A stretch of DNA of 64,000 nucleotides from Thuidium tamariscinum (lineage: Eukaryota > Streptophyta > Bryopsida > Hypnales > Thuidiaceae). The stretch spans positions 22,958,501 to 23,022,500 of the forward strand of contig OX344754.2 of the NCBI GenBank assembly GCA_947034885.2. The letters are read 5' to 3'. A program made the position numbers and the translations under genes. Below the pieces are notes generated by a model, which saw only the letters and a program-made list of their open reading frames with translations, did not search any database and was not told the origin of the DNA. Positions 1 to 64,000 of the stretch are shown in pieces (the stretch's first letter is position 1; each line of letters begins with the position of its first letter).

Positions 1-1490
1 AAAGCCAGAGTATTGGGAAAGAGGACGACAAATGTAACAGAATAAAAGCCACATGGCCCACCTATCTATTGTTCTCTGTTTAAGAAGCAGCACCCAACAC
101 CAAATGAAAAAAAAAAACCTGATATGAGTATGAAAATGTGAGCATGTGAGCTCTAATTAACTAATTAATCAATATTAGCTGACATGTCAATTGCCCAAGT
201 ACATCAAATTAATGATGTGATAGCATTTTCAATGTTTCCAACATTAGAAAAGGCTCAAATTGCCTCTAATGAAAAATATTTTAATTCAAGAATCTAGTGA
301 TAAGGTCTTATACTTTACTTGTATATGAATATGAAGTTAAAATTTGTAAATCTTGGCTATATATATTTTAATATTTTAGCTTTTGAAGCCAAAAGAAAAG
401 TTTTTTCAATCCTATCCAATTGTCAAAGTAATCTAAACAAGATTCCAATGGGCAGATTGGTTTACCTTTTATAAATGTAAGAGAAAAAACAAAAAACAAA
501 AAAATCTTTAATTTTTATTTTATAATAGAAAGTTGTTGCAAACACTAATCTTATGGTAGCTAAGATAGTAGGTACTATTATTAAAGGGCCACATTGTATT
601 TGCTTATTCCCATTGTATTCCTATTTTGTTTCCATCATCATTATCATAATAGAAAATGTCATTTCTACTCTTAATCCCACCTATTTATACCTTATATGGA
701 TTATTTAGCATTGGTTAGTCCAAGGATTAATTAGGTAATTGCTTAATTTGCTTTCCAGCCTAGCATTTCTTTTGGCAATTTGTTGTCAAATTGCACCAAA
801 GTACTAGATCCTACACCAAGCCCTTAGAACATATATAGGAAAAATAGGATGAAATGGCCAAAAAATTTCAAATTATAAAAATTTATTAATTGAAATTGCT
901 AGATAATGGATGAAAGCAACATTATGAGTTTGAAAAATGTGCAAATAGGATGGTTTTGATCGAATATGAGAATGAATGTTAAACTTTGGAATACCACTAT
1001 AACATTCAATATTGTCACTTTGGCACTTCATAAAAAATGAAAAAGAAAAAGAAATCCTACTAGAGGATTCATTTTAGAACCTATTGACCTCTCTTAATCA
1101 CCATTTGCCTCATTTGCTATCCCTCCAAAGTTAAAGAATACTACCTTGTCCAAATTGTGTCTTAAAACTATTTTTTGGAAAAGTATGCTTATAACTTCTA
1201 TAGTTAGAATCAAATTTCTCCAAAAACTATATGTCCTTAAATTTTTTAGAAAACTAAAGTTTTAGAAAAGAATTCATAAAGTTATGTCAACAAATGAATT
1301 CAAATAAACAAATTGATATCACAAGTCTCCCTAAGGAACTTTTTTAACTTAATTTGACTCTTTCTTTCATAACATTGTCAAATATCTTGCACAACACCTC
1401 CATTAGCATGTCGTAAAATTGTCTCATATGCAAACTATTTGACACATAATATGATTGATTCCTACACAATTAGCCATCAAAGGGTTTGGA
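1..1490. other. AT-rich intergenic DNA, nothing recognised
   Basis: Very AT-rich with many A and T runs. I see no long reading frame, tRNA-like box or clear terminal repeat. Confidence 0.6.
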
Positions 1491-1493
1491 GTT

Positions 1494-2070
1494 TAAAAAA
1501 ATAAAAAAATAAAATACGAAGATTAGAAAAAAATAGAAAAAGAATGGAAAAAAGAAAAGAAAAAACAAATAGAACAAGGTAGGAGATTCAAAATCTGGTA
1601 GGGCATTAAAAACAAACAAGACTCAGAGGTACATTTCTCTTTTTTCAATGTATCAAATCTGCTGACATTTCAAGAGATAGTCACATATGATACCACAAAT
1701 GACCACTTTTTTTCAACTTCAAAAATTTGTAATTAATTCCACGAAGCTCTAAAAGAATATGGAGTATGAAATAACGTGGGTTAAGAAAATAAAAAAATAA
1801 AATACAAAGATTAGAAAAAAATAGAAAAAGAATGGGAAAAAGAAAAGAAAAAACAAATAGAACAAGGTAGGAGATTCAAACTCTGGTAGGGCATTAAAAA
1901 CAAACAAGACTCAGAGGTACATTTCTCTTTTCTCAATGTATCAAATCTGTTGACATTTCAAGAGATAGTCACATATGATACCACAAATGACCACTTTTTT
2001 TCAACTTCAAAAATTTGTAATTAATTCCACGAAGCTCTAAAAGAATATGGAGTATGAAATAACGTGGGTT
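1494..2070. repeat. Tandem direct duplication, two units of about 288 bp
   Basis: The stretch ending at 1,782 is repeated directly after itself, ending at 2,070, a period of 288 bases. Both units start with an A-rich tract and end at the same AACGTGGGTT string. By eye they differ at only a handful of positions (for example ACGAAG/ACAAAG near the start and CTGCTGAC/CTGTTGAC in the middle), so the duplication is recent. It lies about 500 bases upstream of the EGY3 leader exon and holds no gene. Confidence 0.9.
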
Positions 2071-2140
2071 TAGATGCCAATTCCACACGTCTTTCAAGGA
2101 AAATTTAGTGAAAGATATTCACCTCCCCAAAATTCAGCTC
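1991..2140 (+). repeat. Promoter-proximal segment shared with the TSPO upstream region
   Basis: This segment, partly inside the second tandem unit, is a diverged copy of 11,382-11,528. The two share in order TTTCAACTTCAAAAATT, TTCCAC(G/A)AAGCT, ATGCCAATTCCAC, CTTTCAAGGAAAATTT and TCACCTCCCCAAA. In both places it sits a few hundred bases 5' of a gene for a presequence-bearing protein. It may be a transposon relic or a shared promoter-derived sequence. Confidence 0.7.
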
Positions 2141-2175
2141 CATCCCTTACATGGTCGGTTTATGGACCTTCTACC

Positions 2176-3365
2176 TTAGGAGTAAAAAGTTGAAGCAAAT
2201 TGCAATCGAGGCGCGAGCTCATAGTGTGCATGGCCACGCGCCTGCGAAAGCTTCACAACGCAAACCAAAAGATAAGGCAACGCATCGTCGACTAACTTAG
2301 AGGGACGACGATTTGCCTTTGAGAATGTATGTTGTTGCAAAGCATAAGCGTACAGTACCCGGCTGCCTGGGTCCCCATCTGACGCCAGCAAGTCATCTGC
2401 CCGTGCATGCTGCCAAGTGGGCGCTTCTCTCCTCCTCACATCATTCATTCTCGCGCTCGCACCCTTCATGTTGTAGGATAGTAATTTACTTCTGTTTCCT
2501 CTCATGGAGGCCGCAATTTGACAGTCTGTGGCGAGACGTCGTGGGAATTGCATTGGAATTTCACTTCCATTGCGGCCATTTTCGTCTTCTCTAGATTCTT
2601 TGGGGAGCTCTGGACCTTGTCGCAGGTGAGATTCTTGTTGAATGATGTTTTGATTGTGATTTGGCGAAATTCATTCCGGGTTCCTCTGTTTCAAGGGTGT
2701 TGCAGAGGGCGAGATTGTCTCGAATATGCGAATTGGAGTCGTGTTTTGCTGGGGTTTAGTGGGTTTTCTTTTTGAGCTAACGCACTCTGTTATTATTGAG
2801 GTTTGGTAATCTTTTAGTTCAGGTATACCCAGCATTCAGTTTCTTGAATTGGCTAGCTTTGGATGATTGGTTGTGTAGTGAAAACAGGAACTCGGAGGGT
2901 CATTTTGGGGCTGAGGATTTTGAGTTCGTGCTAAATTATTACTACAACAGGTATGTTGGCGCTGGTACGATTATCAGGTTGTTTTTATGGCTTCCTTTTT
3001 GATACGAGGAGACTCTATTTCATTTGATTTTCTGCCTTTCTCTCAGGAGTTATTGATTTTTCGTTAGTTTCCCATTTTTGACTGCTGGTGAAGGTTGTGA
3101 AGGTATTAGTGGTGCTCGATTGTCACAATCAAGTTTCTACAGCTCGTTCTTCAATATGTGGAGGCTCGCTTTCCTATGTTTTATTGGGGTTTTATCGTTC
3201 TCAGGACTGATTATTTTTCCATTTTCGGCTCCTGATGGTGAATGTACTAGTGGTGCATGAGAAATGTATGCAACGGACAGGATAGTACCTCAATTTGTGT
3301 ATGTTGCGCACACTTGAATGACAGATTCATGTTGCTAGGTTAAAAATAATTCTGCTTTTCTGCAG
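2176..3365 (+). promoter_or_regulatory. EGY3 promoter end, 5'UTR exon and 5'UTR intron
   Basis: Base composition becomes clearly richer in GC from about 2,180. A leader exon ends at 2,625 (CGCAG followed by GTGAGA) and a 740-base intron runs to an AG at 3,364-3,365, after TTTTCTGC. The next exon carries the EGY3 ATG at 3,403. The transcription start is not determined; somewhere in 2,400-2,600 is likely. Several short open frames here lack protein-like sequence and are treated as leader or intron. Confidence 0.55.
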
Positions 3366-3402
3366 GGTTTCAAGCTCCATAGTCAAATAGCACATTCCAA
3401 TA

Positions 3403-6400
3403 ATGGTATCGATGGCTCTGCAATCACTCACTGTGGGAAACCTCTCCACACCTTTGTGGTCGAATTTAAGGCATGAGAAGCAGAGTTGCAGTTCATTTCC
3501 TCGTCCCTCTCAGGTAAAACCTCATAATTCGAAGTGATTTCAAAATCCTGTGCAGTAACACTTATGGAGGTATCGTATGTGAGGGGTTGAGGACATGGTT
3601 CTCTAGTTTATTCGTGATTGTGAGGATGTTTACTGTTTGTTTATCAGGTATGGGGTCGACAGCTTTCCAGTGCAAACTTGCAGTTCGTACCTTTGAAAGC
3701 TAGGCCCTCGCACCACCTTCTTGCAAGAGCCGAGGTCAATGATGACCAAAAAAACTCTCAGCCACAAGGTGATTAATCTTGTTTTTTTACCGAAAGCATA
3801 TTCTTCTCGTTTTCTAGTTGCTCTATTTATATATGAAGTTTGGTGGAGTCTACCTGTAACCAAGAAGAGACTTTAGCGAACTGTAAGTAATAACTGGGTG
3901 CTTGCAAAATGGCGCTAACTCTCACTAACTAACTGACGATAAATTTACATACTTCTCCGCAAATGAATTTAAATTCTTGATTCTGAACAAGAACGGGTAA
4001 ACTAATTTTGCCCTCATCTAATTTTCCGTCAATGGCATTGCGAGTGCGGGCATTTAGGAGTTCAGATAACTTTGGCTACATAAACAAGTCTCAAGGCATC
4101 AAAGAGTCGCACTGGATCAAAGGGGAGGAGGCTTACATTGACAGAATCTGCTTGTGAGGAAGTTTGAGTAGGACGTCAATTGACAGAAGCTACATGGACA
4201 GAGCCTCTCATAACGTAGCTGCTTGTTCTGTTAGTACGGTACTCTGTTTCATAGGTCTCTGATACACTAGAAACACCATATACTAGTGAACCTATTGATG
4301 AACACCATTTTGCTTAGATCTGAGTTTGTTAGTTGACGACTTGTTTTTTGAATGACTATTTAAACAAATGGGTCTTCATGGTGGTATCATGGTACGTCGT
4401 TTAGGAAAAACAATTTATTTACTCTTTGGCACACTATTTTGGTGTTACATCAAATGATGAAGCGTAGTAACATAGAATAATTGGTGTGCCTGCCGCTCCT
4501 TGCTTGGCGCTTGTACGGGGCATTACTGCTGGGCAGTTATAACTTAGTGAATTAAACTACAGATTTGGGGGTTTCATGAGTACAGGAACAAAAGTGGAGG
4601 ATAAGAAAACAGCAGAGGAGCCCCCGAAAGCAGAGGAGCCTAAAAAGGAGGAGATAGTGGAGAAGAAACAAGAGAGAGACTGGAGACTGGATGAGGACTT
4701 CAAGAAGTTCATGAGCAGTCCTTCAATTGAATCTGCTTTGAAGCTGGAGAGGAAGCGCGCCGAGGAAAGATTGAAAGAAATTAATAACCAGGAGCAGGGG
4801 AACTTCTTCAGGAATATAATCAACTTCTTCGTCAGGTATTTGTGCAAGACAATCCACAGAAGACGGCGCCTCTCCCAGCTCTTTTTTTCATGCATTAGAC
4901 GACTAAACTTCCGATTAAATCTCGTTTGTATGTCTAATTGTCAGTATTTCTTGCGGTGTCCTGGTGATGGAACCTTGAGCAGGCAGTCGTTGGAACGAGA
5001 GAAGGAGAGACTTGATAAAGCTGAAAAGACATTCATTGCATTAGACTTGAACAAGGTAAGAAAAGTTTCATAGTTCTCTTTTAATTGAGCACTGCAATCT
5101 TAGTTTTCAAGGTTTACACACTTAGTATCTACACTCCCTGTGCCGAGATAGTAGAAAATGATGCGGGTTCTTGGCTGCAGGTAAAGAGCGCTTTTGGGAT
5201 TGACACATTCTATGCGAGTGATGTACGAAGAATGGGTGATGGAGGCATTGTCATCGGGAATTTGAGAAGGCCCTTGGAGGAAGCCAAACCCAAGTTGGAA
5301 GCGAAGATTGCTCAGGCATGTGGTCGGGAAGTGGATCTTTGGTTCATGGAAGAAACTGTGGATGATCTAACTAAACAAGTACGCTATTCTCTTCTGACCA
5401 CAGCGCTGTTTTCTCTGCAGTTTTTCTCGAAATGAATATTTAGACTCTCATTATAACCCCAGACCGTCCAATGAACAGACAAGGTTTTCAAGAAGAAACG
5501 AAGTTTTAAGGAAGAACCTTTATTTTGCAGGTATGTGTGGTGCAACCGAAAGCGGAGATTGATCTCCAGCTTGAAGCGCAGAATTTGAGCACTTTAACAG
5601 GATACGTAAGTGCTTTGTTGCTGGGAGTCACCACATTTGGCACAATTAGCATCATGAGTGGTTTCTTCCTCACTCCTGATGCAACCTACGATGACTACGT
5701 GAGCCGTGTCCTACCCCTCTTCGCCGGATATCTCGGCATCTTTGGGACCTCGGAGGTGTGTACCTCTAACATCTCACTGATCCCCCAACTGACCACGATT
5801 TCATGGTTTTAAATTGCCAAATTTGATTGATCATGTTGTGAAAATGCAATTCAGATGGGTCAAAATTTGTAGCATCGGAATCGATGAAGATCATTCCACG
5901 AGTTAGTCAAAAACTACATAAAATTGGAAAAAAGAAATCATGTTAGCGTAATATCTACCCAAATGGGAGCCGACTTGCTCGTTTAAAACTTTTTGTGGTG
6001 TCGTTTTTCTCAGATAGCTACGCGTTATGTAGCATCCAGGTATGGAGTAAAGCTGAGTCCCACCTTTATGATTCCTTCAAACTGGACGGGGTGTTTGGGC
6101 GTGGTCAACAACTACGAATCTCTCTTACCGAGCAAGAAGGCCTTGTTTGATATTGCTGCAACGCGCATCACCAGCTCGTATTTAGCATCCCTGGGCTTAG
6201 CCGTTTCAGCATTCTTACTCGACCAGAGTTGGAATGGCGGAGAGAATGCCTTGTATGCGTCTCACCATCCTTGACATCTTCTAACCTAACTGCCCAAGCT
6301 TTAAATAGCAATTTTACTATGGAAGCTAGGAACTTTTATAACATATTTCTATCATTCATAAATGTAGAGTATGATTTCTTCTCTTCATTTTTACATTTTT

Positions 6401-7602
6401 TACCTCCCTTGAAAATTTCTTAGTGATTACTTTCAATTCCTATGGATATGGAAGCGACTACTTTAGGCACTTAAGGCTCTTTGGGCACAGAGGTTAGCTC
6501 TTGTCTTCACCAATCTTCAGGCACTTAGATTTCAGTTTTTACAAGATGTTGAAATGTAATGTCCTGTTGTATTGCCTGTCAGGTATATTCGCCCTCAATT
6601 CTTCGTCAACAACCCTCTGCTCTCATTCGTACAGTATGTGATTGGACCCTACAGTGACGAGCTTGGCAACGTCCTTCCTCAGGCTGTTCCTGGACTTGGA
6701 GTTCCGATCGACCCTCTTGCATTTGCTGGACTACTCGGTATGCTCCAAACCTTCTCTTAATCAATTTGAATCTGGTCTCTACTCCCAATTGTTTTGAGAA
6801 TAGTGGAATTGCATCAAGCAATCTTCCCTTAAGCATTTGCTCAGATTCCGAGTATTGTACACAATTCCAAACTTCAAGTTGATCCAATTGTTGGTGATTT
6901 CTTACTCTGATGCTTGCATATGCGAATATTTTTTCGGTGATTCTTACTAGTTTTCCCTCCTCGACTCGTTGCAAATTGGTTTCCAACAACTACAGATTTT
7001 CTCTCAAAGTTGATAAGTTAATCTTGTCTACCTCCAAATGTCACATACATGAACCAGAGTTCTTGCACTACTCTGTTGCCAACTACTTTTAACTGGAACA
7101 AAGGTTGAGGTTTCAAGTCATAACGAGGGTCTTCGTTTAATTTTAAAATATTGGAGCGTAGCGTAGATTGGAAATATGTGTAATTAGGTCGTTACACTAA
7201 CCGAACCAAAATGGCTTCAATTTCTTTGGGTTTTGCCTTGCAGGAATTGTTGTGACATCTCTGAACATGCTGCCATCAGGCCGTCTGGAAGGAGGACGCA
7301 TTGCACAAGCAGTCCTGGGCCGCCGTCTAGCAGGCCGCCTCTCTTTCTTCACTACGCTAGGTCTGGGCTTCGGCGGTGTCACGGGGAGTATCCTCAGTCT
7401 GGTATGGGGCTTCGTTGCGACCTTCTTCCGTGGTGGTGAGGAGCTTCCGGCTCAAGATGAAATCACGCAGCTGGGCAATGAGCGTAAGATCTGGGCCATT
7501 GCGCTCGCTGTCATCTGTTTCTTGACTCTGTTCCCCAACAGTGCGGGCACATTCCCGAGCGCCTTCTATACTCCTCCGTTCTTCCGGGGAGACGACTTCT
7601 AA
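3403..7602 (+). CDS. EGY3: EGY3, protease-dead plastid site-2-protease homologue
   Basis: Nine coding exons: 3403-3513, 3648-3768, 4586-4835, 4983-5055, 5181-5378, 5531-5755, 6014-6252, 6583-6737, 7244-7602. They join in one frame into 576 aa, close to the 573 aa of the Arabidopsis protein. The first ~70 residues are rich in S, R, L and H, as in a plastid transit peptide; a charged Lys/Glu-rich part follows (about 78-185). The family GNLR motif is at 211-214, and several membrane segments fill about 260-560. EGY1 and EGY2 are thylakoid zinc proteases with HExxH; here that site reads TSEIATR (about 324-330), and the second site reads NMLPSGRLEGGR (from 465) with Glu for the metal-binding Asp. 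Both changes, and the end FFRGDDF, fit EGY3, which is linked to heat and oxidative stress in chloroplasts. The acceptor at 4585 was chosen because one at 4562 gives an in-frame stop. Confidence 0.95.
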
Positions 7603-8598
7603 GTCAGGGACAAAATTACTTCAATAGACACATCGTGGATCGCACTAGCGATTTGCTTTGTGCCTTTGCAAGACAACAAGCTGCTGATATCTTCATGTGC
7701 AAATGTTCTAAAGTTTTGATTGATTCCTAGATAGCAGTTTGTATCCAACGAAATGAGAACAGGCTGTGACTTCCTGGCTGCCTTTGTACTGTACACTTGA
7801 TGCTCAAAAACGGTATTAAATTTTCAATCCTCTTGTTTTTTCTCAAGCTCCTAAGATGTGCCATAAAAACTAGGATGAGAACTTCATCTGTGCATTGCGA
7901 AGCTGAATGCACAAGTTTGCAGGGCTTCGAATCTCACAACTTGGGTGTTCCAATTCTGAAATCTATGCTCTCTTGGTCACCACACTAATCTTGTAGTTTG
8001 TGCTCAAGGTGACTGGCTCAACAGCATTTTAATGCTTACATTGCTGTCAGGTATCCTTATGTTTGGGTCGGTTTCATAAATATTTAAGAAAAATTTGAAG
8101 AACGCTAGTAGTAGAGATATATCTTCAGTCCACCTCTAGTTTTTATTATGTTTTGATTTTCTGTTGACCTCCTATGAATATTACTTTTGCTTTTGGACGC
8201 TAAGAGAGGAGTGATTAACCTTTAACCCCTAAGTGCGTCAGCATAGTATCTTTCAGCATTTATTCTATGAAGAAAGAGCATGGGCTTGTATTTATCTCCA
8301 ACAAAGCAAATTGTGTTATTCCAAAACCTAGATCTTAGAGGGAAAAAATTACATTAAAACTTCATTCAAAAAAATTTGTAGGGTAGATTATATAACATTC
8401 AATAGCCTTCATAGAGGTTGCCTTTCCCTCTCTAAAGGCCCTCATCCATCAAAAACATCCAGATGGGGAACTAAAGTGTAATAAAGAAGATTTGTTTTGC
8501 TATTAATTGTATTGTAGTTTTCTATTGCAACTTTGGTGTTGGCTAACTAAGTAAACTTTACCATTTGACAATTTTGACATGTGTACAATAGTTGGGTA
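7603..8598. other. EGY3 3' flank and intergenic DNA
   Basis: The first 200-400 bases are probably the EGY3 3'UTR, with mixed composition; the rest is AT-rich. A 12-base string TTTAACCCCTAA at 8,221-8,232 matches the end of the TIR element at 23,359-24,291. No coding sequence is recognised. Confidence 0.5.
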
Positions 8599-9006
8599 CT
8601 AGAAGGTAGCATAAGCAATTTTAGACAATCCAATTATAGTAGCAATAGTACCCAACCATTCTAGATGCAAGCCTTCTTCGTTCACTTTTGGATTTTGAAT
8701 TTTTTTTGGTATACACATTGCGTCAACATTGAAATAGTGTTGAACCAATGTAAATTGAATCAATTTGAGAGTTTTACATGATGTCATTGTCTCAATATTT
8801 AAGTTGTATTGAACCAATTGATGTTGCTTCAAACAACATTTAACTAATACCAACAAATTATTCATTGAATCAATATGTAAATGATACTTTGACAAGTCAC
8901 TTTGTTCCAATATAGAATCAATGTCATCCCAATATTGATCAAACTTGTCATTGAAACAGTAATCTTTCAACCTTGAGATAGTAATGAAGACTATGGTAGC
9001 AATCAA
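8599..9006 (-). repeat. Degenerate internal repeats with a fortuitous-looking open frame
   Basis: A 135-codon open frame runs on the minus strand, but its sequence is made of diverged AT-rich repeats: strings such as TTGAACCAAT, TTGAATCAAT and CAATATT recur at loose intervals. The translation has no recognised domain and no start context or neighbouring exon to support it. It could be a decayed transposon part. I do not call it a gene. Confidence 0.4.
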
Positions 9007-9754
9007 TCACTTGTTTTATATCAAAACGTCATTAGTTCAAGCTGCCTTGTTATTTGAGATGAATTATAACATTTGAATGCAACTTTGCATGTTGGGGCAA
9101 TACAAACATGAAAGAGAGGAGTGATAATCTACATCAACAAAGGTCAGAGTAGAAAAAGTGGAACAATGATATAGAGGCTCTAACACAAGACAAGTGAAAA
9201 AAAAAACACAACAAGAATTGTCTTATGAGAATCTAGGCAATAGAAGAAGATGACCAAACTTCGGAGGATAGTAAGAAGAGTACATTTTTTTGTGTGGCTG
9301 GGGTGAAAAGGCTTGCCTATAACTTATCACTAGGGTACTCAAACTTGCTTGCACTTGTCAAAGACTAAATCAGGCTATTCCCAATGAAAGAGTGGAGATG
9401 CTCTTGATTAAAAGAAATAGTTTCAAAATAAACAAGAATAATGTCATGAGACTCTATCCTCAATAAATGTACAAAAATATAAGTTTATTAATAGTAGATA
9501 ATGGAAAAATTAAACAAAAAAAACATTACTATTTGATACACAAGTAAAATTTTTAATTTAAGAAAATCAAACCTTTTATCCAACAAGTTAGACAAGAAGG
9601 TAGGGTCCAACTAGTCAAAAACCCTTCAACCAAATCCTAACCTCATTATGCAATATAAATGTAGTTGTATATAGGATTTGGAAACTCAAATTTCAAAACC
9701 ATAGTCAATGCCACAATCTGTATTCAAGTAGACATAAGAGGATTTCTAGCCCAT

Positions 9755-10060
9755 TTAGAAGACTGCAAGTTCCCAAATGTTGGGAACACTGTGGGAACGG
9801 TGGGAACGTTGACACATCAGCATGTTGATGTGGTTGAGTGATTGCCATTTCAGAAAATACTAATTAATTAATTAAATTAATTATTAAATGTTTTGAAAAA
9901 TAATTTTGAAAAATAATTTTCTTTCTTTTTAATGTATTCTGAAATTTTTGGAAGTTTTTTAATTTTTTAATTTTTTTTTTAAATTCAAAAATTCAAACTA
10001 GTAGGCGTTGGTCTGCAGTAGTAGGAATAGTTTTAGGGAACTGCCTTGAAATAGTCTTCT
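9755..10060. repeat. Dispersed repeat family R1, copy 1
   Basis: An AT-rich segment with GTGGGAAC repeats at one end and long A/T runs at the other. It is a diverged, opposite-orientation relative of 28,770-28,985 and 58,400-58,580. Shared landmarks are the A/T-rich core followed by GATGTGG...GTTTGGGAAC-type sequence. No coding content. Confidence 0.5.
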
Positions 10061-10259
10061 AGGGGCCCAAAAATCCTCTTATAGCTGATAAACATAACTC
10101 ATACAAAATGCCATAGACATTTGGCGTTTGATGAATAATAAGACATTCTAATGTGTAGGGTGGAAGTGCAAGTGTTCATCCTCAAAACTAGTGGAGGAAT
10201 ATAGAGATCTTCTACAATAGCTTGACTTTGAATGAATACTTTTGGATCTTTTTAAACCA

Positions 10260-11185
10260 ATGATTTCCACTATATCAAAATGGATGATATCCATAGTCAC
10301 CAGTCTATCCTTTAACCTATCAGGTACCAAGAACACACAATGGGTCCTCTCGAAATTTTCAATGGCAAATTCTCAGTAGATTGAAATAAATCTTAATATT
10401 TGTAAACTTGAATTTTGTTGAGTAACAAGTTAACATACTTGGTACATTTTCGGATATTCAAAATTTGAATGTAAAAAGTATTTAAAAATTTATTTAGGAA
10501 ATGTAGTTAATAGAAAAAAGGAGCAAACATACAATGAAAAAAATAGTAGGGATGGAAAAAAACATTTTCTTGAACATTTCTAGTCATTACACTACACAAA
10601 CAAAGATGATCTTCAAATCTTGAAGGAGGATTTTTTCAAATTTGCATTTTTAGAAATTTTAAAAATAAAAGGTTAAATCTAGTGTAATTAGGAACACAAA
10701 TTAATTATAATAATTTCAAATTATTTGAAGATGTTCTAAACAATATGAAATAGTGTGAATTGTTAAATTTCAAAAATTTATAAACATATAAAATTTCAAA
10801 TTATTTGTGGGATTCACTTTGGTTAGTTTTGACTTTCTACTCTTTTTGTTTGAAAATGTGTACAAAATTGAGAGAGTTTTTTTCTTCGATTTCTTCAATA
10901 AACAAACGTTACATTTGCTTTAGATTTTTAAGACGATTATTTTTCTTTGGGGGGTGGAGGGAAGGAAGCATTATCCATCTTTTATAAAATTTTCTTCCCC
11001 CAAAACTACTTTTTTTGCCTACAAAGTTGATCATCCCAATCTGTTATAATCTAAAAACCAAATAGTCAAAATTTTCTGCAATTAATTCCATGCATACTAG
11101 ACGAATGGTTTGTACTTGTGTACAATTAAATTCAAAAGATTCAAGCATATTTATGAGAAAAAAATACCAATGTATTAGAATTCAT
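10260..11185 (+). repeat. Dispersed repeat family R2, copy 1
   Basis: A segment of roughly 900 bp that is collinear, in the same orientation, with 17,640-18,565. Shared landmarks in order: AATTCT(C/T)AGTAG, a GACATACTTG-like string, TTTA(G/A)G(A/G)AATGTAGTTAA-like sequence, GTTGATCATCC, and a conserved stretch around AATTCCATG. The copies are strongly diverged, so the family is old. No transposase or reverse transcriptase frame is seen. Confidence 0.6.
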
Positions 11186-11381
11186 TGAAGATCCCAATTG
11201 TCAAAAAGTTGTTCACACTTGAAAGATCAAGATTCATAAGAGGAGGCTCAAAATTCACTCCTGCTTTAAATTGTGGACCTCCTCAAATGTACATTGTTTG
11301 TACATATTTCTTTTCCATCTTCACAATAATGTAAAAACAATATACATATATTTGAGGAGGTGGGTGGTTTTGGAGCCCTAT
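11186..11381. other. Intergenic DNA upstream of TSPO
   Basis: AT-rich, no features recognised. It links repeat R2 to the segment shared with the EGY3 upstream region. Confidence 0.5.
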
Positions 11382-11528
11382 GCCATTTCAACTTCAAAAA
11401 TTCACAACTATTTCCACAAAGCTCCAAAAAATATGAAATGACTTGAGTTACATGCCAATTCCACTTGCTTTCAAGGAAAATTTCTTGAAAAATATTTCAA
11501 GAAGTTTCACCTCCCCAAATTTCAGTTC
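11382..11528 (+). repeat. Promoter-proximal segment shared with the EGY3 upstream region
   Basis: Diverged copy of 1,991-2,140 in the same orientation, ending at TTTCACCTCCCCAAA. Directly downstream the composition changes to the C-rich leader of TSPO (CAGTTCAG repeats, then CCCCTCTCC-type runs). Confidence 0.7.
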
Positions 11529-12009
11529 AGTTCTAGCTCAGTTCAGTCAAGCACAAGTGGAAATCTCCAAATTCCACTGGAGTTTGTCTCCAGCACCACA
11601 CTGTAGTCCTAGCCAGTCACTCACCAGTCACCACTCATCGAGCCCCATCCACTCCTAGCCAATCACCCATCTCCTTTCCCCCCTCTCCAGCTTCTCCGCT
11701 CCTCCCCTCCTGGCCATCCACATGGCATCACCTCCACAGCCCTGAAGGATTTCCACCCCTTGAAACGCCGCCACGAACCCACCACCACTTTTGAAGTACA
11801 ACAACAACTTGAACCCCTCCATCACAAATCTTCGTAGGAATATTCAAATCTCGCTGCCCATTCCATCTTCTAGTCGTCATCCCCATCACACAACCTTCTC
11901 GTGTCTGGGTTGTTTTGGTTTTTGCTAGTGTTGTCCTGCTGTTTTCTGGTGTTTGCCGGGTGTGTTCCTCGTGTTTTTTTCGGTGTTTTTGGTGCTCGAA
12001 TTGGTGTCC
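11529..12009 (+). promoter_or_regulatory. TSPO promoter end and C-rich 5' leader
   Basis: C-rich and pyrimidine-rich sequence (for example CTCCTTTCCCCCCTCTCC near 11,670) typical of plant leaders, with no good intron. The open frame continues 19 codons upstream of the chosen ATG to another ATG at 11,953, but that extension is purely hydrophobic (Val/Phe/Leu-rich) and looks like translated leader. Confidence 0.5.
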
Positions 12010-12771
12010 ATGGCGATGCTTGCACTCGGCCCCCATGTCGCGACTTGCAGACCCCTGCCCATCTTGTCTGTGTCTCCATTTCGCCCCTCTCGCCGCGCCA
12101 GCCTCCCCAAGCTGGGTTCACATTTCCTCAGCGGCTTGGCTCTCAAATCCCCATCGCCCAACGTCAGCTTCTCTTCAAGCACCCGCTCTGTCGCAGTCCG
12201 CGCATCCGTCAATACCGTGGTGCCCCATACCCTCGGGTACCAGAGCCTCTACATTGCTGTCGGGATCCCTGTCTTGTTAGGATTTGTGGACTCGCTCATC
12301 AACAGCCCCGCGCAACAATGGTACTTCGACTTGAAGAAGCCGAAATGGCAGCCTCCTGGTCCGATTTTCGGAGGGGCGTGGAGTATTTTGTATCCGTTGA
12401 TGGGGCTGGCGTCGTGGTTGGTGTGGGCGGAAGGGGGATTCGCCAAGCAAGCGGTGCCGTTGACGTTGTATGCCGTGCAGCTGGGGTTGAACTTGGCCTG
12501 GCAGGCGCTCTTCTTTGGTTCAAAGCGACTGGGGGCGGCGTTTTATGATATCGTGGCACTGGATGTGGTGCTGGTGGCGACGATTTTGAAGTTTCAGAGT
12601 GTGAATGCAGTGGCGGCGAATTTGTTGAAACCCTATTTGGCGTGGGTGCTGTTTGCCACGGCGTTGAGCTGGCGGTTGTGGGAACTCAACCGAGACTTGA
12701 CGGCGGGGACGAGCGACCCGCCACCTGCTGCGTCCTCTGTGTCCTCTACGCCCACTGCGCCCGTCACCTAA
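12010..12771 (+). CDS. TSPO: TSPO/MBR translocator protein with N-terminal presequence
   Basis: Single exon, 253 aa from the ATG at 12,010 (context TCCATGGCG). Residues 1-70 are rich in Ser, Pro and Arg with few acidic residues, like an organelle presequence; plants usually have about 150 residues of core TSPO. The core (about 75-228) has five hydrophobic segments and family motifs: WYFDLKKPKWQPP at 104-116, FGGAWSILYPLMGLASWLVW at 120-139, QLGLNLAWQALFF at 157-169 and LKPYLAWVLFATALSW at 206-221. The family binds tetrapyrroles and other ligands and in plants is stress-induced; the moss protein has been tied to mitochondrial redox balance. The usual Asn in the last helix is Ser here (ALSW). 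The tail after about 228 is Pro/Ser/Thr-rich and dispensable-looking. Family call is secure; whether it goes to plastid or mitochondrion cannot be settled by eye. Confidence 0.95.
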   Translation: MAMLALGPHVATCRPLPILSVSPFRPSRRASLPKLGSHFLSGLALKSPSPNVSFSSSTRSVAVRASVNTVVPHTLGYQSLYIAVGIPVLLGFVDSLINSPAQQWYFDLKKPKWQPPGPIFGGAWSILYPLMGLASWLVWAEGGFAKQAVPLTLYAVQLGLNLAWQALFFGSKRLGAAFYDIVALDVVLVATILKFQSVNAVAANLLKPYLAWVLFATALSWRLWELNRDLTAGTSDPPPAASSVSSTPTAPVT

Positions 12772-14340
12772 GGGAAGGTAAGGGAATATCACCGAATAGC
12801 GTCCTCCCGAATAATTCCCGAATAACATTGAGCAATGGAGCAATGTTCCTATCATGAAAAAGCTTAATTTTTGGTTGGATCTTGCTAGAAGTCTAAAGAG
12901 TAGTATAAAATGTTCGATATGGGTTTGGATCTTGTTGGAAGTCAAAAGAAGTCAAATGAGTATTCTAGATTCTTTCTTCATGATTCTCTCTTTATGCACA
13001 TTTTGGACACCGTAGGGGCCGTTCATCTTAGGCCAGAATCTGTAACGAATTTGCAGGGGTGGGGGTGGGGGTGGGGGTGGATTTCAGAAAGGAAATGGAG
13101 CTTACATCAATTTGTTTTGTGACTTTGGGAGTTGGATTGGATTAGTTGTGAAATGTTAAAGGGGGCTTGGTGTCTTTTTCAAAATCAAGCACTAGACTTC
13201 CTAATTCCTTACAGTGCTGCATAACAATTTGACAAGGCTGCAACCGAATACATTTCCATGAATGGAATCTTAGAATGTCATAGGTTTCGTTGGATTCGTT
13301 TGTATTTTCTGGAGTTCTATTGAATTAACTAAGAATTTTCGAAGTCATTCAATTAGGTGTCTTCTTCAATACCAAGAACTGGATTACGTGAAAAGCAAAC
13401 ATTGTCTGCAACTCTTTACAGCCTTGCGTGAGAAGGCTTCACCCGATTACATTTCCATGAATGAAATCTGAATTTGCGGTATTTGGCATTGATTGTCAAC
13501 GTTTTACAATCATGATTTTTTATTGTAATTGTAACTGGGAAAATTTATAGGTAACGCGTTGAGGAGCCAAGCTGAAGCTGAATGGGGGGATCTCCTTGCG
13601 GACTGAGTCATCTTCTTCAGGACGCAAATGTCGTGGCGGAAGACAACATAGAAATCGGACAATGAATGTGTTCTTGTATATGTTCAAACTGGTGGTTCCA
13701 GCATGTTTATCGCATATCTGTACATAGTTACGGTCCCTGCATGCAGGTTTTCAGGGTGTTCCTGTTCATGGAATGGTTTTAGAATCTTGTACTCAGGGTT
13801 GTAGAGAAAGTTACTGGATCTACGTGGAGTGGACACCTGTGAATTTTAGCAATCTGGCATTGTGGTGATTATGCTGACTCTGCTTTTGAATTGAGGTTCT
13901 TTTGTATTGATCTCCTTGTTCTGGTTTTCTTATGACAATGTACCAATTCAGGTGCACGTTAATGCGCAGTTCATCAGTGTTTTCAGTCAAATTAGACCGT
14001 TTCAAGAACCCTAACACAACATCATGGAAGAATCGTTGTTGGGGGAGGTCCTTCTATGGTCAGTGCTACTATGGAAGCCTCCTGTGGGGAATCCTCTGTA
14101 TTATCAATGCAACCCCTTTTTGTAGAACATGTGGCAGTCTCATTTTACTGTAAATGACTATATTCTACATTGTTTGAATATTGCTGGATTCCTGTCTGCC
14201 AGTTGCTGTGAATTTGTGACTGTGTTTGACATTTGAATGTCTGAGATTTGCAGATTGTTCCTGTTTGTGCAATGTAAGCTTAGGGTTGTTGAACACTAGT
14301 TCCCTGAGGAATATGACGTTGTGATGTTAATGCAGACTCC
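12772..14340 (+). other. TSPO 3' flank, possible 3'UTR with intron and G-rich tract
   Basis: Composition stays gene-like well past the stop. A donor-like AAGGTAAGG directly follows the stop and an acceptor-like TTTATAGGTAAC occurs near 13,550, so a spliced 3'UTR is possible. A G-rich tract (four runs of four or five G separated by single T) lies at 13,055-13,080. Open frames in this part are short and not protein-like. Confidence 0.4.
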
Positions 14341-16908
14341 ATTTGACAAGACTCCATTTGACTAGAATTGCTTACAGAAGTAGTTGGCTGAACGATTACC
14401 AACACCTTTAGTAGCTGAACTCAAGGTCTAACTTAATATGAATTGTGTCTAAACAAAGATGTCAAAAAGAGAATGGCATCTTAGGTACCCTGGTTCTTCC
14501 TTGATGGATCCCAGGTGTTATCTCATTTCAAGAATGTTGAAGGTACAGGATTGATGCATGAAGTGTAGGTTACCAACTTTACCAACAACTGTTACAGATG
14601 TTTCATTGAATACGTCACCCATTCCTGAGTAGGAGGCTCACTTAGAACCCTAACATTTTAGCACCCTGCACTTTACTGTGTAGTACATATCTGGTGTACT
14701 TACAGTACTGATCTAGTGAAGTGAAGTAGATGTTTGTTCAGTTCTCGGTCTTGCTTTTTGTGGAACTGACAGGTTAGTTAAGTTAGTGTACTTGAGCCAG
14801 GAAGTAGGGAAGATATGATAATACTGTACTGTACAGGTGCGTCCACAAAAATTTTGTGATTTGCACTTCCGCAATACTATCACTAACATAATCATGCCTA
14901 AAATTGTCCAAATAGGCATATAAGCATGCTTCTCATTATTAAATTGTATATCATTTTGTTGCAAGTGAAAAGAGTATTTTACATTCTCTTAGAATACATT
15001 ATTTTTATGTAGTATGAAGAATTTGGAATCATAGGTTAGACCTATTTCTACATTAGTTGTTACCGTCCTTCTCTCAAAACATCCAAACCTCAACTATATA
15101 AACAGAATATAATTCTATTGAAACTTCTCCTAGTTTGTGAAAGCTAGGAATTTTAGGAAGACATATTGGTGTAACTTAACCCTTGGGTCTATAAGTATCT
15201 TTGCTTTTCAAGCTTATAAGTGTAAATGTCACTAAGCTATGAAAATCTTAATCGTATAGTCTAGTAGTGTGCATGTTGTAGATGATGTGGATCAAATTTG
15301 GACTGGTTTGGTTGCATAGATTATCGGGGTTGTCATTGCAATGTGTACCTTAGCTATCAAGTTGATTGTTTTGCTTATTAGGACTCACCTCAAGTCTCTT
15401 ATCACTAAATCAGAAAGATAGAATTGATGGACATTGTTAATTTTTTTGTGATTTTTTCCCCTTGAATTTAAATAACTTTGAGATTTGAAAGCCAAAAGTT
15501 GGCTTGAATCCATTTCCACTGTAAAGAGTCTTCTAATTTTGATCATTCAAGAACTATTTTCCTATTTGCTACTTTAGGACATGTGTTATGAATTTATTAG
15601 TCCCAATTTTGAAAAAGAGTAAAAATCACATTCCAAGCTTTGGTTCAAAATGTAGTTTAGCCATGGTTGGAAATGATTGCACCTATATAAATCCCTAGTT
15701 GGAGGCCGGTGGTTCTATGTACTATAGGGAGACCACAGTATAACAACCACTTGCAAATGTAATGTCCCTATGATTTTTTATCTCACTTTCTCAAAAATTA
15801 GTGCAACACAATGTTGCCCCACTTCCAATAAATTTAAATAGTGGAACTTTGGTAAATTTGTATCACATGCATAAAATAATATAATTAATCAATAAACATA
15901 TGTCACATGGATATGGGTTGCAAGTACTACCATATCACATTGTAAAGGTAGTTTTCTTAATAGAGATACAAATTTTGGAATGCTATAGTGTTGTCAAAAA
16001 GACTAACCATTTCAAATCTAAAACCTTCTCCTATGTTGATATTTGTCAACAATTAAATTCATCTATTCATACACCTGAACTTTCTTAGCATTTAGTATTA
16101 GTATGACTCTATTTGGTGTCCATAGCTTGGGGGGTTCACTCCCTTATACATTTTGTATACACCTACGATAATGACCTATTTAATGGGGGGGCTATTCATA
16201 AAATGACCTATTTATAACATAGAGGTATTTTAGGGCATCCTATTTTACATAACCTTATTTCTTACTTATTACATAATCCTATTTTACATCTAATCTTATT
16301 TCTCACTTTTTAAATACCCTATAGTAGATGTTATTTTTTACAAATTTTATTCGGAGTGAATATATTGTACCCTTATTGTTATCACATGTTGTTTCTACGA
16401 TTTTTGCCAATGAACCCCCTGAGGTCCATAGATGTTGGTCTTTCAATGGCAATGGAACACATATAATAGTAGACAACTTCTTAATTTGAAATCACAATCA
16501 TGAGAGATTCATGCATAAAAATAAACACTTAATTTCTAAGAATTTGGATCTTGTATCTATAGATCTATCTAAAGCTCTAAAGTGATCTCCTAATATTCAC
16601 TATAAGAAAATCTTGTTGCAATCAATACATAGTAGTTGACATTTTGATTTCTTATGACCAAAAATATTAGATTCAATAAAATTTACAATGAATTTGAACT
16701 TTTTCAACTATTGTGTGTTGACAATAACAAGATTTTCTTCTACTTATTCACTCTCCTCTAGGTCCAAATGCTTATAGAGATGCAAATAGTATCATGCGAT
16801 GTATCTTAGAGAATATTTAGTTAAAACTTAGTACTACAAAACAAAAGTTTCTTACCAGACTTTCACACTCAATTTATCATCTATCTCATGGAATCAATGT
16901 GTTGGTAA
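14341..16908. other. AT-rich intergenic DNA with dispersed repeats
   Basis: No coding sequence is recognised. 15,226-15,330 is a diverged copy of 26,996-27,100; both contain GCATGTTGTAGATGATGTGG followed by ATCAAATTTGGA. The rest has no clear structure. Confidence 0.5.
15226..15330 (+). repeat. Dispersed repeat family R3, copy 1
   Basis: Same-orientation copy of 26,996-27,100. The shared core (GCATGTTGTAGATGATGTGG and the following 13 bases) is identical, the flanks diverge. Confidence 0.75.
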
Positions 16909-17081
16909 TTAAGGTGAACTACTTCAATATGAGCCAAATGGGAGCAAGCTCATTGTGAGCAAAATTGTAATGGTGGTGTACATTCAAGTTTTGAAATATA
17001 CATTTACCACCATTACAATTTTGCCCACAATGGCCTTACTTCCATTTGGTTTATAATGGGGTAGTTTAGTTTAAACCTTAA
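16909..17081. mobile_element. MITE-like hairpin element, about 173 bp
   Basis: Inverted arms: the left reads TTAAGGTGAACTAC, then CCAAATGGGAGCAAG, then AAAATTGTAATGGTGGT; the right arm is its complement (ACCACCATTACAATTTT, CTTACTTCCATTTGG, CTTAA at the end) with some mismatches. The loop is about 25 bases. This fits a small non-autonomous DNA transposon; no target duplication could be assigned. Confidence 0.7.
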
Positions 17082-17639
17082 GGTTGTAAGAATGAATTTG
17101 ACTCTTAGTTTTATTTGCATATATGTCCTACAACAAGCATTTTTGAGAGAAAAATAGAATGCAACTCCTTGTAATATATACTACAATAAATTTTCCATCT
17201 CTCTAAGTTTAATGCAATAAAACACATACCATGAACATTGGAACATTAGCCTAATCAATGTAGAAATTGTCTTCCTGGTACCTTCTTAATCATTTGCTTA
17301 AAAAAAATGTAAGAGCACTTTTTGAAAATCCAACTAATGTGCATGCAAGACCTTCTCCTTTCATACAAAATTTCACAAATGAACATTGATATTTCTGTCA
17401 TACATAGATGGATTCTATGTTATCCATCAAACACTTAGTACCTATAGCAACATTACAAGGTTAATGCAGTAAACCATATACCAATAGTCAAAAGAATTGC
17501 TGAATGGCAAGCTCTATAAACGCAATTTTAAAAGGCCACTTCTTGTTGTCATTTTGTCATTTTCATTTGAAAATATAAAGTTAGAAATTTTCTTAACACA
17601 AATTTATAATATTTTTAGGAAAAGTTGGTTATTAAATAT

Positions 17640-18565
17640 AAAATGATGTTTTGATCCATAGAAATACTTTGTAAACTTTATTAGAAGGCAAACTAGTTGA
17701 TTAAAACCTGAAAGACTAATAGACACAATGTGTCATTTTAAATTTTCAACAACAAATTCTTAGTAGGGTGAAACAAATCTCAAAATTTGAAAAGTAGGAT
17801 CTTGTAGTGTAATATATTGACATACTTGTTGCATTTTCTAATTTTTGTAATTTCAATGTGAGTAGAATTTAAAGATTTATTTAAGAGATGTAGTTAAATT
17901 GAAAATAGGAGTAAACATTTTTCTTTTTCTAATGAAAGGAATTGTAGGATAGAAAAAACAAATATATTATTCAACATACTCAATCTCTATTGAGCACAAA
18001 CAAACTGAATCTAGAGAATTTTTTCAAGTTTTTATTTTTATTAATTTTAAAAATACAAGGCTCAATCTAGCATGATAAAGAATACAAAATAATTAGAATA
18101 ATTCCAAAGTTTTTAAACATGTTCCAAACAATATGTTGATAATATCAGTTGTTAAATTTCAAATATTGGCACATATGAAAATTTTATAGTTTTTTATAGG
18201 ATCTAATTCGGTAAGTTTTGGCTTTCTATTGTTCTTGTTTCAAAATATGTTCAAATTGAAAGAATTTTTTAAATTTTATTCTTAAAATTAAGAAATATTG
18301 CATTTGTTTAAATTTGTAGCTCAATTTTTTGAGGTGGTAAAAAAGAAATATTCATCTTCTAATATTTTTCTTCTTCAAAAGCTATGTTCTTGCTTGTAAA
18401 GTTGATCATCCAACATTGTTATATTCTAAAAATCCAATTGTCAATATCTTCCAAAATAAATTCCATGTATAGAAGACAAGTAGTAGTCTTTACTTTTGTA
18501 TGGTTAAAATTAAAATTTTCAAGCACATTCATGTGCAAAAAATTACCAAAGGGGGACAATTCATT
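17640..18565 (+). repeat. Dispersed repeat family R2, copy 2
   Basis: Collinear with 10,260-11,185 (see there). The open frames inside are AT-rich and not conserved between the two copies. Confidence 0.6.
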
Positions 18566-19149
18566 GAAAACATCCATTGTATAAAAGTTGATGGGCCCTA
18601 ATAGGTTAATTCCTAAAGGACCAAATCGCATTTTCTGGCAACACAAAAACATTAGGTGGCTCACTAGGAACTAAATTTTCATTTTTTTGCTCTAATATTT
18701 TAACACATGTACTTTGGCACCGAGTAGCTTTAACTCCTTTAAGGCATAACAGTTTTAATAACTTTTGACTACATGGTTAAAACAATATTGTATGATATGT
18801 AGTTATTTCCTCAACCAAGGAGCTTGGGCACCTAAAAGGAATGATTTATTTTAGAAAAAAAAATGAAATTGATTTTCTAACTCTTTACATAATCATGTGA
18901 AAAAGCTTTGAATTGTTCCATTTGTATTAATGAAATGAAAGTCATGAGAAATTTTTGTTTGTAGGCATTTATAGAACTTCTATTCTAAATAAACTAGGAA
19001 GCCACTTATTTAACAAAATCTACAATATTTTTCAAAAAAAATCATAGGGTTTAGATTATTTATTAAAATATTACAACCATTGGGAATGACCCTTTTTAAT
19101 TCTAAAGTACCTACCAACACCAACACCTACCTCTTGAATAATAGAAAAG
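18566..19149. other. AT-rich intergenic DNA
   Basis: Nothing coding. TTAATTCCTAAAGGACCAAA at 18,606-18,625 resembles the TIR of the 23,359-24,291 element and may be a solo end. Confidence 0.4.
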
Positions 19150-19904
19150 CTAGGGGAGGACACTTCCCGTTTTTTAATAACCTACGTGCGGCGGAATATA
19201 GGGTACATTTAAATAATTTCAGGTAAAATTTATAAAACATTTACATATAAATTAGGGGACATTAAAAAGGCAAAGTGTTTTAAAAATAAAATAGGGATGA
19301 TAATATGGCTGATTTTTCCGCTTTATGGTAAAATAGGGGCTCTTTTAATGTTGCCAAGTAATGATTACAAGTAATTGATAGCCCCCCTGAAAATACCCCA
19401 CCGCCACACGTGGGTCCCCCAAATACACAAGAAGTGTATGAGAATTCAAGGGAAAAACTGTAATCAATTTTAGTGATTATTGGAAGCAATGACTTTTTCA
19501 TCATATGACATTTTTCATCCATTCAATATTCTCAAATTTTTAATTTTCATTCATTGTTAATCATTTATTCAATTTTTTTTTTTTTAACTTTTTGTCAAGA
19601 TAGTATCCCGGGGAGGACACTTCTTGTGTATTTGGGGGACCCACGTGCGGCGGTGGGGTATTTTCAGGGGGGCTATCAATTACTTGTAATCATTACTTGG
19701 CAACATTAAAAGAGCCCCTATTTTACCATAAAGCGGAAAAATCAGCCATATTATCATCCCTATTTTATTTTTAAAACACTTTGCCTTTTTAATGTCCCCT
19801 AATTTATATGTAAATGTTTTATAAATTTTACCTGAAATTATTTAAATGTACCCTATATTCCGCCACACGTAGGTTATTAAAAAACGGGAAGTGTCCTCCC
19901 CTAG
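19150..19904. mobile_element. Long near-perfect foldback element, 755 bp
   Basis: The left arm (19,150-19,438) is mirrored by the right arm (about 19,617-19,904). By reading both strands I find only two differences over about 288 bases, each a C/T change in an ACGTG(C/T)GGCGG string. The outer ends read CTAGGGGAGGACACTTCCCG and its complement. GGGGAGGACACTTC also starts the inner edge of the right arm (19,613), so each arm looks like a ~290-bp MITE with 14-base ends, two copies being placed tail to tail around a spacer of about 175 bases; the inner end of the left unit is truncated. CTAG flanks each end but is itself palindromic. Confidence 0.9.
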
Positions 19905-20124
19905 GACAGTATATGACCTATAGGGAGTAAGAGTTGGTTCCAGTTAAAGTTTCATCTTTTTAACGCAGGGAGTCTTATGATTGATGGAAAACCTAAATAA
20001 CATGTAAGTTGTATGAGTGGGCAAAACAAGGGATTCACTCTCCAAAGTTAACAATTGAGAATCTCCTTGAAGATTGTCACCATGTGAGCCTAAAATTTTG
20101 AGTCTAGAATTTTGAGCCTAGGTA

Positions 20125-20370
20125 AGTATGTTATGGGTATTATTTATGGTTATAGATACGTAGATTACATGTACTATTTATGGTTATAGGATATTTACGT
20201 TATACATAGCTATATTATAAATACCTACGTTATAAGCACCGTTCATAGTTATAGGATATCTATGTTACATGTGCATATGCTATAAGTACCTTCTATAGTT
20301 ATATGATATTTATATTATAGGCATGTATGTAATAAGCACCTTCAATGGTGGTAGAATACCTACTTATACT
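20125..20370 (+). repeat. Degenerate minisatellite, unit about 55-65 bp
   Basis: Four or five imperfect units share (G/A)GTTATAGGATAT, ATTATA and TATAAGCACC strings with uneven spacing. AT-rich, no coding content. Confidence 0.6.
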
Positions 20371-21384
20371 TAGGCTCAAGGGTTGTAGGGTCACATTTCT
20401 AAACTCATATATTAGCATCATTGAATTGCTAATAAGATAAAGCTTTTTCACACTCATGCCAATGTGTTTCATTTTGGTTCAAAGATAAAAGCAATAATTA
20501 GTCACTTCCATTTCATTATTAGTTTACAAATTGCAATCTAGCTTGAAATTACATTATACAATACTTAGAAGAAAGTATATGTAATTTCTTCCTAGTTATC
20601 CAAAACTCTCAATACACTTCATAACATTTGGTAGCATGCACTTATACAACCTTAAGTCTATGATAGATCGATGGTGTGAAATATCCCATACCAGCTATTC
20701 TAGAGCCAACATGGTGCTTGTACATGCTATTAAAGGTTATCCAACAAACAAAAAACCTTTAAATCTAATTCTTGATCATAGTCAATGCTCCATTCCATAC
20801 CTTAAATTAGGCTATTTATTTTGTTTTGTTTTGCTTATTTTTACATTGAAATCTCACAAACCATGTGTCTTCCGGTTATGTTCTTAATATCATTAGAAAG
20901 CCCTAAGCAAGTAGGTGTGCATCGACTTTGTTCTCTCACATTTGGACCTACAGTGAATAAGATTTTGAGTTTCAAATTTTTTTATGAATTGAAAAACTAG
21001 AAAATCACTTTTAATTTTCTTTTATTATATTTTGGCAATGATACATGGCTCGCTAGATAGAAACTATAAAAAAAGAAGCTTGACTTGACCATTGAAGGTG
21101 CCAAGAAATAGTAGTGTCATCATTGCTTGTTTTTTGTCATGATGGGTGAAAAACAACGGTGAGCTTGAATTTCCTCCGAATATCCTTGAAGTTCTCTCAA
21201 AGTTTATGAAGTTCTCCGAAGTTCCACATCAGCAAGGGAGTAATCATGTCTCTTGAAAGGACTCTTAAAAAACAAAAAATTTGTACACTTTTTTTGAGGT
21301 ATTTTACTCCGTATTAAGTTATACACAACGTGACACAGAACGTGACAAAAAGTGGCGTACCACCCAAGTCAATTAATTAGCTCC

Positions 21385-21720
21385 CCCCCCCCCCCCCCCT
21401 CTCCTCTCAAAAAATTTACAAGCCATTGATTTTTAAAAATAAAAAAACTTTCCTTTGTAATCACCGTTGATTTCTCAAAAATTTCCAAGCCATTGATCAT
21501 GTAAGATTTAATTTGAATTGTTCAGATACGAATACGGATACTCTACCTATACTATATGGATTATAAGCATATGGTCCACATATGCTCCGTATACAAATAC
21601 AAATACAAATATAGGATCACTTGTCTTATAATGTTTGTCAATAAGTTGGTTTCAGAAAATTACAAGAAGGGGGGTGGGGGGGGGGAGGGAAATGAAGATT
21701 TAAAAATTTAAAAATTAATT
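21385..21720 (+). repeat. Dispersed repeat family R4, copy 1 (with C and G homopolymers)
   Basis: Bounded by a long C run (about 21,384-21,401) and a G-rich tract (about 21,670-21,690). Its reverse complement matches 52,495-52,850: both contain the complement of AATCAATGGCTT, a GTATCC/GGATAC-rich part and CAAATACAAATA-type strings. The opposite C-rich and G-rich ends suggest a MITE or foldback unit. Confidence 0.65.
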
Positions 21721-21834
21721 TTTTTTTGGGTGCACAATGATCGTGTACCCAAAAAAAAAAATTTATTCTTGGGCTTGTAAAAACATGTCAAGTGTACTAA
21801 ACCAAATTTAAATTTTAAATTTTTTAGAATGGGT

Positions 21835-21879
21835 AGTTATTGCCACTTTTTGGTACATTATCAAAAAGTGGCAGTAACT
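21835..21879 (+). other. Short tight hairpin, 18-base stem with 9-base loop
   Basis: AGTTATTGCCACTTTTTG pairs with CAAAAAGTGGCAGTAACT; the single non-Watson-Crick pair is T-G. The stem is shorter than a usual plant microRNA precursor, and no transcript evidence exists here. Confidence 0.6.
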
Positions 21880-22107
21880 GCTAATCCACAATCCTATTTC
21901 GTCTTTCCAGATAATTACATCCATTTTATTTAGGTGCTCGGAGTATTTTTCTTTGTAAGAAAGGAAAACAGTTTGGGAAGTGAATCTGGCCGTCGGGGTT
22001 CTACCCGTGCACGTCGTCATCGCTATTGGTGTACAAGGGAGTCCGACCCTCTCTGCAATGGCCAGCAACCGACTAAAGCCCATGACCACCAGCTCTTTTT
22101 TTTTACT

Positions 22108-22280
22108 TTTTGAGAAAGTGCTGTGATGGCGATCACTTCAAATTTGGCAAAGCATTGTATTTTTACATTCATCCATCTTTTGGACTTAAAAACACTTTTC
22201 TGTCATATTCATACACTTTTTCATTCAAATTTGGCAACTTCATCCATATTTTAAAGAGAACTAGAAAATTTTTGGCGAGG
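22108..22280 (+). repeat. Dispersed repeat family R5, copy 1
   Basis: Loosely collinear with 51,120-51,300: AAGTGC(C/T)...ATGGCGAT, ATTCATCCA, TTGGCAA(C)TT(C/T)ATC and TTTTTGGCGA occur in the same order. Diverged and AT-rich. Confidence 0.5.
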
Positions 22281-23358
22281 AAAGATTAATTTTATCCAAC
22301 GAAAAAAAGACATTTATTTTGAAATGGTGCAATTTGGCCATATGGTGCTGGAGAAAAGAAGGCTGATGACCACATGAACTCAAGTGACCTGAAGAGTCTA
22401 GACCACCCACTTGGAAGGCCACCAGTGATCTCAAAACAGATTCAAGGTTTTTAGCCCAATGTTCATTTCTGAAAGATTTTCTAAAATTTATACAAAAGGC
22501 ATGAAAAAATAAGTAGAAAATGAGCAAAATTTAGCCAGTTCTGGGATCACTGAAGGCCACTAAAGAAGGCAACCCATTTTTGACCACCACACTATTTCTA
22601 CAATACAAGATAAGAGGCTCAGAAATCGCTCATTTCAGAGCTGATCTGTCTTTTTCATGTATTCTTTGAGATGGAAATATTCTTATCTCATTTTTTAGTT
22701 AAAGAAAAATAGATGAAGAATCTAACACAAGTTGTTTCATATTTTTTGAAGCATTATTGAATTAGTTATGAATTTTCAAACAAGTTGTATCATAGGTCCC
22801 TATTTATGACCCTAAATCTTTCACAAATTGTTTACTTACAACTTCTAAGAAAAATGGAGAAAGGAAAGAGATTGATTGGCTCTTGCAATTAATAATACTT
22901 TTTTTCTTTGATTCATTCAATTTACCCACAATTGGTTTGCTCCCATTTTGTTTGTAACAGGAATGCTTACCATAATAGGGCCCCTCCTCATTTTCTTAAA
23001 ATGTTGTGTCCAAACTCAATTTTTACTATACACTTGTTGGTAAAAAATTAAGACGCCCTAGGTCACTTAGTGTATCTATAACAACTTACGTGTGTCCAAG
23101 TGATTTCTAAGTGATCTTAAAGGACCGCAACTATGTTTCCACTAAAACCACTCCAAAACTATCATTTCTAGGATAGCTACCAAATTTTTTAGGAAAAGAA
23201 TATTTATGGAATGAAGTAACCATAGGATCTTTTAGTGCACTAGTTTGAGAGCATGTAGAAAAAATTTCAGAAAATTTTACAACGTAGATCGTAAGGTATT
23301 AGTAATTAAAGTTACAATAATCCTTTTTTTACCATTGCAAAAATCCAAGCAGCTGCAC
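22281..23358. other. AT-rich intergenic DNA
   Basis: No gene, terminal repeat or RNA structure recognised. Confidence 0.5.
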
Positions 23359-24291
23359 TTTAACCCCTAAAGGACCATTGTCTCCTCGGGGGACAATTTC
23401 AAGTTCAAGTAGGTTCCGTAGACTTCAATATTTGGTGAAACCTTTTGAAACTTTCTCACAAGATAGAAAAACTGATTAGCTTTGTGGGAATGTAATTTTT
23501 ATTTCAATTGGTGACCGAAAGCAAAAGTCATACCACAAAAAGCCCAAATTTTCATTTGGCGGGCAGAAAATTTTTTTTTGCAAAAATTCAAAGCTTAATT
23601 TTTTAATTTTTTATTCTGAAATAATATATTTTGCCTACATGTGAAGCTTTGATTCATTCTATTTGGACTTATAATGAAAAAGTTATGGACAATCTTATTT
23701 CTCGGGCAATCTAAACAATTTTTCAAAAAAATAACCTATAGGATTCATTTCTAAATGCAATTTTCACATTTTTTCAAAAAAAATTGTTGGACAAGGTTAT
23801 GTTTACTTGCTAGAACAATCTCACCATTGGAATTATTGTATTTCAATCCCACCTTAGAGTTATTAACCATTTAGTTTTTCTTTAAATCTTAGACCTACAT
23901 CTACTTAACAATCTTTTAAAGAATGGAAATCAAGTGTTTTTTGTGTAAATTTTTTTTTTTGACTCTCAACTCAATTATTAAACACAAAATTTTTTGAATT
24001 CAAATTCTATAGTGCAAAAAAGTTCAACAAACAGCAATCAAAGTCATCTGAAATTGCAGTCCAGAGTTCAAAAAAAATCGTATTTCCAACTTTGAATGCT
24101 CATATCTTCTAATCTATACAATCAAACTTCATGAAATTTTTACCACATGATCTCAATCAAGTTAAGTACAAGATCCTATGGTTAGATTCTTAAAAAATTA
24201 TTTTCTTTTGTTTTCTTGGATGAATGCAACAAAAATGGAAGTTTTGAGAGTTTTTTGACAAAAAAAAGACCTTGGTCCTTTAGGGGTTAAA
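23359..24291. mobile_element. Candidate TIR element, about 933 bp, non-coding
   Basis: The left end TTTAACCCCTAAAGGACCA and the right end TGGTCCTTTAGGGGTTAAA are exact 19-base inverted repeats. The interior has no open frame of note, so this would be a non-autonomous DNA transposon. Related single ends occur at 8,221 and 18,606. No convincing target duplication was seen. Confidence 0.65.
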
Positions 24292-24879
24292 CAACCACAT
24301 TTGTATGAAAAAATGTCCAAAATGGTTGGAACTCTTTGGATTCATTCTTCAATTCAAGTTGGCTACATGCTTAGAAATTTTCAAATCATTAGGAATTGTA
24401 CAACATGTACAAAGAGAGTAGTAAGTAGAAAGAAGTAGAGAATGATTCAAAATACTAAATTGTTAAGAATTTATTTTTGAAATTGAAGTTTGCCAATCCC
24501 AATGGTTCAAATGTTGTAATAAACAATCTACATTTAATGTTTTTATCGTTTTCCAATTTTTTTGAATAAGATAAAGGACTTCAAAGTTTATTTTAGAGTT
24601 GAGAATCCATAACTATTTACAAACTAAAACTTTTCATAACTGTAGACTCATTAATCTAAATGGAATGATTCAAAGCTTTCCACACATATATAAATTTATA
24701 AAATTAATTTCAAATTTTTATTTCCAAAAAAAATGATTTTTTTAATCTGCCCGAATTGCCAGCGTTTAGAAAGAAACAACATATTATGAACTGATCAAAA
24801 TGAGAGATTAATGAACTCTCAATTGATGCTATTCATTACGAAGTTCACTACAGTAGTGTACTCTACAGTGCTTTTCAGT

Positions 24880-26060
24880 CTTGAAGCCGCTGGGTCATGT
24901 CCATCTGTTCCTCATTTCCTGCCCACTGGCCAGAGGATTTCATGCACCCATGCAAGAGGAATTGAAACTGCATGTCCACTGTTCCTGACTTCCAATATGT
25001 TAAGGGCCAGCTTCCATGTGAGCCGGGCCAGTCGAACTTGCAAGGGAGAGCTACAGTGAGAAGTGAGTGATGACACTTCTATGTGGACCTGGTGGGTGGG
25101 GAGATATTGAGTAAGAAAAAGCACACATAATGATTCTCTTGAAGTTCGCTCAATCTCCACCAATGGCCTCATCCACCAATATCGGTGAAACTTAAGCTCC
25201 CGCTTCTCCGCTCACCGAGATTGGCAAGACAATCGGTGACAGCTACTTGTCTTGTAGCACTTTGGCTACTGGCCTGCCTCACATGGAAGCTGGGCCTAAG
25301 CTTGGTTTGTTCTGAGAGCATTCCCATGGGGACACGGCCAGAGCCTCAAACTCGGTATTTGGCCGAGTAGAGTCAAAAAAACTTCCCCACAGCACGCAAG
25401 AAGAGGCTCAAAATATGCCCGAGCCCGGCCAAAATTGAAGAAGAGACAGCCAAATGGTGAACACTGGCCGTGGCTCTCCACGTGATTTGGCACAATTCTC
25501 CTCAAAGATACACTTTTATATTCAAAAATGAATGGGGCCCGGACTTCATTGATGGAGGATACTTGAATTTGGAAGGAGGTTCTTTGTGTTGCAATAAAAT
25601 AAGGAAAAGTGACTGGGCCGTGTCTTCCCATTTTGTGTTGCCTGTGGGACTTTTTCTTGAGACACGGCCCGGGGTCTCTAGATGAGAGCTGAATTGCTCA
25701 TTCTGCGTCCCCCAAGTGGTGGGGATGCTCTGAAGTTTCAGTTGGCAATCCCCCACCAACCAAAAGCAGTGAGGTTCAGAACTTTCTCTTTGCAATGAAA
25801 TTCCGTTTCACTTGTTTCCCCAAAGAAAACAAAGAAACCCAAAGCAGGTCGGTTCTCTCATCTGTATGTTAGTACGATCCCCCACCCTCTCCCTGGCTCA
25901 TCAGGGGGGCTCCTCAACTGCTAACTGAAAACGGCCAACTTCAGGTGGAGACCCGCTGACTGTTGGCATCGAATCAGTTTCTGTTGAAAGAGAGGGAACC
26001 TTTGGGAACTACGACAAGGAACGGGAGGGGGAGCCTTTCAATGAACGGGGAGTACCGGCA
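24880..26060. repeat. GC-richer island with several inverted repeats
   Basis: Noticeably richer in G and C than the surrounding ~20 kb. GGGCCAGCTTCCATGTGAG at 25,004-25,022 and following bases is mirrored at 25,268-25,297; GGGCCGTGTCT near 25,616 is mirrored by AGACACGGCCC near 25,660-25,670; GACACGGCC occurs again at 25,333. Open frames of 60-110 codons occur on both strands, but they overlap one another and are not protein-like. Probably nested foldback elements or a decayed captured sequence. Confidence 0.5.
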
Positions 26061-26384
26061 TTTAGTTACAAGTTAGCCAGTTGAAATCAAGAATTTTCGC
26101 ATGAAGTTCAAAACCTCAGGAAAAAAACCAATCATTTTAGAGGGAAAAAAAAGAATATTTTTTATTTTCTTAAGGCCTAGCCAAGAGTATTCTCCAAGCA
26201 ACCGGTTGGTGCAAGAAAATGGAGGATTTTAGCCAGTTAAGCTAAAATTTCTTCCCGGACTGTGGAGCCTTTTCAATGAAGGTGTGCTACAATATTGGTC
26301 CCCATTTGCCTGGCACAACAGACACTCGTGGTGGTAAGGTAACCCTTCACTGCCTAAAGGTTCAAACATGTTTAACCTTGAAGC

Positions 26385-26610
26385 GTTCCGACGTCTATAT
26401 TCTAGACGATGAACAAAGGGCTTCAAGGCACTGTTTCATTCAATTAACTTCTCATTTATCAAATGTAACACTTGAATCTAGAAAAGACAGCCTTCCTTAA
26501 TGACCAAATTCATTAATTTCTGGTAAATGATATATTTGTACAAAGCTATAAGCAAAAATGCGCAAAAATTCAAAAAGGATTGAGATGTTTCAAGATTAAA
26601 AGCATTTTGC
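26385..26610 (+). repeat. Dispersed repeat family R6, copy 1
   Basis: Same-orientation relative of 51,600-51,810. Shared strings: GATGAACAAAGGGCTT/CAATGAACAAAGGGCTT, GTAACACTTGAAT, AAAAGACA(G/A)CCTTC, ATAAGCAAAAATG and AAAGATTGAG-like sequence. Confidence 0.7.
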
Positions 26611-26995
26611 TTTCCAAGCCTGATGAGGTAGGAGCACCCATTTCAATCAATTTAAGCAATTTCAATATAGTAGGAGGCACTTTTCCCTCAAAAGGATATT
26701 TCGGTAGTATAGGGCTATAGGCAATTGAAAATCATGAATTTTCAAAAACAAATTAACTTTTTTGGATAAGGCATCTATTTTCTATGAATTTTCAAAGTTG
26801 GATTGAGTAGAACACCTAAATCTTGTAGTCTAGTAAATTTGCCTTGATTCTCACACCAAAATTTTAAAAATTGAGAATCCACCAACCACAATTATGCATG
26901 GGGATGGTTTCAAGGTACCATGCAGGACATTTGCAAGAAAACTCTATTAACAAACAATGGGAATAGTGTAAATAATGGGTGCTCCTACCTTAAGC

Positions 26996-27100
26996 CTAAA
27001 TTTCATTGAGCTATGGAAATTTCAATTGTACAGTCTTGTAGTATGCATGTTGTAGATGATGTGGATCAAATTTGGAGTCATTTGGCTACATAGATTGTAA
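26996..27100 (+). repeat. Dispersed repeat family R3, copy 2
   Basis: See 15,226-15,330; identical core, diverged flanks. Confidence 0.75.
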
Positions 27101-28769
27101 GATCATAATGTTTTGGTGTTAAGAAAAGATGCTGAAATTTTTCTACAAATACATTTGGAAGTGAAATTTGATTTCTAAACCTACTCAAATGAAAAAAAAG
27201 TTTAAACTAGGAAGTGCTTCATAACCAACATACAAACACATTGGTGAAAAAAACTTCTTTCAAATGCTTTGAGTTTCCTTGAAAATGACTTTTGAAATGT
27301 AAAAAGAATAGCAGAAAAGGGTGCAAAAAACACATCTTTGACTACACCTCCTACTAAAACGCTTCTCAATCACTCATAACTTCTTGGATTGTTATGAAAT
27401 TTTAGATACACAAACTAGATAGGAATATGCAACTTTTCTATAAAAAAATGACTAGAAACAAACATTGTATTAGGAAGAAACAAGTTGCTGATCACTCGCT
27501 GTAATCCAAAAATGTCTAGTTTTTAAATTTTGAATTGCTCCCAAACATTCAAAACAACTTAGAGTGCCATGAAAATTTCAACACAATAAACAGACTTTTA
27601 GAAGAATATAATCCAACAAATTTGACTGAAAACAAACATTGGATGAAGGAGATTCAAGCCCCCAAAGTTGTAGCCACCAATTGTAGTTTGGTGAATTCAA
27701 ATTGAACCTATGAACTTTGATTGGCTCCCAAATAATCAATACATCTTGGATTGATTGGAAAATTTTACCATGCAAACTAGACTAGTATATGTAGCTTTCT
27801 TGAATTTGAACATTATTATTATGCAAAAGTTACAGTACTTTGAATTGAACTGTGAGGACACTTTTCATGCCCTTAGGTGATGAAGGGTTAAACCACAGAG
27901 CATCTCCACTTGATAGAGGGAGTGGCTAAAATTCCATTTATACATTAATTCTTAAAGGACGGAATGGTGGTTATGAAAATTATACATTTTCATACCATGT
28001 AACATCATCAATTTTGAATAAGCCAAATATACTCATTGGAAGTCTAAATACTATAGAAGATCTCCTCTTTCTATCCCTAAGATCGTGGATGAATAGTTGC
28101 ACTTCTATCCTATGAAGGAAGATTCTTTGTCATTCATCGGACACAAAACATTTGCCTTGACATTTAATGATTAACCTTATAAGGACAAGCTCATTTCCTT
28201 AGAAAATCCTTTTTGCGACAGTGTGTAAATCATCTACTCTAATTATTCAAAAGTTTTCATTGGAGACCAAATTACTATTCATAACCTTCTTTCTTTTGCA
28301 CGAAATTCCTATAATGAACAATTGCACTTGTGTCTTATATGCAAGAATTTCTTGTCATCCATTAATTGGACCATTCTTGTCCGCATTGTCTTTATAGGAT
28401 TAAGGTTAGTTATTTGTTTTGTTCACTTTTGTTTGATATGTAAAGATTTCTTAGACTATGTGTCTCTTGGTTGCATTTTTGATATTGTTGAAAAGCCCTA
28501 AATGAGGAGGGGTGCACAAGTTGTTTTTTTGTAGCATTTGGACCTATGGTGGAAAAATTATAGATTTTTGAGTTATTTTTGGTTCCAAAACATTAGAAAA
28601 TTGCTCTTACTTTCATTTTGGCTATGGCAATGGCAAAAGGTACACTAGTAAGTATGATATCACTATCATTAGGGGAGATTTGATGGCAAGGGAAGGTTGT
28701 TTCACGTTTATTTCCTTGCCTATTCTTTGTACTATCTTAAAACAATAAATCAACCCATAATGGCTAAAT
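27101..28769. other. AT-rich intergenic DNA
   Basis: No coding sequence. TTAATTCTTAAAGGACGGAA near 27,946 resembles the solo TIR-like string at 18,606. Confidence 0.45.
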
Positions 28770-28985
28770 TTTGAATTTTTGAAGGAAAAAAATTCAAAAA
28801 TTCAAAAAAGTATAGAAAAACCTAAAATTTATTTAAGAAATTTTTTTTTTTCAAAAATAATAATTTGAAAATCATTTAAAAAATTCAATTACAATTTTTT
28901 GATGTGGAAGTCTCTAAACCATGTCAGATTGTTGATGTGGCACGCTCCCATAGTTTGGAAACTCAAGATAACTTGTGGTCTTGTA
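28770..28985 (+). repeat. Dispersed repeat family R1, copy 2
   Basis: A/T-rich core followed by GTCTCTAAACCATGTCAG and AGTTTGGAAAC; matches 58,400-58,580 in the same orientation and 9,755-10,060 in reverse. Confidence 0.55.
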
Positions 28986-30429
28986 ATGGCCTCAAATCTC
29001 TCCTAACAAATAGTATGCCCTATGCTAGTTTTACAATCATAATATAAGTAACAATTATTTTTTTGATTCTTAAAAAACATTGAGATTCAATGACTTCTTT
29101 AGCGTTAGTCTAAACATCATGAAGCAAAGCCTATTCATCCCTCTTCATGGAGAGCTTTCCAATCGTATTAAGAATATGACTGTAGGATGCATGGTCTAAA
29201 AGATCTCAATGTAATAAACAATTAAAACAAACAACCTAATTAAAGGTATGAACTATACTATAAGAAACTCACATTTTAGTGAATATGTGAAAAAACATGC
29301 AAAAATGTTGTCTTTGGCAAAATGAGTGTTGGAGTAGATGTCACCTAAAATTTGTCATGTTAGACAAGCAAAAAAACATCTACAAATCTAGAGTAATGCA
29401 CCTAAAAACAACATTTCTTTGACATCTATTAGAAAAAGGTCTTGCAAAAGACTTTACATCAAGGGATTCTAAGGTCCATACAATAACTTTTAGGTGAGCA
29501 ATGCCACACATGATATTTTTTCATCCAACCCCTTCTTGATTGGATTGGTGATGTATATCCGGAAAAAAATGATGTGGACCTTTTAATTTTTGACATGGAC
29601 CCTCAAATTATGCTCATGTAGATCTTTCAAATATGCTAATGTGGCATGCTTTGTCAGTATGCTTTTGTATTGTTTGAAAATTTTGATGTTACTTTTGAGA
29701 CATCAAATTAGATGCTTTTTGAAACAAGAATTGTTGAATATTCTATTTATAAGGCAAGATCAACAAAAGATAATTTAATAAATAAAATAGAATGAACAAA
29801 TAAAGTTGTTGAACTCAACAAGAATTGAAGATAACTTGAATATTGCAATTTGACCATTATAAATCTTGACATTGTTTCAAACATCTTGATGTTGTTATAG
29901 ACATCTAGATCTTGTAGTTTCATACATTTTACACTGAACACAATTCTAGCTTTACATTTCCTGTATGAAATGTTTTTTTCCTACCAATCAATATATAAAA
30001 TACCATGTTTTTTCATCCATGTTGCACAATCATTCATTTCCTTTTTTTTTGCCAAGTATGCCATGTTACTACCCTTTCCCTAAATTTTTTACATGTAGTT
30101 GGCATTTTTCTATAAACCAAAGTAGTTTTTATTAACTTACCATAATCAAAATGGGGCTACTTGTTAATTTGGTAGTTTATGTTTTTTGAAATGTCGCAAC
30201 AAAACATGAATTTGTTATTTTGAACATCATTAAGAACATGTTTGTCTACAGTGACATCTATTTGTTCTTCAACTTAGCTGAATAAGTTTTCTACAACATT
30301 ATATACAATTCACACTCCCTTAATTGTTCATTGCTTAATGCATAACGTCTCACAAAATATGATATGTTTTTATGGAAACAATACCAAAAATACGAGTTTC
30401 TTATAGTGTTAACTGTGTGCTCTAGGGTG
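28986..30429. other. AT-rich intergenic DNA
   Basis: Nothing recognised on either strand. Confidence 0.5.
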
Positions 30430-30960
30430 AATGCAAGAAATACTTGTACTATTTGTTGCGTTTACTACAGTACTTATGACTTTTTCTGGAGTATATTAAA
30501 ATTTTAAAATTAATTTAAAATTTAGAAAAAAATGACTTATATATACATTATACACCTTTAAGACAAAGATACCCACGGAAGGAATTGTATAGAAAAATTC
30601 TCTAAATAGGAGAACTTCAAAAGTGCCAAACCTTAAAAAAATACACAAGTTCATGTTTTAATTCGGGAAAAATAGTAAAAATAAGTAAATACAAAAAATT
30701 AAAAGTGTCCATTTGTAACAAGTCTATGGAGATGGTCATTCACCAAAAAATCAACCAAAATAATATTTTATATGTTTCAAAATTCAAGCAGAAAGAAGTT
30801 CACTTTGTAGACTTCTACACCATATAAAATTAACTATTTTCAAAAATACTATTTTGGAAAGCTAGAAGTCTATTAGAAGACCATCTCATCCAAATTTCAT
30901 CTCAAGATCATTAAAAAAATACTTCATAGTATTAAGAACCTCCAAATTGTCATTTGTGAC
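30430..30960 (+). repeat. Dispersed repeat family R7, copy 1
   Basis: Same-orientation relative of 57,840-58,320. Shared in order: GGAGTA(T/C)(A/T)TTAAAATTTTAAAA, TACACCTTTA, CCCA(C/A)GGAAGGAA, ATAGAAAAATTCTCTAA, TAGGAGAACT. Non-coding. Confidence 0.75.
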
Positions 30961-32400
30961 ATTTAATCACTAGTAATATTTTAATATTAAAATATTTTTG
31001 GAAATTATGAAAAAATTATGTAATGTGTATAATAGTCATGAGTATCTTTTCTAGAAATCTTGAGTCATATCAAGTAAAAATGCAAAAGTTATGACCAAAA
31101 AATAGATCAGCACTTAAATTGTGATGGAAAATAGCACAAGTGTTTCTTGCATTCATCCTCTATATGCATGTGCCAAAACAAAAAATAAAAATAAAAATAA
31201 AAATAATCTTCTAAAATTTTTCATTGTTCAAACTTTTGAAATTCTATAACTTTACATCATAGGTCCAAAGTCCAAACATCACAAAATAAAGCTTGTACCC
31301 CCTCCTTTGCTAAAGGCTTTTTGATAGGATTTAGAATGCAAGAGGGGGAAAGGCACTCTAGGAAATTTCAATGTAACAAATAAACAAGCAAATAAACCTA
31401 ACAAATAGCCTAATTTAAGGTATGGATCAAGAACCCCTAAACTTACAAAGTCTTTTCTATGATTAATGATTTGAGAGAAATTGTATAAAATACTAATTTA
31501 AAGAATATTTTGGAAATTGATATGCAAATGAAAGGTGTAGATTTTGAGTACAAATTTCATTTGTATGGATAGATTCTCCAATCCCATCACCAATATTTTT
31601 TAAAAATATTCTAAGAGAAAAATTTCAAAATTCCTTCTAAATTTGATTACAAACAAAGTATTTTCATTTTTTGAGTAAAAATCTATCGGGATGGATTTTA
31701 AATAAGATTCTCTTGACATAATGATTTTTTGAAAATTTTGTGTTTTTATTGTGTTCTTTAAATCAATGACCTCATTTTTTGCAAATTCAAATTTGAATTA
31801 GAGCCAATGCAATTTTGGCTTAATCAACCACTTGACATACTTTCACATTTTCAATTTAATAAATATATGTAGTCTAATTTTATGTAATCTTAGAAATATA
31901 TGTGACACCAAATTCAAGAACTTAATTAAGTATCTTTACAAATTAGGATGACTTTCATCCAAGTAGTAATGAGAGAGAGATGAGAATTTCAATTTATTCA
32001 TCATCAATAAATCAAACATTGGAGGGTTGAGGCTTAAAACAAAAGTAATTAGCTTAACGTTAAATTAATGAATTTCCAATTATTAACAAGTTTTGTAGAA
32101 TTTAAAAGCAAAACAATTTTTCATCATTTATTATGCCAATACACTATTTCTAAGAGAACACATAATATTTTGGTGGAATTTCCAACCCTTACAAATTAGA
32201 AATTTCAGCCAAAGTGATGTAGATTTGTATTGTAAGTGTGTCCAAGTGTTAGTTGTACATTTTTCATCCACAATTTGTGTTGCACATCATTTAGTTTTGT
32301 TCATTGAATTTTAATCCATCCAAAGTTTCATTCATTTAATCTTTAGATAAAACCTAATAAACCCTAATGACATGCAAGCGTCTACCTTGCAAGCTTAAAA
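30961..32400. other. AT-rich DNA upstream of the Fd-GOGAT promoter
   Basis: No gene. Composition is uniformly AT-rich until about 32,400, where the Fd-GOGAT upstream region begins. Confidence 0.5.
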
Positions 32401-32401
32401 T

Positions 32402-32413
32402 AGTGACGTCACT
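32402..32413. promoter_or_regulatory. 12-base palindrome with TGACGTCA bZIP core
   Basis: AGTGACGTCACT is a perfect palindrome holding the TGACGTCA core bound by plant bZIP (TGA/HY5-type) factors. It lies 557 bases upstream of the Fd-GOGAT ATG at the edge of the GC-richer promoter. Binding is inferred only from the motif. Confidence 0.45.
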
Positions 32414-32969
32414 AAAAAGGTTTCAGCTGGCAGTTAAAAAATAGTGTGACTAGTGAATTAGTGTCGCTCGCACTGCCGTATTAGCTCAAATGAATGGAGT
32501 TTTCCGTAGGAGAATAGTGTCCGCAAGGAAATGGGAGCCGTCGACGTTGTCGTCATCGTCGTCGGCCCGTCTCCACCAAGCGATGGCAGGCCCCCCGAGC
32601 GAGTGCTTTTTAGAAATTGCAGAAATTTCGTGCGCTGCAGTTGGTCCTTGGATCGACATTTCGTGTGTGGCGCAAACTGCTTCGCAGAAGTGTGTCGTTC
32701 ACAACTTGCGGACGACAAATCTGTGGTGGCGGAAAGAGGGTGCGCAACTCAAGATTCGATTCTCCGTCGCCTTTACTCGTTCTCATGCGCTCTTATCACC
32801 ACACACTACTCTCGCACTCAGCTTATTAGTCTCGACTGGCCTGTTCTCCTTCTCCCTTGCTCTTCTTCCGCACGCCCTGCTTGCTTGATTGCTCGATTGT
32901 TGGCTTGCAGCTTGTGAAGAGTTTTGGCAACCACTTTGTCAAGAGATTTGACAAGTTTTGGGAGGGGCT
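32414..32969 (+). promoter_or_regulatory. Fd-GOGAT promoter and 5' leader
   Basis: Composition is gene-like from about 32,460. Overlapping open frames of 70-130 codons are present but none has domain-like sequence. Transcription start unknown; a leader intron cannot be excluded. Confidence 0.4.
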
Positions 32970-35900
32970 ATGGCATTGGCAACCAAGAGCTGCTTGGTCT
33001 CTCCCATCCTCGCTGAGAAGAGAAAAGTGCACACCAGCAATTCTTCGTTTGCTGCTTCGTCGTCGTCGTGCTCCACTTCGGACAGAGTCGTCAAGCTCGG
33101 ATTGACTGCGTTTCACGTTCGGTACTCGGAGTTTGTGGGCGCCGCGGTTCGGGTGCCGTGCGCCAAGAAAAATTCGGTTTCCCATGGCAGGAGCACGGGA
33201 TCGTGTAGGAAATGGTGGGCGAGTGCAAGGAAGGAAGAAAGGCAATATGAGGTCTGTTGCGCATCTCAACACTCTCTTGTTGAAAGTCTTCTCTGGGGAA
33301 GCGGTGGCGTTACATGCTACGATTGCAGTGGTCTTTGTGTGTGTGAGATTCAATTGGATTCAATTCAGAACAGCTTGAATCCCGATGGTAGGAAGAGTTG
33401 AACTGACCTCAGCGGGAGGAGCGTTTTAGCGAAAGAAGTGATGCCTTGACTTTTCTTGTTCACGAGTAGTTATGTTTGATTTTTGAACCGAATTGGATTC
33501 CATTTCAAATTGGAATCTCTTGAAGTCCCATGAACTGGCTTTTACAAACCGGAATCCTTCACTGTTACAGAGGTTTTGTCTTGGAAATCAGTATCTGTCA
33601 CCTCGTGCATAGTTTCTTGTGTCCGGGTTCTTGTGGACTGTGAGGCCTTCGTATGAGCAAGGGTTGGCATTGGCGGTGAGATTTTGTGATGGAATTGTGT
33701 CTTTTTCGGAATTCAGGTGGCGAATCTGGAGGATCTCATAGCGGAGCGAGATGCTTGTGGAGTGGGGTACATAGCGAGCTTAAGAAATGAATTTTCCCAT
33801 AAGATTGTCCGCGATGCGCTTACTTCCCTTGGGTGCATGGAGCACCGAGGTGGATGTGGCGCCGACAACGACTCTGGGGATGGAGCTGGGGTGATGACTA
33901 CCATTCCCTGGGGCCTGTTTAAAAAGTGGTTTCAAGAGCAAGGCCTTCCGGAGTTGGATGAGTCCCATTCTGGTGTTGGACAGGTTTTTCTTCCCAGAGA
34001 TGAAGCTTTTGCTGTTGCAGCTAAAGCAGGTACGCAGTTGGCATCCAAATAGCAATGCTTTTCATTTCGTTTACCAATTGCCACGAGATTTTTGTACTTG
34101 GAAGGCGTTAATCCTAAAATACTAAGAGGACGGAATTTGAACCTCGAGTTTTATCAACAGTTTTGAGTAGGTCTTATTGAGACTGCCTTCAGTCGAATTT
34201 AAAAAGCTTATTTGATTGACACATGCGATGTTTTACACCAATTTTAGCAGTGTAAAATTTGGTCACGTCCGACTGTATATTCCGACTATATTATTTTCAA
34301 AGTAAGAATCTTCGGTCCTTAGGGACTCACCCTATGGGTAGCTCGATTTAAAATCCGAGCGCAATCACTGGAAACAAGCCGTACAATTGTTTCACTACCT
34401 GAATAATTTGCTCAAATTTCTGTTCACTGGGCTGGAAGCGTACGGTTTACTTGTAATTCCAAAAGTAGTGGTAATCCTACGGTACAGATATTGTCAATCC
34501 ATTACCTTTGAAGTGCATATCAGCAATCTGTTTGTGAAGCTACGAACATACGGAATACTGAAAATGAGACAATTTTGTTTACCATGTGCAGTGGTGGAGG
34601 ATGTGTTCAAGAAGGAGGGAGTTGAAGTCCTAGGCTGGCGTCCTGTGCCTGTGACTGAGTCTGTGGTGGGGCAATTTGCGAAGATTACCATGCCAAGGAT
34701 TGAACAGGTATTTGTGAAGGTGGCTGCCGAAGATGCTATGGATGACATTGAGAGGGAGTTGTACATCTCCCGGAAACTGATCGAACGTGCTGCCTCTACA
34801 GAGCCATGGGGGGAGGATTTTTACTTCTGCTCCTTGTCCAGCCGAACCATTGTCTACAAAGGAATGCTGCGCTCGGAAGTTGTTGGCCAGTTCTATGACG
34901 ACTTACGAAATGAGGATTACACCACACAGTTTGCAATCTATCACCGTCGGTATAGTACTAATACCACACCCAAGTGGCCTCTTGCACAACCTATGCGCTT
35001 CCTGGGTCACAACGGAGAAATCAATACTTTGCAGGTATGTTTGGTGCCCAAGACACCAGGCCAAGAATTGCCCTGCTCTATTGCAATTCACTTTATTCTC
35101 TACTTGGGTATCGTTTGAGGTTCACCGACCTGTCTGGGGTCCCAGAAAATGACATTATTTGAATGTGTGAACGCTACGCTCAATCGTAGGGTGAATAGTG
35201 TGCGGGATAGTCAAGAATGTCGTTTTAGAGAAGATAAAATCTGAGTGTACAACTGATCTGTGACAGGGCAATCTGAATTGGATGCGATCGCGTGAGGCCT
35301 CCATGGAATCTCCCATTTGGCGAGGTCGAGATCACGAGCTTCGGCCGTTTGGAAATATCAAGGCTTCAGATTCTGCAAATTTGGATATGATTGCAGAGGT
35401 ACGGAGCTCTTTTTTGCCATTGTCACTGTGTTTTACTGAGGGGGAGCTAATTATTGGGAGACTCTGGATTCACTGGCTTGAGGAGCTGGCATTTGTTGTG
35501 TAGTTGTTGATGCGGAGCGGGTATAGCCCAGAAGAGACGATGATGATGATGGTTCCTGAAGCCTACAAGAAACACCCTACCTTATTGGTCAAGTACCCGG
35601 AGGTAAGTGTCTCGACTTTTCTGTTTGATGAACCGACCACTGCGATTTCGAATGCTCTGCTGATTTAGATTCATCACCTTCTTGTCAATACAATGGGTCA
35701 ACTTGGAGTTGATGACATAAATGTCCTGCAGGTTGTGGACTTCTATGAGTATTACAAGGGTCAGATGGAAGCTTGGGATGGACCTGCATTGCTTCTTTTC
35801 AGGTACCTACTCTCTTGTCTCGCCAATCGCTACCTCCAATTTACGAGCCTGAGAAGGTTGTAGGTTTTCGTCCTCTTGTTTGTGATTCAGAGGAATCTCG

Positions 35901-38900
35901 TAATCATTTGTCCACGAACTCATGATATTAAAACTGAAATTATACTGCTTGTTTCTGGATTTGAAGTAATGGAAAAACGGTGGGTGCCTGCTTGGATCGC
36001 AATGGTCTTCGACCAGCTCGGTACTGGAGGACGAAGGATGATCTCATTTATGTGGCCTCAGAGGTTGGTGTGCTTGATATCGAAGCCTCTGATGTGACAA
36101 TGAAAGGTCGGTTGGGCCCAGGAATGATGATTTGTGTCAACCTGGAAACTGGAGAGGTAACTTCCGAGAATATCAACCCTTTATGAGAGATTTATAACCC
36201 CCCTCTTCTGGAAAGCAAATTTCATTTATTTCTTTGTTTTACTCGAGTCTACTGAGGGTCTCCAACTGTCGAATGGACCAGATCAAGAATGAGAGGTTTT
36301 CGAGTCTGCTTTTACTGAGAATGCATATACGAGTGCTGTTCGTTGACATTGGGAAACAGTTGTTCGTCACCTTTGATTCATAGTTTAAAATGAGTCTGCA
36401 TTGAAACTTTTCGTGTAATCCGTTAGCAAGAATTGACATTGTTGATGCAGGTCTACGAAAACACGGAGGTGAAGAAACGCGTTGCAAACGCGAAACCCTA
36501 TGGGAAATGGTTGGCTGAAGGCAGTCGAAAGCTGGAGCCAGTGGAATTCAATGATTCAGTTCTGTACAACTCAGATAGCTTACTGAAGCATCAGCAGTAC
36601 GTACTTTTCCTTCTTTATTAGATTTCCCTCTTCTAGTGAGTGTGAGATTTAAAAGCCTTGTCTTTGGAATCTCATCTTGCGCCCTTCAAGAATTTTTATT
36701 TTATTTCTTCAATTACACTGAGTTTACATTGTGATCTCTGGTCTGTTTTTTTGTTGGCAGGGCTTTCGGTTACTCAATCGAAGATGTTCAGATGGTAATA
36801 GAAAGTATGGCGTCAAATGGGAAGGAGCCTACCTTCTGCATGGGAGACGATACTCCGCTGGCAGTTTTGTCAGAGAGAGCACATTTGCTATATGATTACT
36901 TCAAGCAGCGTTTTGCTCAGGTATGTTTTCCTGACAGGTAATAAAGTCTTTTTGCTTGTTGGGATCGAGTCCACTTCAAGTCGGAGTTTGGAGTTTAGAT
37001 CTGAGGTGGGAAGTACACTGAACACCAAAGCAAGCATGTTGATGAGGTGGAGTGTGTTTAAGCTGAGTTTTCTATTATGTATATTTCTTGTGCAGGTTAC
37101 AAATCCTGCAATCGATTCTTTGAGGGAAGGTCTAGTTATGTCCCTCGAAATGGATCTCGGCAAGCGGGAAAATCTGCTGCATGCTGGTCCTGAAAATGCA
37201 GCTCAGGTAAACATTTTTTGACCTACTCTCTGCATCATGCTGGTTGACAGGAATACTGTGATTATCTTGAAATATGACACTGAGAAATTTAACGTGGTCT
37301 CCTGTCGTGCAGGTCAGACTGTCAGATCCCATTTTGAGTGAAGGCGAGCTCAGTTCCCTTCAAGCTACTGAGTCACTGAAGCCAACAACTTTGCCGACTT
37401 TTTTTGATGTAAGTGATGGCATTGAGGGAGCTCTACAAAGAGGTTTGGATAAGTTGTGTGAAGCAGCAGATGAGGCAGTTCGGTCGGGTTCCCAGCTATT
37501 GGTTCTCAGTGATCGGACTGATTACATGGTATGTTCTTGACACCGTCAGTTTACATTCACACAAACCCCCCTCATTACGTCCTTACCAGCGTGTTTGTAT
37601 GGCGATACAGCCTACAACAAGGTTCCAGGGACTGCCACGTACTTGCCCTTGTTCTACGCCCTTGTTGTATCGCCCAAAGTACCTTCACTTGTCTTGACGT
37701 TGATTTATTATTGGACCTTGGCCTTTTCTTTCTGATTAACGATTCCTTTGTTTAGAACATAAGAAAATGGAAATCTTGTTTTGATAGAAGTCTTATTTCA
37801 GGAAGCAACAAAGCCAGCTATTCCACCACTACTGGCAGTTGGCGCTGTGCACCACCACCTTATCTCTAATGGTATGCGTATGTCAGCGTCCATCGTCGTT
37901 GACAGTGCGCAATGTTTCAGCACTCACCACTTTGCTTGTCTGATCGGTTATGGTGCCAGGTATGTGTGGGTCGGAAGCTCCTATCCCTCTTCTCTGAGCT
38001 TTCTGCTTCATTGATGAGTTCCATCTGTGACATATTACTACTGAATACACAAGATACTGAGTGTCGACAGATTATTACAGAATGGACGCTCTAACAAGTG
38101 CGCAATTCATGTTTTCTGTAGTGCTATTTGTCCCTACCTTGCACTCGAGACCTGTCGCCAATGGCGAATGAGTAACAAAACCATCAACTTCATCAAGAGT
38201 GGAAAGCTCCCACCCTTATCTGTTGAGCAAACTCAGAAGAATTTCAAGAAGGTTTGTATCTTGCCTTCTGATTTAATCAAATTAAGTGTTTTAACATGCC
38301 TGCTCTTGTCAGACCTTAATTAAATTAACAGTGAAACGAATTTTCATTCATTCAAAGCTGTCACTGCGATTGGTGAATACATGATGTGGTTTGTCACCAC
38401 CTGTAATGACATAGTTTGGAAACTTAAGAGTCTCTTAAAGTTTCTTTTCAAAGTCATCAACAAGAGGCTGAAATATTCTTTAATGATTTAAAATCTGACT
38501 ACTTCACATAAACATTTGTGGAGGTGAATGGAGGAAGGGTGGTATCCCTTCATTTTGTAAATTCTTTTGCCTTCGGAGTTCTTAACCATAACACAATTAA
38601 GTGAGGTTTGACCCTAGTGTAGAGTGTCGTGCTCTATTGATTTTTGAGCTATCATGTCGTTGCTTGCAGGCAGTGAGAGCTGGTCTCTTGAAGATCTTGT
38701 CCAAGATGGGTATCTCCCTGTTAACAAGGTCTGCATTTACTTAACGAACCATTTGCATTAAAGTTGCTCTCAATGGCAGGAACTTCTATTGATGTATGCA
38801 TATTTTGTCTTTCGTTTTTTTTCTCGCAGTTACCACGGCGCTCAGATCTTTGAGATCTACGGTTTGGGACCCGAAGTGGTGGATACAGCATTCCGTGGAA

Positions 38901-41900
38901 GCACGTCTCGCATTGGGGGCCTTTCATTGGATGAGGTTCGACTTGAAAACACCACTTCCTTTTCTTAAACATTTCCGCTAATATCGTTTGTAAAAGTACA
39001 AGGGTCTTGATGCTCTTTTTTAATTGCGTTGTCTTATTCGAACAGTTGGCGAGGGAAACGGTGTCATTTTGGACGAAGGGTTTTGCTGCGGAGGCAGCTA
39101 AGAAGCTTGAGAACTTCGGTTTCATCCAACTGCGACCCGGAGGTACATGTTGCAATTGTCACATCTTTTAATCGGGTTATCTATGAATGAAGTTGATTTG
39201 CTTTTCATGTCTATATACCAATCAAAGTTTGTGTGACTGGTTGTAGGTGAGTACCATGGAAACAATCCAGAGATGTCGAAGCTCTTACATAAGGCGGTTC
39301 GTGAGAAGAACCAGAGTGCTTATGCCGTTTATCAGGAGCACCTTTCAAACCGACCGGTCAATGTATGGCACCTCTCTGATACCCTCTTCTCTTTGGTACA
39401 ATTTTTAGTGAACCTATGTGTGCCTGATGAATAGCTGCTTATTATTTAGTGAAAGCGTGACAGTTTTTTAGCAACTGTTGGAAATGGGTTTGTTTGAGCA
39501 TCTCATTGATCTCGACCTTCATCAATCTAGAGATTTTATAGTGTATAACGTAAAAAGGACTTAGAGTAATTCCAAGAATGACTGGCTATTTCGTGCACCC
39601 GTTTGGCCGTTACTCTACTAGTCTTAGTGTTGTACTTTGTGGCAGTACTAGGAATACTAATACTGAACCTTATCAATCTAGATTTAATCTTGGATTCATA
39701 GATACTGGACTAGTGGAGTGCATTACCACCATTTATGAGAAACAGGGATGATTTTATACATCATAGTGAGGGGGGAAGCTAAAAGTTGAAACACAATCTG
39801 GATATTGTTCTCAGCTTTGAGAGTATACAAAAACACCGTTAGCCTTCGCAATGCGTAGAAAAGTTCCCTTTCGTTACAGAGCACAAGTTTAGTACCATAA
39901 TTGAGAGCTAGCTAGAGCCTGCAAGAGTGACTTCTTGTTTGCTATTGTCTGCCCAGGTCTTGCGTGATCTGCTAGAGTTTCAGAGTGAGCGACAGCCTAT
40001 TCCGTTGGAGAACGTGGAACCTGCATCCGGTATCATGGAGCGTTTCGTGACTGGTGGCATGTCACTGGGAGCCATCTCTCGAGAAACTCATGAAGTCATT
40101 GCCATAGCGATGAACAGAATCGGTGGCAAGTCGAACTCTGGAGAAGGTGGGGAGGATCCTATTAGGTGGAAACATCTTTCTGACGTGGAAAACGGTCTCT
40201 CGGGAACCTTACCCCACCTCAAGGGTCTAGAGAATGGGGATATTGCATCTAGTGCTATTAAGCAGGTAGCTTCAGGTCGGTTCGGTGTCACACCATCTTT
40301 TTTGGCGAATTCAGAGCAGCTTGAAATTAAGATTGCACAAGGAGCAAAGCCAGGTGAAGGTGGCCAGCTGCCTGGGAAGAAAGTTAGTCCTTACATTGCT
40401 TCACTGAGGAACTCGAAACCTGGAGTTCCTCTTATCTCTCCTCCTCCCCATCACGACATCTACTCCATTGAAGATTTGGCCCAACTCATCTACGACCTTC
40501 ATCAGGTACACCATTTGTTCTATTTAGTTTATGACACACTATTTCAGTGTTTGGCACTAATTGGAGCATCATGCATTTTTGATCTAGGGATGGATGGGAT
40601 TTGAACATCATTTAGCAAAGGATGTTTATCTTAAGCTCCCGAGCCACCTGTTGATTGACTCACTGTTCACATAAAAGCTTCTTTTTTCTCTCTTTTGATA
40701 GTGGTTCTAAGGTCAAATCAAGTACACTTTCTAAGCAGTTTTCTAAACGTAGTTCATTTACTTCATGGCAGGCTTGTTTGGTGGAAAATAAAATTAAGGA
40801 TTGTACTAAATAGAATGAATGATGTAGTTAGCATAGTGTTGTCTTTTCCTTGGATTGACCGACTTGCGAGTTATATTTTATACTATCCACTTCAAGTTGT
40901 GCTTCGAATTCAATTACCGTTAATTGATTGTCACTGTATTACCTGACAACTTGTTGTTTGATTTTTGATATTAGGTGAATCCAAAGGCAAAGGTTTCGGT
41001 GAAGTTGGTTGCTGAAATTGGAATTGGAACAGTTGCCAGCGGGGTCGCGAAGGCTAATGCGGATGTTATCCAGGTAAGTTACTCTTTCTCTCGAGTTCAT
41101 TTTCAATGGCATTAAGGGTGTTGCTGCCTGAGTAAATCTCCGTTATGTTTGAACTGAGACTGCATTGTTGAATCTCTGACTGCGAATGATACATAGATGA
41201 GTGAAATTGTGGTTCGGCTATCATTTTAATCTCTGTGTTATGCTTTTTGGCAATTGAAAGTGGCCTTCTTATGTTTTAGATCTCCGGGTTTGATGGAGGA
41301 ACGGGAGCTAGCCCAATCAGCTCAATTAAACACGCTGGAGGCCCGTGGGAGATGGGTCTAGCGGAAACCAATCAGGTTGACCTTATTCCTTAGTCACGAC
41401 TCATGAGATGGATAAGGAAAAAAATTCGTATAAAAATTTAAGAAAAAATAAAAATTCTTTATCCTTACACTCTACACTATGTTAGATTCGTGATTGAATC
41501 ATCATAAATGGGCTTGATAACACCTATTCACGGCATTATTCATAAGACTCTCTCCCCTCGTTTCTCCGAAACAAGGTGGGCACCCTTGCATCGAATGGCT
41601 TTGAGGATAACTGTAGTATGAAAATATTTGAGATTGGGATATTAAGGATTTTTGTTGGTAGTTAGCCCATGCTAGGCACACGCTCTCGAAGTTATTTGCT
41701 CTGTTTCCAGGTCCTTTGAATTCTGGGTACATTCACTAATGCATACAAGGATTGATTGACAGACTCTGATCAGCAACTCTCTTCGTGAGAGGGTGGCATT
41801 GAGAGTGGATGGGGGATTCAAGAGTGGAGTGGACGTGGTCATTGCGGCAGCCATGGGTGCCGATGAGTTTGGGTTCGGGTCTCTGGCTATGATAGCCACT

Positions 41901-44900
41901 GGCTGTGTCATGGCTCGCATTTGCCACACTAACAACTGCCCTGTTGGTGTTGCGAGTCAAGTACGTGACAATTTTTTTCTTTGGGATTCTTACCCACGCA
42001 TGCTTCGACTTTCTCATGTCTTAGTGTCGGATTGTGTTTCCAAGCTCAGTAATTGGTGGTTTTGCAGCGGGAGGAAATGCGTGCTAGATTTCCTGGAGTG
42101 CCGGGCGATCTAGTCAACTACTTCCTCTACGTTGGTGAAGAGGTATACATCACATCTCTGTCCTGAAAGAGTTAGCCGTTGGATAAGCTGACATTTATCA
42201 CTTGTTTGTGTTTTCTAATCTAGAACAAGACCTTAAGGCAGCAGTATTGAGCAAGCTGTCTCAGAAACCTTGCAATCTCAAGAGCTCAGGATTTAATTGC
42301 TTTCATATGTTTTCCAGGTTCGTGGTATACTAGCTCAATTGGGATACGAAAAACTTGACGACATAATTGGAAGGACCGAGATTCTGAAGCGGCGGGATGT
42401 CCAACTTGCAAAGACTCAGTCTCTAGATTTGAGCTTTTTGATGGCAGTAAGTTCTTCAGTGTCAACGTGCATCACAGACAATTACAATTAATTTCAGCTA
42501 GTTAGCTTCTGTGATTGATGACCACGCCGGCCACGTCAGAGTGCTTTCGAATGTGTCACACATAAGAATCAGCGCAGTCGAGCCTCCATAGTGATTACCG
42601 CGTTATAAGTTAATGAGTTTATTTGAGTTGTCATTTTGCAACTCATGTAAACTATACAGATGAGATTGTTAAAAGTTAATGTGAAAACTTTTTGCCAGTA
42701 CTGATTTATTATTCTTTGAGCACCACAGAGCACCGGCCTTCCAAATTGGACGAGTACAAAGATTCGCAAGCAGGAAGTACATACTAATGGCTTAGTGTTG
42801 GACGACTCTCTACTTGCTGACCCAGAGGTGAATGTCTTTTCTTTTAGATTAAATCTGGATTCATTCCATTTCTTTCGTGCGAAAATCGTGTCGAAAGATT
42901 ATGGAAAACACTAAGCCTATTAACAATGATCAGTGTTATGCATATTTTGGCTGAATTAGAAGTCATTTCAAATGTCCAGAAGTTTGTCTTGACCTGCGAG
43001 ATTCACAGTAGATTCACGTTGTGTGCAGATTGCCGACGCAATTAAAAACGAGAAGAGCGTTGAGAGAAAGTTGAAAATTTTCAACGTGGACCGATCTGTT
43101 GGTGGTCGTATTAGTGGTGAAATCGCCAAGAGATACGGAGACACTGGTTTTGCTGGAGAAATCAAGTTGTTGTATGTATCTAACGCCGCTGCTGGAATCT
43201 TTCCACAATTTATTTAACCCTGAAATGAACGCCACGAAAGCGTCGTGTGAAAAAAAATTCTTGAGTGGCTCGTATGGGGTCTTGCTTTTGCATGATTTTT
43301 CTTGTTTTCTTCAACGAACACATACTATTCGCATAATTTATTCTGGTGATATGAACTCGATCCCTGTCTACATTATCTGTTCACAGTATCTCAATTGTTT
43401 TAAATCCATGAAATCTCTGTCCTTTCGGGCTAAGACATTATGTGAGATCAATCAAATAAAATTTGTGGATGCCCTGTCATGAATTAGCACGTATTGAATG
43501 AATTGTATTTCATTGTATGCAGTTTTGAAGGCAGTGCAGGACAATCTTTTGGATGTTTCTTGACTCCTGGAATGCATTTGCGTGTGGTTGGAGAAGCCAA
43601 TGACTACGTCGGGAAGGTACTATATAGAGCTTATTACTGATCACCGTGACCATTATGTTTTCTGCATCAGGAAGTCAATATCTGGTGCAAGTATAGCGAA
43701 ATAGGAGTTGATGAATGAAAACTTCTTGAATTGTGCAGGGGATGGCAGGTGGAAAGATTGTGATTTCTCCACCCTCGGGCTCCGGTTACAAAGCTGAGGA
43801 TGCCACTATAGTCGGCAATACCTGCTTGTACGGAGCCACAGGTGGGCAGTTGTTCGCCAACGGGAAAGCTGGTGAACGGTTTGCAGTAAGGAACTCGCTT
43901 GCTGAAGCTGTCATTGAAGGAACAGGTGACCATGCTTGCGAGTACATGACGGGTGGTTGCGTTGTGGCCATCGGCAAGTAAGTGCTTCCTGAATACATCC
44001 TTACACTGCTGTAAACGATGTTAACCCCTGCAGGATGAAGAAGCCGAAATTGGGCCTTATTTTTCTTATTGAGCTAGTCAAGTGTAGAATTTTTTTTATT
44101 TGCACAATATGATCAAATAATTTGCTTATTTTAAAACCATGAATACTTTGTCCTTTAGGGGTATCCCTTTTCTCATGTTGCTTATGAAGTGAAGTCTATT
44201 ATCTGATATTCTTCTGTTGTGTAGGGTTGGCCGCAATGTCGCTGCTGGTATGACAGGAGGGCTTGGGTACTTCTTGGACGAGGATGAAACCTTTGTTACT
44301 AAGGTACTCTCCCAGAAGCAAATTTCGTATTCTAGCATAGCTCCTTTTTTCAATCATCAGTTCAAGTAACACTCTCCACCAGTTAGTCGTTGAATCTCTC
44401 CCGCTTGTATCGTACGAGAATAGCTTGAGGTTGCCATTCTTTTCTTGCTTCCATTTTTGGAAGTCATGTATGTACATGACATAGGTGCAAGCCAAGTTGC
44501 GGATAAAACGAATGCCCTATTTCTTTCAGGTGAACAAGGAGATTGTGAAAATGCAACGAGTACTTGCTCCAGCTGGTCAACAACAGCTGCAACGCCTTCT
44601 GCAATCCCATGTGGTAAGAATCTTACAATGTGATGGACTATCATAATGCTGGAAACGCTGTAATGGTTCAGCATTTTATAAATTGTCTGGAGTGGTCAAA
44701 GGGCTTGCCAATGGAAAGGCTATTGAGCTGGAAGCATGTCATTGGTCTATCTGAGTGACTTTCATTCTAGAGGATCGGCAAGAAATGATGGATGAGTCCG
44801 TTGTTTCATGGCAAATCTTTTTCTTTTGAGCACTAATCTATAAAATGGAGGAAAGGAGGAAATTTTATTTATTTTTCATACCATATGGACTGGAGACTTT

Positions 44901-45135
44901 CAGAAGTGGTGTTGCTTTCCTTCGTTGTATTGTGGTAATTCCCTAAGAGTATGTGATAATTTGGTGTGATCAGGATGAGACAGGAAGCAGCAAAGGGAAA
45001 GAGATTATAGCCAACTGGGACAAGTACCTGCCTTTGTTCTGGCAACTGGTGCCACCCAGCGAGGAAGAGACCCCAGAAGCGAATGCCAACGTGAAAGGCG
45101 AGTCCGTGGAAGAACTTGTGCCACAAGCAGTTTGA
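32970..45135 (+). CDS. GLU1: Ferredoxin-dependent glutamate synthase precursor (Fd-GOGAT)
   Basis: Thirty coding exons join in one frame into 1,624 aa (Arabidopsis GLU1: 1,622). Exons: 32970-33251, 33717-34029, 34592-35034, 35267-35398, 35504-35602, 35732-35802, 35967-36156, 36451-36596, 36761-36920, 37096-37206, 37313-37528, 37802-37959, 38122-38251, 38670-38728, 38830-38935, 39046-39142, 39247-39362, 39957-40505, 40975-41073, 41280-41375, 41763-41960, 42068-42142, 42318-42446, 42729-42827, 43029-43171, 43523-43616, 43739-43977, 44225-44303, 44530-44613, 44974-45135. Makes two glutamates from glutamine and 2-oxoglutarate with reduced ferredoxin in the plastid stroma, taking up photorespiratory ammonium. 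Residues 1-107 are Ser-rich transit and propeptide; Cys108 (ERDACGVG) is the predicted N-terminal nucleophile of the amidotransferase domain. [14 protein letters not shown] and [19 protein letters not shown] mark the FMN/synthase domain; Cys1239, Cys1245 and Cys1250 ([16 protein letters not shown]) the 3Fe-4S site. The C-terminal beta-helix has [19 protein letters not shown]. No NADH-GOGAT small subunit follows. Confidence 0.97.
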
Positions 45136-46415
45136 AGACCCATTTCTCTTGGGTACCAATTATCCGGCAACAACACTGTTTGTGCAATTCCATTGCTTCA
45201 ATTACGAGTCCTAAAAGTAGCCTTATTTGTCATCGCCACAACCATCAAAGCGAGTGCTTGCTGTTAATTCTTTGACGTGGCATCGTTTTCATGGGCAACC
45301 CAGTATTTGTAGCGTATGCTAATTACGACCTACTTAGAGTTGCCATAGATCTTCAGGCCAGTTGTGTATTACTGTCAGCCTAGCATTACTGTTGAATTGA
45401 TTGAAAGTTGAATGGAAAGCTTCAATTTTGTTAGATGTACAACAGGGTGCTGATATGCAGCTTAGTAGAAGGTTACTCTCAGGACGCCACCTCCTGGCTT
45501 AAGCGGGTTTCATCTCCATGTATGTGACTAATAGTCTATGATCTAGTAAAGCGTTTTTACTCGTTCATCTTTTGAGGCGTGTTGTGTCGCTTGTTTGGGA
45601 TTGAGTCTGTGACGAATGAAATGGCCCTTGTGCCGAGTTTCTTTACTTATTGATTATGTGACAGGAGGAAGTATGAACCAAAATCCTTTCGACTAGACAA
45701 GTGGGAGTTACGTGTAGCATGCTTCTATTTCCAGTAGGAAGAAACATCTGGCTTCCGATTTTGAGTTTCACACTATGACTGCTGCTTCTGGTCTTGTAAC
45801 TCTAGACCTCACGAGTCCCGGGTGGAGTAGAGGATGTAAATCTAGAGCTGTTAAGGCAGAATAAGCGAGGAATTCAGACATAAAGATTGCAATTTATTTC
45901 TTACTTCCCATCCCCGCATGAAGAGAGTTAGAGCCTCGTGCAAAAGCGCGTGGAGTGACCACCCTAGTCACATTACTAAAAAGTACGGAGTACTTGTTTT
46001 CATTCTCACTGGTGTGCCCTGTGCCGTTGTCACAGTCAAAACTAAAGTTAAAGTAATTTTCTAATTTTTTAATCCATAAATTTTTTGAAATTTAATAACT
46101 TTCTCACTATGAATCTAAATGCCATGAAACCAAGCTTGCACTCCTCCTTGTTGAGAGCTTTTCAACGATACCAAGCATGCAACTTGGGGATGCATAGTTA
46201 GGGAGATCTCAATGTGACAAACAAACAAAACAAAACAAGCAACTTGTCTTAAGGCATAGATCAGACATAGATGTTCTTTATGTGTTTCATATTACACCTA
46301 TGAGAAATTTTATAATTCCTTTAAAATACGCCTGCACAATCAGGGGCTCCAATGGATGATAATTGATGATCCAAACTTCTAGTGACATCTTATTGGTGGT
46401 CTCCCCTCAACACAT
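45136..46415. other. Fd-GOGAT 3' flank and intergenic DNA
   Basis: The first ~450 bases are probably 3'UTR and flank. The remainder has no recognised coding sequence or repeat. Confidence 0.45.
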
Positions 46416-46904
46416 CTACTCTGCACTTTGGATTCCAACTACTGTCTTGTTAGCCTCCTCAGCCCAGGCAACATTTCTCTCCTGAACCTTCCAGCTAATC
46501 TCGTATACAGCACCTGCAAAGAATGAAAGAGAGATGTCATTCTCCCACCAAGTATAATGCCAAGGTTGAAATCAACACCATCTCTAACAAAGGCATGTAA
46601 GCATACACAAATAATAATAAATTTAGGAAAGGGGATGTTTCATTTTACCTACTGCAACAAGGATGATGAGAACGTCTCCGAATCGTTTGATTGCTGTTGC
46701 TGTATCCTTCACTGAGTGGTACTTGTTGAGAGCTGGATCTTTCTAAAGCAACTATAGAGACAGAAAACTAGTCAAATTTCAAACTACTCCGCTGATCACA
46801 AAAACATCAATTTGGAAGGGCATCATGTAATCAAGGACTTCATGTGGGGTTTTCAAAGCATCAGGATTGAAGGAAGAAATGCTGGGTTTCCTCCTCTGGG
46901 TCCT
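46416..46904 (-). CDS. Unrecognised small gene, 3' coding exons (partial)
   Basis: Minus-strand exons that splice in frame: 46806-46904 (tentative, 33 codons with SSFNPDALKTPHEVLDYM), 46649-46742 (acceptor after TTGCTTTAG; KDPALNKYHSVKDTATAIKR then FGDVLIILVAVG) and 46416-46513 (acceptor TTTGCAG; AVYEISWKVQERNVAWAEEA, ending GIQSAE and TAG). The GT and AG signals fit, and phase is kept across the 46649/46513 junction (codon GGT split 1/2). A single hydrophobic stretch (DVLIILVAVGAVYEI) could be a membrane helix near the C-terminus, followed by a charged tail. The 5' end is not found; it must lie between 46,904 and the Sel1-kinase stop at 47,222, or the gene is a relic. I do not recognise the family. 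Confidence 0.4.
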
Positions 46905-47221
46905 CTGTAATACAAACTAGACCATCAAAAGTGACTTTACAAGTGAAAGCTCACTGGCTTTGCTTAAACATTTTAAGATTTTGTACATTGGTGCAATTCT
47001 TACACCGTTGAGCAACTTCAGGTCTTAATAGAAAACGAACATTTCCCGTGAACATTGATACTTGTGGATTGCAGCAGCAATATTCTGACTCAACAAGTTT
47101 CTGCACAGAATAGTACAGGATATTGCAACTTCTCGTTCCATCAGTTGAAGGGTTGGAATTTCAATGCTCCACCAACGGCAGCAGACAGTTGTGCAGCATG
47201 TAATGAAGTGGTCTCCTAAAT

Positions 47222-49993
47222 TCAACTCATCTTCGAAAGCCGTTCCACAAGACCAAAAAGTCCTCTTTGTTCCATAAAGCTTTTCCATTTCTCAACGCCA
47301 TCCACATCTCCCTTTTCCTCGCAGATAACATAACACATGGGGATAGAGTCAATATGACCCAGCTTCTCAGCGGCAGTGGAGAAGTATTTGTAAGCCTCTT
47401 CGGGGTCTTCGTCATCTCCCCCAAAGAGATTTAGCCACAATACCATGCCTTTGTGGAACAATGCTTGGCCCGTCCCCTTCTCTGCAGCTTTGTTGACAAG
47501 CTCGGGTGTGCTAATGTCTTCGAAAGCAATACCTAGCTCAGCAATAACCGCAAAACCCACATTTCTTAAGGCACGATCTATCCAGTACTCAATTTCTGCC
47601 TCCGAGTCTGTTTCACAGTCAAACAACCCCACGAGGCCCCACAATTGGTCGTCGTGTCCCAAGTCGGAGCAGTGCATGTAAAGCTTTTTTGCACGTTCCA
47701 AGTGTTGCAATTTGTCAATCTGTACTAAAAGCTCGGCCAGTGCAGCCATCGCCGGAGGATAGTTTTCTGATACGGCTTGCTCTAGATAAAACAAAGCTCT
47801 GTCGTAGTTCATGGTGTAATTGCGCTCTAAAAATCCAAGGTTAAACTTGGCAGTTACAGAACCCTTTTCAGCGCCTTTTTCAAAGAATTGTCTTGCTTTG
47901 TCGAAGTTTTGTTCTTCGAAGAAAATGGTACCCAACGTGGTTAATGCCTCCGTGCTCACCTCCGTGTGACCTCTCCTGACACATTCCTCCAGCCACTCAA
48001 CCGCTTCATCTCGCAATCCAGACTGCTGGTACATATAGGCGAGGAAGAAAACGACGTCGTCGCTGAGGGAGTCTCTTGCCTCTTTCACCAGAGAGCGAGC
48101 CGATTCAGATTTAAGAGCAAATGTTCTCAGTGACGTGAAATCGTACCAGGTTTTGATGTCCGTAGTAACAGCTGCAATGAGGCTTCGAGCTTCACCCAAA
48201 CCGCCTTCGTTCAGATACTTTTCTGCAAGTCTGAGTTGCCAAGAGGGATTAGGTGACAACTTAATATCTTCTAAATGGTATCGTACTCCTGCAATTGCCA
48301 GACCTTCGCTCAAGTGAATTTCAGAGTACTCTTTGGCCTTGAGAAGCCACAGCAACGCGTCCTCCGAATTTCCTTCATCCTCAAATGTAGCAGCCATAGA
48401 TGCAGCTCCGTCACCTGATGTCGAGGCTTCTGAGAACCATCTTCTCGCTAGTTGAGGCCTTCCCGTCCAATCGTACAGAGATCCCACAAAGATGAAAATT
48501 TCAGGATTCTTCGTCTGCAACAGCTCGTCCTCATCAATAGTATGGTTGATAAAATCTAACAGGAGCCTTCCCAATGCAGACCCACCTTCGACACTTTGCT
48601 TAAGATACTCCATCTCCATGGCAGGGATGGAAGACATTGTGCTGCGGGGGTTATACTGTATATAGAAGAATGTCAAATATGCCTCCGCAGTGGAGTATCC
48701 ACCTTTGACAGCTTTGAACAAATACTTTGCAATTAGGCGATGACGAAAATCTGGGCCAATAGATTGCAAATTTTGGGCGTGCATTCTGGCTAATATAGAT
48801 GAGCCAAACGAGTTACCCTGCTGGTCAAGGCGTTGCAGAAATCCAACCGCTCTCTCATTTATGCGATATGGGTCAATCGACATCAGTACCAGTGCAAGGT
48901 AGTAATAGATTATCGCCTTCACTGACCGTCCATTCTCTTCAAAATCCTCATTTTCACAGGCTCTCTCGAAATGATCACGGGCTGCGGTGAGATCCTCTTT
49001 ACATGGGCCAAGACCGTGGAATTTCATAATGCCAAGAAATACATCCGCCACTGGCAGCTCCTCGCAGTCGACCTTGCGAAAGTAGTCAAATGCTTCATCG
49101 TATAGACCTTCAAAGAAAAATGCCCTTCCTTTAGTTAGTTTAGAATCTTCGCCAGGTTCAAAGTTCGTCCAGGAGTAACTGATGTTGAACTTCTCCGACT
49201 CATCCAGGTGGTTGAGAGTGTGATCCACACTGACGAACCTGGAGTAGGCAACCGGCGCCAAATTTGGCAAAGCTGCCAAAATTTCGTCGCAGGACGGGCG
49301 CTCTCCGGGCTCTTCAGACATACAATTTGAAAGTAGCGCAGAGAACTCTGATCCCAGACCGTGCAAAACTTCCTTCAGCAGCAAACCTAGGCTAAAGATG
49401 TCCGAGCGAAGTCTATCGTAAGGCCCTCCCCTCTCTTTTTCAGGTGCTTTCTTAAATCTTGTTCCAGATACTCTTAGATAATCGTCCTCAGAAACGAACT
49501 TGGCAGCACCGAAATCACACACTTTAGCTCTCAATCCGAAGTTCAACAACACGTTGTCCGTTTTGATATCTTCGTGTGCAATTCCCTTCCTATGCAAGGC
49601 GCGGACACCTAAACAAACTTCTCTGGCTAGCCTTATGCGAAGCTCTCTGGGTAGAACTAGGGTACGTCTTAACAACTCGCCCACTGTGAGGTTGTACGCT
49701 ACTTCCATCACTAAGCACACCTTCTTCTCAGGGTTTACAAATTTGCCAATGTACTGCACGACATAGTACTCCCCTCTCATCGTCTTCATAAATTCAATCT
49801 CTCGTTCTACTTTGCTCTCTAGAGTGTCGGCAGGAAACTCCTTGATAGCAACTTCGTTGCCTCTGTACACGGCTGCGTACACAGATGCTTCAGCCCCCCT
49901 GCCCAAATCTTCTTTGAACTGCCCCTGGTAGCGGTAGCGAATATTGAATGTATCAGAAATGTCGCCATTCCGTGTGCTTGAATGTTCTGACAT
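47222..49993 (-). CDS. Non-RD protein kinase with C-terminal Sel1/TPR-like repeats
   Basis: One long exon, 923 aa from the first ATG (49,993, MSEHSSTRN). Kinase domain about 25-245: glycine loop LGRGAEASVY (30-39), ATP-binding lysine K51 (VAIK), HED at 140-142 with catalytic D142, K144 and N147, DFG at 160-162, APE at 183-185, SDIFSLG near 198. All catalytic residues are present, so it should be active, but Glu replaces the Arg before the catalytic Asp, making it a non-RD kinase. About 290-920 is a run of helical repeats of Sel1/TPR type (for example AEAYLTFFYIQY, GSVTAKFNLGFLERN and TGQALFHKGMVLW), a likely protein-binding scaffold. The frame stays open upstream to 50,050, where TTTGCTTCTTCCTTAG is a strong acceptor; an exon at 50,351-50,428 could splice there in frame. 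Non-RD kinases are common in plant immunity; substrate unknown. Confidence 0.85.
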   Translation of the reverse strand: MSEHSSTRNGDISDTFNIRYRYQGQFKEDLGRGAEASVYAAVYRGNEVAIKEFPADTLESKVEREIEFMKTMRGEYYVVQYIGKFVNPEKKVCLVMEVAYNLTVGELLRRTLVLPRELRIRLAREVCLGVRALHRKGIAHEDIKTDNVLLNFGLRAKVCDFGAAKFVSEDDYLRVSGTRFKKAPEKERGGPYDRLRSDIFSLGLLLKEVLHGLGSEFSALLSNCMSEEPGERPSCDEILAALPNLAPVAYSRFVSVDHTLNHLDESEKFNISYSWTNFEPGEDSKLTKGRAFFFEGLYDEAFDYFRKVDCEELPVADVFLGIMKFHGLGPCKEDLTAARDHFERACENEDFEENGRSVKAIIYYYLALVLMSIDPYRINERAVGFLQRLDQQGNSFGSSILARMHAQNLQSIGPDFRHRLIAKYLFKAVKGGYSTAEAYLTFFYIQYNPRSTMSSIPAMEMEYLKQSVEGGSALGRLLLDFINHTIDEDELLQTKNPEIFIFVGSLYDWTGRPQLARRWFSEASTSGDGAASMAATFEDEGNSEDALLWLLKAKEYSEIHLSEGLAIAGVRYHLEDIKLSPNPSWQLRLAEKYLNEGGLGEARSLIAAVTTDIKTWYDFTSLRTFALKSESARSLVKEARDSLSDDVVFFLAYMYQQSGLRDEAVEWLEECVRRGHTEVSTEALTTLGTIFFEEQNFDKARQFFEKGAEKGSVTAKFNLGFLERNYTMNYDRALFYLEQAVSENYPPAMAALAELLVQIDKLQHLERAKKLYMHCSDLGHDDQLWGLVGLFDCETDSEAEIEYWIDRALRNVGFAVIAELGIAFEDISTPELVNKAAEKGTGQALFHKGMVLWLNLFGGDDEDPEEAYKYFSTAAEKLGHIDSIPMCYVICEEKGDVDGVEKWKSFMEQRGLFGLVERLSKMS

Positions 49994-50050
49994 CTCCGAT
50001 CTCAAATGGCGAGCGAAGAAATCACACACGTACGTCGAATCCGGTAAGGA

Positions 50051-50350
50051 CTAAGGAAGAAGCAAACGAACTCAATCACAGAAGAAGGGAGATGAGTGCG
50101 AACAATTAGCACGAGTGGGTGGGGTGCTAGCAACTATCCGACATTATTGATCACCGAGTAAACCAAACACAAAAAGCCTGGCTGTTTCGGAAGAATTAGT
50201 ATACTCTCTCCATGTTCAACCTCGGCATGTTCGATATTAGCGAACGAACTAACGAACCAATCCGAGGTTGGGTCTGAGGCTCTACTGTAGTTTGTACAGT
50301 ACAGACTGCTTCTAGCTAGCTAGCTGGGAAGCATAGTACGACGTAACCAC
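50051..50350 (-). other. Putative intron 1 / 5' region of the Sel1 kinase
   Basis: Read on the minus strand it starts AAG|GTGGTTACG at 50,350 and ends in a pyrimidine-rich tract plus TTAG at 50,051. The first ~215 bases are homologous to intron 1 of the HeLo-pseudokinase gene; the last ~85 bases next to the acceptor are not, so the junction of the two histories is near 50,135. Confidence 0.5.
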
Positions 50351-50428
50351 CTTCTCCCAAAGACCGATGACACCATCGATTGACGCCGCAAAGCCGACCA
50401 CACCAACTGCGACCAGAAAAGTTTCCAA
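50351..50428 (-). pseudogene. Duplicated HeLo first exon, start codon ATG changed to TTG
   Basis: Same 78-nt length and phase as exon 1 of the gene at 53,599. It translates as LETFLVAVGVVGFAASIDGV followed by IGLWEK, against METFLVAAGVVGFVASIDGV and IGLCEK in the other copy. The frame is open and the GT donor survives (AAG|GTGG), but the initiator is TTG and I see no in-frame ATG upstream. It may now act as a 5'UTR exon of the Sel1 kinase, use a non-AUG start, or be a relic. Splicing to 50,050 would keep the kinase frame. Confidence 0.75.
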
Positions 50429-50606
50429 GGCGACGAGTTCGATCCAGCCCTTTGCCGTCAAATATAAGTGGCAAGCAAATCCAGCAGGTGAGTGAAAATT
50501 AGCTACAGCGAATGTTGGCAGTTTGAAATTTTATTTACCGACAGCTGATCGACTCAAGTGTCAACAAGACCGAAACCCTAGAAGAGAATGGGTACTACTG
50601 AAGTGC

Positions 50607-50803
50607 AAGGCTTCTCATTTCGCAATTTCAGAGTCAGCGATGGCGAGGAGATTGGAGAAGGAGAGCCTCGCCAATTCGTGGCCTCGAGTTGGTTCACCCT
50701 GGTCCACGGGCATGGCCACTCGCGGCCGTCTGATCACCAGATGGGCTTAGGATGCTTCGGTTGCTATACCAGTTGAGCCCGCTTAAGCTTAATTGCCTGT
50801 CGA
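50607..50803 (-). mobile_element. ~197-bp GC-richer insertion in the left arm, possible SINE remnant
   Basis: Interrupts the homology between the arms and is clearly richer in GC than its flanks. On the minus strand GGGCTCAACTGGTATAGC resembles a tRNA A-box/D-arm. No proper B-box (GGTTCRANNCC) is seen at the expected distance, so a tRNA-derived SINE is only a suggestion; it may instead be ancestral sequence lost from the right arm. Confidence 0.3.
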
Positions 50804-51119
50804 GCAGGTTCAAGTTCTAACTCGTTTTTTTCATGACCCTACCCATTAGTTTGCGAGCAACTGAATTTATTTTTTAACCCATAAACATCGCAGCGGACGT
50901 TTTTCGGCCGATGAATGGCAAAGGATCTCTCCGTGTAGGACAGAAATGCAACTATTTCATCCTCCAAAATTTGTGTAGAAAGAGAAGATCTATAGTAGTT
51001 TGTCTTCCAATGAGTACTTTTTCATTTTTTTAAGCCAACAATTTATACGGTGACAAAAGAGATGATTTCCACAGTGACTGATCCGGCGTTCAAGGATTAA
51101 TGTTGACTCATAACTAGGC

Positions 51120-51300
51120 CTTTTTTTTCATTTTTGAAGAAGTGCCATAATGGCGATATAAAATGTTCTAGTGGTGCTCCAAATTGCAATATTCATCCAC
51201 TTATTGGATGTATAATATGGTATTCATCCACAATTAGGCAATTTCATCTAATATTCTTTTAAATATAAAAGTTTTTTGGCGATTTCATCCAATTTTTTTG
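51120..51300 (+). repeat. Dispersed repeat family R5, copy 2
   Basis: See 22,108-22,280. Confidence 0.5.
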
Positions 51301-51599
51301 GCATTTTTTATAACCTTTTTTAGCTAGATATTTTTTTCTAGTGCAATCTGGCACCAGAAAGCCAAAAAAAAGCCTTGTTCATAACTTACCACCAAAAACA
51401 ATTTTGTCTTCCTTCAATGAAAACTCAAAAGGCTCAAGAGGTTAGGACTTAGGAATGCATTCTCCTATAATTCTTAAATGATTTCTTCATAAAAAAAAAT
51501 TTATCCACTTTTTAATTTGTTCTTTAAGTACCAATGCAACTATCATTTTGGTTTAGGGTGAAATTTTGAAACGAAATTTTGACATGTTGAAAAAATTAT

Positions 51600-51810
51600 T
51601 TATTAAGCACTCCGCTGTCCATATTTTGGACAATGAACAAAGGGCTTTGAGGCGCTATTTTGTTCACCAAACTTTTCATTCATCCAGTGTAACACTTGAA
51701 TTTTGAAAAGACAACCTTCTTTAATGATTAATTTCATGAAATTGCAGTAGAAAGATATAAGCAAAAATGTACCAAAATTAGAAAAAAGATTGAGGCATTA
51801 AGGGCTTAAT
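51600..51810 (+). repeat. Dispersed repeat family R6, copy 2
   Basis: See 26,385-26,610. Confidence 0.7.
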
Positions 51811-52494
51811 CACTCAAGAAAATTAAAGAGTATGGTAGGCAAAAGGTCACCAATTCTTTTATGAATTTTGATTTTCCACTTTCATTAAATGTACTATAAA
51901 TTAGGGGAAATTTTAACTCTTTGCAATTGTCATCCAAAACAAAAATTTAGTTTTTAAGTTCTAGATTACATTCATGTTGTTGAATTCATGAGCACTCCCA
52001 ACATGCCCGTGCTAGCCACCGTCAACACTTCCAACATGCCCTCGGTGGTCACCATGATGACTCCCAACATGTTTTGGGTGGTAACCGTGACCACTCCTTA
52101 TATTAAAAGTGTGAAAGCAAAATTGTTGTTTCATACAAGAGTTTGGTTTTGTTATTTAATATTTGTATTACTTATATATATATAAGTTTTATGTAATGAT
52201 AGTTTATCTACCACAATATTACTGTGATTATATTTGCATTAATTATATGTTGTATATGTAACATGTTTTAATGTATTGTTGGTTGCACTTCATCTTCTAG
52301 ATAGATATATTTGTTGACTGCAAATACAATAGATATGCATTCACTACATCTTTTGAGCTCATTGTCATTGTCATTGTCACAATGAGCTCAAAAAAATTAA
52401 TTAATTAATTTTTTTTAACTACCTCCCTGATCCCCGGGTTTAAAAAAATATATTAATTGAAATTAATTTCTTAATTCTTTGTCCCCCCCTCCCT

Positions 52495-52850
52495 TTATTT
52501 GTAATTTTTTGAACAAGTATACAATGACAAACAATATGGGACAATGAAAATTGTATCCCGTATCAGTATATTGTATCCATACCTATACACGTATTTGTAT
52601 TTGTACACGTACTATATTCAAAATATCAAGCATTGTATCCATACAATATTCATAAATGTACTTTGATTCATATTCGTATATCGTATCTGGATTTGGATTT
52701 GGATGGATGGCTTAGATTAAATCTCAAAGATCAATTGCTTAAATTTTTTTGAGAAATTGACAACAATTTTGAAGGTAAGCATTTAAAAAAAAAAATCAAT
52801 GGCTTTAAAAAATTTTGAGAGAGGAGGGGGCAACTAATACCCTTGGCTTA
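52495..52850 (-). repeat. Dispersed repeat family R4, copy 2
   Basis: Reverse-complement relative of 21,385-21,720, with a C-rich left end (GTCCCCCCCTCCC) and a G-rich right end (GAGAGGAGGGGG). Confidence 0.65.
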
Positions 52851-53326
52851 CTCTTTTGGATACATTATTGGTTGTTAGCTAAATAATGCAAATTACAAAG
52901 CAGTCTTATTATTTGTAGATTTCCTCATGTACGAGTAGTAGTTTTATAGCACTATGAAACACTTCCTATACAAGCATTCTAATAAATGGTTTAAATAAAT
53001 AAAAAATATGTAAGAAGATCAAAATTTTGGAAAATAATTTAAAAATGATAAAAATAATTTAAAAATGAAGGGGAAATTAGAAAAATTAGCTACAAAGAAA
53101 TTGTAAAGGATTATCTTGATATTGTGACATTCAAAATGTATTGAAAACAAATCTAAAATAAATAAAAAACTAACTCACTGAAGATAAATTCAAAACAAAT
53201 TGTGGTTAAATACTTACATTTCCATAATCAAAATTGAGGTAGACCTCCAAAATGGAAATAGAAAAAGAAGTGAAATAAAAATTGAAAATGGGAATTTTTG
53301 ATGGTAAATTATGAGCCAATAACAAA

Positions 53327-53904
53327 AATAAATAAAAATTCAGTTGCCCTCGAACTGATGGGTAGGGTCATGAAAAAAATGAGTTAGAACTTGAGTTGCA
53401 AGCTTTGCTCCCCATGTCTGTGTCTGTACTTCAGTAGTCCCCATTCTCTTCTAGGGTTTCGGTCTTGTGGACACTTGGGTCGATCAGTTGTCGGTAATTT
53501 TGAAACTGGCAACATTCGATGTTGCTAATTTTCACTCACTGGATGGATTTGCTTGCCACTTACACTTGACGGCAAAGGGCTCGATCGAACTCGTCGCCAT
53601 GGAAACCTTTCTGGTTGCAGCTGGTGTGGTCGGCTTCGTGGCGTCAATCGATGGTGTCATCGGTCTTTGTGAGAAGGTGGGTACGTCTTACTATGCTTCC
53701 CAGCTAGCTAGAAGCAGTCTGTACTGTACAAACTACAGTAGAGCCTCAGACCCAATCGGATTGGTTCGTTGGTTCGTTGGTTCGTTGTTCGCTAATATTG
53801 AACATGCCGAGGTTGAACATGGACAGTGTACTAATTTTTCCGAAACAGCCAGGTACGTACTTCCTTGTATTTGGTTTACTCGGTGATCAATAATGTCGGA
53901 TTAC
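53327..53904 (+). repeat. Right arm of inverted duplication: promoter, first exon, intron 1
   Basis: Counterpart of 50,135-50,878. It includes TAGGGTTT at 53,452-53,459, an upstream ORF, exon 1 and about 225 bases of intron 1. An 8-base GGTTCGTT string is repeated three to four times at about 53,760-53,790 and fewer times in the left arm. Homology stops at about 53,904. Confidence 0.9.
53519..53569 (+). promoter_or_regulatory. Upstream ORF of 16 codons before the HeLo-pseudokinase ATG
   Basis: ATG at 53,519 to TGA at 53,569, out of the main frame, 29 bases before the main start. In the left arm the equivalent ATG reads CTG. If the leader starts upstream of 53,519 this could lower translation of the main frame. 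Confidence 0.4.
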
Positions 53905-56537
53905 AATTGGTTCCAAGAATTGTACTCTATGTGTGTGTTTGTGCGACAGGTGAAATGGTTGCTCGACCATTTACGTCACACCAAGGAATTGGGAGTCGAG
54001 CGGGCGCGGGTCGGGAATATATGCAGAGTATACCTAAAGTTGAAGGAGAAGCTGGAGCTGGAAAAGGACGCTATGGAAGAAATGGGCTTGGAATTACTGA
54101 GGATATCCACTCTGGTAGTTCACGAAAAATTGACAGAAATAGTACCGAAACTGCAGCCTTCCGTTGTGATTTCGCAGAAAAAGAGGATCAATAAGAAGCT
54201 GGACGAAATTGATCGCGTACTGCACTCCTACATGTGGCTTTTCCATCTCGAAGCGCGGCCAGGTAAAAGATTTTATATCATTATGCCAAAATTTGTCGTT
54301 TCAACAATGAAGACCTTTTCAGTGGTACGATTGTGATGTCAAGGTTCTGATTCGGAGTGACGAATTGTTTAAACAGACACCAACCAATCTAATGTAGCAC
54401 CGAGCAATCAGACAGCCACCGAGTACTCCGTTGTGGCAAATCTCCTGGAGGACAATAAGCTGCTGCAACGTCTCATGAATCCTAGTAACAGCACAGTCAT
54501 CTCCAAATCCACTCTTCGACAGCAGGATTGGTACACCGAAACCCTTGAAGTAAAACCAGACAACGCCAGATGCGTTGTGGTGGAAGGCAAGACGTACATG
54601 GTAGAAAGGATTGCTCTCGGAAAGACTTCAAAGGAGACAGAGCGGAGATTGAGCCGCTTGGGGAAACTTCTCATGATAATGCGTGAAAGTGAGGATGCAG
54701 GAATCTGCAATCTTCTCCGCATGTCTAAAATTGTGAGGGAGCCCGAGAATTTCTGCATTTTAAGCGAGGTTCGTCCCACGAGTCAAATGCTTGTTTCAAT
54801 TGCCGTGCTCTAGTTTCTTTTAAAATTGTTGGATACCGGTACATTCTAAGCTTTTTACATTGCTCTGTACACAAAAAATTCAAAATATTTGGACTAGACT
54901 CTATTTTGAAGAAATTTGGATTTAACGAATCGGCCTGCAGGCAGCTCATTTCGACAACTTAAGTTTGCTCAACGGCCACGAAATATAACTTTTCTCAATC
55001 TCTCAGTTTTTGTTTGCAGTTGGAGGATGCTCGTTACACAGTGCTGGAAGGAATGCTTGCCGATTTGAAAGACAATCAAGGTTGGAAGGTTTTGTTGCTG
55101 ATAGCGGAGGCAGTGCAGAGCCTTCACAAGATATCCTTGGTACACGAAGGTCTCAATAGCCAGAATATTCTCGTGCATATCAACTCAATGGAGATCAAGC
55201 TCACGGGCTTTGCCTCCTCTCGAGAGATCCTGGTTAATAGCTTCTAACCTATCACTGAATCGATTCAAAACAACATCTTCTATCTTCTGTTTGCAGATAA
55301 TTAATGAGATTTTTGTGGGGTTTTCCCGCATGGATTATATATTCTTCAATTAATAATTATTACATTCCTGATCACAATGTCAAATTAGTTACGTCCATCA
55401 CACTTTGACGTGGTTGTGGGGAGTTGTGGAGTAGGATCTGAGCGACTGTCTGACTCCAGAGGACCCAGACTTGCAAAAGAGAAATCAAATATTCCAGGCG
55501 CCGGAGCGACTCGCAGGCTCCAGGTATCTCACATTTTTCCCGTTCATAATTGTTAATATGTTTTACGGGGAAGTTTGTTAACTTCCACACTCCATGTGGG
55601 CATGGCCTGATTCTCTCATTTTAAGCCTAGTTTTGACCAATGATCTTAGTAAAGCTATTGAACTCTGAGCAGCTCCTCGATTGCTTTAATATTAGATATA
55701 TCCACGATTGCCATAGCCCTATTTGGATTTCATCAATAAGGATCCAGATGGCTAGTGTGTTGTCAACCAGGATTCGCTGATGACTGAAAACTTGCATTAA
55801 AACATAGTGAATGATAGGAATTATGTCATGTTTGCAGCTCTAGTGAGACTGCAGAGACCCAACAGTCGGTCAGGATTGTTCCAGTACTAGTCAGGATTGT
55901 TCCAGTGCTAGCTGGGACTAAAGTCCCCCACTTTAGCCCGACCAAGGTGTGCAATTTTGGGGTCTAAAGTGACGTCAACAAAGAAAACTTGAGATTTTCC
56001 AAGTGCCTTGTAAAAAGGGCCTAAAATGGGGGTTATTGGGTGAAAGATTAGCCCCTGCTAATGCCTTGAAATCTTCCTGTGAGTAACGTTTTCCAGTTCC
56101 AACCAATGTCGTCAACGTCTAGGAGCATACCAGGCATGGCTAAACCCTAATAAAACCTTGAATTAATGTTGAGGGTTCCATTAAAGTTGCAACAGTGCAC
56201 AATCATGACTTGTATCTATATCTGAAACTAATCAGCTGCCTGTGTTACTACTGATGCTAGGTATTCCTTTGAATGTGACGTCTACTCCTTGGGAATGGTG
56301 ATGGCGGAGGTGTGCCTTGGACAGCCTCTAGTGCAGGTACCCAAGACAGACAGGGATGACATCATGAGCTTGCTGGAGCAACCCTCTCGAATGTTTGGGG
56401 CGGAGACGCAGGCTCAAGTCGTAGCACTGATTCGAGAGATTGTACTGGCACCGACGGCTTCCAAGAGGCCTTTGGCTCTGGAGATTACTGAGAGACTATC
56501 AAGAATGGGGCACAGTCGGAATGGAATCCTGCCCTAG
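53599..56537 (+). CDS. HeLo-like domain pseudokinase, MLKL-type architecture
   Basis: Six exons (53599-53676, 53950-54262, 54377-54768, 55020-55232, 55435-55523, 56261-56537) join in one open frame, 453 aa, about the size of animal MLKL. Residues 1-130 are predicted helical and start METFLVAAGVVGFVASIDGV, like HeLo/HET-s N-termini (G/A-rich first helix), followed by charged helices (VYLKLKEKLELEKDAMEEMG). A linker (131-175) leads to a kinase fold with no glycine loop, MVER where VAIK should be (205-208), HEG (303-305) for HRD, Asn for the loop Lys (307), N310 kept, and GFA (324-326) for DFG. APE (354-356) and the ECDVYSLG helix are kept, as in pseudokinases. In fungi, animals and plants HeLo domains act as membrane-attacking or oligomerising cell-death modules. 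Family assignment rests on motifs and architecture only; the 55,435 exon has the weakest signals (acceptor GAGTAG). Confidence 0.7.
55855..55975 (+). repeat. Short tandem repeat and hairpin in intron 5
   Basis: GTCAGGATTGTTCCAGT(A/G)CTAG occurs twice in a row, then GGGACTAAAGTCCCCC is followed by ACTTTAGCCCGACC, forming a small stem of the kind seen at MITE or CACTA ends. TGACGTCA is also present at 55,970-55,977. Intronic. Confidence 0.5.
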
Positions 56538-57544
56538 GGCTGCATTCTTCTTAAATCACTTAATATAGCACATGGCTGCATTCATAATTAGGGTAATTAA
56601 AAATAAACCCTGTGTGTACATGAAGTATTACATACATTTTTAACTTTTGAAAAAATGGTCATTTGTAAATATAATACTTTTGATCATCAAAATGTATTAA
56701 ATATCTCTCTCTCTTTATATACATATATATTATTATGTTTATAATGAATTCAATTTTTTCAATACTCCCTCCCTCCCAAGTTTGGTAGTGGATTTTAAAA
56801 GGCAGTGTTTACTCTAATCCTAATTTGAAAGCATAGTTTCCAGTTATAGAAACTTTCCAAATTGAAGTCGATTGGTAATAAACTCAATTCTGAAGCATGT
56901 CTACGTTGCCTATAAACATTGTAGTCTTGAGGGTAGCGTTTATTGAAAACCAGTTTTGTTGAAATTCTATAGATTTTAGACTGCATGGTTTGAATTGTGA
57001 AAATAATCATAGAAGGGTCCAAAAATTTGTAAATGAATTGTACCCATTGTACAAACTTGGACATACTATACTAATCTTACTATTGACTATGGGCAGATTT
57101 ACCATACTTTCTCCACCTCATGCTTGTTACAAGTAGATGATTTTGAATGAATGTGCAATGAGAGCTCTCAAGTGCAAAAGAAGTGAACATGGCTATTAAT
57201 TGCAATCAAAGGAAGATCACAAATTAGAGGTAACAATAGAGACAAAGTGCCATCAACATACAAATAAGAATAGGCTTTATTGAGAAGGAAACTTTGCCCT
57301 CTCTTTGTGTTTAGATTTGTTCAAGAACGGCTTGGAATTCAATACGGTGGAAGCACCCAAAATTGTCAAAATAAGCAATTCAATATACTTCGAGGTACTT
57401 CCTAAAAATAATATTTTCGTAGTATTCGCAATTGAAAATCATGAATTTAAAAAAAGAAAGATTTTTCAGATAATTATGGCATGTATTTTTTTATAAATTT
57501 TCAAAGTAGAGACTCCCTAGAGTCCTAGACCATTGAAATCAAGA
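56538..57544. other. 3' flank of the HeLo-pseudokinase and intergenic DNA
   Basis: AT-rich, with CT and TA dinucleotide runs near 56,705-56,730. No gene recognised. Confidence 0.5.
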
Positions 57545-57752
57545 TTTTTGAAATCTATATCTATTATAGATGTCACTTATATAAGATTTAAAAAATCTAT
57601 ACCTATCAAAAAACTGAGACTGGTGTAGATTTCAAACATCTAGGAATGATATAGATTTAAGAAATCTAGAACAATTGTACATTTCAAACCATCCAGTTAG
57701 AATTGTAAAAATTGCCAAAATTGCATAATTTTGCCATTTTAATAAAATTTAA
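57545..57752 (-). mobile_element. MITE family M1, truncated inverted copy
   Basis: Its reverse complement matches the first two thirds of the M1 copies below: TIR-like AAAATGGC, then the AATTTTTA...TTTGAAATGTACAATTGT core and repeated (A/T)GATTTC(T/A)AAATCTA strings. The far TIR is missing. Confidence 0.6.
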
Positions 57753-57839
57753 TGACGCTTTTCAAGGATACTTTAATGCAAGTTTAGGGATGATTTAATG
57801 GAAATCTAGGATACAAGAGGGTTGTTGCAAGTCAAAAAC

Positions 57840-58320
57840 ACCCCCTTGTTTTTGTAGCATTTACACAATATTCATGATCTTTTCTTGGAGTACTTTAAAA
57901 TTTTAAAAATAATTTTAAAAAAACATGAAAAATATGTCCAATGTATACACCTTTACAAAAAAATTACCCAAGGAAGGAAAAGCATAGAAAAATTCTCTAA
58001 GTAGGAGAACTAGAAAAGTGCAAAATCTCATGAAAATAGGACCTTTGACATTTTGATTTGTAAAAAATATGAAAAGATTTTTTTTTAAAACTAAAATTTG
58101 GCCATTTGGGAAAAGTTAATGGTGATGAGATTTCACCAAAAGAATGATCTTAGAAACATCTTCAATGTCCAAAAATTGCATGCAATGGGAGTGTTTTTTA
58201 CACTAAAATAATATATTTTCATATTTCCTTCGGCAAATACACGCTTTCCTACTATGCAAATCAACCATGAAAATTTCAGTTCTAAATCATTAAATACGGA
58301 GACTCCTAATGTTCTAAAAA
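57840..58320 (+). repeat. Dispersed repeat family R7, copy 2
   Basis: See 30,430-30,960. Directly followed by an R1 copy (58,400-58,580). Confidence 0.75.
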
Positions 58321-58399
58321 ATCATTAGATGAAATTCAGTCCTTCAAGAGGGTCGTTTCAAGGTGGTTCCCACCATTGTTGGAAATCAGCCACTATTGT

Positions 58400-58580
58400 T
58401 TGAAAAAAAATCATTTAGAAAATATTAAAATATCAAAATAAAAAATAAAAAATATTTAAAAAATATTTAATTATTATTTACTGACATGGTAGTCTCTAGG
58501 CTACGTCAACAGGCTACGTGGTTGTATTCTCGCAGTTTGGGAACTACAGAGAATCCGTAGCCCTACAATGAAGCACAATC
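58400..58580 (+). repeat. Dispersed repeat family R1, copy 3
   Basis: See 28,770-28,985; GTAGTCTCTAGGCTACGTCA and CAGTTTGGGAAC are the landmarks. Confidence 0.55.
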
Positions 58581-59366
58581 TCATCTAATGCCCTAATCTC
58601 AAAGTGTGACAAATTAACAAAAATAATTTTTAAATATAATTTTTTTTTTAATTTCTAAAAAATAAGGGATCTGATTACCATCAAGTTAGACATGTTCAAA
58701 ACAAATTTCATGTTCATTGGACTTGTGCTTCAAAAGTTATAGCAGATGATAACAACATCACTCCAATTGTGATAGAGAATAAGACTGGTGTTTTTTGCAA
58801 TGTCTTAAGAATGGATATAAGAATGGGTGTTTTCACCTTAGATTCTATGAAAAGTTCAATGTCATTTGGTCTTTAACCTAGTCAACTTTCAATTGCTATA
58901 AAAAAACTCAATTTTAAGAATATTTTTTTATCTATAAAGTGGATAATAAACTGAGTAATAAACTAAACTTCTTGTACTTCACTTCATTAGTTAATGTCAA
59001 AAATAAAAAAATTATCTGCAATCTTAAAATCAAGTTTGAAGTACATTGCTAAATGAGACAAGTAATTCAAGACAAATGAAAGAACAAAAGGGATTAATAT
59101 TATAGGATGGAAGGAATCTTTAGGAATGAATGTTTTTTTCAGAGGATAGGAGGGCCTAACTTCCCAGCTAATACAAAATAAAGATAATTCTTTGTTTGAA
59201 GTCTAATATATTTTTGGATTTTCAACATTGTTGTGGTCTTTGTGGACTTATATGGACCTATGTAAGCTAGTGTATAATGATATAGGTGCATCACACACTT
59301 CATCAACACCTCCATTCGCTACTTCCAAATGCAAAAAACACTATAAGTTTTTTGATCAACCCATAT

Positions 59367-59661
59367 GGGCAATTTCATTAAAATGGCGACATTCTACTAA
59401 TTTGGCAATTTTTGCATTTCAAATTGGGCGGTCTAAAATGTACAAACATATTGAATGTTTGAAATTTATACCTTTCTTAGATGTCTTAAATCTACATCTG
59501 TCCTAAATGTCATTTTTTAGAATTCAATCCGCTTGGTCTGAAATCTATACACTAGTCCTAGATTTCTAAAATCTATACCTATCCTAGATGTCACTTTTAT
59601 AGTTTAGATTGGGTGGTCTGAAAATGGCACATGGAATACCACCATTTTAATGAAATTGCCC
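59367..59661 (+). mobile_element. MITE family M1, complete copy, 295 bp
   Basis: Perfect 20-base TIRs: GGGCAATTTCATTAAAATGG and its complement. The interior is built of degenerate repeats of the kind CCTAGAT(G/T)T and AAATCTA(C/T)A. No coding capacity. An open frame of 92 codons runs into the element from upstream and is not considered real. Confidence 0.85.
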
Positions 59662-59729
59662 ATCCATGTAGTGATGCAAAATTGTAGATTAGATGTCTTG
59701 GTATATTACATAGTTGTATTAGACAACAT

Positions 59730-60021
59730 GGGCAATTTTGTTAAAATGGTGAAATTCTTCAACTTTCACAGTTTTTATAGTTCAAACCATACAATTTGAA
59801 ATGTACAATTGTCCTAGATTTCTTAAATCTATATCATTCCTAAATGTTTGAAATCTACATGAGTCATAGATGGCACTTTTAGATTTCAGACCGCTTAGTT
59901 TAAAATCAATGTAAGTTCTAGATTTCTAAAATCTACACCTATCCTAGATGTCATTTTTACGGTTCAAACCGAGCAGTTTGAAAATGGCACACAGAATACC
60001 ACCATTTTAACAAAATTTCCA
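59730..60021 (+). mobile_element. MITE family M1, complete copy, 292 bp
   Basis: Starts GGGCAATTTTGTTAAAATGG, ends CCATTTTAACAAAATTTCC, with the same interior repeat order as the copy 70 bases upstream and in the same orientation. Confidence 0.8.
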
Positions 60022-61169
60022 ATTAATGCTTTGTCCTACCTCAAAGTGGTAAGTACACTCAACCTCATGATCGAGTGCATCAGGAAATTAGGATACCCTT
60101 TGTAATAATTGCATCTTAAATCTACATTGTCCTAACATTTTACTACTCAAATCCTTGACACATGCATAGAAGAGATGCAATGCTATCCTCTATCCTATAT
60201 AGTAAATACAAAGAGGTCACAATATCATCCATCACATTTTCATGTAGATGGATATATGGTCATGTTTTCATCGTTACAAATTTTCATTTAAATTTTGAAA
60301 GAATTATCAAATTTTAATGAGTTCTAGCAAAACTTAGGAAAAATACTAATTTTTTCTAATGTAGTCATGGGTAGTTTTCGCAAATGGTGCAATAGTTGTA
60401 CTACTAGTTGAGTAATTAATTTTAAAAGGTAAAACAAGCACACTATGTGTCAAACTATGTTTAAAACTATGTGTATTTATTTATGTGCCAAATTACAAGG
60501 AGATTCGTGAGAACAACACTTAGGACTAAAACTATCAATGAACATGAGTAAGTTTGTTGATAGAGATTCAATGTGAGGTTGAGGCAATCTCTGATGGTTA
60601 CTTGTTGGGGACCTTATGTTATGAAGGTCTCCAATTTGAACCTATAATGTGGTAATTTTGTTAAAGTTTCCAAACATATCTAAAATACAATAAATCAAAT
60701 TCAATGTTGCCAAATTTTATTTTTTCACTTTAAATAAATATTTGGCATATGAGTGCCAAATCTACTATGAATGAATAGTAATACATAAGTATGTATATAC
60801 CCTTTGCATTGATGGACATCTATGCTCCTTTCGACCTTTCATATAAAGACTTGTGCTACAATTTGTCTAACCATGATATTAGCTTTTTATATTCCTCTTC
60901 ATTTGTTTGTTGATTTTTATTTTTTTTGAACAAATGGAGTGTTTGTTAAAATTTGATATCCAATAACTTTTGAATATTTCATCTCACCTATTTATTAAAA
61001 ATAATCTTTTGCCTTTTGCTTTTTGCCTTCAGTTGGTGAATATGAGACAACGCAATAAATTAAAGTGTCCACAAAATGTTCATCTATATGATTTTGGACA
61101 AAATCTTTGAGTGTCACCTTAGTTATGAGGTCAGTATTTTGCGATATTTCACCAAAACCCACATACAAT
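60022..61169. other. AT-rich intergenic DNA
   Basis: No gene or terminal repeat recognised. Confidence 0.5.
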
Positions 61170-61316
61170 AGAACCTCTCTACGGTAGTATCAATTGCCCA
61201 GTCTCGGCCTAGGTTGCATACAAATGTCATTATTGCAATGACCTTCCTTAATATAATAACCTCTCTAATGTAATATAGTCAACCCAATCCTAGCCTTATT
61301 ACTTTAGAAAGGTTCT
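61170..61316. mobile_element. Small MITE-like element, about 147 bp
   Basis: Imperfect TIRs AGAACCTCTCTACGGTAGT and (complement of) AGAACCTTTCTAAAGTAA, with further imperfect inverted pairing inside (AACCTCTCTAATGTAATA). AGAACCTCT-type ends are common in plant MITEs. Confidence 0.5.
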
Positions 61317-62515
61317 CCTCTAGTACAAATATTGGTGCAAACAACATTTTTTACATTAGGACTAGGTTTTTCCATTTGGACCCATGTCCCCCCTGTTGGC
61401 TTCACTATAAAGACCAATTTTGGAAGGAACAAAGCCAAAGAGGTTAGATTTTTGAAAGTCTAGCAAAATTTGCCAAAAAAAATGCCATGATTAGAACAAA
61501 GCAAGGAAGCAAGCTGGGAAGGGAATTTACAGATTTTATTCTAAGTTCTACTCCAAGTGGTTCTAGACACATCATTCTACCATTCTCAAACTAATTATTC
61601 CAAATCAAAAAAGGTGTTGCTACATCAAGCATTTTCTAAAATAAGTATTTTTTTGAGCAAAACTCTTATTATTGTAAACTAGGAATGTGAACAAAAAAGT
61701 CCATTTCTCACTTGGACCTTTTCCATAGAGTCAATTCTCTATTGAATTTAAAACTGACTACATATTCTAAAAGCTGTGAAAAGAGGAAGAATTGTATTAA
61801 AATTTGATATGTAAGTAATTGTCCTACCATCCTTTTACCCTACCAAGTACAAATTTGCACCTATAATTTCCAAAGAATGTGCCATGCTCATCAATATCCA
61901 ACTACATTGTTTTGGCTCTAAATTGCTCTTTGGAATTTGAGAGTGCCTCAAATCAAGCAAGTGCTTTGTAGATTGAAAATGAATTAGTATTAAATTGGTA
62001 GTTCACTTGATTGGTGGTGGTTTAAAACAACTTCCGTAGTTTGCTAATCATGGTTCTAGATTGAAGAGTATTAGTGAGTGTTGGGAAGCTTTCAGTTTTT
62101 AATCACATAAAAGGAAAATTGAAATTAAAGCTAGATGAAATTCAAGAACAATATTTGATAATTATATGCAAAAAAATTTAAGAGTCAAAGTTGAATTGGT
62201 AGATTTTCCAAAACTGTGCCCTATTTTCACACCTTGAAGAGAATGCAACAAGCATTTATTTTTTTCCATTTTTTAGGGCTTGCTTTTAGAAACATACTTA
62301 AATTTTGGTGACTTTTAGTTTATTTAGCAATAAATGTTCTTTTCTAGGATGGTTTCAGGATCCTAATTATGATTAAATATATTTTTTTTAATATTATTTT
62401 GGATTTTGCAATAGAAATGACAATTTTGATTGTTTTTTTTAATTCAAAATGACTTTGGGATTTTAGAGTCTAAGAACTTAGAAAAATCCCATTAAATGAG
62501 TGCTTTGTCATGTAA

Positions 62516-62841
62516 AGGCAATTTTGTTAAAATGGCACCATTCCACTACTTTGGCAGTTTTGACAATTCAGACCGAGTGGTATGAAATGTACAAATGCCT
62601 TAGATGTTTCAAAATCTATACCTTTCCTAGATGTCTGAAATCTACACTAGTCCTAGATGTCACTTTTACAGTTTAGACTTTAGACCACATGGTCTGAAAT
62701 CTATACCAATCCTAAATTTATGAAATCTATAAAAATTGAAGATTTCTAAAATCTATACATGTCCTAGATGACAATTATACAATTCAGACCAGACAATCTC
62801 AAAATGGCACATAGAATATCACCATTTTAACGAAATTGCCC
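62516..62841 (+). mobile_element. MITE family M1, complete copy, 326 bp
   Basis: Starts AGGCAATTTTGTTAAAATGG and ends CCATTTTAACGAAATTGCCC. The interior has one more repeat step than the two copies near 59.5 kb. Confidence 0.8.
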
Positions 62842-63032
62842 ATTGGTGCATTGAATACATTTAAATTAGAAATCTCATCAATAAAAAAATTAATATTTAT
62901 TTGATATTTCTAATACAAATAGTGACAATCACAAAGATTATTCTTTATGTTCATATTATTTTAGGATTTTTGTATTTTTATGATGACATTTGATGCTCAA
63001 AATCATTTGATTTTAAAGATTTTAAACTATAT

Positions 63033-63052
63033 ATATATATATATATATTGAA
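63033..63052. repeat. AT dinucleotide microsatellite
   Basis: About ten TA/AT units in a row. Confidence 0.85.
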
Positions 63053-63286
63053 TGAGTATTTGATGAAAATTATGGGGTGAAAATTTTCTTGAAATTTTTT
63101 ATGAAGGTCATAAATTAGCTATGGCAAAATGGAGTAGATTTTCTAGTGCAAATTTTGATGTAGTAATGTGTATTTTGGGGTAAAACTAGTATAAATTGAG
63201 CACTTCATGAAAGTGATGGTGCATGTCACGAATTGGTGTACCATAGTGTGCAATTCTCCTAAACAAAATCTTTAATAAACAAAATC

Positions 63287-63472
63287 CACTACAAGAAAAA
63301 GGAGTGTTTTAAGTATAGCTCCAGGAGTATGTCCTAATAGTAATGACCTTTTTAGGAGTTTAAAAGAAAATTTTATTAGAAATACATGTGCCTTTAGTAA
63401 AATTTTACTAAAAATCTTTTAAAAAGGTCATTATTGTTAGGACTATACTAAAAATGCCCCTTTCTCTTGTAG
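63287..63472. mobile_element. CACTA-like MITE, about 186 bp
   Basis: Left end CACTACAAGAAAAAGGAG, the plant CACTA-type terminus; the right arm AAAAAGGTCATTATTGTTAG...CCCCTTTCTCTTGTAG is its imperfect complement. The last bases of the right end (GTAGATA instead of GTAGTG) have decayed. Confidence 0.7.
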
Positions 63473-64000
63473 ATATCTCAAACAACCTAAACCCTTAAAC
63501 AACTTGAAAGGTTGGGAATTGGAGCCACAATTTTGGATATAACATTGTGGATTTGGATATTTGATATAGAATGTACGTGAATTCGAAAGTATACAATAGT
63601 GAATTTTATCTTATTCTTGCTTAGTTGGATCGATTATAATTGCATCTCCTATATAGTTCAAAAACAACAAAATATTCACATATTCAACAAGTTCATTCTA
63701 TATTTGAGTGGGATAAGGAATAGATGCTAATCCCAAAAGAACTAAACTAAGGCTCATGACTATGTTTCACCAAAAAATACCTTAGAATTGTCATTCCTAG
63801 TACAAAGAGCTATGATGGTAAAAAACTATTTTTTGAGTATTCAACCATAATAAATTGCCAAAAATTGGATGAAAATGTGTCAACAGAAAATATTTTAGAA
63901 TCTTTAACTTAATAAATTAGATTACAAATTTGCAAGATATATTAAGTGTTCAATTAATCCTAATGGTTTTATGAGACCGTGATTCCTTTGGGTTTCAAAC
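63473..64000. other. AT-rich intergenic DNA
   Basis: Nothing recognised to the end of the window. Confidence 0.5.

Follow-up and report, generated by a model that had tools for sequence, protein, structure and literature searches.

An inverted and decayed copy of a pseudokinase 5′ end beside a kinase–Sel1 gene in Thuidium tamariscinum: a possible two-gene unit

How do two genes with unlike bodies come to lie head to head with inverted copies of the same DNA between them, and do they share more than that DNA? The question is raised by a locus in a 64,000-nucleotide stretch of the genome of Thuidium tamariscinum (C6:22958501-23022500; the assembly comprises 363 Mb in 19 contigs), here called the window. 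One gene specifies a kinase with Sel1 and TPR repeats, the other a pseudokinase. The original prediction was that both had acquired the same protein start, and perhaps the same regulation, from an inverted duplication. The explanation that we favor, tentatively and at somewhat under an even chance, is that an inverted copy of the pseudokinase 5′ end lies upstream of the kinase-Sel1/TPR gene, that this copy has decayed, and that the pair functions as one unit.

The inverted arms are readily delineated. The left arm (50136-50874, minus strand) is an inverted copy of the right (53330-53901, plus strand), where the pseudokinase gene has its 5′ flank, its first exon and the greater part of its first intron. 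In the core, 50136-50607 pairs with 53425-53901, and 427 of the 459 aligned columns are identical (93%). The BLAST match of this core scores 597 bits, whereas 20 pairs shuffled by two-base blocks reached no more than 24.7 bits. Further out, a 65-nt piece (50810-50874) pairs with 53330-53394, which places the outer edge of the arms at 50874/53330. The alignment thus bears out both the inverted copies that had been predicted and their origin in the inverted duplication of a 5′ gene end. Inverted duplications occur at rearrangement breakpoints, and here too a segment appears to have been copied in inverted orientation between genes. The difference is that it was the 5′ end of a gene that was copied, and that its start codon is dead.

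The right-arm DNA has six matches among the best candidates scored in the genome, all of them either at the window or at C6:21.681-21.685 Mb. The latter site belongs to a second copy of the locus, 1.33 Mb away on the same chromosome, with both arms in the same layout. A transposon with the arms as terminal repeats was considered and rejected: all six matches fall in these two blocks, and by eye the outer edges have no direct repeat. When the window was compared with 100 kb around the second copy, the duplicated block was found to begin 3′ of the kinase gene. Its window part spans 46393-64000, and the other copy lies at C6:21677673-21696118 and beyond. It can be followed to C6:23026736 beyond the window and to 21699999 in the other copy, for a length of at least 21.8 kb, with an identity of 96.8-99.3% by piece.

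Two near-identical blocks on one chromosome invite the suspicion of an assembly artefact, by fold-back or by haplotig duplication. A fold-back, however, would not yield arms that differ at 32 of 459 positions plus indels, and it is unlikely also because the pair recurs 1.33 Mb away with both arms. The two blocks, moreover, carry point changes of their own, and indels (29 bp, 268 bp and about 560 bp) set them apart as well. We therefore regard an artefact as very improbable. The 268-bp indel makes the arms uneven in length, being present in the duplicate's right arm and absent from the window's at about 53413. Roughly the first half of it matches 50666-50809 of the left arm, within a BLAST match of 228 columns (77%), which makes it likelier that the window's right arm lost this DNA than that the duplicate gained it; the remainder gave no BLAST alignment to the left arm.

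The second copy allows the events to be ordered. In a four-way alignment, the two window arms differ at 34 of 459 positions, the two left arms at 3 of 472 and the two right arms at 0 of 477. Since the arms are far more diverged than the copies of the block, the inverted duplication preceded that of the block, in which the whole pair was copied as a unit. Dating the arms by their divergence, as had been suggested, thus makes them older than the duplication of the pair. At the level of sequence, the arms, the decay described next and this order of events are established.

Decay is evident where the left arm should begin to code. The right exon 1 starts with ATG at 53599. The left exon 1 copy (50351-50428, minus strand) has TTG at the corresponding place (50428-50426), in both genomic copies, and the open frame around it (50530-50312) contains no ATG and hence no methionine. 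In both copies the left donor reads AAG/GTGGTT, as against AAG/GTGGGT on the right; a simple weight matrix made by hand scores them 5.9 and 9.2, respectively. With the right gene intact, we infer that ATG is the older state at the left start, and since TTG is common to both copies, the loss of the start predates the block duplication. The idea of a coding start shared by the two genes was therefore rejected: TTG is found in both copies, and the open frame is without ATG. A 78-nt coding exon had first been described in each arm, but the left one is no ordinary coding start.

The differences between the arms were also counted by part, taking the window's left arm against the duplicate's right arm. 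There are 7 differences in the 78 sites of exon 1 and 11 in the 207 of intron 1, so no coding constraint is seen in the left exon. Differences are more frequent in the flank next to the start (24 of 184 sites), in the block that the window has lost (56 of 178) and in the outer part of the arm (12 of 75), although gapped, poorly aligned edges inflate all three counts. As the flank is the most diverged part of the arms, no special conservation of it is seen.

Could the left exon 1 nevertheless be translated from its TTG and spliced in frame to the kinase, adding a hydrophobic helix to it? The TTG shares its context with the right ATG, and a splice from AAG to AG/TCC (50050) would, by eye, join the frames without a stop. 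TTG is, however, a weak start codon. The donor is weakened as well, divergence is no lower in the exon than in the intron, and the protein would be altered by 4 of the 7 exon changes. A chimeric protein of this kind thus seems most unlikely.

Between the left arm and the kinase ATG lies a stretch of 142 nt (49994-50135, minus strand) with pyrimidine-rich runs, a possible leader, in which a candidate AG acceptor occurs just before 50050. This stretch has 0 changes in 142 nt between the duplicates. From the left exon (inclusive) to the kinase ATG there are five ATGs of short frames (50376, 50334, 50228, 50213 and 50144), so an unspliced leader from the left arm would burden translation. The folding of the leader gave z = -1.35, and a scan for bacterial-type promoters was uninformative (15 found vs. 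12.2 expected).

The kinase gene is a single open exon (47225-49993, minus strand) that begins with ATG at 49993 and specifies 923 amino acids. Its Pfam Pkinase match (2.4e-33) spans residues 27-212 and covers positions 4-193 of the profile, ending short of 263. The kinase domain being matched from residue 27 of the 49993 frame, the left exon is not needed by the gene. By its sequence, the left arm appears to be a copy of the right gene's 5′ end that has decayed; its role would be that of promoter or leader DNA at best, and the kinase gene starts at its own ATG. The protein also has Sel1 (3e-11) and TPR matches and keeps, by eye, Lys51 (VAIK), Asp142 (HED) and Asp160 (DFG). An active kinase with Sel1 repeats had been proposed; the catalytic residues and the repeats are indeed present, and activity is predicted from them. 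Among the best 49 of 495 candidates in the genome, the kinase matches comprise 2 in the duplicated blocks and 47 with 24-37% identity. In the duplicate the kinase-Sel1 frame is likewise open, over 919 amino acids. At a divergence of about 1%, the persistence of an open frame in each copy carries little weight.

The spacer between the arms (50875-53329; 29.7% G+C) is 2455 bp long, in agreement with the 2.4 kb of repeats first reported, but the repeats found within it are all short tandem ones. It differs between the duplicates at 50 of 2446 sites, with 42 transitions and 8 transversions. A long inverted repeat with a core identity of 93% could, upon read-through, provide double-stranded RNA that represses the pseudokinase gene. 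Against such a hairpin are its loop of 2.46 kb, the transcription of both genes away from the spacer, and the changes in the left arm and leader, which are few and not transition-rich (3 transitions, 2 transversions), unlike those of the spacer. Our literature search found no account of a hairpin locus of this sort, and silencing is in our judgment a very improbable function of the arms.

The pseudokinase gene (53599-56537, plus strand) is predicted to have six exons and to specify 453 amino acids, with GT-AG at 5 of 5 introns and a frame open throughout. Exon 1 (53599-53676, 78 nt) encodes the first 26 amino acids, which are strongly hydrophobic: the mean Eisenberg value is 0.59-0.77 in the 18-residue windows that start at residues 1-8. 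The helical moment is low, and the N-terminus is therefore not amphipathic. Exon 2 (53950-54262) specifies a predicted helical region, possibly a HeLo-like bundle. Modelled by itself from the single sequence with AlphaFold2 (104 amino acids, without exon 1), it is nearly all helix, in a weak model (pLDDT 76, pTM 0.39). Exons 3-6 (54377-54768, 55020-55232, 55435-55523 and 56261-56537) complete the gene. The protein matches Pfam Pkinase at 3.2e-18 (profile positions 43-257 of 263), and by eye HEG (303-305) and TGF (323-325) replace HRD and DFG.

The N-terminal region was compared more widely. Pfam gave nothing at E<=10 for its first 130 amino acids, and their matches to PDB sequences were at chance level (best E 0.28). 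Against 26 open frames from kinase loci in this genome, among which one frame is included twice (L038 is the same as L054), the best phmmer E was 0.3. The exon 2 model matched 0 PDB folds at E<=10. Thus, of the HeLo pseudokinase originally described, the pseudokinase is supported by the Pkinase match and the replaced motifs, but the HeLo assignment is not confirmed by either sequence or fold. The claim that the two gene bodies differ after exon 1 also holds, the sole similarity being a generic kinase-fold match (27% over 93 amino acids).

The block duplication provides a record of how the parts of the locus have changed since. The kinase-Sel1 gene has changed at 30 of 2757 sites, the pseudokinase coding sequence at 3 of 1362 (3 nonsynonymous, 0 synonymous), the pseudokinase introns at 4 of 1577 and the downstream DNA at 76 of 7461. 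Overall, the kinase gene is thus no faster than the downstream DNA. Its changes are, however, distributed unevenly, 28 being nonsynonymous and 2 synonymous (S 603.3, N 2153.7). Simulating 30 random changes gave 2 or fewer synonymous ones with P of 0.004-0.006 at a transition fraction of 0.57 and of 0.001 at 0.75; a binomial test on site counts with all 30 changes gave 0.026. Three codons have changed at two bases each. Counting these once (25 and 2) gave P of 0.010 or 0.005 by simulation and 0.046 by the binomial; dropping them (22 and 2) gave 0.022 or 0.011 and 0.078, respectively. The excess of amino-acid changes is therefore suggestive, with P from 0.001 to 0.08 depending on the method for this one sequence pair.

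Set against neutral genic sites (the kinase synonymous sites pooled with the pseudokinase introns, 6 of 2180 changed), the nonsynonymous changes in the kinase (28 of 2154 sites) give P 1e-4, or 5e-4 with the three doubly changed codons counted once. The pseudokinase introns, however, are as slow as its exons. The stability of this gene may therefore reflect the regional rate or gene conversion, either of which would weaken the pooled test too, and purifying selection on the pseudokinase is not claimed. Within the kinase protein, 21 of the 25 substituted residues fall in 231-692 (P 8e-4, the region having been chosen after seeing the data). A 4-amino-acid indel lies there also, and 0 of the 25 fall in 693-923. 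Judged by its sequence, the kinase-Sel1 gene may be evolving at the unusually high pace often seen in immune genes. That the two genes have changed unequally is compatible with a division into sensor and executor without proving one.

The arms and their flanks bear on an alternative, namely that the left arm is an inert 5′ fragment left by the inverted duplication and that the genes are neighbors by accident, without a joint function. This is a real possibility, to which we assign a considerable chance, short of even. It accounts for the decayed left exon, and the arm flank, which a shared promoter would need, is the most diverged part. The changes in the left arm (5 of 710) are similar to those 3′ of the kinase gene (5 of 832). 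Nor is a recurring pair seen: among the best candidates, the pseudokinase has 14 genome matches, of which 12 belong to the blocks while the other 2 are weakly matching kinases (31 and 35%), and neither gene has a close relative outside the two blocks. On the other hand, the left arm has changed less than the (transition-rich) spacer (5 of 710 vs. 50 of 2446; P 0.014), the pair is together and open in both duplicates, and the excess of amino-acid changes in the kinase gene is suggestive.

If the two genes do work as a unit, as we prefer to think, what kind of unit might it be? Head-to-head pairs are known among NLR immune genes, e.g., RPS4/RRS1, and the original prediction drew that parallel. 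The layout agrees: the present pair is divergent, it was copied as a unit, and one partner is perhaps changing fast. The NLR parts do not, as neither NB-ARC nor LRR is among the Pfam matches of either protein at E<=1 or of the 453-amino-acid pseudokinase at E<=0.1. By its parts the pair is thus closer to a kinase with an MLKL-like pseudokinase.

Such a kinase and its partner are known from animal necroptosis, where RIPK3 phosphorylates MLKL, according to passages in two articles (PMC10079105, PMC12881547). The likeness, as read from the sequence, is that a kinase with its catalytic residues, as would be expected of a RIPK3-like activator, has as its neighbor a pseudokinase whose N-terminus is hydrophobic and predicted to be helical. 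The differences are that the kinase protein here has a Sel1/TPR solenoid and that the genes are adjacent. By analogy, the kinase-Sel1 protein would sense a changing target through its solenoid and act on the pseudokinase as RIPK3 does on MLKL, and the hydrophobic, helical N-terminus of the pseudokinase would act on membranes. On this reading the kinase would be a sensor that changes, and its MLKL-like neighbor the more stable of the two. The full form of this proposal, a linked necroptosis-like module in a plant, in which a fast-evolving kinase-Sel1 sensor switches on the adjacent MLKL-like executor and which was set beside a copied promoter by the inverted 5′ duplication and later duplicated whole, is in our estimation rather unlikely. 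If true, it would provide an MLKL-like protein of a plant with an activator of the RIPK3 type. To our knowledge, no such activator is known. Should the pair work as proposed, the two genes together would be a candidate for MLKL-like cell death triggered by a kinase in a plant. In any event, the locus offers an example, in two genomic copies, of a gene front end copied in inverted orientation before a second gene, with its start codon lost and the pair persisting. The component parts are of known kinds, in a variant arrangement, and among the literature matches listed none describes such a gene pair.

The MLKL family is conserved across seed plants, as stated in passages of one review (PMC9950082), and the relatedness of HeLo domains and four-helix bundles is described among this review and two others (PMC9950082, PMC10079105, PMC12881547). 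The window protein resembles the plant family in its predicted helical N-terminus and kinase fold, and its pseudokinase is likewise C-terminal. The N-terminus of the plant MLKL family is DUF1221. The window pseudokinase has no DUF1221 match. The genome contains one match to this domain, on C7 (L064), where it is joined to a kinase that keeps both HRD and DFG.

The gene pair lies within a segmental duplication, the two copies of which (C6:21677673-21699999 and window positions 46393-64000) are 1.33 Mb apart on one chromosome. The duplication is at least 21.8 kb long and, as the comparison of the two copies shows, the duplicated block begins just beyond the 3' end of the kinase gene. In the spacer between the inverted arms (window 50875-53329), the duplicates differ by 42 transitions vs. 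8 transversions, unlike in the kinase gene, where the corresponding numbers are 17 and 13. The transition excess of the spacer fits what methylated DNA might show.

Kinase loci are also found elsewhere in the genome. One on contig C7, with a DUF1221 match at 6755468-6755656, is a single open frame of 514 aa that joins the DUF1221 helical region to a kinase in which both HRD and DFG are kept. Among the matches listed, several kinase matches fall in C3 28.41-28.50 Mb, including a 652-aa open frame (C3:28414580-28416367; handles L038 and L054) with two kinase-like stretches.

The window also contains exons of glutamate synthase, along with a TspO/MBR gene (34342-35118, 39912-40604 and 11929-12771). 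A 288-nt unit is present twice in tandem at 1493-2068 (copies 98% alike); BLAST did not match this unit with an inverted repeat that spans 19150-19904. The latter (288 nt, 99% complementary, with 179 nt between) resembles a foldback or MITE element.
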